The translations under genes and the position numbers were made by a program. A stretch of DNA of 64,000 nucleotides. It comes from Streptococcus tangpeifui. GTDB lineage: Bacteria > Bacillota > Bacilli > Lactobacillales > Streptococcaceae. Shown piece by piece: positions 1 through 64,000 of the stretch. Numbering within the stretch: position 1 is the stretch's first letter; the number at the start of each line of letters is the position of its first letter. The DNA is taken from NCBI RefSeq assembly GCF_011038795.1, contig NZ_JAAKDU010000003.1:1-64000 (forward strand). The letters are read 5' to 3'. The notes under the pieces are model-generated. The model was not told the origin of the DNA, did not search any database, and saw nothing but the letters and a program-made list of their open reading frames with translations.

Positions 1-1135
1 CATCTTTGCCAATTTTAACGAGGAAATTATTATAATAAAGTCTTGAAAAATGGTATTCCTCGCCGTTGATATACTGAACGCCGCTGACCTTTTGGCCAGT
101 TTTATCATCAATAAAGACGTGACCGTAGCCATTGTCAGACCTTTCAAAATGGCCAGTGATGCTAGGGTGTTCTTCATTTTGGTTACCCGATGGATTGCCG
201 TTATCGTCAAAATGATAGAGCAGGCCGTCGATTGTCTTATCAATGTTCTTAGCTTGGACACCATTATCGTCAAAGTAACGTTTGGTACCATCGATGGTTT
301 GCCAAGATTTTAACGGCTGACCGTTATCTTTATCAAGATAGTACCAATTTCCATCGACTTCGGCATAAGCCCCCTTGACCTGAGAACCATCTGGCCTAAA
401 GAAGTAGGTGTTTCCTTGAAAAGTTTTCAGCCCTGTCAGAAGTTGACCAGTTTCATCAGCACAGTACCAAGTTGATCCATGGTCAGGTGTAAAGAATTGA
501 TTTTCAACTAGTTGGCCATTATCTTGGAAGTAATAGAGCAGACCATCAATCGTTTGGAAGCCGATTAGGTTTTGACCGTTACCGTCACTGTAAAATTTAC
601 CGGTATCCCCTTTGTACCAGCCAGCAGCAGGAGTTGCGATGGCTGTTTGTTCCGTATCCATTCGAGTATTTTGGTTGAATGTGTGGGTTTCACTGACGCT
701 TCCAGAACTGTTTTGATCTTCCCGATGTTTAGTAACATCGGTTTCAGAATTGGCATCTGAAACTTCTGGACTGATGGAGTCTGAAACAGCTACCGTCCCG
801 GTATCATTGGTAAGTTCTTGTTGCTCTCCCTTGGCAGAAGCAGACTGAGTACCTTCTGAATCAGCAATCTCAGTAACTCCTTGCATCTGGGACTTAGCCT
901 CAGGTGTTGTCGCCGTTTCAACGGTTTTACCATCAGTGATGGGACTAGTTTCAGTCGCTTCAGCAGGACCGATGTCGCTTGTCTGACTGCTTGCGATTGA
1001 ATTACCCGCTGGAGCTATCGCTTGGTCCGCACTGACTCTCACAGCTCCCAGACCAGTCAGCATCACTACCATCGTTGCGATGGCTACCCAGTGTTTTTTG
1101 ACCTTGTGCATTTTAACACGTCGTTTGATTTCCAT
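1..1135 (-). CDS. Secreted glucan-binding / glucosyltransferase-type protein, N-terminal part
   Basis: The gene starts at ATG 1135 on the minus strand behind a strong Shine-Dalgarno (AGGAGGC) and runs off the left edge, giving about 378 residues. The first ~37 residues form a long Gram-positive export signal: a basic stretch MEIKRRVKMHKVKK, a hydrophobic core (AIATMVVMLTGLGA) and cleavage near VSA-DQ. About 130 residues rich in Ser, Thr, Glu and Asp follow. After that come aromatic/Gly repeats of the WYYLDKDNG and YFDDNG type, as found in glucan-binding domains of streptococcal glucosyltransferases (GH70) and Gbp proteins. This variable region followed by N-terminal repeats fits a glucosyltransferase or dextran/glucan-binding protein acting at the cell surface. 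The catalytic part, if present, lies outside the window, so GTF versus Gbp cannot be decided. Confidence 0.8.
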   Translation of the reverse strand, partial: MEIKRRVKMHKVKKHWVAIATMVVMLTGLGAVRVSADQAIAPAGNSIASSQTSDIGPAEATETSPITDGKTVETATTPEAKSQMQGVTEIADSEGTQSASAKGEQQELTNDTGTVAVSDSISPEVSDANSETDVTKHREDQNSSGSVSETHTFNQNTRMDTEQTAIATPAAGWYKGDTGKFYSDGNGQNLIGFQTIDGLLYYFQDNGQLVENQFFTPDHGSTWYCADETGQLLTGLKTFQGNTYFFRPDGSQVKGAYAEVDGNWYYLDKDNGQPLKSWQTIDGTKRYFDDNGVQAKNIDKTIDGLLYHFDDNGNPSGNQNEEHPSITGHFERSDNGYGHVFIDDKTGQKVSGVQYINGEEYHFSRLYYNNFLVKIGKD

Positions 1136-1193
1136 AGTTAGCCTCCTTCTAATGGCTGAAGAGAAGAGCTCTAACGGCTTGTCTTATGGCCAT

Positions 1194-1213
1194 CCAAGCT
1201 ATCAGCAGCTTGG
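1194..1213 (-). promoter_or_regulatory. Hairpin in 5' leader of the glucan-binding gene
   Basis: Inverted repeat CCAAGCT / AGCTTGG with a 6-nt loop in the untranslated leader, between the promoter and the ribosome-binding site. It has no U-run and so is probably an mRNA-stability or translation element rather than a terminator. Confidence 0.4.
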
Positions 1214-1242
1214 TTTATAAACATTAAAGCTTTCTCAAAATT

Positions 1243-1271
1243 ATTATATCACTAGTTGGAAACGTTTACAA
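1243..1271 (-). promoter_or_regulatory. Promoter of the glucan-binding gene with an embedded cre site
   Basis: Read on the minus strand, TTGTAA (1266-1271), a 17-nt spacer and TATAAT (1243-1248) form a good sigma-A promoter. The 14-mer TGTAAACGTTTCCA (1257-1270) matches the CcpA cre consensus TGWAARCGYTWNCW at every position. It overlaps the -35 and spacer, which predicts carbon catabolite repression. Confidence 0.7.
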
Positions 1272-1425
1272 TAACAGTTAATAAGTCTTAGGCAGACTGG
1301 CCCGCCTTCAAATTTGAGGACTGACAATAAAGAAAATTTTAACAAAAACAGTAGGAACTCATGTTTGAACAGGTGCTGGGAGGCATAGCCTCCTTCGGAC
1401 GAGACAATCCTATATAGTAGTCTGA

Positions 1426-1765
1426 ACCCGTGGTGCTAGTAAAAAAATCCTAGGTTATAAGCAAAGATAGCCTACTCTACCAAAGCTTCAAACCCTTTAA
1501 ACGTCTCGCTAATGGCCTTTCGATGTCAAACTCAGAACACAAAACTGAAAACCGTGTTTCAATAGTTCTCCTTTCAGCCTTGAGCCTCCAATGATGATGC
1601 TTTTTGTACGCCTCAAAGGCGTCCAAAAACAGTAGCCCTTCTGGATTAAATGCTGTTTAAAAATCTGACGGAGGTAACCTAAGTCCGCTAAAACAACAGA
1701 AACAGTTGTGTTCTCAAGCAGTTCTTCAGCTTTGTGAACTAAAAATATAAACTAGCACCACGGGT
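1426..1765 (-). mobile_element. Decayed, internally deleted IS982-family element
   Basis: A perfect 15-bp terminal inverted repeat (ACCCGTGGTGCTAGT at 1426-1440, its complement at 1751-1765) bounds 340 bp. An imperfect 8-bp target duplication flanks it (TAGTCTGA 1418-1425, TAGCCTGA 1766-1773). Inside, on the minus strand, two frames carry the C-terminal part of an IS982-type transposase: ADLGYLRQIFKQHL in one frame, then RRTIETRFSVLCSEFDIER and PLARRLKGFEAL in the next. The coding part is frameshifted, stopped before AIFAYNL, and lacks the N-terminal two thirds. It cannot encode a transposase, but the ends look usable in trans. Confidence 0.75.
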
Positions 1766-1941
1766 TAGCCTGAAGTTGTTCTGCAGCATACATTTTCTAC
1801 CGTCTTCAGTTTATGTACTTTGCACAATTTATTTAGCCTTCCCGATTGTCCTTATTTTTATGGGACCCACCCTCGATCATCAGGTCACTGGTGTTGCTAT
1901 TTTATCAAGGAGTGAAGAGTGGCGGCAATAAATACGCGATA

Positions 1942-1995
1942 AATTGTCAGAAAACTATTTTTGCTGTTGAAATTGTCAGAATTTTTTGCTATACT
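1942..1995 (+). promoter_or_regulatory. his operon promoter with two CodY-like sites
   Basis: TTGAAA (1967-1972), a 17-nt spacer and TATACT (1990-1995) form the promoter. AATTGTCAGAAAACT (1942-1956) matches the CodY consensus AATTTTCWGAAAATT at 13 of 15 positions. A second, weaker match (12 of 15) at 1971-1985 overlaps the -35 region. Repression by CodY is an inference. Confidence 0.65.
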
Positions 1996-2001
1996 AACCT
2001 A

Positions 2002-2250
2002 AAATACGAAAAACGATGAGAGAACAAGCGCTAAATCAACTGACAGAGAGTGCCGTTGCTGAGAAAGGCATCTGGATTTGGCCACACAGTCTTGAGCGCA
2101 GGTGCGAACGCTAACAGTAGTGCCTGACGGGTGGTTCCGTTAAAAGCCAGAAGTCTTTGACTTCACGAGGGAAGGCAGGTGACTGTCTTCCGAATTAAGG
2201 TGGAACCACGTTGCGACGTCCTTGCAAAATTTTTTTGCGAGGGCTTTTTA
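2002..2250 (+). promoter_or_regulatory. T-box riboswitch leader (probably histidine-specific)
   Basis: The leader carries the T-box sequence AAGGTGGAACCACG at 2197-2210. An intrinsic terminator follows at 2218-2250: a 12-bp stem between GTCCTTGCAAAA and TTTTTTGCGAGGGC, then a T-run. An AGAGAG motif near 2045 fits the stem I region. A CAC triplet around 2083-2087, just before TTGAGC, is a candidate His specifier codon, but I have not folded the RNA. Uncharged tRNA-His would stabilise the antiterminator and allow transcription into hisC, as described for the Lactococcus lactis his operon. Confidence 0.85.
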
Positions 2251-2294
2251 TTAATCCAAAATTGAATGAGTCCCATTAACATAAGGAGGTTTTT

Positions 2295-3341
2295 ATGATC
2301 AGAGGTCTGAGAGAGATTGAACCCTATGTGGCTGGCAGTCAGCCTCAAGGCAAACGAATCATTAAGCTGAATACCAATGAAAATGCCTACCCACCTAGTC
2401 CTAAGGTGGCGGATGCTTTGAAGGCATTTGACAGCGCCGATTTGCGCAAATATTCTACACTCACTCAAGAAGAACTGCGTCAGTCCTTGTCTGCTCATTT
2501 AGGAGTGGCAGCTGATCAAGTTATCCTCGGTAACGGTTCCGATGATATCCTTTCCATGGCTTTTTTGGCTTTCTTTAACAATGATGAACCTATTTTATTT
2601 CCAGATTTGACTTATGGATTTTATAAGGTCTGGGCTGACTTATACGATATCGCCTATCATGAAGTACCGCTGACCAGTCAGTTTGAGATAGGTCCTGCAG
2701 ATTATCAGGCGCTAAACGGCGGTCTTGTTATCGCTAATCCTAATGCCCCGACAGGTATTTATAAGCCTCTGGATGAACTGGAAAAGATCATTCAGGCCAA
2801 TCAGGATGTTGTTGTCATTATTGACGAAGCCTATATTAGTTTTGGTGGGGAAACGGCCCTGCCTTTGTTGGAAAAATATCCCAACCTTTTTATCACGCGC
2901 ACCTTTTCCAAAGATGCCTCCCTAGCAGGTTTGCGCGTGGGCTATGGTGTTGGCAGCCCCGAATTAATCAAGGTTATCGAGGCTGTTAAAAACTCTCTCA
3001 ACCCTTATGCCGTTGACAGCATAGCGGAAAAATTAGCTCTAGCAGCTGTCGATGACTGGGATTACTACAGCAATAACTGTCAAAAAATTATGGAGACCCG
3101 TGACTGGTTTACCAAAGAACTCGCAGCCATAGGTTTTGAGGTTTTACCGAGCTCGGCCAACTTTGTCTTGGTCAAACCGACTCTAGCAGCTCAGGAACTC
3201 TTTCAGTATTTACAGACTAAGAATATCTATGTCCGTTATTTTCCTAAAGTAGAGAGGATTAAGGAATATTTACGCATCTCTATCGGTCGACAGGAAGAAA
3301 TGGAGAAAGTCATAATGATCATTCAAGAGGTAGTTTCATGA
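2295..3341 (+). CDS. hisC: Histidinol-phosphate aminotransferase
   Basis: PLP-dependent class I/II aminotransferase of 348 residues, first gene after the T-box leader. It converts imidazole-acetol phosphate plus glutamate to histidinol phosphate. Visible features are NPNAPTG (about 148-154), DEAY (about 177-180) and the Schiff-base lysine in TFSK (Lys206), followed by GLRVGYG. The start has a strong AAGGAGG 5-10 nt upstream. The stop overlaps the hisZ start (ATGA), so the two are translationally coupled. As first gene it carries the nitrogen-transfer step of the pathway, a common arrangement in lactococcal and streptococcal his operons. Confidence 0.96.
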
Positions 3342-4312
3342 AAAAAACAACATTACCAGTAGGTATGCACGACAAATTATTTAAGCGGGCTGCGACCATG
3401 TATCGTTTAGAACGTGATATTAGTGATTTGCTGATAGAACGTCAGTTCAGGCGCATTGAAACGCCGACCTTGGAGCATGCGGAAGTGTTTGGCGATGAGC
3501 TGAAAAATACTCACTATCATCTCTTCGATAAGTCGGGGGATTTGCTCAGTCTGCGACCAGATATTACCAGTCAGATTGGACGAGTCATTGCCTCAACTCA
3601 AGTAGAGACACCGATTAAATTTTCCTACTCAGGAAAGGTCTTTCACTACAATGAAGAACTGCGCGGTCTACTCAATGAACACACTCAAGCCGGCGTAGAG
3701 ATTGTCGGTTACCCAGCTGATAAAGCACTTAAAGAAGCTGTCTTGTCGGCTAAAGCAGCTCTAGACGTAGCTGGGGTTAAGGTCTATCAGTTCGAGTTTT
3801 CCCATGCAGCCATTTTACAGACTATCTATGATGCATTAGGCTTGGACGAAGTGAGCCAGCATCAGTTGGAAGGAGCGATTATTGATAAAAATATCACAGC
3901 TCTCCATACCTTTACTGAGGTCCACCCTAGCGAATTTGATACCTTCATTGAGGCTCTGCCTTTCTTATTTGGAGAAAGTCACAATGTGCTGACGAAAGCT
4001 CGTGCTTTGGTTAAACACGAGAGAATATTAAAAGCTCTTGATAATTTAGAAGACCTGCTGGGAGATATCTACCGCTTTTTGCCTCAGACAACAATTGATC
4101 TAGCACAGGTTCCTTCGCTGCCTTACTATACCGGTATGATGTTCAAAGTTTTTGGTGAAAATGTCCCAGATGCTTTCGTATCAGGTGGCCGTTATGACAA
4201 GCTGTTTGAACGTTTTGGAGCAGCAGAGCTGACAGCTGTTGGCTGGGCGGTCGATTTAGATAGTATTTATCAGGCCGTTCATAATAGCTTAGAAGGAGGA
4301 GGTCTGCGATGA
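3338..4312 (+). CDS. hisZ: ATP phosphoribosyltransferase regulatory subunit
   Basis: A 324-residue class II histidyl-tRNA-synthetase-like protein. It keeps the N-terminal catalytic-core fold signatures ([26 protein letters not shown], a motif-3-like GGRYDKL near the C-terminus). It lacks the anticodon-binding domain of true HisS. HisZ proteins pair with the short form of HisG and confer histidine feedback control. The adjacent hisG is indeed short. It overlaps hisC by 4 nt and hisG by 4 nt (ATGA junctions). Confidence 0.94.
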
Positions 4313-4956
4313 CAGAACAGATTACGATAGCGCTCACGAAAGGACGGATCGAAAAAGATACGGTTAACCTCCTGAAACAGGCCGGTTTTGATATGGCATT
4401 CATGGCTGACAAGGGGCGCAGTCTTATTTTTGAAAGTCCTGATAAACGTTTTCGCTTCTTGTTAGTCAAGGCACCGGATGTTACCACTTACGTTCACCAT
4501 GGTGTCGCTGATATTGGCGTAGTGGGCAAAGATGTACTTATGGAGCATCCGACAGGTTATCTGGAAATGCTGGATTTGAATATTGGCCTTTGTAAATTCG
4601 CCGTAGCTTCGATTCCGAGTTTTAACCCAACCGATCATAAGCGCAAGCGTATTGCGACGAAGTATCCCACAGTTGCAACGGATTTTTATAATCAAAAAGG
4701 AGAGGATGTCGAAATCATCTCTATTCAAGGAAGTGTTGAAATTGCTCCTGTCATTGGTTTAGCTGATGCCATTGTTGATATTGTCGAAACGGGCAATACC
4801 CTAAAAGCCAATGGCCTAGAGGTATTTGAAAATATTTGTCGTATCTCAGCCAGGATGATTGTCAACAAGGCTGCCCTTAAAAATAATCCCCAAATACTGC
4901 CTTTCATCAAAAAAATTGAAGCAATTGTTGGAGACGAGGAGGTACCTTTTCAATGA
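4309..4956 (+). CDS. hisG: ATP phosphoribosyltransferase, short form
   Basis: Catalytic subunit of the first histidine-pathway enzyme, condensing ATP and PRPP to phosphoribosyl-ATP. At 215 residues it is the short form, lacking the C-terminal histidine-binding domain and relying on HisZ. It starts [14 protein letters not shown]. The PRPP-binding signature [16 protein letters not shown] is visible near residue 158. It is coupled by overlap to hisZ upstream and hisD downstream. The start has a strong GGAGGAGG. Confidence 0.96.
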
Positions 4957-6236
4957 AACGTCTAACAGGAACTAATGAAACTATATCTAAGATTCTCTAT
5001 CAAGAACAGCTGGAGCTGAGCCGGGAGAACCTCGATGTTGAGGAAACTGTCCGCGCTATTATTGAAGATGTGAAAAGTCGCGGTGATGAAGCACTGCGCG
5101 AGTATTCTGCAACATTTGATAAGGTTGATCTCACAGACTTTGAAGTCAGTCAGGACTTAATTGACCGCGCTTTTGCAGAAGTTGACAAGGATGTTCTGAC
5201 AGCTCTTGAAAATGCCAAGTCTAATATTGAATCTTACCACCGCCAGCAGCTGGAGACAGGCTTTGAAGATCAGCCATCAGACGGTGTCCTTCGCGGCCAG
5301 CTCATCCGTCCGATTGAGCGCGTAGGCGTCTACGTGCCGGGAGGAACAGCGGCTTACCCGTCCTCAGTCCTCATGAATGTCATTCCTGCTAAGATTGCTG
5401 GTGTCAGGGAAATTATTATGATCACGCCGCCGCAAGAACATTTTGTGCCAGCCATTTTGGTTGCGGCTAAGCTCGCTGGTGTGGATAAGATTTACCAAGT
5501 GGGCGGTGCCCAAGGTATCGCCGCTCTGGCTTACGGCACCCAAAGTATTCCCAAAGTGGATAAAATCACAGGTCCTGGTAATATCTTTGTAGCAACGGCT
5601 AAGAAACAGGTTTACGGTACTGTCGGTATTGACATGATTGCTGGCCCTTCAGAAATTGGTATCATTGCAGACAGTACAGCTAATCCAGCCTATGTAGCAG
5701 CAGACTTGCTCTCGCAGGCAGAGCATGATGTTCGCGCGCGGGCGATTTTGGTGACAGATTCTAAAAAGCTTGCAGATGCTGTCGAAGAAGAAATCGACCA
5801 GCAATTAAAGCAGCTACCGCGTGAGGCCATTGCCCGTCCTTCCATTGAGAATAACGGCCGCATTATTATTGCAGAAAACACTGCTGATATGTTTGAGCTT
5901 ATGAATAAAGTGGCACCAGAACACTTAGAAATTGCTATGGAAAATGCTTATGATTACCTAGATCAGGTTGAAAATGCCGGTTCTGTCTTTTTAGGACACT
6001 ATACGAGCGAGCCGATTGGTGATTATTATGCCGGTGCTAATCACATCCTACCGACCACAGCAACTAGCCGTTTTTCATCGGCGCTGGGGGTGCACGATTT
6101 TGTCAAGCGCATTCAGTATACACAATACAGCAAGGCGGCAGTTAACAGTGCAGAAAAGGATATTACGACCCTTGCTTATGCCGAAGGTCTGCAAGCACAT
6201 GCCAGAGCCATCGAGGTGAGAAATGACCAAAATTAA
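4953..6236 (+). CDS. hisD: Histidinol dehydrogenase
   Basis: 427-residue zinc- and NAD-dependent enzyme that oxidises histidinol in two steps to histidine, the last reaction of the pathway. Family signatures include [29 protein letters not shown] and [10 protein letters not shown]. Conserved [11 protein letters not shown] and the [20 protein letters not shown] block lie in the C-terminal half. Length is normal for the family. It overlaps hisG by 4 nt. Its 3' end overlaps the following SerB-like gene by 14 nt, so all early his genes are tightly coupled. Confidence 0.96.
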
Positions 6237-6870
6237 AGGACTGTTAGTCATGGACGTAGATTCAACCCTCGTTCAGGAAGAAGTGATTGATTTGTTGGGA
6301 GAAGAAGCAGGCGTTGGCGAGCAAGTAGCTGCCATTACCGAGCGTGCCATGCGAGGGGAGCTGGACTTTAAGGAAGCTTTGGCTGAGCGCGTGGCCGCCT
6401 TGAAAGGATTGTCAGAAAACATCTTTGATAAGGTTTATGCCCGCATTCATTTTAACAAGGGAGCCAAGGAATTAGTGGCTGAGTTGCACGCGCGCGGTTA
6501 CAAGGTTGGTCTGGTATCTGGCGGCTTTCATGAGACGGTTGACCGTCTGGCTGCTGAGGCAAATGTTGACTATGTCATGGCCAACCACTTGGAAACGGCA
6601 AGCGGCATTCTGACAGGCCGAACCTACGGTGATATTGTGACCAAGGAGGTCAAGGTGCAAAAGCTTCGCGATTGGGCTGCGGAAAATGGGCTGACGTTGG
6701 CAGACACTGTTGCTATGGGTGACGGAGCCAATGATCTGCCCATGATTCACGAGGCTGGTATCGGCATTGCCTTTTGTGCCAAACCTGTTGTACGCGAGCA
6801 AGCCCCCTACCAAATTCAGGAGCCTGACCTGTACAAAGTGATTGAGATATTAGATGAGGTGGAACTTTAA
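6223..6870 (+). CDS. serB: SerB-like HAD phosphatase in the his operon
   Basis: 215-residue HAD-superfamily phosphatase. Motif I is DVDST with the nucleophile Asp11 and acid Asp13. Motif II has Ser99 in LVSGGF, motif III Lys144, and motif IV GDGAND around Asp167. By sequence it is a phosphoserine phosphatase. Its position inside the his operon, overlapping hisD, is notable because no HisB-N, HisK/PHP or HisN histidinol-phosphate phosphatase is encoded here and HisB has only the dehydratase domain. I infer that it may supply the histidinol-phosphatase step, alone or alongside phosphoserine hydrolysis. Specificity cannot be read from the sequence. Confidence 0.85.
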   Translation: MTKIKGLLVMDVDSTLVQEEVIDLLGEEAGVGEQVAAITERAMRGELDFKEALAERVAALKGLSENIFDKVYARIHFNKGAKELVAELHARGYKVGLVSGGFHETVDRLAAEANVDYVMANHLETASGILTGRTYGDIVTKEVKVQKLRDWAAENGLTLADTVAMGDGANDLPMIHEAGIGIAFCAKPVVREQAPYQIQEPDLYKVIEILDEVEL

Positions 6871-8360
6871 TGTATATTTCAAAAATTACTTTAGAAAATT
6901 TTAGATGTTTTGAAGGCAAGACAGATATTCTTTTAAACAGTGGAATAAACTTTTTTGTTGGTGATAATAACGCTGGTAAAACTACTATTTTTAAGGCTGT
7001 TGAATTCATAAAATCTGGGAAACAAAAAGAGGATTGGATTACTAAGAATCTTTCTGAAGATGCAGAAGTTTCAGTAGAACTTGAACTAAAAGGGGATGAT
7101 GTTGCTCAATTATTAGGGACAGATAAATTAAAAAAATATCAATCATATCTTGTAGGTGACGATAAATTAATTTTGAAAAGAAGTTCAAAAGAGTCAACAT
7201 GGACAGATTCAAAGGGTAAGGAAAAAAATATTAGTCTAAAAAATATTACTTTTTATAATCCTGAAACGAAAGTCTTTGAAAATCCTTCAGGGATTGATAC
7301 TGTTCTTTCGTCTTTGTTTGACACACAATTCGTCTACTCGGATTTGAAAAATGAAGATTATCAAGGTTTTGGAAAGACTAATATTGCTGGACGATTAATC
7401 AGTGATGTTACAGAGCAATTTAAAACAAGTCCAGAGTGGCAAAAATTAGAAGAAGCTCATAGTGTTGCTTTTGGAACAGAAGGTTTGGCACACTTATTAT
7501 CAGAAGTTCAAAGTAGGGTACAAGGGATTCTTAATGAGCAATATGGTGAAGCGAAAGTAGAGTTTAATTTTGGTCTTCCTACTTTAGATAATTTTTTTAA
7601 GAATGGTAATATATTGCTTGAAGAGAATGGAATAAAAACAGATGTTTCTGAGAAGGGGACAGGTATGCAACGTGCCCTAGCTCTAAGTCTTATTCAAGTT
7701 TACGCAGATATTGATATAGAGGGGGATACTAGGACACCGTTATTTTTCTTTATTGATGAACCAGAGACATTTTTGCATCCTCAAGCACAAGATAAATTAT
7801 TAAATTCTCTTGAAAAAATTTCTACAAATTCACAAATCTTCATCACTACACACTCACCTTATTTATTAAGAAGTTATAAAAAAGGAAATCATAAATTATA
7901 TATTTTTTCAAGAAAATATGGTGAAGAAAGAATGCGAGAAGATAACCAAATTGGAATTTTACCCTACAGCCCATCATGGGGAGAAATAAATTATTTTGCA
8001 TTCAAAGTAGCTAGCCCAGAATTTCATAATGAATTATTTGGTGAACTTCACAACCTAGCAAGAAGTAAAAATAAAACATTTGAAAATGGTTCAAAGACAG
8101 TTGGTAAGGGAATTTCTTGTTTTGATACTTGGTTATCAGAAAGATCGGATGTTATTCCAACTGATCTTGAACATGTTAATTTTAAAGGCAAAGTAAACAA
8201 TAGTTATCAAGATAAAACAATGACATCTTATATAAGAAATTACATAGATCATCCTGGTGACTATCCAGATGGACAGCCAGTTAGAAAAAAACCAACAATA
8301 GAAGAAATTAAAGATTCTATTGAATTTATGCTTAAGGTATATGAATCAGAATTAAAATGA
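6870..8360 (+). CDS. AAA/OLD-like ATPase inserted in the his operon
   Basis: 496-residue SMC/ABC-type ATPase. Walker A is GDNNAGKT (31-38) after the usual KITLENFRCFEG start. A signature-like region SEKGTGMQRALALSL is followed by Walker B FFFIDEPETFLHPQA, then an H-loop FITTHSPYL. No TOPRIM motif is obvious, so it is not a complete OLD nuclease. The C-terminus holds RNYIDHP, resembling the Rx4H pattern of HEPN RNases, but this is only a short motif. Codon use is strikingly AT-rich against the flanking his genes. The ATG overlaps the stop of the upstream gene (TAATG) and hisB follows after 15 nt, so it is co-transcribed. It has no place in histidine synthesis and is likely acquired, perhaps for defence. 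Confidence 0.75.
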   Translation: MYISKITLENFRCFEGKTDILLNSGINFFVGDNNAGKTTIFKAVEFIKSGKQKEDWITKNLSEDAEVSVELELKGDDVAQLLGTDKLKKYQSYLVGDDKLILKRSSKESTWTDSKGKEKNISLKNITFYNPETKVFENPSGIDTVLSSLFDTQFVYSDLKNEDYQGFGKTNIAGRLISDVTEQFKTSPEWQKLEEAHSVAFGTEGLAHLLSEVQSRVQGILNEQYGEAKVEFNFGLPTLDNFFKNGNILLEENGIKTDVSEKGTGMQRALALSLIQVYADIDIEGDTRTPLFFFIDEPETFLHPQAQDKLLNSLEKISTNSQIFITTHSPYLLRSYKKGNHKLYIFSRKYGEERMREDNQIGILPYSPSWGEINYFAFKVASPEFHNELFGELHNLARSKNKTFENGSKTVGKGISCFDTWLSERSDVIPTDLEHVNFKGKVNNSYQDKTMTSYIRNYIDHPGDYPDGQPVRKKPTIEEIKDSIEFMLKVYESELK

Positions 8361-8375
8361 TTTGGAGGAGCTTCT

Positions 8376-8966
8376 ATGAGATTGAGACAAGCAAGCATTG
8401 AACGCAACACCTTTGAAACCAAAATCAAACTGAGTCTGAATTTGGATGTACAGGAGCCTGTTGATATTGATACTGGTATAGGCTTTTTTGACCACATGCT
8501 GACACTTTTTGCTCGTCATGGACGGATGTCGTTAGTTGTCAAAGCTGATGGTGACTTGTATGTAGACAGCCACCATACGGTTGAAGATGTAGGGATCGTT
8601 CTTGGTCAAGCCCTCAAAGAGGCACTAGGTGACAAGGCTGGTATCAATCGTTATGGGACCAGCTTTGTGCCTATGGACGAAACGCTAGGTATGGCCAGTC
8701 TTGATTTGTCAGGGCGCAGCTACTTGGTTTTTGATTGTAGATTTGAGAATCCAAAACTGGGCAATTTTGATACCGAATTGGTCGAAGAATTTTTCCAAGC
8801 GTTAGCTTTTAATGTTCAGATGAACCTGCACCTTAAGATTTTACATGGAAAGAATACCCACCACAAGGCAGAAAGTCTTTTTAAGGCGACGGGACGGGCG
8901 CTGCGTGAAGCTATTACGCTCAATCCTGAAATTAAGGGCGTCAACTCAACTAAAGGACTCTTGTGA
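8376..8966 (+). CDS. hisB: Imidazoleglycerol-phosphate dehydratase
   Basis: 196-residue monofunctional IGPD, converting imidazole-glycerol phosphate to imidazole-acetol phosphate. The two metal-binding blocks are visible: [14 protein letters not shown] and [11 protein letters not shown] in the first half, and [14 protein letters not shown] near the C-terminus. There is no fused phosphatase domain, so histidinol phosphate must be dephosphorylated by another enzyme. A strong GGAGGAG precedes the ATG, so translation does not depend on the inserted upstream gene. Confidence 0.96.
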
Positions 8967-8967
8967 T

Positions 8968-9576
8968 ATGAAAATTATCGTTATTGATTACGATGCCGGT
9001 AATACAGCTAATGTCTTACGGGCACTGTCTAAAATTGGTGTCGAAGCTGAGTTATCATCTGATTCCGCTAAGATTTTAGCAGCAGACGGCTTGATTTTAC
9101 CAGGTGTCGGTGCCTATCCGACAGCTATGGAGGAGTTGAACAAACGCAGGTTGGTACCTGCTATCAAGGAAGTTGTTGCCAAAGGTACACCACTATTAGG
9201 GATTTGTCTGGGCATGCAATTGCTGACCGAAACAGGGCTGGAGCATCATAAAACGGCTGGCCTAGGCTTCATTTCAGGCGTGACACGTGAAATCCCAGCC
9301 AAGGATGGTTTCCCAGTACCCCACATGGGCTGGAATGATTTGCAGGTCAAACAAGCAACTGCACTGACAGTGGATCTGGATCAGCAGAATGTCTATTTTG
9401 TGCATAGCTATTTTACAGATGTTCCTAAAGAATACATCGATGCCACTGCTGATTACGACATCGAAGTGCCAGCTATGATTCATAAGGACAATGTCTACGG
9501 CGCTCAATTTCATCCGGAAAAATCAGGTGCTGTAGGACTTGGTATTCTCAAACGATTTGTGGATTTGTGTAAGTAG
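8968..9576 (+). CDS. hisH: Imidazole glycerol phosphate synthase, glutamine amidotransferase subunit
   Basis: 202-residue class I glutaminase that feeds ammonia to HisF. Catalytic Cys80 lies in LGICLGMQ, and His182 and Glu184 in QFHPEKSG. The start at ATG 8968 is chosen because it gives the family N-terminus MKIIVIDYDAGN. The frame stays open further upstream inside hisB, but those extra residues are not part of the family. It lies 1 nt after the hisB stop. A repeat-bearing spacer separates it from hisA. Confidence 0.95.
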   Translation: MKIIVIDYDAGNTANVLRALSKIGVEAELSSDSAKILAADGLILPGVGAYPTAMEELNKRRLVPAIKEVVAKGTPLLGICLGMQLLTETGLEHHKTAGLGFISGVTREIPAKDGFPVPHMGWNDLQVKQATALTVDLDQQNVYFVHSYFTDVPKEYIDATADYDIEVPAMIHKDNVYGAQFHPEKSGAVGLGILKRFVDLCK

Positions 9577-9905
9577 CTCGGCTATTAGGAACGAAGTGAG
9601 TAGAAATAGATACCCTCGCTCTAGTGGAATAGGACGCAATCTTTCGAGAGAGTTTGGCTTGAAGCTTAGTCATGAAACCGAAGGTTTGCTGATACCCCCA
9701 CCACATAAGGAGAGTATTAATAACAGAGTTATTTTGAACTAGATAATAAAAAAGAAAGGAAGGTTCAGGGATAAGAACAAGTAAGTTTTTTGAACTGAAC
9801 CCGAGCTAAAAGCGTCGTGAAAAAGTTAAACTTCCTTGTGTGCGGGCACACGTCGTCAGTTTCCTATTTTCATCTCGCTTTCTTAACGCTCTTGGTATCT
9901 TAATT
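9577..9905. other. Spacer with inserted repeat between hisH and hisA
   Basis: About 330 bp with no convincing gene break an otherwise compact operon. The right part (9791-9865) is a reverse-complement copy of a repeat found twice at 39442-39652. An inverted repeat GGTTCAG / CTGAACC (about 9763-9800) lies in the middle. No Shine-Dalgarno remains before hisA. Confidence 0.6.
9791..9865 (-). repeat. Interspersed repeat, family A (copy 3)
   Basis: Reverse complement of the units at 39442-39523 and 39568-39652. Shared blocks are TGACG-CGTGTGC-GCACACAAGGAAG and CTTTTAGC followed by GTTCAGTT. The core forms a hairpin (GTGTGC / GCACAC). Confidence 0.7.
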
Positions 9906-10625
9906 ATGCAAATTTTACCTGCGATTGATATTAAAGATGGACAGGCGGTTCGTCTGTTTAAGGGGGACTTTAACCAGAAAACAGTAGTCAACCCTGATGT
10001 ATTGGGACAAGCACGGATTTTTGCAGATGCGGGCATTCAGTTTATCCATGTGGTGGATCTGGATGGCGCTCTGGACGGCCGTGCTACTAACCGTGATTTG
10101 ATTGCAGCGCTTAAAGTTGCGACAGGTCTAGGCGTTGAGGTAGGCGGCGGCATTCGTACGCTTGAACAGATTGCGGACTACCTTGCAGTAGGGATCGACC
10201 GCGTTATCATTGGTTCGATGGCTGTTAAAAATCCTGCTTTTGTCAAAGCTGCATTGGACAAGTTTGGATCGGATAAGATTGTGGTCGGCATTGACGCTAA
10301 AAATGGCTATGTGGCCACCGAAGGATGGCTGGAAACCAGTACCGTTGACTACATCAGCTTGGCCAAGGAAATGGAAAAAATGGGGGTTAAGCTCTTTGTT
10401 TACACGGATGTTGACCGCGACGGTACGCTGACGGGTCCTAATTTTGACCATTACAAACAATTAGTAACCGAACTGACAACCGCTCAGGTCATTGCTTCCG
10501 GCGGAATCGCTGAGCTATCGGATTTGACTAAACTACAAGAGTTGGGTGTAGCAGGGACTATTGTTGGTAAGGCCTACTATAATGGCAATATCAACTTGGA
10601 GGAGCTCAAAGAATTGGAGAAGTGA
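9906..10625 (+). CDS. hisA: ProFAR isomerase (HisA)
   Basis: 239-residue (beta-alpha)8 barrel isomerising ProFAR to PRFAR. The N-terminal catalytic Asp8 is in PAIDIKDGQ. Phosphate-binding motifs are VGGGIR and [11 protein letters not shown], and a second acidic residue is in [10 protein letters not shown]. The start at ATG 9906 gives the family N-terminus. Upstream sequence (TCTTGGTATCTTAATT) has no Shine-Dalgarno, apparently because the repeat inserted here replaced it. An in-frame GTG at 9840 would add 22 unrelated residues. The next gene, hisF, begins 1 nt after the stop. Confidence 0.94.
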
Positions 10626-10626
10626 G

Positions 10627-11385
10627 ATGCTGAAAAAACGGATTATTCCTTGTCTGGATGTCAAGAATGGGCGTGTTGTCAAAGGAATCAATTTTGTCAA
10701 TTTAACCGATGTGGGTGACCCTGTTGACTCAGCGCGTGCTTACTATGAGGCCGGCTGTGATGAACTGGTTTTTCTGGACATTACGGCGACCCATGAGGAG
10801 CGCGATACAACAGTGGATATGGTGCGTCGCGTTGCCGATCAGGTCTTTATCCCCTTTACAGTCGGCGGCGGCATTCGCTCGGCTGAGGACATGAATAAGA
10901 TGCTCAAGGCCGGTGCGGATAAGGTTGCTATCAATTCATCTGCTCTGGCTAATCCCCAGCTCATCAAGGAATGTGCTGAAAAATTTGGCTGTCAGTGTGT
11001 GGTTGTGGCCATTGATGCCAAGAAGCAGGCAGACGGCAGCTGGCATGTTTATGTGGCTGGCGGCCGCAAAGATACCGGCAGAAATTTGATTGACTGGGTC
11101 AAAGAAGCGGTTAGTTTGGGAGCAGGTGAAATTCTCCTCACCTCGATGGATAAAGATGGCACAAAATCTGGTTTTGATTTAGATATGCTCAATGCTGTAG
11201 CAGCAGTAGCGGACGTGCCTATTATCGCTTCAGGTGGTGCAGGCAACAGTGATCATATGGTAGAAGTTTTCGAGAAAACACCAGCAACTGGTGCTTTAGC
11301 AGCTTCTATCTTTCACTACGGAGAAGTAGCTATTGCTGATACCAAAAAAGCTATGACTAAGGCAGGAATTGAGGTGAGATTATGA
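10627..11385 (+). CDS. hisF: Imidazole glycerol phosphate synthase, cyclase subunit
   Basis: 252-residue barrel enzyme that joins ammonia from HisH to PRFAR, giving IGP and AICAR. Catalytic Asp11 is in [13 protein letters not shown], and the second Asp is in [13 protein letters not shown]. Phosphate loops VGGGIRS and IASGGAGN are present. The start is taken at ATG 10627 right after the hisA stop. The end overlaps hisI by 4 nt (ATGA). Confidence 0.95.
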
Positions 11386-11711
11386 CAGCTATCAAACTTG
11401 ATTTTGCTAAGCAGGGCGGACTGATTCCAGTTATTGTGACGGACCATTTCACAGGACAGGTCCTTATGCTGGCTTATATGAATGAGGAAAGCTATCGGCT
11501 AACCCTCAAAACCAAGCAGATGCACTATTGGAGTCGCAGCCGCAACGAGCTCTGGCATAAAGGGGCAACTTCTGGTCACTATCAGTATGTCAAATCCATT
11601 GCAACCGACTGCGACCAAGATACCCTGCTCATCGCAGTTGAGCAGGTCGGCGCTGCCTGCCACACTGGAGCCTATTCTTGTTTTTTTAATGAGATATATT
11701 CTGAAGATTAG
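11382..11711 (+). CDS. hisI: Phosphoribosyl-AMP cyclohydrolase
   Basis: 109-residue separate HisI, hydrolysing the adenine ring of phosphoribosyl-AMP. It has the family features [28 protein letters not shown] and the metal-binding Asp/Cys cluster DCDQDTL...CHTGAYSCF. It is not fused to HisE, which follows 14 nt downstream. It overlaps hisF by 4 nt. Confidence 0.95.
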
Positions 11712-11725
11712 AAAGGAACTATGAT

Positions 11726-12040
11726 ATGCTAGAAACACTGTACCAAGAAGCACTAGATCGTAAGCAAAACCCTAAAGAAGGCTCTTACACTAATTATCTC
11801 TTTGACAAAGGATTGGATAAGATTCTCAAAAAGGTCGGTGAAGAAGCAACAGAAGTTGTTATTGCTGCCAAAAATGCTGACAAAGATGAAATTGCTAACG
11901 AGACGGCAGATGTTCTCTACCATTTAGCCGTTATGTTAGTCGAAACCGGTGTCACCCCAGACGATATCGAAACTGTTCTTAAATCCCGCCAAGGCAAACA
12001 AAGTAGAATCCATGACCGCAGAGAAGTGACAGATTATTAA
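11726..12040 (+). CDS. hisE: Phosphoribosyl-ATP pyrophosphatase
   Basis: 104-residue MazG-like pyrophosphohydrolase, second enzyme of the pathway. It has the characteristic GEEATEVVIAAKN and ETADVLYHLAVML helices that bind magnesium. It is the last gene of the his operon and follows a good AAAGGAA site. A hairpin lies about 27 nt after its stop. Confidence 0.95.
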   Translation: MLETLYQEALDRKQNPKEGSYTNYLFDKGLDKILKKVGEEATEVVIAAKNADKDEIANETADVLYHLAVMLVETGVTPDDIETVLKSRQGKQSRIHDRREVTDY

Positions 12041-12066
12041 AAGAGAGCCATCAATGAGATATTCCA

Positions 12067-12096
12067 AGAACTTGTTTTAAGTTCTGAAGGTTTTTT
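12067..12096 (+). terminator. Likely his operon terminator
   Basis: Stem AGAACTT / AAGTTCT (12067-12085), then GAAGG and a T6 run. Confidence 0.6.
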
Positions 12097-12191
12097 GATG
12101 AAATATGGTATCTGCTTTTCTGTGTGAGATTAATAGATTATTCGATCAATGGAATGAAAAAATGATTTAATTTATCGATAGGTAAAATACA

Positions 12192-12225
12192 AAAAGTAGT
12201 CGAATTTTTAAACTCGGCTACTTTT
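12192..12225. terminator. Bidirectional terminator between hisE and ltaS
   Basis: 12-bp stem AAAAGTAGTCGA / TCGGCTACTTTT. It serves the convergent ltaS gene and can act on his transcripts. Confidence 0.75.
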
Positions 12226-12240
12226 GATTTGTGTTTTGAT

Positions 12241-14403
12241 TTATTTAGAACTTGAAGAACTAGAGCTGCCAGAGCTATCAGTTCCATGAATTTCTGCATA
12301 AGACTTAGCCTCATAAAGATCTTCTGATGTTTCGTTACCGCGTTGGTGGAAGAGGCTGGTTGACTTGTCCCCCTTCTTCTTATTAATCTTTTTGAGCTGG
12401 GTCATTGATTTTGTGTAGGAATAGTCACTGGCATCTGCTGGTTTTAAGCCAGGAATATCAGCAAAGCGTAGCAGATCACCGGTTTGTACCTTATCACTGT
12501 AAGATAGCTGGTCGGCAGCAGCATTGCGATATTTTTCGAGCTCAGCCTTGGTCTGCTCGTTTGGCTCAGTGATTTCTTGTCCATTTTGTGTGTAGTAGGT
12601 CTTACCGCCATAGCTGGTGTAGGTTGGTGTAAGGTAATAACCTGATGTCCGCAGGGGAACGAAATTATCATTTTTAGGTGATAGCAGGTCTTGTCCCATT
12701 TGGACGTAATCCTTAGTATCAATTCCTAGAAGATGGAGCAGAGTCGGCAGAGAATCAATTTCACCGCCGTAGGTATCGCTGACAAAGCCATTGGTATAAC
12801 CTGGAATGTTAATAATATAAGGAACTTTTTGCATCATAGCATTGTCGTAATCAGACCAGGTTTCAGAATCTTTGCCCAGCAGCGGAGCCAGACTGGTATT
12901 GCGATCGTTGGAAATACCATAATGATCCCCATACAGGACAATGATAGACTTATCATAGAGACCGCTGGCCTTGAGATAATCAAAGAAAGACTTGATGGCT
13001 GAATCCAAGTAGTTAGCCGTCGAGAAATAACCGTTAACTGTATCATCTCCAGTATCAGCCAACGGGAAACCTAGTTCATTTTTATCACCGTTGAGGCTGG
13101 TGTAAGGATAATGGTTTGATACAGTGATGAACTTGGTGTAGAAGGGTTGCTGCAGCTGTTCCAGATATTTGATGGAGTCTTTAAAAAGATACTTATCATT
13201 GAGTCCATACTGGAAAGAATTAGAACTATCTTGTTTCTCAAAATAGGTAGAGTCGAAGAAGTAATTGTAGCCCCACTGTTTATAAGTATTGTTACGATTC
13301 CAAAAACTTCCGGTATTTCCGTGGAAGACAGCACTGGAGTAGCCACCTTTTTGAGCGAGGATCGAAGGAGTAGCATAGGCAGTATTATCACCGCCGTAGT
13401 TAACCATATAGGAACCGTTATTCAGACCATAAAGGGAAGTTTCCATCATGGTTTCAGCATCAGAAGTTTTACCGTTTTTAACTTGGTTAAAGAAATTGGA
13501 GAAGGAAATCGAAGATTTGGAGTGGTAGAGGGAATTAAGGAAAGGTGTGACTTCGTATTCTTTATCATCTGCCTTGAGCTTGTAGTCAATCAAAAATTGT
13601 TGGAAGCTTTCCAAGTGAATAACGATAACATTGCGTCCCTTGGCAATGCCGAAATATTTGCTATCGGGAGCGGCGTAATTTTTCTTGGCATAATCTTGCA
13701 CCTCTTTAAGGTCACCAGCTGTTGCTGCACTTCTTTCCTTTTGTGCTTGATAGGTTTGATTGGCGCTGTAAGTCATAAAGGCTGGTAGGCCAATACCGCG
13801 CACGACATAATAGTTGGAGAAACCGCGGGTCAGAAGCTGAGGCCGGATGGTTTCAGCAGCGAAAAGATTCGCTGAGAAGAAGAGGACCGACAGAGCAGTG
13901 ACAGCGAAACTGGCTCGCTTATTGAAAAATCGCTTATCTGATTTAATTTTCTTAAAAGCTAGCAAGAGGGCAAAGAAAACTACATCTACCAAATAGAAAA
14001 GATCGGTTACTTCAAAGAGATTGGCAGCAGAATCCCCCAAACCAGCGGCCGCCTTGGAACTGGCCAACAAGGTATTCACAGTAATAAAATCGGTGAACTC
14101 TCTAAAATAGACAGAGTTTCCAATAATAAGGATATTTAAAACCAAATAGAGCAGGATTTCCAAACTGTAGAAAACTTTGCTATTCTTGAAATAGAGGGGA
14201 AGTCCTAAGATCAGAAGTCCTAAGGGTAGTGGATTAAAAATCGCCACGACAATCTGGGCAGTGTCCTCTAATTCCAAGTTAAAATCAACACTATAGGCCC
14301 AGAGTGATTTTATCCAATAAAAAAAGAGAAGGACTAATACAAAGCCGAGTCGTGTATTAATAATATTGCCCAATTTCTTTAAGGGGCTTAAATACTTTTT
14401 CAT
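12241..14403 (-). CDS. ltaS: Lipoteichoic acid synthase family protein
   Basis: 720-residue polytopic enzyme that polymerises glycerol phosphate from phosphatidylglycerol onto the glycolipid anchor at the outer membrane face. Five membrane segments lie in the first ~185 residues (about 19-37, 49-72, 78-97, 134-150, 164-182). An extracellular sulfatase-fold domain follows: metal ligand Glu265 in HLES, catalytic threonine Thr313 in NGKTSD, and LYGDHYGIS with further metal ligands. The C-terminus ends in a Ser-rich tail. It has its own promoter (extended -10 at 14448-14453, minus strand) and a GAGG site. It is a single-gene unit facing the his operon. Confidence 0.92.
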   Translation of the reverse strand: MKKYLSPLKKLGNIINTRLGFVLVLLFFYWIKSLWAYSVDFNLELEDTAQIVVAIFNPLPLGLLILGLPLYFKNSKVFYSLEILLYLVLNILIIGNSVYFREFTDFITVNTLLASSKAAAGLGDSAANLFEVTDLFYLVDVVFFALLLAFKKIKSDKRFFNKRASFAVTALSVLFFSANLFAAETIRPQLLTRGFSNYYVVRGIGLPAFMTYSANQTYQAQKERSAATAGDLKEVQDYAKKNYAAPDSKYFGIAKGRNVIVIHLESFQQFLIDYKLKADDKEYEVTPFLNSLYHSKSSISFSNFFNQVKNGKTSDAETMMETSLYGLNNGSYMVNYGGDNTAYATPSILAQKGGYSSAVFHGNTGSFWNRNNTYKQWGYNYFFDSTYFEKQDSSNSFQYGLNDKYLFKDSIKYLEQLQQPFYTKFITVSNHYPYTSLNGDKNELGFPLADTGDDTVNGYFSTANYLDSAIKSFFDYLKASGLYDKSIIVLYGDHYGISNDRNTSLAPLLGKDSETWSDYDNAMMQKVPYIINIPGYTNGFVSDTYGGEIDSLPTLLHLLGIDTKDYVQMGQDLLSPKNDNFVPLRTSGYYLTPTYTSYGGKTYYTQNGQEITEPNEQTKAELEKYRNAAADQLSYSDKVQTGDLLRFADIPGLKPADASDYSYTKSMTQLKKINKKKGDKSTSLFHQRGNETSEDLYEAKSYAEIHGTDSSGSSSSSSSK

Positions 14404-14484
14404 TCCATATCCTCATTAATTTTAATTTCAGAAAAAATCCAGTTTACATTATACCACAATTTAATTTTTAGGCAGGAAACGAGG

Positions 14485-14513
14485 TAGAAAGTTTCCTGAA
14501 ATTTTGGTACAAT
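14485..14513 (+). promoter_or_regulatory. Promoter giving a leaderless transcript
   Basis: TAGAAA (14485-14490), 17-nt spacer, TACAAT (14508-14513). Only 7 nt separate the -10 from ATG 14521, so the transcript should begin at or next to the start codon. No Shine-Dalgarno is present. Confidence 0.6.
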
Positions 14514-14520
14514 ACTTAGT

Positions 14521-15681
14521 ATGAATAAGCTTATTGTGGATGTCTTGGTTGAAAAGAAAATCAATCGTGGAATTCAGCTCCTTCAAGGACGGGATTTTAA
14601 TGATTTTTCTATGACGGACCAAGTTCTTGGCCTTTATAATACCGAGGGAAAATTTCTGGGGACAGCCTACCTTTCCAAACAAAATAAGGGAATTGGCTGG
14701 TTGATCTCGCGAAAGAGCGTCCAATTAGATAAGCCTTTCTTTATCGACCTTTTTGAAAAAGCCAGAGCCAAACGGCAGGTTTATGAAAACGATGATCTGA
14801 CTACAGCTTACCGCCTCTTCAATCAGGACGGTGATAATTTTGGTGGAGTCAGCATTGATCGCTATGGGGATTATGCCTTGTTCTCTTGGTATAACGCTTA
14901 TCTTTATAGCTTAAAAGATAGCATTGTGGCGGCCTTTCAAGAAGTTTATCCTGAGCTTGTTGGGGCTTACGAAAAGGTTCGTTTTGAGGGTTTGGATTAC
15001 CAATCTGCCCATCTTTACGGTCAAGAGGCTCCTGATCGTTTGACTATTTTAGAAAACGGCGTTAGCTACAATGTTTTTCTCAATGATGGTTTAATGACAG
15101 GGATTTTTCTGGACCAACGTGAAGTCAGAGCCAGTCTCACCAACGGTTTGGCCTTGGGGAAGACGATTCTCAATACCTTTTCCTACACAGCTGCTTTTTC
15201 GGTAGCTGCTGCCATGGGAGGCGCAGTAGAAACAACCTCGGTTGACTTAGCCAAGCGGTCTCGCGAGCTGTCGCAGGCGCATTTCCTAGCCAATGGTCTA
15301 GCTATGGATCAGCACAAGTTGGTTGTCATGGATATCTTTGACTATTATCGTTATGCCAAACGTAAGGGCTTGACTTATGATCTCATCGTCATCGATCCCC
15401 CCAGTTTTTCTCGCCATAAAAAACAGACTTTTTCGGTGGCAAAGGACTATCACAAGTTGATTTCCCAAGCTTTAGAAATTATCAAACCCGGCGGAATTCT
15501 TATCGCTTCTACCAATGCTTCCAACCTGTCGATTGGACAATTCAAAAAGCAGTTGGAAAAAGGTTTTGCAGGTCACAAACACCATTATCTCAATTTAAAG
15601 CAGTTGCCCGCTGATTTTGCGGTCAATCAAGCTGATCAAACAAGTAATTATTTAAAAGTATACACAATAAAGGTAGAGTAG
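14521..15681 (+). CDS. Class I SAM-dependent rRNA methyltransferase (RlmI-like)
   Basis: 386-residue protein of the RlmI/RlmK-type family, which modifies 23S rRNA. An N-terminal PUA-like part (about 1-75) is followed by a linker and a Rossmann methyltransferase domain. Visible motifs are [28 protein letters not shown] (SAM-binding motif I), [10 protein letters not shown] and the [10 protein letters not shown] catalytic motif. The start at 14521 matches the family N-terminus and is probably read from a leaderless mRNA. aroD follows 7 nt downstream, so it heads the aro operon. The exact target base is not established here. Confidence 0.85.
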
Positions 15682-15688
15682 TAAAAAT

Positions 15689-16366
15689 ATGAAAATAGTA
15701 GTTCCCGTAATGCCTCGTTCCCTAGACGAGGTCAATCAGCTTGATGCTGCCAAATACGACCACGCTGATATCATCGAATGGCGGGCCGATTTCTTGCCTA
15801 AGGATGATATTATCAAGGTAGCCCCAGCCATTTTTGAAAAATTTCCCGGTCGAGAAATCATCTTTACCTTGCGAACTCAAGCAGAGGGCGGCCAGATTTC
15901 TTTGCCTGATGAAGAGTATGTCAGCTTGATTAAGGAAGTATCGTCCCTTTATCATCCTGACTATATCGACTTTGAATATTATTCTCATCAGGACATCTTC
16001 TCACAAATGTTGGAATTTCCAAATCTGATTTTGTCCTATCATAATTTCGAAGAAACACCAGATAATCTGATGAGTATTCTGTCTGAGCTGACGACCCTGA
16101 CCCCTCGAGTGGTCAAGGTTGCTGTCATGCCCCAGACTGAGCAAGATGTCTTGGATTTGATGAATTTCACCAGAGGTTTCAAGGTGCTCAATCCTGAACA
16201 GGATTATGTCACCATGGCTATGGGCAAGCTCGGTCAGGTTTCTCGCCTCGCTAGCGATTTGATGGGATCATCTTGGACCTTTGCTAGTGTTGACGAAGCG
16301 AGTGCACCAGGCCAAATCGGCTTGGCTGATATGTTTAAAGTAAGGGAGATTCTTGATGCAGATTGA
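15689..16366 (+). CDS. aroD: 3-dehydroquinate dehydratase, type I
   Basis: 225-residue class I (Schiff-base) dehydroquinase, third step of the shikimate pathway. Features are EWRADF near the N-terminus, TLRTQAEGG, the catalytic His in [10 protein letters not shown], the Schiff-base Lys in VVKVAVMP, and SAPGQI near the C-terminus. It is followed with an 11-nt overlap by aroE. The aro genes here (D, E, B, C) plus tyrA form one transcription unit. Confidence 0.95.
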
Positions 16367-17222
16367 TGGATATACGCGGATGGCTGCAGTCGTCGCGCGG
16401 CCGATTAAGCATTCTATTTCGCCTTTTATTCATAACTATGCCTTCGATATTACGGGTGTTAATGGTGTTTATGTAGCTTGGGACATTCCAGAAGAAGACT
16501 TGCAGGAGTCTGTCCAAAATGTCCGCCGTTATGACATGTTTGGGATTAACATTTCTATGCCCTATAAGCAGGTGGTAATCCCTTTTTTGGATGAATTAGA
16601 TCAGGCGGCCCAGCTGATTGGCGCTGTCAATACAGTTGTCAACCGTCAGGGACACTTGGTTGGCTACAATACCGATGGCTACGGTTTTTTCAAGGCATTA
16701 GAAAAAGATGATGGTTTTACTATCAAAGATAAGACCATGACCATCCTTGGCGGCGGTGGAGCTGCAACCTCTATCATTGTGCAGGCAGCTCTCAATGGCG
16801 CAAAGAGAATCAACATCTTTAACCAGACTCAATTTTTGGAAGAAACTAAGGCCAAGGCTGAAAAATATGCAGCAGCAACAGATGTCCAGTTGGATGTCTT
16901 CCCAGTTGAAGACCAAACCTTGATTCAGGAAAAAATCTTGGAAAGTGACCTTCTGGTCAATGCTACTAGCGTTGGCATGGACGGTAAATCTATGGTCCTT
17001 GCTGACGACACCGATTTGCCAGCCGGTCTAAGAGTGGCTGATACCATCTACCAGCCCTTTGAGACTCCCTTTCTAAAATACGCCAGAAGCAAGGGCCTCA
17101 AGGCCAGTAATGGTCTAGGTATGTTGCTCTATCAAGCCGCTAAAGCTTTTGAACTGTGGACTGAACAAGTCATGCCGACAGATGAAATTTGGCGGGAACT
17201 AGAAAAGCGCTACGATGTTTAA
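16356..17222 (+). CDS. aroE: Shikimate dehydrogenase
   Basis: 288-residue NADP-dependent reductase of 3-dehydroshikimate. Substrate-binding SISPFIHN and SMPYK (the catalytic Lys) are in the N-terminal half. The cofactor-binding GGGGAATS motif starts the Rossmann half. A TTG lies one codon upstream of ATG 16356, but the ATG has AGGGAG at proper distance and is preferred. It overlaps the end of aroD and is followed 38 nt later by aroB. Confidence 0.95.
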
Positions 17223-17260
17223 AAATAGATCCTAATAAGCATAGATTAAAGGGAGGCAGT

Positions 17261-18328
17261 ATGAAGTTACGTGTCGATTTGAGTCACAGTCCCTACGACT
17301 TAGTTGTTGAAAAGGGATGCCTGAGTCAGGTAGGAGACTGGGTGGCTGGCCTCTGGGGCAAGCAAAAGATTACCATTATTACTGATAACCATGTCGGTGG
17401 CCTCTATGCTGAAAAGGTCAAATTAAGGCTGGAAGCAGCGGGTTTTGAGGCCCATGTTTTTGACTTTCTTGAAGGTGAAGCCAGTAAGACCTTGACTACA
17501 GCCAATAAAGCCTATGAATTTCTGATTAAAGCCGGTATGACCCGAAGTGACGGCATTATTGCCTTAGGTGGCGGTGTTGTTGGCGATCTGGCAGGTTTCG
17601 TGGCTTCAACCTATATGCGGGGCATTCACTTCCTGCAGATTCCTACCAGCCTGACAGCTCAAGTTGATTCGTCTATCGGAGGTAAAACGGGTGTCAATAC
17701 TCCTTGGGCTAAAAATATTGTCGGCACCTTTGCCCAGCCCGATGGGGTTTTGATTGATCCTGATACCTTAAAAACTTTAGGCAAGCGTGAATTAATTGAA
17801 GGCATGGGTGAGGTCGTTAAATACGGTTTGATTGATGACTTAGAACTCTGGCAGGAATTGCAGACCATGTCTGGTTCAAAAGAGTCTATTCTAGAACACG
17901 CTGAATCTATTATTTACCATTCCTGCAATGTCAAACGTAAGATTGTTGTGGAAGATGAATTTGAAGGCGGTGTTCGCATGTACCTAAACTTCGGTCACAC
18001 GATCGGCCATGCTATTGAGCAAACAGCTGGCTATGGCAAGGTTATGCACGGTGAAGCTGTGGCTATCGGTATGGTACAGATTGCTAAGGTGGCTGAAAAG
18101 AAAGGTCTTATGCTTCAGGGAATTTCGCAAGAAATTGCCAATATGTGTACTAAATTTGGCTTGCCAACAGATTTTGAACCTTGGGATGTGGACAAACTCT
18201 ACCAAGCTCTCAGTCACGATAAAAAGGCTCGCGGTAAGGATATTAAAATCGTACTGGTTCCTGAAATTGGTCAAGCCAGCATCACTCAAATTCCCCTGAC
18301 AGAAATGAAAGATTATTTGGTGAAGTAG
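17261..18328 (+). CDS. aroB: 3-dehydroquinate synthase
   Basis: 355-residue NAD- and metal-dependent enzyme that cyclises DAHP to dehydroquinate. The family blocks are [38 protein letters not shown], the metal ligands E and H in GEVVKYGLI and [11 protein letters not shown], and [12 protein letters not shown] 17261 is chosen because it has GGGAGG upstream and matches the family start. An open frame reaching back into aroE is not part of the protein. aroC begins immediately after the stop. Confidence 0.95.
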
Positions 18329-19495
18329 ATGAGATATTTAACAGCTGGTGAGTCGCACGGTCCCCGTCTGACTGCCATTATTGAAGGGGTTCCTGCTGGC
18401 CTTCCGCTGACAGCTGAGGACATCAACGGTGACTTGAAACGCCGTCAGGGCGGTTATGGCCGCGGTGGCCGCATGAAAATTGAAAGCGACCACATTGTCT
18501 TTACTTCTGGTGTCCGTCACGGTAAGACAACTGGTGCCCCCATTACGATGGATGTGGTTAATCGGGACCACCAGAAATGGTTGGATATCATGTCCGCAGA
18601 GGATATTGAGGAACGTCTAAAGAGCAAGCGCAAGATCACCCATCCCAGGCCTGGTCATGCTGACCTAGTCGGTGGCATGAAATACCGCTTTGAAGATTTA
18701 CGCAATTCCTTGGAACGCTCATCTGCCCGTGAAACCACTATGCGGGTAGCTATCGGAGCCGTGGCCAAGCGGATTCTTGCCGAGCTTGATATCGAAATTG
18801 CCAACCATGTTGTTGTCTTCGGCGGCAAGGAAATTGATGTGCCAGATGGTCTTTCCGTTGCTCAAATTAAGGACTTAGCCGCTAAGTCAGATGTTTCCAT
18901 TGTTAACCAAGAGCGGGAGCAGGAAATTAAAGACTACATTGACCAGATTAAAAAAGACGGCGACACTATCGGTGGTGTTGTGGAAACGGTTGTCGGCGGT
19001 GTACCGGCAGGTCTGGGCTCTTATGTTCAGTGGGACAGAAAGCTGGACGCTAAGTTGGCACAAGCTGTCGTCTCTATCAATGCTTTTAAAGGGGTTGAAT
19101 TTGGTCTCGGTTTTAAAGATGGTTATCTGCCTGGCAGTCAGGTCATGGATGAAATTCTCTGGAACCCAGAAGACGGCTACACTCGTAAAACTAATAATCT
19201 AGGTGGCTTTGAAGGTGGCATGACCAATGGACAGCCTCTGGTTATCCGCGGGGTTATGAAACCTATTCCGACTCTCTATAAACCGCTCATGTCCGTTGAT
19301 ATTGAAACGCATGAGCCATATAAGGCCACCGTTGAGCGATCCGATCCGACAGCCCTGCCAGCAGCAGGTGTGGTTATGGAAGCCGTTGTTGCTACGGTCC
19401 TAGCTAATGAAATTCTTGAAACCTTCACCTCTGACAATCTTGAAGAATTAAAAGAAGCCGTCGATCGCCATCGAGACTATATCAAGAATTTTTGA
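18329..19495 (+). CDS. aroC: Chorismate synthase
   Basis: 388-residue FMN-dependent enzyme converting EPSP to chorismate. It shows the family signatures GESHGP at the N-terminus, [19 protein letters not shown] and the C-terminal [13 protein letters not shown]. Length is typical. It starts directly after the aroB stop. Downstream an inverted repeat AAAGTTTGG / CCAAACTTT (19506-19545) lacks a long T-run, so transcription may continue into tyrA. Confidence 0.96.
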
Positions 19496-19623
19496 ATAAA
19501 TAAAAAAGTTTGGAATAAAAGTAAGCTTCTTATTTCCCAAACTTTAGCATCAGAGAGTAAGCTCATTGATTGGTATTGAGCCTACCGATTGGGATTCAGT
19601 CCCCTAGAAGCTTAGGAGCGCTT

Positions 19624-20727
19624 ATGAAAACAAAAACGATCTATATTGCAGGTCTAGGACTCATTGGTGGCTCCTTGGCCTTGGGCATCAAGCGAGATCA
19701 CCCAAACTATGAGGTGCTAGGTTACAATCGCTCTGATAAATCTCGCAATATCGCCTTGGAACGGGGGCTCGTTGATCAGGCGACTGCCAATTTTGCAGAG
19801 TTTGCTCCTAGAGCAGATGTCATTATTCTAGCGGTTCCTATCAAACAGACTATTGATTTTATCAAGGCCTTGGCGGATATGCCATTAAAAGATAATGTCC
19901 TTATTACTGATGCTGGTTCAACCAAGGCTGAGATTGTGATAGCGGCGGAAAAATATCTGGATCCGTCCAAGGTCCAATTTGTTGGTTCCCATCCTATGGC
20001 TGGTTCTCATAAGTCAGGAGCCATTGCTGCGGATGTTAATCTCTTTGAAAATGCCTACTATATTTTTACCCCGACCAATCTAACTAGAGAAACGACTATT
20101 CCTGAAATGAAGGATCTCCTGACAGGTCTCCATGCTCGCTTTGTTCAAATTGAAGCCGCTGAGCACGACCAAGTGACGGGGCAGGTTTCCCATTTTCCTC
20201 ATGTCTTAGCTGCCAGCCTCATGGAACAGGCGGGTGATTACGCTAAGGACCACGAACTAACCAATCATTTTGCGGCTGGTGGTTTTCGAGATATGACACG
20301 GATTGCTGAGAGTGAGCCTGGCATGTGGACTTCAATTCTTTTGAGCAATCAGGAAGCTGTCTTGGGTCGAATTGCTGATTTTAAGACTCATTTGGACAAT
20401 GTGGCCCAACTGATTTCAGCTGGGGATGCTGATGGAATTTGGAATTTCTTTAATCAAGCTCGCCTGACCAGAAAAGCTATGGAAATTCATAAAAAGGGCG
20501 GTGTTGACAGTGGCTTTGATCTCTATGTCACTATTCCCGACGAAGAAGACAGTATTCTCAAGGTCCTAGAAGTCCTGCGGGGTATCTCCGTCATGAATAT
20601 TCGTATTAACGAGGAGAACAGAGAAGATATCAATGGGATTCTCCAAATTACCTTTAAAAATCAGAAAGACCAAGCTAAGGCTATGGCTCTGCTTGGCAAA
20701 CATGAAGACTATAATGTAACCCTCTAA
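19624..20727 (+). CDS. tyrA: Prephenate dehydrogenase
   Basis: 367-residue NAD-dependent enzyme of tyrosine synthesis. The Rossmann fingerprint GLGLIGGSLALG is at the N-terminus. Catalytic His residues lie in SHPMAGSHKSG and QVSHFPHVLAASL. A C-terminal ACT-like regulatory domain (about 295-365, YVTIPDEEDSILKVLEVL) is present. ATG 19624 with TTAGGAG upstream is preferred over an earlier in-frame TTG. In S. mutans-type genomes aroA, aroK and pheA usually follow this cluster. They are absent downstream here. Confidence 0.94.
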   Translation: MKTKTIYIAGLGLIGGSLALGIKRDHPNYEVLGYNRSDKSRNIALERGLVDQATANFAEFAPRADVIILAVPIKQTIDFIKALADMPLKDNVLITDAGSTKAEIVIAAEKYLDPSKVQFVGSHPMAGSHKSGAIAADVNLFENAYYIFTPTNLTRETTIPEMKDLLTGLHARFVQIEAAEHDQVTGQVSHFPHVLAASLMEQAGDYAKDHELTNHFAAGGFRDMTRIAESEPGMWTSILLSNQEAVLGRIADFKTHLDNVAQLISAGDADGIWNFFNQARLTRKAMEIHKKGGVDSGFDLYVTIPDEEDSILKVLEVLRGISVMNIRINEENREDINGILQITFKNQKDQAKAMALLGKHEDYNVTL

Positions 20728-20739
20728 AAGGAGACAGAA

Positions 20740-21081
20740 ATGACAACTAATATTTATGATTTAGCAAATGAATTGGAGCGTGGCATCCGCGCCTTGCCAG
20801 AATACCATACCTTGGCTGAGCAAAAGGCTAAGATTGATGGGGATGAGGAAGCTAAGCAACTGTTCACTGAATTCACCAGCTTCCAAGAAGGCATCTATAA
20901 CGCCATGCAATCAGGTCAAATGCCCAGTCAAGATGATCAAAAGAAGATGCAGGAGATGGGGCAAAAAATTGAGGCCAATCCGATCCTCAAGGCCTACATT
21001 GAAGCCCAGCAAGCCCTGTCCGTCTATCTCAACGATATTGAGAAGATCGTTTTCAAGCCTTTGGCTGATTTAAATAAGTGA
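20740..21081 (+). CDS. YlbF/YmcA family protein
   Basis: 113-residue all-helical protein of the YlbF/YmcA (UPF0342) family. It starts with the family pattern NIYDLANELERGIR and has conserved Leu-rich helices with IEANPILKAYIEAQQALSVYL. In Bacillus, YlbF and YmcA act with YaaT on RNase Y; the streptococcal role is less clear. It sits 12 nt after tyrA behind AAAGGAG and ends the operon before a bidirectional terminator. Confidence 0.85.
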   Translation: MTTNIYDLANELERGIRALPEYHTLAEQKAKIDGDEEAKQLFTEFTSFQEGIYNAMQSGQMPSQDDQKKMQEMGQKIEANPILKAYIEAQQALSVYLNDIEKIVFKPLADLNK

Positions 21082-21115
21082 TGAATGAAGGTCGAAGGCC
21101 TCACAGTAGTACAAG

Positions 21116-21143
21116 AAAAGCCACTCTGCTAGGAGTGGTTTTT
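21116..21143. terminator. Bidirectional terminator
   Basis: Stem AAAAGCCACTC / GAGTGG with T5 after it, between the convergent ylbF-like and helicase genes. Confidence 0.8.
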
Positions 21144-21150
21144 CATATCT

Positions 21151-22233
21151 CTATTTCTCATAAAATGCTTGATTCTTGAGCTCAATTTCTCGAACATGAG
21201 CGAATTTTTTGAGCTTTTTCAAATCTTCAGGATGGCTGACCAAGGTGACAACAGCACCATCCTTGCCCATTCGGCCGGTTCGGCCGGTTCGATGCGTATA
21301 GGCTTCCTTATCACGAGGGAGTTCGTAATTGACGACCGTTTCCAGATTTTCAATATCAATTCCTCTGGCAACAAGATCAGTCGCCAGTAACAGGGCTAAT
21401 TCATGATTTTTAAATTTTTCTAGAATAACTTTACGGAATTTGACATTAACGTCACTAGCTAGGGAAACAGCAGAAGCACCACTGTATTGCAGGCGTTCCT
21501 CAGCGGCTCCTAAGTCGGAGAGACTGTTAAAGAAAACAAGTCCGCGAAACTCAGGAATATTTGAGAGCTTGCGTAGTAGTTCTAGCCTATGGCGTTTGTC
21601 CACTTGAAGATAGTAGTGGCTGATATTGTCCAGTTTTTGGTTGCTCAGGTTGATCTCTAGTGTCTCCTCAGCTAGCTGGTTGCGGTCGATCTTAGCTGTG
21701 GCACTCATATAAATCAGTTGATGGTCTCGTGGAACGTGGTGGCAGATCTTGCTGACAAACTGGTACTGAGAATCACTCAACAGTTCATCAAATTCATCCA
21801 AGACGATGGTATCGACATTCATCATCTTGACTTTTTTAAGTTTGACTAGCTCTAAGACACGACCGGGAGTTCCGATTAAAATCTGAGGCCCTTTTTTCAA
21901 GCGTTCAATCTGCCGTTTTTGGCTGGAACCTGAAAGCAGAACTTGGGCCGTATAACCAAGTGGTTCTGCCCAATCTTTGGTGACATCAAAAATTTGACCG
22001 GCTAATTCAGTGTTGGGGGCTAGGATTAAAATTTGTTGGGCTTTTTTGCTGGTCAATTTACTCAGGAGTGGTAGAAGGTAAGCCAGTGTTTTTCCGGTTC
22101 CGGTTGGACTGATTCCTAAAACAGTCTGGCCAGAGAGGATTGGCCCGAAGGCTTGTTCTTGGATTGGTGTCAGCTCCTGAATGCCAGCCGATTTTAATTG
22201 TTCTGCTAAAAGTGATGGTAATTGAATAGACAT
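21151..22233 (-). CDS. DEAD-box ATP-dependent RNA helicase
   Basis: 360-residue two-domain helicase. The Q motif (IQELTPIQEQAFGP), motif I SPTGTGKT, Ia APNTELAGQI, GTPGRV, motif III SAT, and motif VI HRTGRTGRMG are in order. Motif II reads DEFD rather than DEAD (LDEFDEL). It is short, lacking the long basic C-terminal tail of CshA or DeaD, and resembles the compact CshB-like or YfmL-like helicases thought to act in ribosome assembly or mRNA turnover. It is a monocistronic minus-strand gene divergent from udk. Confidence 0.9.
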   Translation of the reverse strand: MSIQLPSLLAEQLKSAGIQELTPIQEQAFGPILSGQTVLGISPTGTGKTLAYLLPLLSKLTSKKAQQILILAPNTELAGQIFDVTKDWAEPLGYTAQVLLSGSSQKRQIERLKKGPQILIGTPGRVLELVKLKKVKMMNVDTIVLDEFDELLSDSQYQFVSKICHHVPRDHQLIYMSATAKIDRNQLAEETLEINLSNQKLDNISHYYLQVDKRHRLELLRKLSNIPEFRGLVFFNSLSDLGAAEERLQYSGASAVSLASDVNVKFRKVILEKFKNHELALLLATDLVARGIDIENLETVVNYELPRDKEAYTHRTGRTGRMGKDGAVVTLVSHPEDLKKLKKFAHVREIELKNQAFYEK

Positions 22234-22328
22234 AGTGGATTCCTTAATTCTAGTTCGGGACTTTGTAAACAGAGTCTAATGGTCTTCTGTCCCTTTAATA
22301 GTGACTTTAATTATATCATCTTTTAGGG

Positions 22329-22334
22329 TATAAT
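22329..22334 (+). promoter_or_regulatory. -10 element of udk
   Basis: TATAAT in TTTAGGGTATAATAGGGG, with a weak -35 (TTTAAT) 17 nt upstream. Confidence 0.5.
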
Positions 22335-22371
22335 AGGGGATGATTTTAGATTAGATATGAGTAAGGTTCTT

Positions 22372-22998
22372 ATGCAGAAAAAAACGATTATTATTGGCGT
22401 GACAGGCGGTTCTGGCGGTGGTAAAACCAGTGTATCTCGGGAAATTCTCAATCATTTTCCTAATTCAAAGATTGCAATGATTGAACATGATTCCTACTAT
22501 AAGGATCAATCCCACCTGACCCTTGAGGAGCGAATATCAACCAATTACGATCACCCTCTGGCTTTCGATACGGATCTCATGATTGAGCATATCAAGGAGC
22601 TGCAAGCTGGCCGGCCCGTTGATATCCCCATCTATGATTATACCCAGCATACCAGAAGCAATGAAACTTATCGGCAGGAGCCTCAGGATGTCTTTATTGT
22701 TGAAGGTATTTTGGTGCTGGAAGATGAGCGTCTGAGAGACTTGATGGATATCAAACTTTTTGTCGATACCGATGATGATATTAGGATTATTCGACGGATC
22801 AAAAGGGATATGCTGGAGCGAGGCCGCAGTCTAGATAGTATTATCGAGCAATACACCAGCGTGGTTAAACCCATGTATCATCAGTTTATCGAGCCAACCA
22901 AACGCTATGCCGACATCGTTATCCCAGAAGGAGTTTCCAATACCGTAGCTATTGATCTCATCAATACTAAGATCGCCTCAATTTTAGGTGAGAAATAG
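22372..22998 (+). CDS. udk: Uridine/cytidine kinase
   Basis: 208-residue pyrimidine salvage kinase phosphorylating uridine and cytidine. The P-loop GGSGGGKTS is at about residue 12. YYKDQSHL and the DHPLAFD nucleoside-binding segment follow. ATG 22372 is chosen over ATG 22357 because AAGG sits 6 nt before it and it gives the usual N-terminus ([13 protein letters not shown]). The upstream ATG would add five residues. The lipoprotein gene follows 22 nt after the stop. Confidence 0.93.
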
Positions 22999-23020
22999 GT
23001 TTGTAATTGGAGAAAGTATC

Positions 23021-23785
23021 ATGAAGAAAATATTGCTGAGTATGAGTCTCAGTTTGGCTGTGATCAGTTTGACAGCCTGTGTTCCTTTTTCATTTAATGA
23101 ATTTCAACATAAGGAGAGCCCTGCGTCATCATCTAGCAGTGATCAAGAAATTGAGGTTATTAACGAAAGTGACTTTAAGAAATTGGCTCAGGTAGAAGAA
23201 AAGGCTGTTCAAGATAATGAGCCCGCCGATCCTAAGCAAAAGTCCCATCAGCTGGCCTCAGCCCCAAATGGATTTTCAAGGACCGATGGTTCAGGTAAGG
23301 CGTTAATTGATTGGCGGTATTATGATATTCCTAATACTTGGATTCTTGATTCTTCTAGAACTAAGGATGGTCAACGTGATGTCACTTATGAAGCCAGTTC
23401 TGGGGATCCTCAGATCTATGCCCTGCTCTATACCCTGAATGCCTACGATAAGTCTCCATTTGATGGTGGAAAGCATTATGCCGATAGCGATTTAGATACT
23501 ATTCTCGAGCAGGATCAGCAGAAATTTAACTATAAGACGACAGTGACTATCAGGGATAAAACCTGGCATGTTGGCTTGACCAACAGTAAGAAGGATAAGT
23601 TTGCCCAACTCACATTTTATTATATGGAAAATACAGGCAGTTTTTCGGATTCGATTCTGGTTGGCTCGCTTGTTTTTCCCTTAAATTCTGATGCTAGTGA
23701 TTTTGATGAGAAGCTAAACACTAATATCGGTTATCTCAAAAATATACTGGAGCAGGTTACGCATAAGGTTGAGGCCCAACAGTAA
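23021..23785 (+). CDS. Predicted lipoprotein
   Basis: 254-residue protein with a type II signal peptide: MKKILLS, hydrophobic core, lipobox LTAC with Cys around residue 20. A Ser/acidic linker (SSSSSDQE) and a soluble C-terminal domain of unknown function follow. ATG 23021 is picked for its GGAGAAAG site and because it places the signal peptide at the N-terminus; the open frame upstream overlaps udk. A strong terminator follows immediately. I recognise no enzyme motif. Confidence 0.85.
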   Translation: MKKILLSMSLSLAVISLTACVPFSFNEFQHKESPASSSSSDQEIEVINESDFKKLAQVEEKAVQDNEPADPKQKSHQLASAPNGFSRTDGSGKALIDWRYYDIPNTWILDSSRTKDGQRDVTYEASSGDPQIYALLYTLNAYDKSPFDGGKHYADSDLDTILEQDQQKFNYKTTVTIRDKTWHVGLTNSKKDKFAQLTFYYMENTGSFSDSILVGSLVFPLNSDASDFDEKLNTNIGYLKNILEQVTHKVEAQQ

Positions 23786-23790
23786 CTAGA

Positions 23791-23826
23791 AAAGGCTGGG
23801 AAAAAGTATTCCAGCCTTCTTTTTTG
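23791..23826 (+). terminator. Terminator after the lipoprotein gene
   Basis: Stem AAGGCTGG / CCAGCCTT followed by a T-run. It also forms the left end of a family B repeat. Confidence 0.85.
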
Positions 23827-24056
23827 TAGTAATAACGGCTTGACGCAGTGACTGGGAGTAAGACTTGTTGACTATACCAAGAAGTCTTACCCCTGCACAG
23901 TTCATTAGTGCTTTAGCCTCACTGAACCACTGCTGATTGGTAGTCCTAACCCCTTGCTCTTCAATTGTTTGCACAACTGTGCGGAGGTGGGTTAAAAAGC
24001 TCTGGTAGAGCTTTTTAATCGGGAAATAAAGCTTGCAAGGCAAGTGTCAAAATGCT
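23791..24056 (+). repeat. Interspersed repeat, family B (copy 1)
   Basis: It shares ordered blocks with 58880-59095: AGGCTGGG...CCAG-CTTCTT, CGCAGTG..TGG.AGT.AGACT, CAACTGTGC.G.GGTGG and CTTGCAA.GCAAGTGTCAAAA. The centres differ. No gene is seen in 23827-24300 besides this element. Confidence 0.6.
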
Positions 24057-24316
24057 CCAGTGGACTTTGGCAGTCTGGGGATAGACTGCCAAAGCCTGCC
24101 ACCTAAAAATAAGAAAGTGGCAGAGACCTGAGTCTTAAAATAAGAGAGCGAGGAAAATCAAAATCGTGATTTTATCACGATTTACTGATTTTTTATACGT
24201 AATCTTCAGAGATTACAATGCTTTGTAGATGAGGGCTAAGCTATCATGGCTGTTTGTCCCACTCTCACTTTCTTTCTAATGGCTAAGTGAGAGAATTTTC
24301 TATCTCAAATTATGCG
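24057..24316. other. Gene-free stretch upstream of the leu promoter
   Basis: No convincing open frame is seen. It holds short inverted repeats (for example TTTGGCAGTCT / AGACTGCCAAA near 24066-24093 and AATCGTGAT / ATCACGATT near 24162-24182). Confidence 0.5.
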
Positions 24317-24372
24317 ATTTTTCAGAAAATTTCTAAAAAAGCCTTGACATTGATTTGCAAATACGTTAGGAT
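24317..24372 (+). promoter_or_regulatory. leu operon promoter with CodY box
   Basis: TTGACA (24344-24349), a 17-nt spacer and TAGGAT (24367-24372). ATTTTTCAGAAAATT at 24317-24331 matches the CodY consensus at 14 of 15 positions and lies just upstream of the -35. It predicts repression of leucine synthesis when branched-chain amino acids are plentiful. Confidence 0.8.
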
Positions 24373-24406
24373 AATAAACAAGAAAACATCGAAAGGAAAA
24401 AGTCAA

Positions 24407-24454
24407 ATGATGACACGTTCTATGACAGTCTTGTTGTTGAGGTGTGAGGGCTAA
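24407..24454 (+). CDS. Leucine leader peptide
   Basis: A 15-codon reading frame, MMTRSMTVLLLRCEG, with three consecutive leucine TTG codons (24431-24439) and a good AAGGAA ribosome-binding site 8 nt upstream. Its stop lies inside the first arm of the downstream attenuator stems. Ribosome stalling at the Leu codons would choose between the antiterminator and terminator folds. It is too short to find by standard gene calling. Confidence 0.8.
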   Translation: MMTRSMTVLLLRCEG

Positions 24455-24527
24455 TGCAAAAGCATTAGTCCTGTTTGGCTTACCAAGCGGGATTTACAAA
24501 ACATCTCGCTTGGCGGGATGTTTTTTT
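24448..24527 (+). terminator. leu attenuator (alternative stems and terminator)
   Basis: Stem 1:2 is GGGCTAATGC (24448-24457) with GCATTAGTCC (24462-24471). The antiterminator 2:3 is CCAAGCGGGAT (24483-24493) with ATCTCGCTTGG (24503-24513). The terminator 3:4 is ACATCTCGC / GCGGGATGT with T7 (24501-24527). The two last folds are mutually exclusive, as in classic ribosome-mediated attenuation. Confidence 0.8.
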
Positions 24528-24747
24528 AATGGAAATGCAAAGGCCTGTTGTATGCAGTAAAATTTCCCCAGAAAAATAGAAGACTGACACTGTGTCTATT
24601 ACATGACACGAGGAAGTTTATTTTTCCCTAAGAAGTTAGTGTCATTCTTAGTTCTCTGGCTAAATTTGTCACTAAGGTTTTGACATAGCCTTAAGGCCAG
24701 TATTTACCCACTTTTAATCAATCATTACCCAGAAGAAAGAGGTCATT

Positions 24748-26301
24748 ATGCGTAAAGTAGAATTTCTTGATACCAGTCTTCGTGATGGGGAACAAACCCC
24801 TGGTGTTAATTTCTCTGTCAAAGAAAAGGTTGCCATCGCTAAGCAGTTAGAAAAATGGGGTATTTCTGCTATTGAGGCAGGTTTCCCAGCTGCCAGTCCC
24901 GACTCTTTTGAAGCAGTTAAGCAGATTGCTGCAGCTATGACTAAGACAGCTGTTACGGGTCTGGCTCGTTCAGTCAAATCTGACATTGATGCTTGCTATC
25001 AGGCCCTCAAGGATGCCAAGTATCCCCAATGTCATGTCTTTATAGCCACTAGTCCTATCCATCGGGAATTTAAGCTAAAAAAATCCAAAGAAGAAATTTT
25101 GGACGTCATCAAAGAACATGTTTCCTATGCCCGCCAGTATTTCGATGTCGTTGAATTTTCTCCTGAGGATGCTACTCGGACCGAGCTTGATTATCTTCTG
25201 GAAGTGGTTCAGACGGCTGTTGATGCAGGAGCAACCTACATCAATATTCCAGATACGGTTGGTTTTACGACGCCAAGTGAATTCGGCCATATCTTTAAAT
25301 ACTTGATTGAAAATGTCAAATCTGATCGCAATATTATTTTCAGTCCCCACTGTCATGATGATCTGGGAATGGCAACAGCCAATACTCTGGCTGCCATTAA
25401 AAATGGTGCCGGCCGTATTGAGGGAACCGTTAACGGTATCGGTGAGCGGGCTGGTAATGTTGCCTTGGAAGAAGTGGCGGTAGCCCTCAAAATTCGTGAA
25501 GATTATTTCAAGGTTACTAGTGATATCGTTCTCAACGAAACCACCAATACTTCAGCTATAGTTTCACGGTTCTCAGGTATTCCAGTTCCTAAGAATAAGG
25601 CTGTAGTCGGTGGCAATGCCTTCTCGCATGAATCGGGTATTCACCAAGATGGTGTTCTCAAAAACCCACTCACCTATGAAATCATTACTCCCGAGCTGGT
25701 TGGCGTCAAGCAAAATTCTCTGCCACTGGGCAAACTCTCCGGTCGTCATGCCTTTGTTGAGAAACTTAAGGAATTGAATTTGGACTTTGCTGAGGCCGAA
25801 ATAAAAGACCTCTTTGCTAAGTTCAAAAAGTTGGCTGACAAGAAACACGATATCAGAGATGCTGATATCATCGCCTTGGTCGAAGGGGTTGATATTGAAA
25901 ATCCAGAAGGTTTCCACTTTGCCGATTTGAAATTGATCTCTAATCAAGACGAAACCGTTACAGCAGTAGTTTCTATGGCTAATAAGGATGCTGAGGCTGT
26001 AGATACAGTGGCTAATGGTAAGGGATCTGTTGAAGCGGCCTTCAATGCCATTGATAAATTCTTCAATCAAACTGTTCGCCTACTCAGTTATAGTATTGAT
26101 GCAATTACCGATGGTATTGATGCCCAAGCCCGAGTAGCTGTATCTGTTGAGAACGTTGATACAGGGACTATTTTCAATGCTACAGGTGTCGATTTTGATG
26201 TTATGAAGGCCAGTGCTATTGCCTATATTAATGCTAACGTTCTGGTGCAAAAAGAAAATGATGGCCAAATTGGTCGCAGAGTATCAGAAAAAGACTTCTA
26301 A
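24748..26301 (+). CDS. leuA: 2-isopropylmalate synthase
   Basis: 517-residue enzyme condensing acetyl-CoA with 2-ketoisovalerate, the first committed step to leucine. The catalytic TIM barrel (about 1-270) shows EFLDTSLRDGEQTPGV, SPEDATRTE, HCHDDLGMATANTLAA and NGIGERAGN. The FSHESGIHQDG region and the C-terminal LeuA dimer domain, the usual leucine feedback site, follow. It lies 220 nt after the attenuator terminator. The start has AAAGAGG upstream. Confidence 0.96.
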   Translation: MRKVEFLDTSLRDGEQTPGVNFSVKEKVAIAKQLEKWGISAIEAGFPAASPDSFEAVKQIAAAMTKTAVTGLARSVKSDIDACYQALKDAKYPQCHVFIATSPIHREFKLKKSKEEILDVIKEHVSYARQYFDVVEFSPEDATRTELDYLLEVVQTAVDAGATYINIPDTVGFTTPSEFGHIFKYLIENVKSDRNIIFSPHCHDDLGMATANTLAAIKNGAGRIEGTVNGIGERAGNVALEEVAVALKIREDYFKVTSDIVLNETTNTSAIVSRFSGIPVPKNKAVVGGNAFSHESGIHQDGVLKNPLTYEIITPELVGVKQNSLPLGKLSGRHAFVEKLKELNLDFAEAEIKDLFAKFKKLADKKHDIRDADIIALVEGVDIENPEGFHFADLKLISNQDETVTAVVSMANKDAEAVDTVANGKGSVEAAFNAIDKFFNQTVRLLSYSIDAITDGIDAQARVAVSVENVDTGTIFNATGVDFDVMKASAIAYINANVLVQKENDGQIGRRVSEKDF

Positions 26302-26350
26302 GCAGACCGATTAATAGTCCTTGAATAAAACATTTAAAAAGGAAAGCGTA

Positions 26351-27388
26351 ATGACCAAAAAAATTGTAACCTTAGCAGGGGACGGAATTGGCCCCGAGAT
26401 TATGACGGCGGGCTTGGAAGTACTGGAAGCTGTCGCCAAAAAGATCAATTTTGACTATGAGTTGGATGCTCAGCCTTTTGGCGGTGCAGGTATTGACCAG
26501 GCCGGTCACCCCCTACCAGAAGCAACTCTAGCAGCAGCACGTTCAGCTGATGCTATTCTCTTGGCAGCTATCGGCAGTCCCCAATACGATAGAGCCCCAG
26601 TTAGACCTGAGCAGGGCCTCTTAGCTCTGCGTAAGGAACTCAACCTTTTTGCCAATATTCGTCCGGTAAAAATTTTCGAAGCGCTCAAGCATCTGTCTCC
26701 TCTGAAACCCGAACGAATTGACGGTGTTGATTTTGTCGTGGTAAGGGAATTGACCGGCGGAATCTATTTCGGTCAGCATGACCTTAAAGAAGCAGCAGCG
26801 CGTGACATCAATGATTATTCAGCTGAAGAAATTCGACGCATTGTCCGCAAGGCCTTTACCATTGCTCAGGGCCGAGGCAAAAAGGTGACCAGTATTGATA
26901 AACAAAATGTCCTAGCGACTTCCAAACTCTGGCGCAAAGTTGTGGAACAAGTGGCTCAGGAATTTCCTGATGTGACATTGGAACACCAATTAGTCGATAG
27001 TGCTGCTATGCTGATGATTACCGACCCGGCCCGTTTCGATGTCGTCGTGACAGAAAATCTTTTTGGGGATATCCTGTCAGATGAATCATCGGTGTTACCT
27101 GGCACCCTTGGGGTCATGCCCTCGGCCAGCCATTCACAAGACGGTCCCAGTCTTTATGAACCCATCCATGGCTCGGCTCCAGATATTGCTGGTCAAGGAA
27201 TTGCTAATCCTGTTAGCATGATTCTCTCGGTTGCTATGATGCTGCGAGATTCCTTTGACGAGCAGGCAGGAGCAAGCATGATTGAGCAGGCTGTCGATAC
27301 GACCCTTAAGCAGGGTGTCTTAACCCGTGACTTAGGCGGTCAGGCGACAACAGCTCAGATGACAGCAGCGATTATAGCTAATCTTTAA
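26351..27388 (+). CDS. leuB: 3-isopropylmalate dehydrogenase
   Basis: 345-residue NAD-dependent beta-decarboxylating dehydrogenase. GDGIGPEIM at the N-terminus, RPVRPEQGLLALRKEL, RELTGGIYFG and the NLFGDILSDESSVLPGTLGVMPSA signature are present. ATG 26351 is favoured (AAAGGAAAG upstream) over an in-frame TTG 30 nt earlier. It lies 49 nt after leuA. Confidence 0.95.
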   Translation: MTKKIVTLAGDGIGPEIMTAGLEVLEAVAKKINFDYELDAQPFGGAGIDQAGHPLPEATLAAARSADAILLAAIGSPQYDRAPVRPEQGLLALRKELNLFANIRPVKIFEALKHLSPLKPERIDGVDFVVVRELTGGIYFGQHDLKEAAARDINDYSAEEIRRIVRKAFTIAQGRGKKVTSIDKQNVLATSKLWRKVVEQVAQEFPDVTLEHQLVDSAAMLMITDPARFDVVVTENLFGDILSDESSVLPGTLGVMPSASHSQDGPSLYEPIHGSAPDIAGQGIANPVSMILSVAMMLRDSFDEQAGASMIEQAVDTTLKQGVLTRDLGGQATTAQMTAAIIANL

Positions 27389-27390
27389 AG

Positions 27391-27681
27391 ATGAGGCTAA
27401 TTTTAAGTTTAGGGCTTATCCTTTGGAATCTGATCGCCTTTGTTGTCTATGGTCTGGATAAAAGACGAGCCATCAAGGGAGCTTGGCGCATATCTGAAAA
27501 GTCTTTGATTTTGCTGAGTTTGGCTGGAGCAGGTTTGGGATCTGCGCTAGCCAGTCATCTTTTTCATCATAAAACTCGCAAGTGGTATTTTAGATTTTCT
27601 TGGGCTCTAGGCCTGCTAATCGACTTGCTCTTAATCTATTGTTTATGGAGATTTAAAAATGAGTGGACAATCAATTTTTGA
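27391..27681 (+). CDS. DUF1294 small membrane protein within the leu operon
   Basis: 96-residue protein with hydrophobic segments at about 3-20, 42-58 and 70-88. The DUF1294 pattern is clear: [23 protein letters not shown] and HKTRKWYF. Function is unknown. It starts 2 nt after leuB and overlaps leuC by 23 nt, so it is translated as part of the operon. No conventional strong Shine-Dalgarno is seen, which suggests coupling to leuB. Confidence 0.85.
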
Positions 27682-29047
27682 TAAGGTCTGGGACCGCCAT
27701 GTCATAACTGGTACGGAAGGCGACCCCCAGCTGATGTATGTGGATCAGCACTACATTCACGAAGTAACCAGTCCTCAAGCCTTCGATGGCTTGAGAGAAG
27801 CAGAACGTAAAGTTCGTAGGCCTGACTTGACTTTTGGAACCTTTGACCATAATGTACCAACCGTTAATATCTACGATATTCGAGATGTTATTTCCAAGGC
27901 TCAGATGGATGCCCTAGCTCGCAATCTTAAGGAATTTGACATTCCCCACGCGGCCCACGGCTCTGCTAACCAAGGTATCGTCCACATGGTCGGTCCAGAA
28001 ACTGGTAGAACCCAGCCCGGTAAATTTATTGTCTGTGGGGATAGTCACACAGCTACTCATGGCGCTTTCGGAGCTATCGGATTTGGTATTGGAACGACGG
28101 AAGTTGAACACGTCTTTGCCACCCAAACTATTTGGCAGGTCAAACCCAAGAAGCTTTTGGTTAAATTTGTCGGGCAGCCACAAAAAGGTGTCTATGCCAA
28201 GGATTATGTCCTAGCCCTGATTGCCCAGTATGGCGTATCCGTCGGAGTCGGCTATGTGGTTGAATATACAGGAGAAGCTGTTCAAGCCCTCTCCATGGAA
28301 GAACGGATGACAATCTGCAATATGTCTATTGAGTTTGGCTCCAAAATAGGTATCATGAATCCAGACCAGACCACTTTTGACTATATCAAAGGGCGAGAAC
28401 AGGCTCCTAAGGGAGAAAAATTTGACCAAGCTGTTGCCGATTGGAAGACGCTGGTCTCGGATCCAGATGCCCACTATGATAAGATCATTGAGCTTGATGT
28501 TTCTGAGCTAGCTCCTATGGTCACTTGGGGAACCAATCCTTCTATGGGCGTGGCTTTTGACCAGCCCTTCCCAGACATTCGTGATATGAACGATGAACGG
28601 GCCTATAACTACATGGATACTAGACCCGGCCAAAAAGTTGAGGACTTAGACATTGGTTACGTCTTCCTTGGTTCCTGTACCAATGCCAGACTGAGTGATC
28701 TTAAATTAGCAGCTAAATTTGTAGAAGGTAAGCATATTGCCCCAAACCTGACGGCTATTGTAGTACCTGGCTCCAGACCAGTCAAGACAGCTGCGGAAAA
28801 GCTAGGTTTGGATAAAATCTTTACCGATGCTGGATTTGAATGGCGGGATCCTGGTTGTTCTATGTGTCTGGGGATGAATCCAGACAAGGTTCCTGCCGGT
28901 GTTCACTGTGCCTCAACCAGCAACCGTAACTTTGAAGATCGTCAGGGCGTCGGAGCCAGAACTCACCTCTGCAGTCCAGCTATGGCAGCCGCAGCAGCAA
29001 TTGCCGGTCACTTTGTCGATGTCCGCCAATTACCGGAAGCCCAGTAG
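27659..29047 (+). CDS. leuC: 3-isopropylmalate dehydratase, large subunit
   Basis: 462-residue aconitase-family subunit carrying a 4Fe-4S cluster. Cluster ligands are the Cys in FLGSCTNAR and the pair in [21 protein letters not shown] and NRNFEDRQG are further signatures. With LeuD it isomerises 2- to 3-isopropylmalate. It overlaps the DUF1294 gene and precedes leuD by 10 nt. Confidence 0.96.
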
Positions 29048-29057
29048 GAGGAGTAAA

Positions 29058-29648
29058 ATGGAAAAATTTACCGTTTATACAGGGACTACCGTGCCTCTGA
29101 TGAATGACAATATCGACACCGACCAGATTCTACCCAAACAGTTCCTCAAACTGATAGATAAGAAGGGCTTTGGCAAATACCTGATGTATGAGTGGCGCTA
29201 TGTTGATGACAATTACACTGAAAATCCTGATTTTATCTTCAATACAGTTCCCTATCGCAAGGCAACTATCTTAATTACAGGGGATAATTTCGGAGCAGGT
29301 TCCTCAAGGGAACACGCAGCCTGGGCCTTGGCCGACTACGGTTTCAAGGTAATCATCGCTGGCTCTTTCGGTGATATCCACTATAATAATGACCTCAACA
29401 ATGGTATTCTGCCCATTGTCCAACCCTTAGAAGTTCGTCAGAAGTTGGCTCAGTTAGCGCCGACAGACCAGATCACCGTTGATCTTCCTGAACAAAAGAT
29501 TCTATCACCAGTAGGGGAGTTTAGCTTCGAAATTGATGGCGATTGGAAACACAAGCTCCTCAATGGTCTCGATGATATTGGTATTACACTTCAATATGAA
29601 GATTTAATCGCTGAGTACGAAAAAAATCGCCCAAGCTATTGGCAGTAG
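29058..29648 (+). CDS. leuD: 3-isopropylmalate dehydratase, small subunit
   Basis: 196-residue swivel-domain partner of LeuC. Family motifs are [31 protein letters not shown] and NNGILPI. ATG 29058 with GGAGGAG gives the usual N-terminus (MEKFTVYTG). The longer open frame starting in leuC is not real. It is the last leu gene; a separate promoter lies just downstream. Confidence 0.95.
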
Positions 29649-29685
29649 TAATGCTTGATTGGTTTTTGAAAATTCTGAAAAAACC

Positions 29686-29714
29686 TTGAAAATACCAACT
29701 TTTCATGATAAAAT
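29686..29714 (+). promoter_or_regulatory. Promoter of the Sua5-like gene
   Basis: TTGAAA (29686-29691), 17-nt spacer, TAAAAT (29709-29714). Confidence 0.65.
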
Positions 29715-29747
29715 AAGCGAAATAATTGATTAAAAATGGAGAAAAAT

Positions 29748-30533
29748 ATGACAAAACACATTCAATGGGACGGAAATCTTTCACAAGAAGGACTTGAGAT
29801 TGTAAAAGGTGAAGGCGGCTGTATCGTCTGCCCAACCAAGGTCGGCTACATCATTATGACTAGCGACAAGGCTGGTTTGGAACGCAAGTTCGCTGCCAAG
29901 AACCGTAACCGCAACAAGCCAGGTGTGGTACTCTGCGGGAGCATGGATGAGCTTCGTGCTCTGGCTCAGTTAACCCCAGAAATTGAAAGCTTCTACCAAA
30001 AGCATTGGGATCAAGATATCCTGCTGGGCTGTATCCTCCCTTGGAAGGAAGAGGCCTATACTAAGCTCCAAGCTTTTGGGGATGGCCGTGAAGAGCTGAT
30101 GACCGATAGTCGCAAGACATCTTGCTTTGTTATCAAGTTTGGTGTAGCTGGTGAACAGATTGCCAAGGAAATGTGGGAAAAAGAAGGTAAGATGGTCTAT
30201 GCATCCTCTGCCAACCCATCTGGTAAAGGTAACCGTGGTAAGGTTGAAGGCATTGGCCAACGCATCGAAGAAGCCGTTGACTTGGTTATCGAAGCAGACG
30301 ACTATGTTGCTTCTATCCAACCCGATAAGAATGTTGAAACCCGCTATGAACAAGGTGTGATGGTTTCTATGGTTGATAAGGACGGTAAACTCATTCCTGA
30401 ACAAGGCAAAGGTAGCCGCTCTATTGATAACTGTCCGGTCGTTATTCGCAAGGGCCTAGATATTGACAAAATTATGATGAACCTGTCAGATACCTTCAAC
30501 TCTTGGAATTACCGCCAAGGTGAATACTATTAA
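29748..30533 (+). CDS. Sua5/YciO/YrdC-family protein
   Basis: 261-residue protein with the YrdC fold: CPTKVGYIIM where threonylcarbamoyl-AMP synthases have PTDTVYGL, KNRNRNKPGVVLC (the KxR...P region), and SSANPSGKGN matching the SANxSG motif. It is therefore related to TsaC/Sua5, which makes TC-AMP for tRNA t6A. The altered PTxTxxGL box suggests a divergent paralogue. ATG 29748 is preferred (GGAG at 29738-29741). It is monocistronic with its own promoter and terminator. Confidence 0.75.
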   Translation: MTKHIQWDGNLSQEGLEIVKGEGGCIVCPTKVGYIIMTSDKAGLERKFAAKNRNRNKPGVVLCGSMDELRALAQLTPEIESFYQKHWDQDILLGCILPWKEEAYTKLQAFGDGREELMTDSRKTSCFVIKFGVAGEQIAKEMWEKEGKMVYASSANPSGKGNRGKVEGIGQRIEEAVDLVIEADDYVASIQPDKNVETRYEQGVMVSMVDKDGKLIPEQGKGSRSIDNCPVVIRKGLDIDKIMMNLSDTFNSWNYRQGEYY

Positions 30534-30542
30534 GAAGAATCG

Positions 30543-30567
30543 AATCACTCATCAGAGTGATTTTTTG
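30543..30567 (+). terminator. Terminator
   Basis: Stem AATCACTC / GAGTGATT followed by TTTT. Confidence 0.8.
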
Positions 30568-30601
30568 CTATCATAACTACTGTTATTCTAGGAGAACTGC
30601 A

Positions 30602-31405
30602 ATGTATAAAGCTAAAAACGCTTCATTCAAGAGAGATAATTTAGAGGTTGACTACCTTACTTTTGGCTTGGGCAAGCAGCCGCTAATTTTGATTTCAGGA
30701 TTGAGCCTGTCACGCTTGCGTGGGAAGGCTTGGCAGATGTCTGTTATGTACCGGCTCTTTGCCAAAGATTATAAAGTTTATATGTTTGACCGCAGAAATC
30801 ATATCCCGACAGGTTATCGAGTATCAGATATGGCAGATGATTTAGCCTTGGTGATGACAGCGTTAGGTCTTAAAAGTGCGCATGTTGTTGGAATATCACA
30901 GGGCGGTATGATTGCCCAAAGTTTAGCCATTAACTATCCAGAATTGGTTAGCCGCTTAGTGCTGGGAGTAACCCTGTCGCAGCAAAATGCTCGTGTTCAG
31001 TCAACTATTGGCGGCTGGATCGCCTTAGCCCAAAAACATAATTGGGAAGATTTAATCAAGGACATGTTTGCCAAAATGTATTCGGACACCTATGTGCGCA
31101 AACACAGATGGCTGATTGCACTCTTGGCTAAATGCTTAAAACCAAAGGAAATTGAGCGTTTTCTGATTTTGGCTGAAGCCTGTCTGACCTTTGATGTCTA
31201 CGAAGATCTCCCGACCATCAACTGTCCGACACTTGTCATTGGCGGTGCGAAAGATTTGGTAGTATCTGGCCAAGCAAGTCTAGAGCTGGCAGATAAGCTG
31301 GGCTGTTCTGTCTACCTTTATGAAAATTTGGGACACTCAGCCTATAGTGAAGCTAAAGATTTTAATCAGAGGGTCTTTGATTTTTTGCAAAAGAAAAGTG
31401 GTTAA
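30602..31405 (+). CDS. Alpha/beta hydrolase
   Basis: 267-residue alpha/beta-hydrolase fold protein. The nucleophile elbow is GISQGG (Ser about residue 100), preceded by an oxyanion strand LILISGLSLSR. The acid is in IGGAKDLVV and the His in NLGHSAYSEA near the C-terminus. The substrate is unknown. ATG 30602 follows GGAGAA; a longer frame upstream overlaps the terminator and is rejected. Confidence 0.85.
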   Translation: MYKAKNASFKRDNLEVDYLTFGLGKQPLILISGLSLSRLRGKAWQMSVMYRLFAKDYKVYMFDRRNHIPTGYRVSDMADDLALVMTALGLKSAHVVGISQGGMIAQSLAINYPELVSRLVLGVTLSQQNARVQSTIGGWIALAQKHNWEDLIKDMFAKMYSDTYVRKHRWLIALLAKCLKPKEIERFLILAEACLTFDVYEDLPTINCPTLVIGGAKDLVVSGQASLELADKLGCSVYLYENLGHSAYSEAKDFNQRVFDFLQKKSG

Positions 31406-31407
31406 AT

Positions 31408-31682
31408 GAAATCAACGTGAAAAACCTCGACCAGATACATTTCACTATTTTGGATCCTGAGAAGATCGATTTTCTAGCTGCGAGTATTGACTTGGTTTGT
31501 GGTTTTCACATATATTTTTGCTGGGATGATTTGAGCGCGCAGCTTAAGTGAAATTTACCGCTTACTGAAAGAGAAGGGACAGTTATTACTGGCTTGTGAG
31601 CAGAACAAATTGAATTATTTCCCGGTTTAGTTGAAAAGTGCTGAAAACTGTTAAGTTTTATCACCCTTTTGGCTTTCAATAG
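31408..31682 (+). pseudogene. Remnant of a class I SAM methyltransferase gene
   Basis: Three short frames in order resemble the C-terminal part of a small SAM-dependent methyltransferase. They are NLDQIHFTILDPEKIDFLAA with a following DLV and YFCWDDL (to 31551), EIYRLLKEKGQLLLACEQ (from 31550), and KTVKFYHPFGFQ ending at 31682. Two frameshifts and missing N-terminal sequence make it non-functional. It lies directly after the hydrolase gene. Confidence 0.6.
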
Positions 31683-31880
31683 TTAGCTTCCCATCGGAGG
31701 GCTATGAATAGCTTATTTTTGCGAAAAAATATGGCTCTTTGTCGACTGTAGTGGGTGACTTATAATGAACAACGAGAGAGGACCACTGTGGTCTTTTTCA
31801 TTTGTGAAAGAATTCCAGATTTTCTGAAAATAATCAAGTCAAATACATTACAAAAATATTGCATTTTTAAGTCGTATCAT
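31683..31880. other. Gene-free stretch with a weak hairpin
   Basis: No supported gene. A short stem GACCA / TGGTC with T5 (31781-31798) may terminate upstream transcripts. Confidence 0.45.
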
Positions 31881-31909
31881 TTGATTGCTCAAAGAAGCCA
31901 AGCTATAAT
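31881..31909 (+). promoter_or_regulatory. Aquaporin gene promoter
   Basis: TTGATT (31881-31886), 17-nt spacer, TATAAT (31904-31909). Confidence 0.7.
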
Positions 31910-31950
31910 AAATTCTGTGCTAAAAATAAATAATTTTTTGGGAGGGAAAA

Positions 31951-32625
31951 ATGAAAAAATTTTTCGCAGAATTAATCGGAACTTTTATCCTCGTTTTTGT
32001 TGGAACGGGGACTGTCGCCTTTGGTAATGGTATGGAGGGAATCGGCCATGTTGGTATCGCTCTGGCTTTCGGTTTGTCAATCGTAGCAGCAGCCTACTCA
32101 GTTGGTACGGTATCAGGTGCCCACCTCAACCCAGCGGTTTCTATCGCTATGTTTATCAATAAGCGTCTTAGCGCTAAAGACCTAGCAAACTACATCGTGG
32201 CTCAAGTTATTGGTGCCTTCTTAGCGTCAGTATTCCTTGACTTCTTGGTAAGCAATTCGGGACTGTCAGTTGATAAGGTTGGTCTTGGGCAAAATGCTTT
32301 GGCTGACGGTGTCACTGCTCTGGGCGGTTTCCTCTTTGAAGCTGTTGCTAGCTTTATCTTTATCTTGGTCATTGTGACTGTGACATCGGAAAGTAAAGGC
32401 AACGGAAAAATAGCTGGTATTGTTATCGGCTTGACCTTGGCTTTGATGATCCTTGTGGGACTAAATATCACAGGTCTTTCTGTTAACCCAGCACGTAGCT
32501 TGGCACCAGCACTCTTTATCGGAGGTTCTGCTCTCAAGCAAGTTTGGATTTTTATTTTGGCTCCAATCGTAGGCGGTGTTTTGGCTGCTATCGTTGGTGA
32601 TAAATTACTGGGAACCGAAGACTAA
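31951..32625 (+). CDS. MIP-family channel (aquaporin)
   Basis: 224-residue six-helix channel. Both NPA boxes are present: HLNPAVS (Asn60-Ala62) and VNPARS (about 183-188). The short length and compact loops are closer to aquaporin Z than to glycerol facilitators. Water is the likely substrate, though glycerol or small solutes are possible. A GGGAGGG site precedes the start. It is monocistronic, with its own promoter and terminator. Confidence 0.9.
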   Translation: MKKFFAELIGTFILVFVGTGTVAFGNGMEGIGHVGIALAFGLSIVAAAYSVGTVSGAHLNPAVSIAMFINKRLSAKDLANYIVAQVIGAFLASVFLDFLVSNSGLSVDKVGLGQNALADGVTALGGFLFEAVASFIFILVIVTVTSESKGNGKIAGIVIGLTLALMILVGLNITGLSVNPARSLAPALFIGGSALKQVWIFILAPIVGGVLAAIVGDKLLGTED

Positions 32626-32646
32626 GTCCATTTAATAACAATTCGA

Positions 32647-32680
32647 GACTAGATCTGAACTTTATGGTCTGGTCTTTTTT
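32647..32680 (+). terminator. Terminator after the aquaporin gene
   Basis: 9-bp stem GACTAGATC / GGTCTGGTC (two G-U pairs) and T6. Confidence 0.7.
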
Positions 32681-32793
32681 CTTAATTTTCCCAGCTTTTT
32701 AGAGTCCGCTCGCATTAAGGAAGAAGATAAAAAGTAAATGTTGAAATTGATTTAGCCTTAACGCATCAACTCGCTTAGATAGGTAATTTTTGC

Positions 32794-32805
32794 TATAATA
32801 GCCTT
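32794..32805 (+). promoter_or_regulatory. Extended -10 promoter, leaderless
   Basis: TGCTATAAT with TATAAT at 32794-32799. Only 6 nt separate it from ATG 32806, so the mRNA should start at the codon. Confidence 0.6.
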
Positions 32806-33303
32806 ATGACAAATGTAGAGAAAAAATCCACTTATGAATTGTTATTAGCCCAATTAGAAGCTCTTTTGGAAGGGGAGACTAACGTCCTTGCCAATCTGGC
32901 TAATGCTTCGGCCTTGATTAAAGAAGCTCTGCCCAATTCGGTATTTGCAGGTTTTTATCTGTTTGATGGACAAGAGCTTATTCTCGGTCCTTTTCAAGGG
33001 AAAGTTTCCTGTGTTCATATTGCCCTTGGTAAGGGTGTCTGCGGTGAGTCTGCCCAGAAAAATCAGACTTTGATTGTTGACGATGTGACCCAGCACGCCA
33101 ATTATATTTCCTGTGATTCGGCAGCAATGTCAGAAATTGTCGTCCCTATCTATCAAGACGGCCAGCTGCTGGGGGTCCTAGATTTGGATTCGAGTCTAGT
33201 TGGTGATTATGATGAGACTGACCGAGTTTATCTCGAAAGATTTGTGGCTATTCTGCTTGAGAAAACAGACTGGGATTTTGCCATGTTTGGAGTTAAGGAC
33301 TAA
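32806..33303 (+). CDS. GAF-domain free methionine-(R)-sulfoxide reductase
   Basis: 165-residue GAF protein of the fRMsr type, which reduces free Met-R-O using catalytic cysteines. The Cys in [16 protein letters not shown] (about 69 and 79) and in [15 protein letters not shown] (about 103) match the family triad, and DLDSS follows. There is no Shine-Dalgarno, and the promoter -10 is so close that the transcript is probably leaderless. dnaX overlaps its stop (TAATG), so this gene heads the dnaX operon. Confidence 0.88.
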
Positions 33304-34991
33304 TGTATCAAGCTCTTTATCGAAAATACAGAAGCCAAACTTTTGAGGAATTAGTCGGCCAAGAAGTAGTAGCGACCACTCTCAGGCAGGCCGTGGCTTC
33401 TGGTAAAATCAGTCATGCCTATCTCTTCTCGGGACCGCGGGGGACTGGGAAGACCAGTGTGGCTAAAATCTTTGCTAAGGCCATGAACTGTCCCCATCAG
33501 GTGGACGGTGAGCCCTGCAATCAGTGTGATATCTGCCATGATATTACCGAAGGCAGTCTAGAAGACGTGATCGAAATTGATGCTGCTTCTAACAATGGAG
33601 TAGATGAGATTCGCGAAATCCGTGACAAATCAACCTATGCTCCCAGTCGAGCCACCTACAAGGTCTATATCATTGACGAAGTCCACATGCTTTCAACCGG
33701 GGCCTTCAATGCCTTGCTTAAGACCTTGGAGGAACCGACGGAGAATGTCGTTTTTATCCTAGCAACGACCGAATTGCACAAGATTCCGGCTACCATCCTC
33801 TCGCGGGTACAGCGTTTTGAATTCAAAGCTATCAAGCAAGCGGCTATTCGCCAGCACATGGCTGAAATTCTGGACAAGGAAGGCATCGCTTATGAGGATG
33901 AGGCTCTCAACCTGATTGCCCGTCAGGCCGAAGGCGGGATGCGAGATGCCCTGTCCATCTTAGATCAAGCCCTCAGCCTGTCAGCTGACAATCAAATCAC
34001 AGCAGCCATTGCCGAAGAAATCACTGGTTCAGTCGGTCAGGCTGCTTTGGACGATTATTTGGCCCATCTTATCCAGAAGGACAGTCTAGCGGCTTTGACC
34101 GATCTCAATACGATCTTTGATAGTGGTAAGAGTATGAGCCGGTTTGCGACTGATCTCTTGGATTATCTACGGGATATTCTCATGGTGCAGGCTGGCGGTC
34201 AGGCCAGTCGGACGAGTCAGGCCTTCCAGGACAATTTGAGCTTGGAGCAAGGACGGCTCTTTGCTATGATTGATAGGATTACTCAGGCTATGCCTGAGCT
34301 CAAAAACGGCACTCAGCCAAAAATCTATGCTGAGATGATGACCATTCAACTGGCTGAATCTAAACAAGAGGATAGTCCAGCCCAATCAGATGATTCAGGT
34401 GATTGGCGAAGGGAAATCCAAGAACTTAGGCAAGAGGTCAGCAAGCTCAAAGCCCAGCTGGAAGCAGGCAACTTCGCCACCCCAGCTTCAGTTACCAAAC
34501 CTAAGGCTTCCACTAACTTCAAATTCAAGGTTGATAAGGCTAAGATTTTGACTATCATGGAAGAAACAGTGGCTGACAGTGAGAAGTCCCGTCAGTATCT
34601 GGATGCCCTCAAAAGCTCTTGGAATGAAATTCTAGATTCCATCGGGCCTCAGGATAGAGCCTTGCTTTTGGGGTCTGAACCTGTCTTAGCTAATAGTGAA
34701 AATGCCATTCTGGCCTTTCAGGCAGCCTTCAATGCTGAGCAGGCCATGAAGCGCACCGATCTCAATACCATGTTTGGCAATATCATGAGTCAGGCAGCCG
34801 GCTTCTCACCGCAAATTATGGCAGTGCCTAAAGCGGACTTTGAGAAAATCCGAACAGAATTTGCTCAAAAAATGCGTGATCAAAAAGGAGCTGCCGCTTC
34901 AGCCGAACCAGCAACAGAGGACGAGTCGGACAGCCTGATTCCAGATGGTTTTGAATTTCTTTCCGACAGACTAAAAGTAGAAGAAGACTAG
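33303..34991 (+). CDS. dnaX: DNA polymerase III subunits gamma and tau
   Basis: 562-residue clamp-loader ATPase. Walker A GPRGTGKT (44-51), zinc-binding cysteines C63, C72, C75, C78, Walker B IIDEVHML and sensor 1 ATTELHKIPATI are in order. A helical collar domain and a tau-type C-terminal region with coiled coil (about 370-400) follow. The ATG overlaps the stop of the upstream gene by one base. I did not see a clear A-rich slippery site for gamma production. Confidence 0.95.
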   Translation: MYQALYRKYRSQTFEELVGQEVVATTLRQAVASGKISHAYLFSGPRGTGKTSVAKIFAKAMNCPHQVDGEPCNQCDICHDITEGSLEDVIEIDAASNNGVDEIREIRDKSTYAPSRATYKVYIIDEVHMLSTGAFNALLKTLEEPTENVVFILATTELHKIPATILSRVQRFEFKAIKQAAIRQHMAEILDKEGIAYEDEALNLIARQAEGGMRDALSILDQALSLSADNQITAAIAEEITGSVGQAALDDYLAHLIQKDSLAALTDLNTIFDSGKSMSRFATDLLDYLRDILMVQAGGQASRTSQAFQDNLSLEQGRLFAMIDRITQAMPELKNGTQPKIYAEMMTIQLAESKQEDSPAQSDDSGDWRREIQELRQEVSKLKAQLEAGNFATPASVTKPKASTNFKFKVDKAKILTIMEETVADSEKSRQYLDALKSSWNEILDSIGPQDRALLLGSEPVLANSENAILAFQAAFNAEQAMKRTDLNTMFGNIMSQAAGFSPQIMAVPKADFEKIRTEFAQKMRDQKGAAASAEPATEDESDSLIPDGFEFLSDRLKVEED

Positions 34992-35085
34992 AGGGAATTA
35001 TGTGATTGATATTTTGCAGCATTCAATCAGGTCAATCCAATGACGGCTAAACAGTCATAAATGGCTCAATCTTTTCATGAGAACA

Positions 35086-35112
35086 AAAATCCACCATTGC
35101 GGTGGATTTTCT
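35086..35112 (+). terminator. Terminator after dnaX
   Basis: AAAATCCACC / GGTGGATTTT with a 5-nt loop; largely symmetric. Confidence 0.75.
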
Positions 35113-35128
35113 GCTATAATTAGCTTAT

Positions 35129-35350
35129 ATGAATAGATTACAGTTTATCAGCATGGCGCTCTGGTGTGCTTTAGAAAGCTATTTTTTCAGCGAAGCCTTG
35201 CTTACAGGACATTTTTGGTTAGCCGGTTTTTGGGCTTTCCTGATTTTGCGTAATTTACAAAATGCCTATCTGGCAGACCGTCTGCTTAAGGAATTGCTCA
35301 AATCCTTGCCTCATGGACAAGGACCTAAGACTCCCAAGAAGAGAGACTGA
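35129..35350 (+). CDS. DUF3272-family small membrane protein
   Basis: 73-residue streptococcal protein with a hydrophobic segment around residues 20-45, a Leu-rich amphipathic stretch (LADRLLKELLKSL) and a basic tail. Function unknown. TATAAT (35115-35120, extended TGC) lies 8 nt before the ATG, so the transcript is probably leaderless. Its 3' end overlaps the convergent birA 3' end by 26 bp. Confidence 0.75.
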   Translation: MNRLQFISMALWCALESYFFSEALLTGHFWLAGFWAFLILRNLQNAYLADRLLKELLKSLPHGQGPKTPKKRD

Positions 35351-36266
35351 TCTCACCGGAGTTGAGGAGCTTTTCCTGACCGTCATCAAGTTGTACCACT
35401 AGCTGACCGCTGTCGGTGATGTCAGTCGCTAAGCCCGCATAAGATAGCTGATTTTCCACGAAAGTCACTCGTTTATCCAGAACGAGTGACTTTTCTTTGT
35501 AAACCTTTATCAAGTCACGCTCAGGCGTTTCTAGGAAAATGTTCCAGATTTCTGAAATCAACTGATTGCGGGTAATTGGAGTCTGAGTGGTAAATAGACT
35601 GGCAGCCTTGTCACGCAGATCCTTAGGGAACTCTGGTACGAGAAAATTGAGCCCCACCCCAATGATGACATCGGTAATCAGCCCCGTCTCAATAGATGAA
35701 ATGGCTTCAGTCAGAATGCCCGCTAATTTCTTATGTCCCAGATAGATATCATTGACCCATTTGATCTGGCAGTCAATTCCCGTTAGACGGGAGATTGCCT
35801 TGACAATGCTGGAAGCGACCATGAGGGTGTAGGCAGGAGCCTGATCATGGGGCAGGTTGGGCTGTAGATGAAGAGACATATAGATACCACCCGACTCAGG
35901 CGAGAAGAAGGGGCGGGCAAAGCGCCCTCGGGCATTTTTTTGATTAGGAGCTAGGTAGAGAGCAGGGCTGGTCTGCTCTTTTTCAATCCCCTCCTTGGCA
36001 TCTAGCTGGGTAGAGGAAGAAGTTTCATTGTAATAGACCTTGAGACCAGTAGCTTGGCTGATTTCCTTCGGCAGAAGCAAGTCTCCCAGAACCAGATGGT
36101 AGCCTCGATTTTTGACGGATTCGATAACCAACCCCTTATTTTCAAGAACTTTCATCGATTTCCAAATAGCTGTTCGTGAAACTTCTAACTGTTCAGCTAA
36201 ATCCTGTCCGCTGACAAAACTGTCAGTTTCATGTAAAATTTTGTAGATTTTTTCATAGGTTTTCAT
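35325..36266 (-). CDS. birA: Biotin ligase / biotin operon repressor
   Basis: 313-residue bifunctional protein. The N-terminal winged helix (about 1-60: VSGQDLAEQLEVSRTAIWKSM) is followed by the biotin-protein ligase core with ARGRFARPFFSPESGGIYMS, KWVNDIYL and KLAGILTE. The C-terminal SH3-like domain is at about 265-313. It attaches biotin to carboxylase carrier domains and represses biotin genes when bound to biotinyl-AMP. It is read toward the small membrane protein gene, sharing 26 bp. Confidence 0.93.
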   Translation of the reverse strand: MKTYEKIYKILHETDSFVSGQDLAEQLEVSRTAIWKSMKVLENKGLVIESVKNRGYHLVLGDLLLPKEISQATGLKVYYNETSSSTQLDAKEGIEKEQTSPALYLAPNQKNARGRFARPFFSPESGGIYMSLHLQPNLPHDQAPAYTLMVASSIVKAISRLTGIDCQIKWVNDIYLGHKKLAGILTEAISSIETGLITDVIIGVGLNFLVPEFPKDLRDKAASLFTTQTPITRNQLISEIWNIFLETPERDLIKVYKEKSLVLDKRVTFVENQLSYAGLATDITDSGQLVVQLDDGQEKLLNSGEISLSSWES

Positions 36267-36362
36267 AAAATTTCCTCATTCTTCTGCCTTTATTGTAGCA
36301 TAAAAAATAAGAGGAAAGGGATTAGTTTTTCAAATGACTGCAGCAATCAACTGACTTTCTGC

Positions 36363-36368
36363 TATAAT
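36363..36368 (+). promoter_or_regulatory. Extended -10 of hsdR
   Basis: TGCTATAAT just upstream of hsdR; no clear -35. Confidence 0.5.
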
Positions 36369-36402
36369 AAAACTATCAATTTTAATTTAGAAAGTCACCA
36401 AT

Positions 36403-39402
36403 ATGCAAACGACTAGAGAAGCTGAACTGGAAAATCAGCTCATTGAACAATTGATTACAGGCGAGAGTCAGTGGAGCCTGCGTGAGGACCTACGCACAGA
36501 AGAAGACCTCTGGGATAATTTCTTTGCTAAGCTGGAGCAAAATAATACAGCTGCTCTCAACGGCCATCCCCTGACTAATCAGGAAAAGGAGCAGATCAAG
36601 GGACAGCTGGATTTTACCAGCTATTACGAGGCAGCCAAATGGCTGGTCGGTGAAAATGGGATTGCCAAGGTTGATCTCCAGCGTGAGGACGCGGCTTTAG
36701 ACAATGCCCGTCTCTCGGTCATCTGGCGTGACAATGTCGCAGGCGGCAGATCATCCTACGAAGTTGTCCATCAAGTCGTCCGCAATCGCTCAAAAGAGCT
36801 TGACCGTGACCGCAGGACAGATGTCAGCTTGCTGATCAACGGCCTGCCGCTTATCCATATCGAGCTCAAGAGTGCCAGTCATTCGACAGATGAAGCCTTC
36901 AATCAGATTCAGAAATACGACCGTGAAGGGAAATTCCGCGGCATTTTTTCAAGCATCCAGATGTTTGTCATCTCCAATAAGACCAATACCCGCTATATCG
37001 CTGCCACCAAGGCCGACAAGCTCAATAGGAAATTTCTCACCAAGTGGGTGGACGACAAGAATCAGCCGGTTGAAGAGCTTTTTACTTTCGCCCAGCAGGT
37101 CCTCTCGATTCCCCGTGCTCACCAGATGGTCATGCAGTATTCGGTGATTGATGATGATAAGAAGGCCTTGATCCTGCTGCGCCCCTATCAAATTCATGCC
37201 ATCGAGGCGGTTCAGGAAGCCAGCAAGAAGCAGGAGTCAGGCTATGTCTGGCATACCACAGGTTCTGGTAAGACCCTGACGTCCTATAAGGTAGCCCGCA
37301 ACCTTCTGCAGATTCCTTCCATCAAAAAGACCATCTTTGTGGTGGATCGCCGTGACCTAGACCAGCAGACGACCTCTAGCTTTCTGTCCTATGCCACCAA
37401 TGATGTCATTGATATTGACGAGACCGACAGTACCCACGATCTGGTCAAGCGCCTAACCGGCAATGACAAGCGCGTGGTGGTAACCACCATCCAGAAGCTC
37501 TCCACTCTCATGCGTAAGATTGATGAAGGCCGCTATAGCAAGGATACCCAGAAAATCAAGCAGCTCAAGGTCGCTTTCGTGGTCGATGAGTGCCACCGAG
37601 CAGTCACGCCTCAAGCCCATCAGGCTATCTCACGCTTCTTTGTCCATGCCCTCTGGTATGGCTTCACAGGGACACCTATCTTTGGTGAAAATAAACGCCA
37701 GCAGCTGGGCAACCTAGCGCAAACAACCGAAGAACTCTACGGTCGCAAGCTCCACGAGTATACGGTCAAGGAGGCCATTCACGATGGCGCTGTCCTAGGC
37801 TTCAAAGTCGACTACAAAAGCACCCTGCTTCTTGATGAAGGGGCTGATGAAAAAACTATCCCAGATCAAGCCTATGAAAACGAAGAACACATGCTGCAGG
37901 TCCTCGATACCATCATTAACCATTCCAAGGGGCCGCTAGGCTTTAAAAACGGCGTTGGCAAGACCTACAATGCTATCCTGACGGTCAAGTCTATCCCCAT
38001 GGCACAGAAGTACTACGACCTTATCCAGCGTATCAAAAAGGGTGAGACGACCATCAAGGTTAGCGAGTCCGTCAAGCGTGTCCTTCCAGACTTCCCCAAG
38101 GTCGCCATCACCTACTCGGTCACTGAAAATGAAGAGGATTCCCACTCGAATCAAGAGAAGATGCAAGCATCCTTGAGCGACTACAATAAAGAGTTTGGCA
38201 CCCACTTCACTATGGCTGACCTGCGCAGCTACAATACCGATGTCAACAACCGCCTAGCCCGCAAGAAGGACAAGTACCTCTTTCGAGCTGAGCAGCTGGA
38301 TCTGGTCATCGTGGTCAATCGTCTCCTGACTGGCTTTGATGCGCCCTGCCTGTCCACCCTTTTTATCGACCGAAAGCCCATGCAGCCGCAAGATCTGATT
38401 CAGGCTTTTAGCCGGACCAATCGGATCTTTGATAAGAATAAACTCCACGGTCAGATCATCACCTTTCAGGTACCAAATAGCTTCAAAGCAGCCGTCGATA
38501 ATGCCCTCCAGCTCTACTCAAACGGCGGCCAGACCAGCGTCCTAGCCCCAGACTGGGAGGAAGAAAAGGCTAATTTTGAAGTCAAGCTCACCGCCTTTCG
38601 CAGTCAGATCTCAGAAGGACCAGACCTCGGCTTGACACCAGAGCAAGCTACAACCCAAGAGCTCAAAGTCTTTGCCAAGGCCTTTCAGGAGTTTGATAAG
38701 CGCCTGGCCTCCCTCCAAGTCTACCAAGAGTATGACGAGACAGAATTCTATGCTGAATACGGTCTCAGCACAGACCAGTTAGAGACCTATATGGGCGTCT
38801 ATCAAAATGTCCTTGCTGAGCTCAAACATCGGCGCGAGGAAGAAGGAATAGAAGAAGAGGAACCCATCAACTATCTCTACGAGATCGAGTCTGTCCATGT
38901 CGATGAAATCAACTACGAGTATATTCTCTCCCTTATCCAAGCCCTGATCCCGCAGGAGGGTCAAGAAGCGGCCGACCTTTCAGACAAGGATCTCGCCACT
39001 ATCGATGACTATATCGCCAATCTCGCTAAAACCAACAGCAGCCTAGCTCAAGTCATGTCCACCCTCTGGTATCAAATCAAGAGTGATCCCGAAAGCTACC
39101 GTGGACAATCCTTGAGCGCTGTCTTAGATGAGATGGTAGCAGAGGTCATCCAAGGCCATGTCACAGAGTTAGCCAAGAAATGGTATATCGGCGAGGACGA
39201 ACTCAGCTACCTAGTCAGCCACTACCAAAAAGGCCGTAAAAAGCAAGAAGGCGAAAGCCAGCTAGCAGCCAGCCAACGCTACCAAGACTACAAAGCCCAA
39301 GTCGCAGAACCCCTCAACCCCCTCCTCTACAAAAAGAACATCAAAACTGACTATATCAACCTCATCGAAAACATCATTGAACCCCTACGACTAAGACGGT
39401 AA
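36403..39402 (+). CDS. hsdR: Type I restriction enzyme, R subunit
   Basis: 999-residue motor/nuclease subunit. The PD-ExK nuclease is at the N-terminus (Asp140, Glu154 and Lys156 in IELKS). Superfamily 2 helicase motif I is TTGSGKT (285-291), the DEAH-like box is [11 protein letters not shown]-equivalent GFTGTPIF follows, and motif VI is QAFSRTNRI. The C-terminal helical domain contacts the methylase. Length is normal and the frame is intact. It is GC-richer than the genes after it. Its partners hsdS and hsdM lie 9-14 kb downstream, separated by addiction modules and AT-rich genes. Confidence 0.95.
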
Positions 39403-39441
39403 TAACAAGATACAAAGGGCGTAAAAAGCGACCAGGATTTT

Positions 39442-39523
39442 AGGAAGGTGACGCCGTGTGCTGGCACACAAGGAAGCTTATCTAAATCCCGAGCTTTTAG
39501 CCCGTGTTCAGTTAAGTTAAGAT
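39442..39523 (+). repeat. Interspersed repeat, family A (copy 1)
   Basis: GACGCCGTGTGCTGGCACAC, AAGGAAG, a variable 15 nt, GAGCTTTTAGCCCGTGTTCA and GTTAAGTTAAGAT. It is followed 44 nt later by copy 2 in the same orientation. Confidence 0.7.
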
Positions 39524-39567
39524 GCAAAGAAGCGGTTCGCTTAGCGAAAATCCCTGACCGAAAAATA

Positions 39568-39652
39568 GGCGACAGACGCCGTGTCCTTGGACACAAGGAA
39601 GTCGATCTTTTTTCCGAAGAGATTAGCTTCATGTTCAGTTAATTAAGATACA
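39568..39652 (+). repeat. Interspersed repeat, family A (copy 2)
   Basis: GACGCCGTGTCCTTGGACAC, AAGGAAG, a variable stretch, TAGCTTCATGTTCAGTTAAT and TAAGATAC. The hairpin arms co-vary with copy 1 (GTGTGC/GCACAC against GTGTCC/GGACAC). Confidence 0.7.
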
Positions 39653-39781
39653 GCAGAGGCTTGCTATCTAAGTGCTTTCACTTGATAACAAACGCCAATC
39701 ACTAGGGTGAATTAGCTACCTCTCCCAAATCTAGAAGCCCCTCCATCATACATGTCAGGTCTGTTTCTAGTAAATAATCCC

Positions 39782-39816
39782 AAACGCACCAAATTTGGTG
39801 CGTTTTATGGTATAAT
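39782..39816 (+). promoter_or_regulatory. pezAT operator and promoter
   Basis: A perfect 24-bp palindrome (half-site AAACGCACCAAA) at 39782-39805 abuts an extended -10, TGG-TATAAT (39811-39816). PezA proteins repress their own promoter through such palindromes. Confidence 0.75.
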
Positions 39817-39869
39817 GATAAAAATTAATGTGATGTTTCACGGCTTAGTATCTTAATAAGGAGAATTTT

Positions 39870-40346
39870 ATGATCGGTGAAAATATTAAAACGCTTCGCA
39901 AATCCCTTGGTCTGACACAACCCCAGTTTGCTGAGAGGCTCGGTGTGTCACGCAACAGCCTCAGTCGCTACGAAAACGGAGCTAGTCCCGTCTCAACAGC
40001 GTTAATCGATCGCATCTGCCATGTTTTTAACGTATCCTATCTTAGCTTAGTGGGTGAGGACAAGCTCCTGACACCTGTTGAAGATTATCAGCTCACCCTC
40101 AAGATAGAAGTCTTCAAGGAACGTGCGTCAGCTGTCCTAGCAAACCTTTATCGCTACCAAGAGGCTAAAGCTATTCCTTTTGATGATGCCAGCAATCCAT
40201 GGGTCATCATGAGCGATGATCTATCAGATTTACTCAATACGCAAATCTATCTCATTAACACTTTTGAAGAGTTAGAGCGCTACACTGGTTATCTTGACGG
40301 TATTGAGCGTATGCTAGATACAGCCCATCATCAGGTGGTGGCTTGA
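39870..40346 (+). CDS. pezA: Epsilon/PezA-type antitoxin and autorepressor
   Basis: 158-residue protein with an N-terminal XRE helix-turn-helix (about 5-60: IKTLRKSLGLTQPQFAERLG, SRYENGASPVS). A helical C-terminal domain neutralises the zeta toxin. It matches the PezA layout of pneumococcal epsilon-zeta systems. It starts behind AAGGAG. The stop overlaps the toxin start (TGATG). The operator palindrome lies directly upstream. Confidence 0.92.
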   Translation: MIGENIKTLRKSLGLTQPQFAERLGVSRNSLSRYENGASPVSTALIDRICHVFNVSYLSLVGEDKLLTPVEDYQLTLKIEVFKERASAVLANLYRYQEAKAIPFDDASNPWVIMSDDLSDLLNTQIYLINTFEELERYTGYLDGIERMLDTAHHQVVA

Positions 40347-41116
40347 TGGACTTAGGTCGATACCATCAGGCAGATTTTGACCGAGCCCTCAGCCGAAACC
40401 TAGGCGCATTGACGCGAAACAAGATTTCCTCAGATAAACCGCAGGCTATCTTACTGGGAGGGCAGAGTGGAGCTGGTAAAACGACCATTCATCGGATCAA
40501 GCAAAAGGAATTTCAAGGGAATATCATTATCATTGATGGTGATAGTTTTCGCCCTCAACACCCTAACTATCTTTCTCTTCAGAAAAAGTACGGCAAGGAC
40601 AGTGTCAACTATACCAAAGGATTTGCGGGAGCCATGGTTGAAGTCTTAGTCGATGAACTCAGCCAGCGCGGTTATCATCTCCTCATTGAGGGAACCCTTA
40701 GAACCGTAGAGGTTCCCGAATCAACAGCAACTCTCCTGAAAAAGCGTGGTTATATGGTCTCGCTGGCCATTATGGCAACCAAACCTGAGCTGTCTTACCT
40801 GAGCACTCAGCTTCGCTATCAAGAGCTCTATAGCAAGGATCCTAATCAAGCCAGAGCGACACCAAAAGAGCATCATGATTTAATCGTTGACAATCTCGTC
40901 GAAAACCTAAGAGCATTAGAAGAAGCCGAGACATTCGATCGCATCCAGCTCTATCATAGAGACAAGCAGTGCCTCTATGACTCTGAACGAGATCACGGTT
41001 CTGCCTCCCGTATCCTCCAAGAGACCTTATTTGGAAACTGGACCCTAGTCGAAAAAGCCATGCTCGAGATGGAGGAAAGCCAGCTAAGAGTCTTACGTCA
41101 AAAGAATGAGACGTAA
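40346..41116 (+). CDS. pezT: Zeta/PezT-type toxin (UNAG kinase)
   Basis: 256-residue P-loop kinase. Walker A GGQSGAGKTT (38-47), catalytic Asp66 in IDGDSF, the FAGAMVE helix and LLIEGTLRTVEVP match PezT closely. PezT phosphorylates UDP-N-acetylglucosamine, blocking peptidoglycan synthesis and causing lysis. It appears intact. The ATG at 40346 overlaps the pezA stop; a TTG one codon upstream is less likely. Confidence 0.92.
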   Translation: MDLGRYHQADFDRALSRNLGALTRNKISSDKPQAILLGGQSGAGKTTIHRIKQKEFQGNIIIIDGDSFRPQHPNYLSLQKKYGKDSVNYTKGFAGAMVEVLVDELSQRGYHLLIEGTLRTVEVPESTATLLKKRGYMVSLAIMATKPELSYLSTQLRYQELYSKDPNQARATPKEHHDLIVDNLVENLRALEEAETFDRIQLYHRDKQCLYDSERDHGSASRILQETLFGNWTLVEKAMLEMEESQLRVLRQKNET

Positions 41117-41248
41117 AAAGCTGTTTTCACCAGATGGTAAAATCATGAATCTGAAACAAGATTCGCCTTTGACTCAGATATGATGAATAAACAAATGGGA
41201 GATAAAGCTTGATAGAGCAGGTGGTATAATTTTATAGCTAAAATGCCC

Positions 41249-41283
41249 AAATACACCTCATTTAGTGCGTTTTATGGTATAAT
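41249..41283 (+). promoter_or_regulatory. Degenerate copy of the pezAT operator and -10
   Basis: 41249-41272 matches the 24-bp pez palindrome at 19 positions, with the right half-site nearly intact (TTTAGTGCGTTT). TATGG and TATAAT (41278-41283) lie at exactly the same offset (29 nt) as in the pezA promoter. It drives the RelA/SpoT-domain gene. Confidence 0.65.
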
Positions 41284-41314
41284 TCCAGTGATATTGCCTC
41301 AAAGGATGTGGGTT

Positions 41315-41953
41315 ATGTTTGATGAAATTGTAAGTTTAATAAATGAAATTGGTAAGCTGCATCAAGATTTTTCACATAATTTTTTTAAGGGACATATCGC
41401 TTATAACCTGAAAAGAACTAGAGTAGACAAGGTTTTACAAGAGACCTCTTATGATGAGACTTTTATTAGTTTAGTGGATGATTATATTGAAGAACTATCA
41501 TACTGGCTTATTTTTCTTGAATTTAATTCAAAGTCTTTAATTTTGGAAACGCGTTTTAGAGGAAAAAATAAGGAGTCAGCTCTTAATAAGTTATACTATT
41601 ATCGCGTAGGAAAATCAGATCCTACAATACCTGTTCAAAAATGCTTGAATGATTTGCTTGGATTTCGCATCATTATTAATAATACGATTGATTACGATTG
41701 TCTATTGGATAAAATAAAGCGGTCAGATAAACTGAATATAAAATTATTTAGACCCTATGTTAGAACAGACGAAAACTACAAAGGTATCCATCTGTACGTC
41801 AAAAGTGATAATAACCATTATTTCCCTTGGGAAATTCAGATTTGGCAAAAGTCTGATGAGATTTCTAACGAACGTTCTCACCGAAATCATAAAGAAAAAC
41901 GCCAATATATCAATTGGACAGAAATATACAAAGAGTATCAAAGAAAGGAGTAA
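41315..41953 (+). CDS. RelA/SpoT-domain protein, likely toxSAS-type toxin
   Basis: 212-residue protein with a small alarmone-synthetase-like nucleotidyltransferase/pyrophosphokinase domain. RFRGKNKESALNKL (ATP-binding Arg/Lys and Ser), CLNDLLGFRIIIN (metal Asp in the DLxGxR block), ENYKGIHLYV (the G-loop Tyr) and PWEIQIW (Glu) followed by ERSHRNH are in order. There is no HD hydrolase, TGS or ACT domain. A single-domain synthetase followed by a Panacea protein fits toxSAS toxins, which make alarmones or pyrophosphorylate tRNA CCA ends. ATG 41315 is preferred (AAAGGA 8 nt upstream); ATG 41306 is possible. AT-rich. Confidence 0.75.
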   Translation: MFDEIVSLINEIGKLHQDFSHNFFKGHIAYNLKRTRVDKVLQETSYDETFISLVDDYIEELSYWLIFLEFNSKSLILETRFRGKNKESALNKLYYYRVGKSDPTIPVQKCLNDLLGFRIIINNTIDYDCLLDKIKRSDKLNIKLFRPYVRTDENYKGIHLYVKSDNNHYFPWEIQIWQKSDEISNERSHRNHKEKRQYINWTEIYKEYQRKE

Positions 41954-41959
41954 CAGAAC

Positions 41960-42700
41960 ATGGTTCAGCATATTATCGCTATTGCAAGTTCTTACCGACT
42001 GGGTAAGCGAATTGCTTGGCATTATACAGCCGATGTCATCTGTAAAGATGTCTTGACAGAATTAAGAGATAAAACAGACAGGCTACTAGGACGTCCAGAC
42101 TATGTCATCCATAAATTAACAACGGATTCGAAAGATTGGAGTAGTGTTGTTAATAAGGACAGCTTCTTTGCGGATTTAGAAGTCTATGATTCATTAGACG
42201 ATTTTCTGCAAGTTGTAGCTGCAGATAAAGAAATCACTGCGCTTGACATTGCTAAGTATCTCTTATCAGTACTGCCTATGTCCAACCTAAAGCTCCAAAA
42301 GATGATTTATTTAGTCTATGCGGATTATCTAACAAAGACTGGTAAAAGGTTATTTGAAGATAAGATTATTGCCATGCAGTATGGCCCAGTTATTCCCACT
42401 GTTTACGATAACTACAAAGGAAATGGTAAGGAAGAAATTGCTGAAGCTTCAGACGATAAAACAGATGTTCATCTAGACGGTATTACAGTACCTCTGACCC
42501 TTGCAAAGATGTTGCAAGCAGATGATAACCAAACCATACTAGCTTCCATTAAGGCCACTTTAGAAATATTTGGTAAGAAATCAGCAGGTCAGTTGGTGGA
42601 TATCACCCACAGAGCTGAAAGTCCATGGAGCCAGGTGAGATTATTTGATGAAATTACTGACAATATCATCTTAAAATACCATAATATCGAACTAGTTTAA
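41960..42700 (+). CDS. Panacea-domain antitoxin
   Basis: 246 residues. The C-terminal ~155 form a Panacea/SocA-like (DUF4065) domain: TALDIAKYLL, LKLQKMIYLVYADYLTKTG, QYGPVIPTVYDNY and the closing SPWSQ. The N-terminal ~85 residues are an accessory segment of the kind that gives Panacea antitoxins their toxin specificity. It starts 6 nt after the RelA/SpoT-domain gene behind AAAGGAG, so the pair is one operon. Panacea antitoxins are known to neutralise toxSAS enzymes among others. Confidence 0.75.
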   Translation: MVQHIIAIASSYRLGKRIAWHYTADVICKDVLTELRDKTDRLLGRPDYVIHKLTTDSKDWSSVVNKDSFFADLEVYDSLDDFLQVVAADKEITALDIAKYLLSVLPMSNLKLQKMIYLVYADYLTKTGKRLFEDKIIAMQYGPVIPTVYDNYKGNGKEEIAEASDDKTDVHLDGITVPLTLAKMLQADDNQTILASIKATLEIFGKKSAGQLVDITHRAESPWSQVRLFDEITDNIILKYHNIELV

Positions 42701-42940
42701 GGATATCGCTAACAAATCACTATCTTTTTCTATATTTAAGTTTCCAGCTATTTTAAAAGATATCCTAAACTATATTAGCTATCTCTCAATTTTGGCTATT
42801 TCAGGAGATAAGTCGGAGAATTCTTACATCTGTCTCTTAAAAAATAGGAAAATTAAGAGATAGAAAGAGTCAGGATATACAAAAAAACTAACCACTCTAT
42901 GTCCTAAAAACAAACACAGATATTAGTGTGAGAGAAGAAG

Positions 42941-42968
42941 CAATCCCTGTCGGTACTATCGTCAGGGA
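42941..42968. terminator. Inverted repeat between convergent genes
   Basis: ATCCCTG / CAGGGAT stem near the 3' ends of the Panacea gene and the minus-strand membrane gene. No strong T-run. Confidence 0.4.
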
Positions 42969-42985
42969 TGTTGTGTTTATTGTAT

Positions 42986-44092
42986 TCAATTTTTATTGCT
43001 TAAATATTTTCTTCTCATTTTCTTACGAGCTTCAAATTTTCTAAATTCTTTATCAATGACTCTTATTCTGAATCCAAATAATGAATCAAAACTCAAGTAT
43101 CGTTTTCCAGATTTATTACCGCTTTTTAGCATTCTATTCATAATTCCAATTAAAATAGCTGAAAATAGCACAATCACAAAAATAAGGATTAGAGATATTA
43201 TCATACTCCTAGAAGTTAAGAACCTATTACTCCAATCAATAATTGCATTTACTAGACTCCAACGATTAAACTTATTTGGCTCAATAGCAATAATTTTATC
43301 AGAGCCTTTAAAAAATATATTCATTATCCAATCAGTAACAGATTTTTTAATTTTATAAGGCAGTATTTTTTTAATAGCCATCGTTATAGCAAACGAAATA
43401 TTGACAAAAATGATATAGGCCTTTGCTATTGCATCTTTTCGTTTTTGTTCGGTTGAAATGCTAAAATCTTTTTTAATCGTCCTATTTTTAATTGTGTGAT
43501 AAAAATTTAAAAAATCATCAGAGATAAGCCAGTTTAACGAGAGTGATATTATTGTAAACAGCGCGGTTGCAAAAGTTTCATTGTGGAATAGAAACAAAAT
43601 AATCAGCAAGCATAGTTTTAGAATATTACCAAACTTATCCTGAAAGATTACTCTACTCATGTAATCAAATACGACCCAAATAGCATTTAAGTAACAATAG
43701 ATTGAAAGTATTGAAATTTCTAAAGTATGGGATTCTATATTTTTACCATAAGCTATAATTAATAGAAAAACTATATTCACTAATAAAATAAAAATGGCAG
43801 ATATGCAAAGAAGTTCTTTTGGAAATTTCAATTTACCTTCTGGCATTCTTAAAAATTTTGGTAATTGATATTCAATATCGCAAGTAATGCCTTTTCGATA
43901 AGCCCATTGAGAATAATAAAGTAGATATGATATGGATACTATAGAGGTAACCACATAAATAAAGGCATATATGAAAGAGTCTCTATTTGCAATAAAAAAT
44001 AGCGGGATGGAGCTTATTGCAGAGCAAATTCCAACTAATTTGAAGGAGCACTGAAATTTTCTGTTTAGTATATGCTTGTTCCGATTTATCAT
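42986..44092 (-). CDS. Polytopic membrane protein of unknown function
   Basis: 368 residues, not recognised. About seven hydrophobic segments are visible (near 17-34, 40-60, 92-115, 128-148, 160-195, 225-245, 300-322). The tail is very basic (FEARKKMRRKYLSNKN). It is strongly AT-rich and stands alone on the minus strand inside the restriction-modification island. Nothing ties it to a transport family by eye. Its placement suggests an accessory or defence role, but that is only context. Confidence 0.6.
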   Translation of the reverse strand: MINRNKHILNRKFQCSFKLVGICSAISSIPLFFIANRDSFIYAFIYVVTSIVSISYLLYYSQWAYRKGITCDIEYQLPKFLRMPEGKLKFPKELLCISAIFILLVNIVFLLIIAYGKNIESHTLEISILSIYCYLNAIWVVFDYMSRVIFQDKFGNILKLCLLIILFLFHNETFATALFTIISLSLNWLISDDFLNFYHTIKNRTIKKDFSISTEQKRKDAIAKAYIIFVNISFAITMAIKKILPYKIKKSVTDWIMNIFFKGSDKIIAIEPNKFNRWSLVNAIIDWSNRFLTSRSMIISLILIFVIVLFSAILIGIMNRMLKSGNKSGKRYLSFDSLFGFRIRVIDKEFRKFEARKKMRRKYLSNKN

Positions 44093-44811
44093 TACTACTA
44101 TCTCTTTAATTATTATTAATCATAATTTTATCAATTTATACTTCTTGATTCAATTACATATAAATTAACATTATGAATAAAATTCATCTATTTTGCTTAA
44201 TAAACTACATGTTATAGTGTAGTGTGTTATTATGGAATTTTTATACTATTTTGCAAATATTATAATTAGGATGTTATACAATTGATAGTAAGAGTAAGAA
44301 TAAGATATAATTAGCACGGAAATTTTGTCGTGTTCTTTTGATAGATAAAACAACAATGACCGTGATGAGGAAGTTAAGAAATTAGTTAAAAACACTTCGT
44401 TTAAAAAAGACGATAAACGATCTTTTGGAGAATATGGAGTTTATAATGCTGCTGTTACAAATAATCTTGGTTACAATCAAGATTATTACTATCATCGCTA
44501 AAACAAAAGATGTAAACGGTGTTGTCCCTGAAGAGCAGTATTTAACCGTAACAAACTAGAAAGATAGAGATTTTTTTAATTTAATTTTACGGCACCGGAA
44601 CAATTTTGTTCAACCAAATATAGCGTTGATTATGCCAAGTATGGGGAATAATTTCAAATTTCTCTTGGGGTAGCAAAATCGGTTGCTTTTAATATACTGA
44701 AAGGGGTCTAAAAACCGCGTGGTTGAGCGGTTTTTTAATTAGCTAGAAAATGAGAAACATGGTATAAAACATGGTATAATGAATGTAATTCAAGCTTGAC
44801 AGGAGGAAATT
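44093..44811. other. AT-rich gene-poor stretch with a protein remnant
   Basis: An open frame without start (about 44357-44503) reads NNDRDEEVKKLVKNTSFKKD and then SFGEYGVYNAAVTNNLGYNQ, probably a gene remnant. A terminator-like hairpin follows at 44711-44736, then a promoter TATAAT (44776-44781) for the next gene. Confidence 0.45.
44711..44736 (+). terminator. Terminator
   Basis: AAAACCGC / GCGGTTTTTT stem with T6. Confidence 0.7.
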
Positions 44812-45948
44812 TTGAAACTGCACATCTTTGATAATTTTTTGGCTAGTATATCAGTTGTAGGTGAAGTAGTGAGTTCATTAAAATGGCTCCTCTTAAAACC
44901 AATGATAAATTTCTGGAATAACAGAAAAAAGGTTTCTATTATAGATAATGGGATATACAATATTGGTAAATACTTAGGTGAAATTAAGTTACTTTCTAAC
45001 ATCTCAAACGGATATTCAAGTCCATTTCTTCATAGAGTGATTGTTGAGACTTCCAGAAAAGATAAATTTAATTTAACAGATATTAGCCTAGAAGACATCA
45101 ACTATGAAGAATATCATTATTCAGAAATTTTATATGATGGTGGATTTTTCAACGAAAATCAATATTTTACTATCGTAGGGATTAATAATGGAAATGAGGT
45201 CGGTCATAGCGATAAGATATCTATTAAATTCCAGCCTTTAAAAATTGGACAAGCTGATGGAGCTTACTCCTTAACCATTGATGTGATAAATCACGAAAAT
45301 GAGATTGGTCCTGGGGATATTCAAAGCATTTACTCAAAGAAAATTACTGATGAAAATTCAATTCTGCATTTTTTCTCTAAAAATTTTGATCAATATGATA
45401 GGCTAAAAATCATAGTCCAATTTGAGAATAACTCATGTTCCCCACTAACTAGTATCATTGTCTACGATCCAGAAAATCATTCGTTTACCGTTAATGGAAG
45501 AGGTTTTTTAGGTCCTAGTGAAAAGTATCCTTTAATGAATCTAGAAACTAGGCCTACTATTCTAAAACGACCAATTACTGTTCAGCTGAGTAAAGGCTCT
45601 AATCAAATAGATTTTTTAGTTGCTACACAAGAGGCATGTATCCTTTCTTATAATCTAGCTTTTTGGAGTGGAAAAAAGAAATTTAATACAAATTTTAAAT
45701 CAGAAATTACAGTGAAAGTTCCTCATTATACTCAAGAGGAGAATACAATATATGGAAGAATTTATGACTTTTTGGCATTCCAAGTTAAAAAGAATATTAA
45801 AATTCATGAATTCAAATATAATGCAGACTACTTGAGTTCATTAAAAAAACAAGCAAAAAAGTCTGATAATAATAATCTTTATTATGTACTTAATTTTATT
45901 TACGATTACAAAGAATTAGTCGCTAAATTCTCAGACATAAAGTTGTAA
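44812..45948 (+). CDS. Hypothetical protein, unknown function
   Basis: 378 residues, not recognised. It starts at TTG 44812, chosen because AGGAGG lies 5 nt upstream. The N-terminus has a hydrophobic or amphipathic stretch (about 10-32) that could anchor it to the membrane. The rest is soluble, rich in beta-prone segments (YSLTIDVINHENEIGPGD, RLKIIVQFENN, FTVNGRGFLGP), with a Lys-rich helical end. It has its own promoter. It is AT-rich like its neighbours. It could be part of an anti-phage module, but no motif supports that directly. Confidence 0.55.
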   Translation: MKLHIFDNFLASISVVGEVVSSLKWLLLKPMINFWNNRKKVSIIDNGIYNIGKYLGEIKLLSNISNGYSSPFLHRVIVETSRKDKFNLTDISLEDINYEEYHYSEILYDGGFFNENQYFTIVGINNGNEVGHSDKISIKFQPLKIGQADGAYSLTIDVINHENEIGPGDIQSIYSKKITDENSILHFFSKNFDQYDRLKIIVQFENNSCSPLTSIIVYDPENHSFTVNGRGFLGPSEKYPLMNLETRPTILKRPITVQLSKGSNQIDFLVATQEACILSYNLAFWSGKKKFNTNFKSEITVKVPHYTQEENTIYGRIYDFLAFQVKKNIKIHEFKYNADYLSSLKKQAKKSDNNNLYYVLNFIYDYKELVAKFSDIKL

Positions 45949-46436
45949 AAAGAAATTTTTAAAAATGGCTATTATTCCATCAAGGGATATGTGAAATCAT
46001 TTAATCGATTATTAGAGTTATTCGGAAACTAACTTATTCAGTAATTGACAATGCCACAAATAAACTAGGCTTAGCAATTGACAAAGGCGATCGGTCGCTG
46101 GGCGTTAAGTGATGACGTTTAGCATTATGATTTAGGTAGTTCATTTTGTTGACCTTCTGTCCGTTTGATCACTTACAGCATAGTCCAAATGAACTTTTTG
46201 CGGACTAAAAGAATGAATTAACGCCACAGATTAGTTTTTTATAATACAGAAGAAGTGGCAAATAAATTTTCAAAATCAATAATTGAGAGAGCATAGATTA
46301 AGCACAATGGAATTAAATAGCTTAACATATTATGAGATATAGCATTAATCATATTTTTGATAGATTATATGATGAGTCACTAACCAAAGCAGCCCAAATC
46401 AGAGGCTGCTTTTAAAATATTCAAATTTTCGAGCAA
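45949..46436. other. Gene-free AT-rich stretch
   Basis: No supported gene. It ends with a terminator-like hairpin AAAGCAGCC / GGCTGCTTT (46386-46412). Confidence 0.45.
46386..46414 (+). terminator. Terminator-like hairpin
   Basis: 9-bp stem AAAGCAGCC / GGCTGCTTT with a short T-run. Confidence 0.6.
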
Positions 46437-46575
46437 AGAAAAAAGACCCTCAAACTTTACTGAGGGTCTAAAGAACAGCTATACTAAAAAAGATAACCCC
46501 AGGCGCGTGTGAATTCTCGTCCATTGACTTACTCCCATTCGGGAACACAGCGGTAATCCTTCGAAAGCTATCTTT
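46437..46575 (-). ncRNA. Candidate small RNA
   Basis: On the minus strand TTGCTA (46605-46610), a 17-nt spacer and TATTAT (46582-46587) form a promoter. About 130 nt later the stem AGACCCTCA / TGAGGGTCT with T6 (46438-46469) forms a strong terminator. Between them there is no open frame of useful size. The transcript can fold: AAAGATA near its 5' end pairs with TATCTTT before the terminator, closing a domain with a TCCC / GGGA hairpin. No known RNA family was recognised. Confidence 0.45.
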
Positions 46576-46625
46576 AGGTGTATAATAGCATATTTTATAT
46601 TAAATAGCAAAATGGGCAGTTATGA

Positions 46626-47126
46626 CTAATGGAATTTACGACGGGGGTGATAACTCTTCTTAAATTGATCTTGTTTCTTCACTTTCTTTTTTAAAAATTG
46701 CATAAATTTTTCAGGTAGAAAATAGACTGATAAAATAGGTAAACCAAGAATCGTAATCAATAAATTAAACTGATCAAGAGCTAGGGTGTTTAGTAAGTAT
46801 ACTAATAGAATAATTAGTGTAAGTACGTAACTAGTTTTAAAAGAGCGCCTCATATCATTATGTTTCTCTAGTGAAATAAGCTTAAAGACTTCGTGAATTA
46901 AAATTTGTAATAGCATTCCTTGAAATATGATAATCAGTGCAAAGAAGAAGAACCTGTACTTAAGAATTTTAAAAATTGAAATAAGTAGCTTCATAGCTGA
47001 ATCATCTTTGGAATTAATAATAAATCCTAAAAATACAAAGGATGATAAAAAGAAAAACAATAAAAATATCTTTAGATTGTCTTTCCAGTTATTCATAAAT
47101 TCTTTAAAATGTCTTTTTAGATTCAT
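46626..47126 (-). CDS. Small polytopic membrane protein, unknown
   Basis: 166 residues with four clear hydrophobic segments (about 17-36, 58-78, 96-116, 118-136) and a highly basic C-terminus (KKKVKKQDQFKKSYHPRRKFH). Not recognised. It is AT-rich and lies just upstream, in its own direction, of the candidate small RNA. The N-terminus (MNLKRHFKEFMNNWKDNL) is cytoplasmic by the positive-inside rule. Confidence 0.55.
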   Translation of the reverse strand: MNLKRHFKEFMNNWKDNLKIFLLFFFLSSFVFLGFIINSKDDSAMKLLISIFKILKYRFFFFALIIIFQGMLLQILIHEVFKLISLEKHNDMRRSFKTSYVLTLIILLVYLLNTLALDQFNLLITILGLPILSVYFLPEKFMQFLKKKVKKQDQFKKSYHPRRKFH

Positions 47127-47311
47127 AACTTACCTCATAAATATGCTATCCGAATTATAGCATACTAAATATTAAAATAATACGACAATTATATATTGAC
47201 CTTATAAAATAAGCTCTTAATTGCTCTTTTATTTAATTGAATATCATACAATCGCATGATTATAGAGGAGGCAACCTTTTTGAAAATGAGAAAAATGGTA
47301 TAATTAACCAT

Positions 47312-47623
47312 ATGGAACAAGCCTCAAATTTAAACAATCCATTGTTTAAAATTAACGATGAGTATTTATATGAGAACACATTTGGTACGGAATGTGGATT
47401 GGTATTATCAAATACTCATTTACGATTAAATAGATTATTTAAAATGTTTAATGATAGGATCCAAAACTTAAACTATTATTATTTAGCGGATGCAAGTAGA
47501 AAACTCATTCAAATAATTGAAATCATTTTTTATCTTCATTGGCTGATGGTTGGATTCAAAGTTATGGAGCAAGTGCAAAACTCCCTGACATTGAAGGAAT
47601 ACTATTTTATGACAGGAAGGTGA
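47312..47623 (+). CDS. Hypothetical protein, probably frameshifted
   Basis: 103 residues, not recognised. ATG 47312 lies 7 nt after TATAAT (47299-47304), suggesting a leaderless mRNA. After a T6 tract (47526-47531) the reading frame gives an unlikely tail. The -1 frame instead continues with natural-looking LADGWIQSYGASAKLPDIEG and ends at 47640. The ancestral protein was probably about 109 residues and this copy carries an indel at the T-tract. A longer frame starting at 47237 overlaps the promoter and is rejected. Confidence 0.4.
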   Translation: MEQASNLNNPLFKINDEYLYENTFGTECGLVLSNTHLRLNRLFKMFNDRIQNLNYYYLADASRKLIQIIEIIFYLHWLMVGFKVMEQVQNSLTLKEYYFMTGR

Positions 47624-47683
47624 ATGAAAGTGATGCATAAGAATTTAACAGCTAGAGGAAACAGTAAGGATAACGACAATTAA

Positions 47684-48274
47684 ATGAAAGTATTTTTAGA
47701 AAATCCGCAATATCAGTTACTGTTAGTAGGTGCTGTCATATCCCTTATTTCAACACTGATTGGTATGTTTGCTCAGACACTATTTCAAAACTTCCTATCT
47801 CATAAAGGTAGGGTAAAACTCTATATCAAATCTGTCTATAGTCAGGTTAATCAAAAAGCTTGGGGATTCTATTATTTTGATACTGATATGGTATTTCAAG
47901 TCCCTTTATGGCTGGAAATACATAATACGAAGTCTGTAAGGCAAATCGTCAGAAATTTAAATTTAACTCTTTACTTGAATAATCAAAAAGTTGGACAAAC
48001 AATCCAATCGACTTCTAAGTCAAACGACACCGAAAGATATTCTTTCGGTGATGAAGGCTCGTATTCTTTTTTGATTCAAGGCAATGAGATTAAACGCTTT
48101 AATCTATACTTTATTGTTAGTAAAAAAGAATTGGATAGTGATTTCGACGAAGTCAGATTATCTTATTTTGATACTAAAGATAGGTACCATGAATTTAAAA
48201 TTTTTGATGTAATGAATCCATGGACAACTAGCAGAAATAAGATTGATGATGATTGGCGATTGATAAATAAGTAA
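47684..48274 (+). CDS. Membrane-anchored hypothetical protein
   Basis: 196 residues, not recognised. One N-terminal membrane segment (about 12-33) is followed by a soluble domain of about 160 residues with beta-rich pattern (KLYIKSVYSQV, VPLWLEIHNTKSV, LNLTLYLNNQKVGQ). It lies 16 nt before hsdS and could be co-transcribed with hsdS and the KAP ATPase gene. It may be an accessory component of the locus; nothing in the sequence says more. Confidence 0.55.
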   Translation: MKVFLENPQYQLLLVGAVISLISTLIGMFAQTLFQNFLSHKGRVKLYIKSVYSQVNQKAWGFYYFDTDMVFQVPLWLEIHNTKSVRQIVRNLNLTLYLNNQKVGQTIQSTSKSNDTERYSFGDEGSYSFLIQGNEIKRFNLYFIVSKKELDSDFDEVRLSYFDTKDRYHEFKIFDVMNPWTTSRNKIDDDWRLINK

Positions 48275-48290
48275 AAGGACTAGAGTAAAG

Positions 48291-49394
48291 ATGATAAATC
48301 AAAACACCCCTAAACTCAGATTTAAAAATTTTGATGATGAGTGGACAACTCATCAAATTTTAGATATTGCTGATCGGTTCGATAATTTACGAGTTCCGAT
48401 TACATCATCTGACCGTAATGCTGGAAGTACACCCTACTACGGTGCCAATGGAATTCAGGATTATGTGCAGGGATTTACACATGATGGGGAATTTGTTCTA
48501 ATTGCAGAAGATGGAGCAAATGATTTAAAAGATTATCCTGTTCACTATGTTGAAGGACAGATTTGGGTTAATAATCATGCCCATGTTTTATCAGGGAAAA
48601 AAGATAAGCTTGATAATACATTTTTCAAGAATAGATTAAAGCAATCTAATTTTGAAAAGTATCTCGTTGGAGGAAGCAGGGCTAAGCTAAATGCCGATAT
48701 TTTGATGAAAATGCCAATCAAAGTTCCCTCCCTCCCTGAACAATCCGCTATCGGGGCGCTTTTCCAGACGCTTGATGAGCTCTTGTCTGCCTATAAGGAT
48801 AATTTGGCCAACTATCAAGCCTTTAAGGCGTCCATGCTGTCCAAGATGTTTCCAAAGGCAGGACAGACCACCCCTGAAATCCGCTTAGATGGATTTGATG
48901 GCGAGTGGGAAGAGAAGAAGCTGGGAGATACTTGCCAAGTCAATTCAGGTAGAGATTATAAACACCTTTCAGAAGGAAATATCCCAGTATATGGAACGGG
49001 TGGATATATGTTATCGATCAATGACAAATTATCAGATAAAGATGCTATTGGTATAGGTCGTAAAGGTACCATTGACAAACCATTTTTAATAACTGCTCCC
49101 TTCTGGACAGTAGATACTTTATTCTTTGTAACTAGTAATAATAAGACTGATTTGAATTTTCTATTTCAAATTTTTAACAGAATTAGTTGGAAAAAATATG
49201 ATGAATCAACAGGTGTACCAAGTCTATCAAAGAAGACAATTCAAATTGTTAAAGAGTACTTTCCGTCGCTTGAGGAACAAAAAGCCATCGGCGATTTCTT
49301 CTCTAGCATAGATGACTTAATTTCTTCTTGCCAAGAAAAAATTGAGCAACTAGAAACTTTGAAGAAGAAGCTCTTACAGGATATGTTTGTGTAG
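48291..49394 (+). CDS. hsdS: Type I restriction-modification specificity subunit
   Basis: 367-residue protein with two target-recognition domains, each followed by a conserved helix. TRD1 (about 1-155) ends at PSLPEQSAIGALFQTLDELL. TRD2 (about 195-325) ends at PSLEEQKAIGDFFSSIDDLI, with LKKKLLQDMFV at the C-terminus. It sets the DNA sequence recognised by the HsdM/HsdR complex. The TRDs are AT-rich while the conserved central region (about nt 48730-48900) has the GC-richer style of hsdR and hsdM, a sign of TRD exchange. Unusually, hsdS lies upstream of hsdM and apart from hsdR. Confidence 0.93.
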   Translation: MINQNTPKLRFKNFDDEWTTHQILDIADRFDNLRVPITSSDRNAGSTPYYGANGIQDYVQGFTHDGEFVLIAEDGANDLKDYPVHYVEGQIWVNNHAHVLSGKKDKLDNTFFKNRLKQSNFEKYLVGGSRAKLNADILMKMPIKVPSLPEQSAIGALFQTLDELLSAYKDNLANYQAFKASMLSKMFPKAGQTTPEIRLDGFDGEWEEKKLGDTCQVNSGRDYKHLSEGNIPVYGTGGYMLSINDKLSDKDAIGIGRKGTIDKPFLITAPFWTVDTLFFVTSNNKTDLNFLFQIFNRISWKKYDESTGVPSLSKKTIQIVKEYFPSLEEQKAIGDFFSSIDDLISSCQEKIEQLETLKKKLLQDMFV

Positions 49395-49403
49395 GAGGAT
49401 TAG

Positions 49404-51239
49404 GTGACAGGTAAATCTGAAAAAATTCAATTATCTCATATTGATACGACAGAAGCAGCTAAAAATGTTGCTAAACTTTTAGAAGAAAATAAAACCTATT
49501 TTCTAAATGGTGCTTGGGGGTCGGGAAAGACAACTTTTTTAAAACAAGTAGAAAAAGAAAAGACCAACAAGAAGAAATTTATCTATCTAGATTTGTGGAA
49601 ATTAACTGATAAGCGTTCGATTGTTGAAGTCGCCTTTTCAAAACTACATTTCTTTCTTTATTGGATTGGTAAGATCCTTTTAATATTATCAGTTGCTCTC
49701 TCATTATTATTTACAGCTCAATTCAACTTGGGATTCCAAAACTATATCAACAGAATTTTTAATAAGTATGCACAAGTTTTTATCACCAGTTTTGGCGTAA
49801 TAGCTTTAGTTGCTGCTGTCTACCAATTTTTTAAACCAAAATCAGATATTTTATATGCATGGATTTTTGATAAGCTTCCAATTTTGAATAAAATTCTAAT
49901 CATTGATGATTTTGATCGCTTAACAGAAGAACAGCAAAAAGAAGCCTATAAATTATTTGCTTTATTAAACGGAAAACTTCCAATAGTTTTTGTTGGTGAT
50001 TTTGAAAAAGTGTACGACAATACTTCTAACGATTTTCTATCAAAAATTATTGACAGAAGAATTGACTTACCTTTCGGGCTTCACCCATCAAATATTTGGA
50101 ATGAGTACTTCAAAGAACTTGAAAGCAAATTTGATACCGCTTTAACTAACGAATTCAAACAACTTTTTATAATAGAGAGACGGAATTTAAGAGATAGAGT
50201 CCATTTCAATGATTATGTGACTAAGGAATTTATTGATCGAAATAAATTTGGTCATGTACAAGTAGAACAATTGCTCGTAGCAATATACATTTATTTATTT
50301 TACCCAAGCGGATATATAAAACTATTTAACGATGAAATACCATACTTACTGCCAGAAGAAGAACTTGGAGATGATAGTTTTCCTAAAATTCTTAAGGTGC
50401 TCTTAGGAACAGATATTAACCAAATTCCACTAGACTTTATAAAAAATAAGAAAGATTACTACATTTATGAGTCACCAAGTAATATGACAAACGAAGAATT
50501 GGCAAATATTTTTGAGAATGAAGATATACTCAAAACATGTATCGCTAATTCTGATATTGTCAGTGATTTCTATATTTACCTTCAAGATCAATATGATAAT
50601 CTTTCTGAAATTACGAAAATGCTGATTCTCAAAATTACTTTAAAAGAACTTGCTATAAATGGTAATGTGAGTTTTTCTGTAGACTTTATACTTAGGAGAG
50701 TGACTGAAGAGCATATTAAAACTAATGGTGAAGTTAATAAAGAGTCTAGCTTTGAAAAGTTATTATATATTTTTTGGAAAAAAAGACTTGAAGAATTTAA
50801 AATTAACGACTATAGTATCCTACTATTTATATTAGTAACTTACTGCAATTTCTCCAATAATATATTTGATCACATTGATTTAGACTTACCAGAGCTATCA
50901 ATAGCGAATTTTAAAACATATCAGTTTAAGTTATTATACCTAGATAGATATTCTAAAGATCATTGGGATTCTTGGAAAGATATGGAAGAAAAATTTTGGG
51001 AAGCTGTTAATTCTTTAAGTGATGATGATTTTATTAGATATTGGGCTGATCGAGATATATTGAGAGAAGTTGAGTTTAATATCTTCCAATTCAATCTCGA
51101 TCAGAATAGCGATGGACCATTTATTTTATCTCATATTAAACAAAGGATTGATTCATTAAAGAAAAGTAATTTCATCGTGAAAATTAATAAATCCGACTCT
51201 GACGAATTACATTTAATATCTCACACATCTTTTGAATAA
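49404..51239 (+). CDS. KAP-family membrane P-loop NTPase
   Basis: 611 residues. Walker A GAWGSGKT (36-43) and Walker B ILIIDDFDRL (164-173) are separated by two membrane segments (about 82-105 and 123-142), the hallmark of KAP NTPases. LPIVFVGDFEKVYDN resembles the sensor region. The C-terminal ~380 residues are helical and unassigned. KAP proteins include the phage-exclusion protein PifA. It begins at GTG 49404 behind AGGAGG, 9 nt after hsdS, so it is coupled to the specificity subunit. AT-rich. A membrane-linked defence role is the natural inference. Confidence 0.8.
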   Translation: MTGKSEKIQLSHIDTTEAAKNVAKLLEENKTYFLNGAWGSGKTTFLKQVEKEKTNKKKFIYLDLWKLTDKRSIVEVAFSKLHFFLYWIGKILLILSVALSLLFTAQFNLGFQNYINRIFNKYAQVFITSFGVIALVAAVYQFFKPKSDILYAWIFDKLPILNKILIIDDFDRLTEEQQKEAYKLFALLNGKLPIVFVGDFEKVYDNTSNDFLSKIIDRRIDLPFGLHPSNIWNEYFKELESKFDTALTNEFKQLFIIERRNLRDRVHFNDYVTKEFIDRNKFGHVQVEQLLVAIYIYLFYPSGYIKLFNDEIPYLLPEEELGDDSFPKILKVLLGTDINQIPLDFIKNKKDYYIYESPSNMTNEELANIFENEDILKTCIANSDIVSDFYIYLQDQYDNLSEITKMLILKITLKELAINGNVSFSVDFILRRVTEEHIKTNGEVNKESSFEKLLYIFWKKRLEEFKINDYSILLFILVTYCNFSNNIFDHIDLDLPELSIANFKTYQFKLLYLDRYSKDHWDSWKDMEEKFWEAVNSLSDDDFIRYWADRDILREVEFNIFQFNLDQNSDGPFILSHIKQRIDSLKKSNFIVKINKSDSDELHLISHTSFE

Positions 51240-51395
51240 TATTATGAGATAATAAAGAGGTGAGTTAGTAAAGATTTATTCCCCTTAAAAAGGAGCATCC
51301 ATATAACTCCATACGGTATTCGTTCAAAAGGATTTGCTGACACTAGAAGGATCGACACGTGACAGGCATTATAAGTTGCCATCACCTCACTAAAA

Positions 51396-51443
51396 AATCC
51401 GCTCATAATCCGCTTAAAATCCGCTCATTTTTATGAGCGGATT
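51396..51443 (+). repeat. Three 11-bp-spaced iterons plus one inverted copy
   Basis: AATCCGCTCA (51396-51405), AATCCGCTTA (51407-51416) and AATCCGCTCA (51418-51427) repeat every 11 bp. TGAGCGGATT (51434-51443) is an inverted copy that makes a 10-bp hairpin with the third. They lie between the KAP gene and hsdM. Helical phasing suggests a protein-binding array; the hairpin could also terminate transcription. Confidence 0.6.
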
Positions 51444-51514
51444 GCGAGATATTTCTGGTAACAAGTATTTTTTCCATTGACAATGAATTTAAATATTAAA
51501 TTAGAAAGACAATT

Positions 51515-53119
51515 ATGACTGAAACAACCCCTACCTCACAAGCCCTCTATCAGGCGCTTTGGAATTCAGCGGACATCCTCCGCTCCAAGATGGATGCTAA
51601 TGAGTACAAGTCCTATCTCTTAGGTCTAGTCTTTTACAAGTATCTCTCAGACAAGATGCTTTTTGAAGTCGCTAAGACCATGCAGGAGCCGACCGATGAT
51701 TTGGAGCAGGCGCTTGAGCTCTACCGCAAGTATTATGCGGATGAGGAGACTCATGAGGATCTGATCGACGTCCTCATGGATCAGCAATCCTATGTCATTG
51801 AGCCCGATCTGACCTTTACAGCCCTGATCACTGCCATCAATGACGGGACTTTCCAGCTGGAGTTCCTAGCTCAGGGCTTTCGCAATATTGAGCGCAGTGA
51901 TGACCTTTTTGAAAATCTCTTTGAGGACATTGACCTCTACTCTAAAAAGCTGGGCGCAACGCCGCAGAAGTAGAATCAAACCATTGCCAGTGTCATGAAG
52001 GAGCTGGCTGATCTGGATCTTGCCGGTCATGCCGGTGATATGCTGGGTGATGCCTATGAGTACCTGATCGGTCAGTTCGCCTCGGACTCAGGTAAAAAAG
52101 CCGGCGAGTTTTACACGCCTCAGCCTGTAGCCAAGCTCATGACCCGCATTGCCCTGCAAGGGCGTGAAGACAGGCAGGGTTTTAGCCTCTATGACCCGAC
52201 CATGGGCTCTGGCTCCTTGCTGCTCAATGCCAAGAAGTACAGCAACCAGCCAAACACAGTGACCTACTATGGTCAGGAGCTCAATACCTCGACCTACAAT
52301 CTGGCTCGTATGAACATGATTCTGCATGCTGTCCCTGTTGAAAACCAGCACCTCAACAACGGTGACACACTGGATGCCGACTGGCCGGATGAGGAGCCGA
52401 CTAACTTTGACGGCGTCCTCATGAATCCCCCTTACTCAGCCAAGTGGTCTGCGGACTCTGGTTTCCTAGAGGATCCCCGTTTTTCGCCTTATGGTAAGCT
52501 AGCGCCCAAGTCCAAGGCTGACTTTGCTTTTCTCCTGCATGGCTTTTACCATCTCAAGCAGGACGGCGGGGTCATGGCTATCGTCTTACCCCATGGGGTT
52601 CTCTTCCGTGGCAATGCTGAAGGGCAGATCCGCCAGCACCTCCTAGAGGAAGGGGCTATCGATACGGTTATCGGTCTGCCGGCCAATATCTTCTTTAATA
52701 CCAGCATTCCGACCACGGTCATTATTCTTAAGAAAGACCGTACCAATCGTGATGTCTACTTTATCGATGCCTCAAAAGAGTTTGACAAGGGCAAGAATCA
52801 GAACATCATGACGGATAGCCATATCGAGAAGATTCTGGACGCTTATACTCAGCGTCGTGATATGGACAAGTTTGCCCATCTAGCCAGCTTTGAGGAGATC
52901 GTCGAAAACGACTACAATCTCAATATTCCCCGCTATGTCGATACCTTTGAGGAAGAAGCAGTTGCCCCGCTGCCAGATATCATGGCCGACATAAGCAAGA
53001 CCAACCAAACCATCACTGAGAAATCTGCCCAGTTGGAAAACCTCCTCAAAGACCTGCGCGGTACCACCCCGGAAGCACAAGCCGAGCTGGACGAGTTTTT
53101 GAAAGGGTTGAAACTGTAA
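51515..53119 (+). pseudogene. hsdM: Type I methyltransferase subunit, interrupted by an amber codon
   Basis: The N-terminal helical domain (51515-51973, ALYQALWNSADILRSKMDAN, GLVFYKYLSDKML) ends at TAG 51971-51973. The same frame continues NQTIASVMKELADLDLAGHA into the catalytic domain, open to 53119. Motifs GEFYTPQPVAKLM, DPTMGSGSLL (SAM site) and NPPYSAKW (adenine target) are intact. A single CAG-to-TAG change would explain the break. ATG 51995 is in frame but has no ribosome-binding site. Without readthrough or restart no full HsdM is made, and neither modification nor restriction would work. Confidence 0.88.
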
Positions 53120-53230
53120 TCTGGATACAGCTATTAGTCATTTTATAATGGCTCCACCTTCTACCTTTGGAGATTGACTTTTATCAAATCAAGTAATACA
53201 ATGGTATTACCGAGAGGATAGGAGGAAATT

Positions 53231-53479
53231 ATGGCAACTATTACATTGAAAGTCTCTGAAGCAGATAAGACATTTATGAAAGCCATGGCAAAGTTTGAAG
53301 GGGTCTCCCTGTCTGAATTGATTCGCAACAAGACCATAGAATCCCTAGAGGATGAATACGATGCCCATGTCGGTGAGTTAGCCTATCAAGAATATCTAGA
53401 TGACCTCAAAGCAGGTCATGAGCCAATGAGCTGGGAGGATATGCTAGCTGAACTTGATTTGGAGGATGATCTTGTATAA
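53231..53479 (+). CDS. relB: RelB-family antitoxin
   Basis: 82-residue protein with an N-terminal ribbon-helix-helix-like part (ITLKVSEADKTFMKAMAKFE, VSLSELIRNKTIESLEDEYD) and an acidic tail (MLAELDLEDDLV) that wraps the toxin. Strong AGGAGGAAA site. It overlaps the toxin gene at its 3' end. With RelE it forms a type II addiction module at the end of the restriction-modification island. Confidence 0.9.
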   Translation: MATITLKVSEADKTFMKAMAKFEGVSLSELIRNKTIESLEDEYDAHVGELAYQEYLDDLKAGHEPMSWEDMLAELDLEDDLV

Positions 53480-53726
53480 GTTGGTTCCGACTAAAAGGTT
53501 TATCAAACAGCTTAAAAAGCTAGATAAGTTTACGCAAAAGCGAATCACAGCTTACTTATCCTCACATGCTCTGGATGATCCAAGGCAGTACGGAAAAGCT
53601 CTTAGTGCTAATCGCACTGGTCAATGGCGGTATCGCATTGGTGATTATCGGGTCATCTGTCAGATTCAAGACCAGGAATTGATCGTATTAACCTTGTCAG
53701 TTGGCCACCGACGCGATATTTATTAA
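53472..53726 (+). CDS. relE: RelE-family mRNA interferase toxin
   Basis: 84-residue RelE/ParE-fold toxin: YKLVPTKRFIKQLKKLDKF, LSANRTGQWRYRIGDYRVI, and the C-terminal SVGHRRDIY with basic and Tyr residues typical of RelE ribosome-dependent cleavage. TTG 53472 is chosen because GGAGG (53461-53465) lies 6 nt upstream. ATG 53466 directly abuts that site and would add only two residues. It appears intact. Confidence 0.88.
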   Translation: MYKLVPTKRFIKQLKKLDKFTQKRITAYLSSHALDDPRQYGKALSANRTGQWRYRIGDYRVICQIQDQELIVLTLSVGHRRDIY

Positions 53727-53744
53727 GTTTTCAAGATAGAGAAT

Positions 53745-53779
53745 CACTGGCGTCAGAAAGCTGGTGTTTTTCTTTTTTT
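53745..53779 (+). terminator. Terminator after relBE
   Basis: Stem CACTGGC / GCTGGTG (two G-U pairs) with a long T-rich run. Confidence 0.65.
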
Positions 53780-53986
53780 GTTAGTGTCTGATTATTTCTG
53801 ACTGGATAAACAGACCCTCCCAAATTTATAATCCAATTATTTGAGATATTGCAATGAGAGCAGTAGAATGAGGGCGTAGTGGGAGGCGGTTACTTTTCAC
53901 TGCGCTACATCGGAAATCTGACGGGTGAGGTCAGTTATCGTCTCACCTCGTCCTAATATATTTATAGCTTATCAGGAGGTCTATCT

Positions 53987-55354
53987 ATGAGTAAGCAGAA
54001 AGTTATTATTGTCGGCGCATCGCACGGTGGGCATGAGTCCGCCATTGAGCTGCTGGATCGCTACCGTGACCTGGACGTGACCATCTATGAAGCTGGAGAC
54101 TTCGTTTCCTTTATGTCCTGCGGGATGGAGCTCTACCTCAAGGATGAGGTGACAGCCAAGGATGATGTTCGCAATTTTGCGCCGGCTGATTTGGAAGCAA
54201 AAGGCGGTAAGATTGTTAACAACCACCAAGTCACCGCCATTCATCCAGAGCAAAAAACCGTGACGGTCAAGGATATGCACTCGGGTCAGTCCGAGGAAGT
54301 GGCCTATGACAAGTTGATTTTGAGCTCTGGTGTCCGTCCAGTCAGTCTGCCGGTTGAAGGAGCTGATCTTGACTATATCTACCTCATGCGTGGGTATGAT
54401 TGGGCGACTAAAATCAAGGAAGCTCTAGAATCGTCTAACATCCAAAATGTTGTTGTCATCGGTGCTGGCTATATCGGCCTAGAAGCTGTCGATGTCTTTG
54501 CCAGCCGAGGCAAGCGGGTTAGCTTGGTTGATGTGATTGACCGCCCGCTAGGGACCTATCTCAATCCTGAGTTGGCTGATCTGGTAGCAGAAGAGCTTAA
54601 GCGTCACGATATCGACCTCTATATGAATGCCAAGGTCGAGCGCTTCCAAGGCTCCGACAAGGTCCAAACAGTCGTCACTGACAAGGGAGACATCAAAGCT
54701 GATCTAGTGATTGTCGCAGCAGGAGTTCAGCCTAACACCGACTGGCTGCAGGGAACGGTTGATCTAGAATCACGTGGTTTTATCAAGATTGATGAATATT
54801 TCCGCACGAATCTGCCTGATGTCTATGCCATTGGGGATGCTGTTCAGCCTCTGTCCATTCCTGCCGGTAAGCCCATGCCAATTGCTCTTGCAACAACAGC
54901 TCGGCGTGAAGCCCAGTATCTGGTCAAACATCTCTTTGAAGCTAAACCGAGTCAAGCTTTTGCGGGAGTTGTTGGTTCCTCTGCTCTCAGTGTCTTTGAC
55001 TATCATTTTGCAACTAGTGGCCTCAATGCCTTTACGGCAGAACGAGCAGGTGTCTCTTACAAGACTAGTTTCTACCATGACCGTCTGCGTCCGGCCTATA
55101 TTCCTGATGACCATAATCCAGAAGTTTATGTCAGCCTAACCTATAATCCTCTGACCCATCAGATTTTGGGCGGAGCTGTGCTGTCCTCCTATGATGTCAC
55201 AGCTCAGGGTAATGTTCTATCGCTGGCTGTCGGTCACAAGATGACCTTGGAAGATCTAGCTCAGGCTGATTTCTTCTTCCAACCAGGATTTGATCGGCAA
55301 TGGAGTCTGCTTAATCTGGCAGCTCAGCATGCTTTGGATTTAGCACCGTTTTAA
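53987..55354 (+). CDS. nox: NADH oxidase, H2O-forming
   Basis: 455-residue flavoprotein that reduces O2 to water with NADH, regenerating NAD+ and removing oxygen. FAD-binding VGASHGGHESA is at the N-terminus. The redox-active Cys45 is in SFMSCGMELYL. The NADH-binding VIGAGYIGLEAVDVF is at about 160-175, AIGDAVQ follows at about 280, and the dimerisation domain is C-terminal. It starts behind AGGAGG and is monocistronic with a strong terminator. CoA-disulfide reductase is a related alternative, but the streptococcal context favours Nox. Confidence 0.92.
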   Translation: MSKQKVIIVGASHGGHESAIELLDRYRDLDVTIYEAGDFVSFMSCGMELYLKDEVTAKDDVRNFAPADLEAKGGKIVNNHQVTAIHPEQKTVTVKDMHSGQSEEVAYDKLILSSGVRPVSLPVEGADLDYIYLMRGYDWATKIKEALESSNIQNVVVIGAGYIGLEAVDVFASRGKRVSLVDVIDRPLGTYLNPELADLVAEELKRHDIDLYMNAKVERFQGSDKVQTVVTDKGDIKADLVIVAAGVQPNTDWLQGTVDLESRGFIKIDEYFRTNLPDVYAIGDAVQPLSIPAGKPMPIALATTARREAQYLVKHLFEAKPSQAFAGVVGSSALSVFDYHFATSGLNAFTAERAGVSYKTSFYHDRLRPAYIPDDHNPEVYVSLTYNPLTHQILGGAVLSSYDVTAQGNVLSLAVGHKMTLEDLAQADFFFQPGFDRQWSLLNLAAQHALDLAPF

Positions 55355-55484
55355 ATCTAATACTAATTTCAGAATTCTACCAAGCATTTTTAATAAGAAA
55401 ATTAATACAAATTCAGAAATTCTGTAAAAATTCTGTGCAGGGATTTGGAAGGTTGGCCACGCCAGCCATCAATATGATTAATGG

Positions 55485-55522
55485 GGGAAGTCTTTCTAAA
55501 TCTTAGGAACTTCCCTTTTTTT
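55485..55522 (+). terminator. Terminator after nox
   Basis: GGGAAGT / ACTTCCC stem with T7. Confidence 0.85.
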
Positions 55523-56058
55523 ATGTTAGAATAATGATGTTAATGAGTCCCGAAAAGGCGGTTTGACTGGCTAAAGCCTTCGGTGGGTGGCTTGCGGATT
55601 CGTTTGGTCTGTTTCTAAGCACAGCCAGAGGATCCCTTGTCTGTCCACTGACCCTTTAGCTCGGTCAAACTCAGTATCTTACTGAGAAACCGGTTCTTTG
55701 TAACTCTACCCAAATGTCGGGCACTAAAGTGTCTTGTCATTTGACGCCAGGTCGCTGTCAGGCGGTCTGGCTAGTCGACTTACTCGTTTTTTGAAGTGCT
55801 TTAATACGAAGCGCTTCAAGGACGTCGTAACTCATCACCAAGGAGGGCGTATCTCGCCTTCCTTGTAGCCAACTTACTAATTTTTTTGTTACTCGAAGTA
55901 ACAGAAAAAAGACCCGTCGTAACTCGGCAAAAACCTGACACCAATTATTTGGTCATTTGGCGTCAGTCCTACAAGCCAAGCCGAATTGGCCAGTCAGCAT
56001 ATTTGTCCTTGGAGCGACCTCAGTTGGCACATTTTATTTTTTAAGGGGGGACATTTTT
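55523..56058 (+). promoter_or_regulatory. Long structured leader of metK
   Basis: About 535 bp without a gene, packed with inverted repeats. There is a long-range stem GTTTGAC..CTAAAG (55561-55576) with CTTTAG..GTCAAAC (55654-55670). CTCAGT / ACTGAG is at 55670-55686, GAAGTGCTT / AAGCGCTTC at 55793-55817, AAGGAGGGCG / CGCCTTCCTT at 55840-55864, TGTTACT / AGTAACA at 55887-55903, and CTGACACCAA / TTGGCGTCAG (one mismatch) at 55935-55966. Blocks recur: GTCATTTGRCGYCAG (55736, 55952), CTTACT...GTAACTC three times. TAGAAT near 55529 could be the -10. I could not match an S-MK, SAM-I or T-box core. Confidence 0.5.
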
Positions 56059-57246
56059 ATGTCAGAACGTAAACTTTTCACGTCTGAGTCAGTTTCGGAA
56101 GGGCATCCTGATAAGATTGCCGACCAAATTTCAGACGCCGTTTTAGATGCGATTTTGGAGCAGGATCCAGACGCTCATGTAGCAGCGGAAACAGCTGTTT
56201 ATACAGGTTCGGTCCATGTCTTTGGTGAAATCTCCACAACCGCCTATGTCGATATCAACCGCGTGGTACGCGATACTATTGCTGATATTGGGTACACGGA
56301 TGCTAATTACGGTTTTGCAGCCGATTCGGTGGGGGTACACCCGTCATTGATTGAGCAGTCGCCAGATATCGCCCAAGGGGTTAACAATGCCTTGGAAGCG
56401 CGTGAAGGTCACGATGATGAACTGAGTTTGATTGGAGCAGGAGACCAAGGGCTGATGTTTGGCTTTGCTGTCAATGAAACGCCCGAACTGATGCCGCTGC
56501 CTATCTCCTTATCCCACAAGTTAGTCAAGAAATTGGCTGATTTGCGAAAGTCAGGGGCTATCAGCTACCTGCGACCTGATGCCAAGTCTCAGGTAACGGT
56601 TGAGTACGATGAGAATGACAAACCTGTCCGTGTGGATACGGTAGTCATCTCTACGCAACATGACCCTGATGTCACTCAAGAACAAATTCATGCGGATGTT
56701 ATTGAGCAGGTTATCAAGGCTGTTATTCCGGCTCAGTATTTGGATGATAAGACCAAGTTTTATATCAATCCAACTGGCCGCTTTGTTATCGGCGGCCCTC
56801 AAGGGGACTCTGGTTTGACCGGCCGTAAGATTATTGTGGATACTTACGGTGGATACGCCCGCCACGGCGGCGGTGCCTTCTCAGGTAAGGATGCCACTAA
56901 AGTTGACCGGTCGGCCTCTTATGCCGCTCGTTATATCGCCAAAAATATTGTCGCTGCCGGTTTGGCTGACAAGGCTGAGGTTCAGTTGGCCTATGCCATC
57001 GGTGTGGCCCATCCGGTTTCTGTTCGGGTGGATACCTTTGGAACTGGTCAAGTTTCTGAAAGCAAGCTAGAAGCAGCAGTAAGAGAAAACTTCGATTTGC
57101 GACCAGCTGGTATTATCAAAATGCTGGATCTCAAACGGCCCATCTATCGCCAAACGGCAGCTTACGGCCACATGGGCCGAACCGATATCGACCTGCCATG
57201 GGAAAAATTGGACAAGGTGGATGCCCTCAAAGCAGCTGTCAACTAA
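56059..57246 (+). CDS. metK: S-adenosylmethionine synthetase
   Basis: 395-residue enzyme making SAM from methionine and ATP. Signatures are [32 protein letters not shown], the P-loop-like [20 protein letters not shown], and [21 protein letters not shown] 56059 follows a GGGGGGA site. The frame stays open another 34 codons upstream through the structured leader, but those residues are not part of the family. The long leader suggests RNA-level control. Confidence 0.96.
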
Positions 57247-57254
57247 GCAAACGA

Positions 57255-57284
57255 ACTACACTCCTGAGCGGGTGTAGTTTTTTT
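57255..57284 (+). terminator. Terminator after metK
   Basis: ACTACAC / GTGTAGT stem with T7. Confidence 0.85.
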
Positions 57285-57546
57285 GTGTCAAGAAATAGTC
57301 CCACTCAGATTCCCAAAAAGCAGTACGATCCTGCCACTCCACCGTTAAGATTGGGCAACCATTAATTTGAGTAAAGCTAGATTCCCAGATTAGGTTCCAG
57401 ACATTTTAGAACAGAAAATTTGGGTTGAGAAAGGCAGATAAACTCAGACAGCATTAAGTCTCAGCCTAATGTAATCTTCGGTCTCTCTCTGAGGATTGGA
57501 ACTTATGCTGGGAACTATCCTATTTTTATGAGATATTTGCCACTCG
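57285..57546 (-). other. Gene-free stretch with a possible minus-strand remnant
   Basis: On the minus strand (57405 downward) an open frame without a start reads NVWNLIWESSFTQINGCPIL and continues with EWQDRTAFWESEWDYFL. The aromatic-rich text looks protein-like, so it may be a decayed gene. No intact gene is present. Confidence 0.35.
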
Positions 57547-57575
57547 TTGTCAAATTCCTTAATCTCTGCTATAAT
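57547..57575 (+). promoter_or_regulatory. murA promoter
   Basis: TTGTCA (57547-57552), 17-nt spacer, extended -10 TGC-TATAAT (57570-57575). Confidence 0.8.
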
Positions 57576-57613
57576 GAAAAGGTTGAATTCAAGTGATAGA
57601 AAGAAAATAAGGT

Positions 57614-58873
57614 ATGCGAAAAATTATTATCAATGGAGGTAGGCCGCTTTCAGGTGAAGTGGCTGTATCAGGTGCGAAAAATTCTGTTGTTGCTCTGATT
57701 CCCGCCATTATTCTAGCAGATGATCCCGTGACTCTGGATGGAGTGCCTGCCATCAGTGATGTAGACAGTCTGGTAGAAATCATGGAGATCATGGGAGCTA
57801 AGGTCAAGCGTGATGGTGAAACGCTTGAAATTGACCCGCGCGGTGTCAAAGATATGCCCATGCCATTCGGTAAAATCAACAGTCTGCGAGCTTCTTATTA
57901 CTTTTATGGAAGTCTCCTAGGTCGCTTTGGTCAGGCTGTCGTCGGTCTGCCTGGTGGTTGTGATTTGGGCCCACGTCCGATTGACCTACACCTTAAGGCT
58001 TTTGAAGCCATGGGAGCCAGTATTTCCTATGAAGCAGAAGCTATGCGTTTGGCGACCGGTGGTAAGCCCATGCAAGGGGCTCATATCTATATGGATACGG
58101 TCAGCGTTGGTGCGACGATCAATACTATGCTGGCAGCGGTCAAGGCCCAAGGCCGAACCGTGATTGAAAATGCTGCCAGAGAGCCTGAAATCATTGATGT
58201 AGCGACCTTACTTAATAATATGGGAGCGCATGTTCGTGGAGCTGGAACCAATATCATTACCATTGATGGCGTTGAACGTCTAGGCGGGACCCGTCACCAA
58301 GTCATTCCAGACCGAATTGAGGCTGGTACCTATATCGCCATGGCGGCAGCTATTGGTGAGGGTGTCCGTATTACCAATGTCCTCTACGAACACTTGGATA
58401 GCTTTATTTCCAAACTGGAGGAAATGGGCGTTCGGATGACCGTTGACGAAGATGCAATCTATGTTGAAAAGCAGGAAAACCTCAAGGCCATTTCTGTTCG
58501 GACCTCACCTTATCCGGGCTTTGCGACTGATTTGCAACAACCGATTACTCCGCTCTTATTGACAGCCCACGGTCGAGGAACTATCCTTGATACTATCTAT
58601 GAAAAACGTATTAATCATGTGCCAGAACTAGCTCGCATGGGGGCTGATATCACAGTTCTAGGAGGTAAAATCGTCTACAATGGCCCAAGTCAATTGACTG
58701 GAGCAGCAGTTAAGGCAACCGACCTGCGGGCTGGTGCTGCCTTGGTAACGGCTGGATTAATGGCTAAGGGACAGACTGAAATCACCAATATTGAATTTAT
58801 CCTGCGGGGCTATGCCAATATTATTGAAAAATTGACAGCTTTGGGAGCAGATATTAAATTGGTGGAGGAATAA
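57614..58873 (+). CDS. murA: UDP-N-acetylglucosamine 1-carboxyvinyltransferase
   Basis: 419-residue enzyme transferring enolpyruvate from PEP to UDP-GlcNAc, first committed step of peptidoglycan synthesis and the fosfomycin target. Lys22-Asn23 (SGAKNS) bind substrate. The catalytic, fosfomycin-reactive Cys116 is in [23 protein letters not shown] and [11 protein letters not shown] follow. Streptococci carry two copies (MurA and MurZ); the sequence does not let me say which this is. The start follows an AAGG. Confidence 0.93.
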
Positions 58874-58879
58874 GCAAAG

Positions 58880-59095
58880 ATGAGGCTGGGCAAAAAATCG
58901 TCCAGTCTTCTTGTTTTGGAATAAACTTTTGGCGCAGTGGTTGGCAGTGAGACTAGCTCTGCTAGCCTTATCTACAATCTTCAACTTGTCTCCCAGACAG
59001 TTGACCTCCATTTTTCCACAAGGCCAAAGCGGAAAACCTAGTCAACTGTGCAGGGGTGGAATAAAACTTGCAAAGCAAGTGTCAAAACGGTCTGG
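58880..59095 (+). repeat. Interspersed repeat, family B (copy 2)
   Basis: Partner of 23791-24056. Its left end, GAGGCTGG / CCAGTCTTC (58883-58910), doubles as a terminator for murA. The right end carries CAACTGTGCAGGGGTGG and CTTGCAAAGCAAG with GTGTCAAAAC. No gene lies in 58874-59295. Confidence 0.6.
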
Positions 59096-59295
59096 AAAGA
59101 GACCGTTTCAGGTCATCACCTTAAAATCATGGAGTGGAGAGAACCAAAATTTTCAATTTTTGGGTTGATCCTACTCCCGTTTTTTTGTTTACCTCCTTCC
59201 GGTAGCAATTTTTGGACAGAACTTTAATAAAGCGATAGAATAAATCCATCTAGCCTTTGGTGATTACTAAAGCAAATATTCTAAGGAGAATTACA

Positions 59296-59931
59296 ATGAA
59301 AATTTTTATTATTGGAGCCAACGGCCGAGTCGCAAGTGAACTGTCTGAACGTCTGGTCTCGGCTGGTCATACGGTTTACGCGGGCGTTAGAGATTTATCC
59401 AAGGTCGAGGAAACTGAAAAGGTCAAGCCTATCTCCTTCAATCTCCATGATTCTGTAGCGGATTTGGCTAAGAGCCTGCGCGGTATGGATGTCATTTATT
59501 TCTTAGCGGGTTCACGAGGTAAGGATCTCTTGCAAACTGATGCTTTCGGCGCTGTCAAATCAATGCAAGCAGCTCAATTAGCCGGCATCAAACGCTATAT
59601 CATGCTCAGTTCTCTCTTTGCGACAGAGCCAGAAAAGTGGAACCAAGCGGGCTTAGACCAATTGACGGACTATAATATTGCTAAGTTTTTTGCCGATAAT
59701 TACCTGGTGCATCAGACAGACCTAGACTATACAATCCTGCAGCCAGGCGGTTTAGCGGAAGAAGCAGGAACTGGGTTGGTAACCTTTGCTCCTGAAAAGG
59801 TTGGCCGCAATCCTATTCCTGATGTGGCAGAAGTGCTGGCCAAAATCATCCAGTATCCAAATACTAAAGGAAAGATCATTCAAATGCTGTCAGGTACTGA
59901 AAGTATTGATGCTAGTATGACAAAACTATAG
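59296..59931 (+). CDS. NAD(P)-binding Rossmann-fold protein
   Basis: 211-residue atypical short-chain dehydrogenase (NAD(P)H-binding domain family). The N-terminal GANGRVASELSERL is a GxxGxxG-type cofactor loop. VIYFLAGSRGKDLLQTD and YIMLSSLFATEPEKW follow, then LDYTILQPGGLAEE. No standard YxxxK catalytic pair is obvious, so it may be a reductase-like or regulatory protein. ATG 59296 with AAGGAG fits; the longer frame upstream is rejected. Confidence 0.82.
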   Translation: MKIFIIGANGRVASELSERLVSAGHTVYAGVRDLSKVEETEKVKPISFNLHDSVADLAKSLRGMDVIYFLAGSRGKDLLQTDAFGAVKSMQAAQLAGIKRYIMLSSLFATEPEKWNQAGLDQLTDYNIAKFFADNYLVHQTDLDYTILQPGGLAEEAGTGLVTFAPEKVGRNPIPDVAEVLAKIIQYPNTKGKIIQMLSGTESIDASMTKL

Positions 59932-60358
59932 GAAGCTCTTGCGGCAGAAGAAAATCTGCGCGATGCACTATGCGCTGGAAAGCCAGGTTGCGAAGTCATG
60001 TAATATGCCGCGTTAGGATGCTTCTTAAACAGCCTATGATAATTTGTTTGAAAAGAGAATCTCTATTATGAGTGGAGAGCCTCTTTTTTCATCGCTGATA
60101 AATATTAGTCTAGCTGCCGATGGCTAGTTTTCACCGAACAGATTGAATGCCGCATAGTTTCAATCATGCGGATACCTCTTATGGCATGAAACGGGTCGAA
60201 GTTCGGAGTCGACAGGCCAATCCCATTTGGAACACATTTTTTATGATAGCTCGCTCGATAAAAGCACTTAGCTGCTGCATCAATGTGGTGGGGGCATGCT
60301 GTGATCTTATGTGAGAATGGCGGCGACTGGATGAAGATTTTTAAGAAAGAATAAAAAA
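59932..60358. other. Gene-free stretch
   Basis: No supported gene. A terminator-like imperfect hairpin with T6 lies near 60055-60090 (GAATCTCT ... GGAGAGCC). Confidence 0.45.
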
Positions 60359-60985
60359 ATGAAAACCAATAATTTTGATGCTATTATTTTTGGCCGTCGC
60401 TCAATTCGTCTCTATGATGACACGGTTAAGATTCCCCGCGAAGAAATGCTGGCGATGATTGATGAGGCGGTGACCGCTCCGTCTTCTGTCAATATGCAGC
60501 CTTGGCGTTTCGTTGTAGTGGATAGTCCGGAAGGAAAGGAAAAATTGGCTCCTCTTGTCGGCAGCAACCAGACTCAAAATGACACATCTTCAGCTATGAT
60601 ACTGATTTTTGGAGATTTGCAATGCTATGAATACGGTCAGACTATCTATGATACAGCTGTTGATCAAGGAAAGATGTCAGCCGATGTGCGGGAGCGGCAG
60701 CTGTCAGTTATTATCCCTATGTATCAGTCTTTGACTAAGGAAGCCATGACCAGTATCGTTAAGGTTGATGCCAGCCTAGCTGCGATGCAGCTGATGCTGA
60801 TTGCTCGTGCTCATGGTTATGACACCAATCCAATTGGTGGCTTTGACGCTGAACATCTGGCGGAGACCTTTGGTTTGGACAAGGAGCGCTATGTGCCGGT
60901 TATGATTCTTTCCATTGGTCAGGCTAAAGAGACCGGTCATGACTCTGTTCGACTTAGAGCTGAAACGATTACCAGTTTTATGTAA
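60359..60985 (+). CDS. Nitroreductase-family protein
   Basis: 208-residue FMN-dependent oxidoreductase. The FMN-binding RRSIRLYDD near the N-terminus, the TAPSSVNMQPWRFVVV block and the C-terminal GYDTNPIGGFD region are typical. Natural substrates are unknown; relatives reduce quinones, flavins or nitroaromatics with NAD(P)H. The ribosome-binding site is weak (AAGAAAG). Monocistronic. Confidence 0.87.
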   Translation: MKTNNFDAIIFGRRSIRLYDDTVKIPREEMLAMIDEAVTAPSSVNMQPWRFVVVDSPEGKEKLAPLVGSNQTQNDTSSAMILIFGDLQCYEYGQTIYDTAVDQGKMSADVRERQLSVIIPMYQSLTKEAMTSIVKVDASLAAMQLMLIARAHGYDTNPIGGFDAEHLAETFGLDKERYVPVMILSIGQAKETGHDSVRLRAETITSFM

Positions 60986-61174
60986 GATAGATTAGATTTG
61001 TTCGATAACCAAAGTGAGTACGGCCAAACTCATGACAACTGCATGCGAAAAGCCCTAAAACTTTAATCAGAATATTTAAAATGGTTAAGCTGAGTGGGTT
61101 TGTAGTATTAGCAATTCTGAAATGCTTTAGTTTTCGAACAAGTCTATTATTCTAAAATTTAGAAAGTAGTAATA

Positions 61175-62215
61175 ATGAAAGTTTCCGTTTTAAATCTCCT
61201 GCCGCTGCGGCAAGGACAAGACTACCAAGCAGCTATGACAGATATGGTGACTCTGGCGCAAAAACTTGAGGAGCTGAACTATCATCGTCTGTGGATTGCT
61301 GAGCATCACAATATGAAAAGTGTGGCTTCTAGTGCTACAGTCCTTCTCATGCAGCACGCCCTAGCTAATACAAATCATATACGTATCGGCTCTGGTGGTA
61401 TTATGCTTCCCAACCACAGTCCTTATATAGTAGCTGAGCAGTTTGGGACCTTGGAGACCTTGTATCCTAATCGCGTTGATCTAGGTCTGGGCAGAGCACC
61501 AGGAACAGATATGGTGACCGCTCGAGCTCTTCGCCGGACAGATGATCTCAATCCCCATTTTGCGGAAGATCTAGCTGAACTAGCTGGTTACTTTAATGAC
61601 AGCAATCCTGTTCACGCCTACCCGGCAGCAGGACTCGCACTGCCATTTTATATCTTGGGTTCTAGCACGGACAGTGCTTATCTGGCAGCCAAGTTAGGTC
61701 TTCCCTATGCCTTCGCCTCCCATTTTGCACCAGCTATGATGGAAGAAGCGATAGCTATTTATCGGAGAAATTTCCAAGCATCTGACTCTTTGGATCAGCC
61801 TTACGTTATCTTGGGAGCCAATGCCATTCTTGCTGATAGCAATCAAGAAGCGCAGCGTTTGGCAACGACTCAACTGCAGTCTTTTCTAGGAATAGTGACA
61901 GGTCAGCCAAATGGTTTACAGCCGCCACTGGATAGTGAAGAGCAGGTTTGGCAATCTTATGTGGAAGCGACTAAGGTTCCGCATTTTGGCCCGATTGCCT
62001 TTCAGCGCGAAGATATTATCCATCGGGAAAAAATGATTGTCAAGCAGATGTCGCAGGTTTCCTTGATAGGTGATTCAACGACAGTGAGCCAGCAAATTCA
62101 GGAATTAAAAGACAGGGTTGAATTTGATGAACTCATTGTTAACAGTTATATCTATGACCAAGCTGCACAGATACATTCCTTTGCCTTGCTTAAAGCAGCA
62201 GTAGATCGATTTTAA
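61175..62215 (+). CDS. Luciferase-like flavin-dependent oxidoreductase
   Basis: 346-residue protein of the bacterial luciferase-like (LLM class, MsnO8/YhbW-like) group. It has YHRLWIAEHHNM, IRIGSGGIMLPNHSPYIVAEQFGTL and VDLGLGRAPGTD, the usual (beta-alpha)8 flavin-binding signature. It is probably a monooxygenase using reduced flavin; its substrate is unknown. The nitroreductase gene upstream could supply reduced flavin, which is only an inference from order. It ends at a strong terminator. Confidence 0.87.
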   Translation: MKVSVLNLLPLRQGQDYQAAMTDMVTLAQKLEELNYHRLWIAEHHNMKSVASSATVLLMQHALANTNHIRIGSGGIMLPNHSPYIVAEQFGTLETLYPNRVDLGLGRAPGTDMVTARALRRTDDLNPHFAEDLAELAGYFNDSNPVHAYPAAGLALPFYILGSSTDSAYLAAKLGLPYAFASHFAPAMMEEAIAIYRRNFQASDSLDQPYVILGANAILADSNQEAQRLATTQLQSFLGIVTGQPNGLQPPLDSEEQVWQSYVEATKVPHFGPIAFQREDIIHREKMIVKQMSQVSLIGDSTTVSQQIQELKDRVEFDELIVNSYIYDQAAQIHSFALLKAAVDRF

Positions 62216-62225
62216 GAATAAAAGA

Positions 62226-62256
62226 GACCGCTCAGAATAATCTGGGCGGTCTTTTA
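62226..62256 (+). terminator. Terminator
   Basis: GACCGCTCAGA / TCTGGGCGGTC stem with T4. Confidence 0.8.
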
Positions 62257-62280
62257 GCGCTCAAAGGCATTGCAGTTGGT

Positions 62281-64000
62281 TTATTCAGTGTTAAAAATTT
62301 TATCGAGTGTTTTCATATCCTTATTCCTTAATAGGTCTTCTTGCAGAGCTTTTGATGTTGTAAAGTCTAAAAGTTTTTCATAAATATACTCTAGGGATTT
62401 GATATCCTCTGGTCTGATAGCCAGTAAAAAGACGAATTTAATATGACTCTGGTTCCAGTAAATACCTTTGGGAATAATGGCCACTGAGATAACACTTTTC
62501 TTGACACTATGGTTAATAGGATGAGGAATGGCTACGATATTGTCTAAGACAGTGTTCGAAATCTCCTCCCTTTTAAACACATCTTGCGCAAAAGACTCGG
62601 TAACATAGCCTTTTTGAAGCAATTCATTGGCTAGAGTTTTTATAAGGTCTGTCTTTGTAATTTTATCAGGAAAAGTTTTTATAAATAAAGGATTAAAAAG
62701 TTGCAAAGTTGTTCGCTTGGAACGGATAATTTTTTCCAAATCCTTAAAGTTTTGTTCAAAATTACTAATATCGAAATAATAAATCTTATCACTTACCTTA
62801 ATTGGAATAGTCGTTACAAAGAGATCGTAAGCACTTTTGTCAGTGCTGTCAAATTCCTTCAGTGACAAGTGATCAATACTGTCAATTAAATTGGGGAAAT
62901 AACGTTCCAGCCTTGTTTGAATAATGGAACTCAAAATTTTTCCGGTACCGCAGATGATGGCTATTTTGATTTTATCGCGGGATGAATTTTTGTATTTTTC
63001 AATAGCATTAGCAAAATATAAGGCGATGTAAGCTATTTCATCTTCGGAGAAAGTTAACTGAAAAATATTTTCTATCCTAGACATTTCGCTAGCGGCCAAA
63101 TCAAAAGCGTAAGGAAAATTATTTTTGATATGCTGGCTAATCGGATTGGTTCGGTTACCTTTGATCACAAGGACATTTAAAGCACGGATAATATGGTTAG
63201 TGAGATTGCTTTTGAGATTATTATCATAAATCCAAGCATCTGAAATTTTTTGGTCAAGGTGGTTGAGTAGTGATTGGACAATATCGTGTGCTAATTGAAT
63301 ATTATCTTCGCTAAGGTTGAGTCGTTCAATGATATTTGGATAGTTCTCGGAAAGAATGAAAAGGATGTAAGACTGTTCATAAGCTGATAGCTTAATCTGA
63401 AAAGTCTCATTTAACGCCGAGATAAACTCATTAAATTCACTCTGATACGGAGGAGATAATTTGAGCTCTGGCTTAAATGCTGTATGTAACTGATGTCCAT
63501 ATTTAATACGGCTGAGGGTTAAAAGAATCGCAGAAAAACTATTTCTTTCAAAAAAATCGGTACTATTTAATTTAATGCCATCTATGAAATTATAGAAGAT
63601 TGTCGAAAAGATCTTATAGTCAATATTATTACAGATATCCCTGACTGACTTATTTTTCCCAGAGATGAAGTCATAGAGATTATCTCGAAAAATTAAATTT
63701 AGAATGGCGGAACGAATATCGCTCTCCTCAGCTGAAATGTAGTAACCGACATTGCTCTTATTAATAATCTGAATGTGGTAGGGGGCTAGGAGCTGCTTCA
63801 GGTTTCTAAAATCATTATAGAGAGTGTTTTGGCTGATATAGAAGGTATTTAAAAGATAGTCTTGACGAACATAATTATCGGTAGTCAGAAAAACTCTCAA
63901 TAAGAAATCAATTCTATTTTTAGCTGATGTAAATAAGAACGTCCCTTGGTCATCATGATGCCAAAAGTATTCAAATTTCTCCTTATCGGTATAGTTAAGC
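62281..64000 (-). CDS. PRD-domain transcriptional regulator (BglG/MtlR type), partial
   Basis: The frame is open to the right edge, so the true start lies beyond the window; at least 573 residues are visible. From the N-terminal side: helix-turn-helix text (RQDYLLNTFYISQNTLYNDF), two PRD regions, an EIIB-like domain with a phosphorylatable Cys in IICGTGKIL, and a C-terminal EIIA-fructose/mannitol-like domain with KREEISNTVLDNIVAIPHP (phospho-His). This is the build of MtlR/LicR-type activators, controlled by PTS phosphorylation. The regulated sugar operon is presumably to the right. Confidence 0.88.
   Translation of the reverse strand, partial: LNYTDKEKFEYFWHHDDQGTFLFTSAKNRIDFLLRVFLTTDNYVRQDYLLNTFYISQNTLYNDFRNLKQLLAPYHIQIINKSNVGYYISAEESDIRSAILNLIFRDNLYDFISGKNKSVRDICNNIDYKIFSTIFYNFIDGIKLNSTDFFERNSFSAILLTLSRIKYGHQLHTAFKPELKLSPPYQSEFNEFISALNETFQIKLSAYEQSYILFILSENYPNIIERLNLSEDNIQLAHDIVQSLLNHLDQKISDAWIYDNNLKSNLTNHIIRALNVLVIKGNRTNPISQHIKNNFPYAFDLAASEMSRIENIFQLTFSEDEIAYIALYFANAIEKYKNSSRDKIKIAIICGTGKILSSIIQTRLERYFPNLIDSIDHLSLKEFDSTDKSAYDLFVTTIPIKVSDKIYYFDISNFEQNFKDLEKIIRSKRTTLQLFNPLFIKTFPDKITKTDLIKTLANELLQKGYVTESFAQDVFKREEISNTVLDNIVAIPHPINHSVKKSVISVAIIPKGIYWNQSHIKFVFLLAIRPEDIKSLEYIYEKLLDFTTSKALQEDLLRNKDMKTLDKIFNTE

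Follow-up and report, generated by a model that had tools for sequence, protein, structure and literature searches.

A gene for a KAP-family membrane P-loop NTPase (KAP), located at positions 49404–51239 on the plus strand of the window (the 64,000-nt stretch of Streptococcus tangpeifui DNA that was analysed), was found between hsdS and hsdM of a type I restriction locus. With a probability of about 0.62, we consider KAP to be a self-sufficient, single-gene anti-phage membrane NTPase of the exclusion or abortive-infection type and an interchangeable cargo of this hsdS–hsdM slot. Its reading as a stand-alone defence cassette is based on the position and the replaceability of the gene, and we infer its anti-phage activity and mechanism by analogy.

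The type I lineage concerned occurs in dozens of Streptococcus species and provides a natural experiment with two cassettes of almost separate repertoires. The sharply bordered second cassette (slot 2) alternates between PARIS, Kiwa-like, CBASS, KAP and other genes, making KAP, which is covered by no model of PADLOC 2.0.0, a strong candidate for a one-gene defence system. The other unnamed slot genes are defence candidates too, and with the two-slot lineage it can be examined whether back-up systems for restriction are preferred in slots of this kind.

The KAP gene and its host locus

The locus in the window starts with hsdR (36403–39402, plus strand, 999 aa), followed by about 8.9 kb of cargo, hsdS for the type I specificity subunit (48291–49394, plus strand, 367 aa), KAP and hsdM (51515–53119, plus strand). 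Two features of the locus had been absent from the earlier note. One is an in-frame TAG at 51971–51973 which divides hsdM into parts of 152 and 374 aa, and the other is a gap of 275 nt between KAP and hsdM (51240–51514), constituting the right-hand end of slot 2. The TAG may be a real stop or a sequencing error, and the type I enzyme may be silent in the window strain. hsdR, hsdS and KAP are open although hsdM carries the TAG; in Streptococcus sobrinus DSM 20742 (L025), hsdM is open and encodes 533 aa.

The KAP open reading frame has a GTG start and encodes 611 aa; its extent and its start 9 nt after the hsdS stop were exactly as previously described. A Shine-Dalgarno-like AGGAGG, read from the sequence at 49393–49398 (plus strand), overlaps the hsdS stop codon.

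Domain composition and predicted structure of KAP

Assignment to the KAP family was confirmed by a profile search, in which Pfam KAP_NTPase (PF07693) matched residues 18–223 (E 1.3e-13, 51.3 bits against a cut-off of 20). Searching the window's own genome at E 0.001 retrieved the window protein alone. In an alignment of this protein with 13 relatives, Walker A (GAWGSGKT, G36–T43, encoded at 49509–49532) and the Walker B strand with its DDFDR motif (residues 163–172, ending in IDDFDR172, 49890–49919) were largely invariant.

It is a feature of the KAP NTPase family that a pair of membrane helices interrupts the stretch from Walker A to Walker B. The two spans claimed at this place were recovered in a 19-residue hydropathy scan of the window protein, in which residues 85 and 125 mark distinct maxima exceeding 1.6, and exactly two peaks were present in all 14 aligned proteins. 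Combined with the AlphaFold model, the scan places helix 1 at residues 83–103 (49650–49712) and helix 2 at residues 121–142 (49764–49829).

The AlphaFold model (pLDDT 75.1) shows an AAA+-like part up to about residue 346. The top structural match was RdrA of RADAR (Z 12.6, rmsd 4.2, 263 residues, KAP span 6–346), with MuB and ORC just behind at Z 11.0–11.6; the likeness to RdrA may thus be that of AAA+ proteins in general. Apart from one viral protein that bears a KAP annotation, fold searches with the full model retrieved AAA+ relatives of a generic kind, and a sequence search against solved structures gave nothing below E 0.35 and no match to RdrA.

The earlier note had described the C-terminal 380 residues as belonging to no nameable family. 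This held insofar as no Pfam family exceeded the cut-off past residue 223; since the AAA+-like part of the model reaches to about residue 346, the stretch without a family is nearer 265 residues in length (residues 347–611, 50442–51236, mostly helical, the supposed sensor). A search for a named effector at the C-terminus gave sub-threshold matches only in Pfam, NCBIfam and PADLOC. Submitted alone to a fold search, this part yielded a best Foldseek E of 0.3 and a best Z of 6.0, which does not demonstrate a new fold because its model is weak (pLDDT 64.5). Overall identity of the window protein is 36–41% to 12 relatives and 28% to the thirteenth; for residues 322–611, identity to the same 12 drops to 22–26%, and this faster divergence of the C-terminal part would fit a sensor.

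In seven pairs of KAP relatives with and without hsd, the window copy not being among them, dN/dS was 0.15–0.31, implying that the gene is not a chance open reading frame. By these ratios, the relatives are under purifying selection.

Recurrence of KAP between hsdS and hsdM

A relative of KAP at E 1e-10 or better was detected in 22 of 284 Streptococcus genomes, the window's own being counted. In thirteen of the 22 (genomes are designated G, locus stretches L), its place is the hsdS–hsdM interval of one and the same type I lineage; the proposed link of KAP with hsdS was thus found by the adjacency survey to recur. Among the remaining nine, G122, G231 and G203 have KAP without adjacent hsd genes, at a chromosomal site that elsewhere (e.g., in G014) holds the hsd locus. 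G126 has a broken copy, located upstream of a different hsdM, KAP is a fragment in G180 and G056 and runs to the contig end in G190 and G021, and in G216 it is open, with no hsdS or hsdM match in the surrounding 20 kb. Three of the 13 hsd-linked copies are broken (G035, G200 and G051), which implies that KAP is dispensable in some hosts.

A short-pattern scan of genome contigs returned a single locus, from S. sobrinus, the same as that of G200. With a KAP subfamily profile, at strict E thresholds and with few candidates scored per genome, seven of 395 genomes of an order sample were positive at E 1e-30 (six of the window's genus, one of another), as was one of 398 genomes of a phylum sample at E 1e-20, namely the window's own. 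Phage records gave no match to KAP at E 1e-5.

In G122 and G231, KAP adjoins a gene for a ResIII-type helicase of about 880 aa (more than 92% alike), which may be a partner; in G126 the helicase gene lies about 1.3 kb upstream of the broken KAP. The helicase genes are located at 10913–13558 in L028, 11532–14177 in L030 and 4427–7060 in L041.

Two cargo slots in a streptococcal type I lineage

The locus set consisted of the 13 KAP loci and 60 stretches around an HsdM at least 78% identical to that of the window, giving 72 rows, of which 71 have hsdS and hsdM. Outside this count of 71 are L050 (one of the 60 stretches, representing the second contig, or half, of the locus in G053), L061, whose contig stops short of hsdS, and G165 and G219, which matched only in part. 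Open reading frames were called with a simple longest-ORF script from 80 aa for slot genes (70 aa in the control), and slot families were named on one representative per BLAST cluster.

The gene order hsdR–[slot 1]–hsdS–[slot 2]–hsdM was present in the 64 of 71 loci where hsdR was found. The seven exceptions comprise five stretches that a contig end truncates, plus L081 and L096, in whose 17 kb no hsdR was seen. Slot 2 was filled in 65 loci and empty in six. Besides KAP (13 loci), it contains a fused PARIS (16), PDC-S34 (13), PDC-S61 (18), a HigBA-like pair (7) and a Kiwa-like pair (6), the Kiwa label relying on KwaA models for the first gene, with the partner gene matching no family. Rarer contents were a 196-aa unknown family (4 loci), DUF6119 (2), CBASS with a NUDIX-2TM effector and a cyclase (2), a 192-aa family (2) and single unknowns, and several loci have more than one occupant in slot 2. 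The earlier note had named the lack of a recurring association with defence genes, together with a lack of effect on phage infection, as refuting its proposal; such an association was found, with PARIS, Kiwa-like, CBASS and toxin-antitoxin-like genes occupying the same slot in other species.

Slot-2 genes are oriented uniformly, 107 of 108 open reading frames lying on the hsd strand. The distance from the hsdS stop to the first of them has a median of 10 nt, and in 58 of the 65 filled loci it is no more than 30 nt or the two overlap. PDC-S34 (HAD-like) and PDC-S61 flank KAP in L036–L038, and L039 has PDC-S34 alone ahead of it; elsewhere both are adjacent to each other and KAP is missing.

At least one open reading frame of 80 aa or more was present in slot 1 of 68 of the 71 loci. 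Families in this slot include SIR2-HerA, an AbiP2-type reverse transcriptase, Tmn, AbiH-like, ApeA, PDC-S06, PezAT, a RelA_SpoT–Panacea pair, DUF6261 and others. Of 48 clusters present in at least two loci, one, the 196-aa family, was common to both slots, and the repertoires of slot 1 and slot 2 are almost separate. The commonest slot-1 cluster, with 17 loci, is a family of about 269 aa (e.g., L038, 4943–5752) whose one tested member matched DUF6261 and which no PADLOC model matched; it is a candidate defence gene.

As a control, 20 loci with a more distant HsdM were analysed, 18 of which have the order R–S–M (HsdM 74–77% identical). In this sister lineage, slot 2 was filled in two of 18 loci: L123 has a Kiwa-like pair there, and L127 a 248-aa gene belonging to a slot-1 family. 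Among the other hsdS–hsdM gaps, some extend up to 857 nt without a called open reading frame. The difference in filling (65/71 versus 2/18) corresponds to P 5.5e-11, not corrected for kinship. A slot-2 singleton, the 329-aa gene of L097, has a relative between hsdR and hsdS on the opposite strand in five sister loci, which makes the separation of the slots a feature of the studied lineage and not a law. The sister loci L121, L131, L133, L134 and L136 show a gene of about 413 aa on the opposite strand between hsdR and hsdS.

Borders and probable exchange of slot 2

To the left, slot 2 is sharply bordered. In 1,924 pairs of loci that differ in slot-2 content, identity per 10-nt block was 0.72–0.89 over the final 90 nt of hsdS and 0.30–0.37 over the first 40 nt past its stop. 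At the right border, inspection by eye showed that similarity resumes in most rows some 15 nt upstream of the hsdM start.

The distribution of slot-2 content was compared with an HsdM tree, which was built with a quick method from 71 rows including 12 of the 13 KAP loci (L029 was left out because of too little hsdM) and which is to be read with the provision that hsdM may itself recombine. The KAP label changed 10 times on this tree compared with a mean of 11.2 for shuffled labels (88 of 500 shuffles being as low), and at least four of the changes are forced by well-supported branches; judged by the tree, KAP loci are scattered. For all slot-2 labels, 42 changes were counted against a shuffled mean of 46.9, with 7 of 200 shuffles as low. 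By the same measure, slot-2 content as a whole is slightly clustered and not fully random, which counts against the exchange reading. KAP was found together with PARIS, the Kiwa-like pair or CBASS in none of its 13 loci, where about 4.4 were expected (P 0.0024); for PARIS alone the P value was 0.025, neither value being corrected for kinship.

Recombination in the flanking hsd genes would be a natural exchange mechanism. The option of a hitch-hiking exclusion gene, raised in the earlier note, gains support from the finding of interchangeable slot cargo, with exclusion itself presumed.

KAP without hsd and hsd without KAP

The flanks of the site in G203 are about 94% identical to those in G014; in G203, hsdR, hsdS and hsdM are absent and KAP is kept, adjoining 375 nt that match slot-1 DNA of G014. 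No hsdS match was obtained in the whole G203 genome. The KAPs of G122, G231 and G203 form a group with those in slot 2 of G229 and G169 (support 98/97), and dN/dS was 0.15–0.31 for KAPs without adjacent hsd, compared with 0.21–0.26 for hsd-linked pairs. KAP is broken beside open hsdM and hsdS in G035 and G200, with hsdR being open too in G200; the window and G167 show the opposite state, an open KAP next to a broken hsdM. KAP and the enzyme are separable also in that 58 of the 71 loci of the HsdM lineage are without KAP.

Outside Streptococcus, relatives were retrieved from 52 plasmid records (32 Enterococcus, 18 Lactococcus and 2 Lactobacillus), of which 40 are predicted to be conjugative or mobilizable. 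The KAP stretches of nine plasmids, some of which are near copies of one another, gave no match to the hsd queries. In eight of the nine (L115, L116, L118 and L140–L144, not L117), a gene for a Y-family DNA polymerase is found no more than about 2.5 kb from KAP, and a recombinase gene is often near as well.

Proposed mode of action and rival explanations

By its anatomy, KAP would be a membrane-anchored AAA+-like switch. It would be translated from the hsd transcript, and its slot would be refilled by homologous recombination in the flanking hsd genes. The helical C-terminal part may sense a phage product, upon which an ATP-driven rearrangement of the membrane-anchored core would damage the membrane and stop the infection, in analogy to PifA of plasmid F.

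The earlier note had seen in the tight link to hsdS a possible sign of a combined defence unit; on such a reading, KAP would serve as a working subunit or membrane anchor of the type I enzyme. The 9-nt distance and the Shine-Dalgarno-like box overlapping the hsdS stop agree with such a unit, yet unrelated slot-2 genes show the same spacing, KAP is present in only 13 of the 71 loci of the lineage, hsdM and hsdS are open next to the broken KAP of G035 and G200, and KAP exists without hsd in G203 and on plasmids. A combined HsdS–KAP unit was rejected because the spacing is common to unrelated slot genes and the two are separable both ways, and a subunit role is very improbable. That KAP serves mobile elements, for example by exclusion of incoming plasmids or by conjugation control, and was captured by the hsd slot is an unlikely proposition, albeit one for which the 52 plasmid records, largely of predicted transferable plasmids, and the neighbouring polymerase genes speak; in Streptococcus, however, KAP shares its slot with named anti-phage systems.

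A rather unlikely alternative is that KAP guards the restriction enzyme in the way of PrrC or PARIS. It would be silent as long as the type I enzyme is active and be set free, or switched on by an anti-restriction protein of the phage, and the hsdS–hsdM slot would collect such second-line systems. PARIS (AriAB) and PrrC are reported second lines behind restriction, and PARIS, which a passage of PMC9122126 describes as triggered by the anti-restriction protein Ocr, occupies the slot of KAP in 16 of the 71 loci. The fusion matches AAA_21 and AriAB models and not KAP; for KAP, an anti-restriction trigger is hypothetical. The uniform orientation of slot 2 is in line with a guard, but a guard would hardly be expected under purifying selection where no hsd gene adjoins (G122, G231 and G203, the last without any hsdS match), on plasmids, or open beside a broken hsdM as in the window and G167, and the slot also houses CBASS, Kiwa-like and toxin-antitoxin-like genes. 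It is unlikely as well that the slot is a dedicated second-line position in which many unrelated systems fire once a phage disables restriction, with KAP as a new single-protein, membrane-killing member triggered by anti-restriction like PARIS.

Relation to known systems

For comparison, a plasmid F protein was used which we take to be PifA from its place beside pifC and from general knowledge. It shares with the window protein the PF07693 domain (E 3.2e-43 in PifA, 1.3e-13 in KAP) and the Walker B region (hhalign probability 94.5%, KAP residues 158–223), and hhalign detected no likeness beyond the NTPase domain. The best PADLOC match of KAP was likewise the PifA model, covering residues 34–90 only (E 2.5e-4). 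Like PifA, relatives of KAP occur on plasmids; the window gene comes after hsdS and not after a pifC gene. The detected likeness to PifA is thus restricted to the shared KAP domain; close orthology was rejected because the likeness stops there, and on sequence grounds KAP would not be a PifA group member in the narrow sense.

Passages of PMC9311878 describe PifA, the best-studied bacterial KAP protein, as membrane-associated, activated by T7 gp10 and gp1.2, and affecting membrane integrity with loss of ATP; a passage of PMC8594841 also names membrane depolarisation, and states that PifA acted on very few phages and that its evolution as an immunity system is questioned. Phage exclusion was suggested earlier for a lactococcal KAP on pGL5 in PMC3387028, and pGL5 is among the plasmid matches of this analysis. 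By analogy, KAP probably works like PifA.

Genes inserted into type I loci are of a known kind, represented by rlo and mlo of Campylobacter, TgvAB and DarTG2. Campylobacter jejuni, which belongs to a phylum different from that of Streptococcus, has the same two insertion places. Its open reading frames were named rlo if inserted between hsdR and hsdS and mlo if inserted between hsdS and hsdM (Miller et al. 2005, cited after PMC5183652), and KAP, lying between hsdS and hsdM in hsd orientation in 13 loci, would be an mlo gene. Presumed points of difference from Campylobacter are the many streptococcal occupants that match named defence systems and the near-separation of the slot repertoires. Tested defence systems embedded in type I loci are, according to passages of the respective papers, TgvAB of Vibrio cholerae (PMC11411939, PMC12409362) and DarTG2 of Escherichia coli (PMC12255303); the last also uses the term 'guilt-by-embedding', pointing to a preprint of Payne et al. 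KAP would resemble both in being embedded as an independent system; they belong to other protein families and are located between hsdR and hsdS instead of hsdS and hsdM.

Tmn (YobI-type) proteins share with KAP the character of a transmembrane P-loop NTPase of defence loci, and in G229 a slot-1 Tmn and a slot-2 KAP coexist. The slot-1 Tmn proteins comprise 1,154–1,340 aa compared with 611 aa for KAP, and an identity of KAP with Tmn was rejected, as no Tmn profile matched at E up to 1 and hhalign with one of the slot-1 Tmn proteins aligned the Walker A stretch only (probability 14.6%). A study of the S. suis immune repertoire (PMC12479173) lists PARIS, Kiwa, CBASS and Tmn; in its main text, the terms 'KAP' and 'embedded' are absent. 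In PMC7159879, no KAP protein was found, the term appearing only in author names and a reference. A published description of the streptococcal two-slot lineage, or of KAP within it, was not found among open-access full texts, as represented by listings, abstracts and passages.

Further cargo of the locus in the window

Slot 1 of the window (39870–48274) contains PezA/PezT, a RelA_SpoT and Panacea pair, several unknown open reading frames and an orphan 196-aa open reading frame. The PezA/PezT (epsilon/zeta) pair lies at 39870–41116, about 0.5 kb downstream of hsdR. A small RelA_SpoT protein followed by a SocA/Panacea protein is encoded at 41243–42700, presumably resembling a toxSAS–Panacea toxin-antitoxin system, and relatives of both are present in slot 1 of L040 and L048. 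The 196-aa protein (47684–48274) has a relative in S. sobrinus (L025, 6482–8727) that comes after an AbiP2-type reverse transcriptase. The window copy lacks a neighbour of this type, and the family occurs in slot 2 of four other loci. Just 3' of hsdM, at 53231–53726, an antitoxin-like open reading frame of 82 aa overlaps a gene for a ParE/RelE-type toxin.
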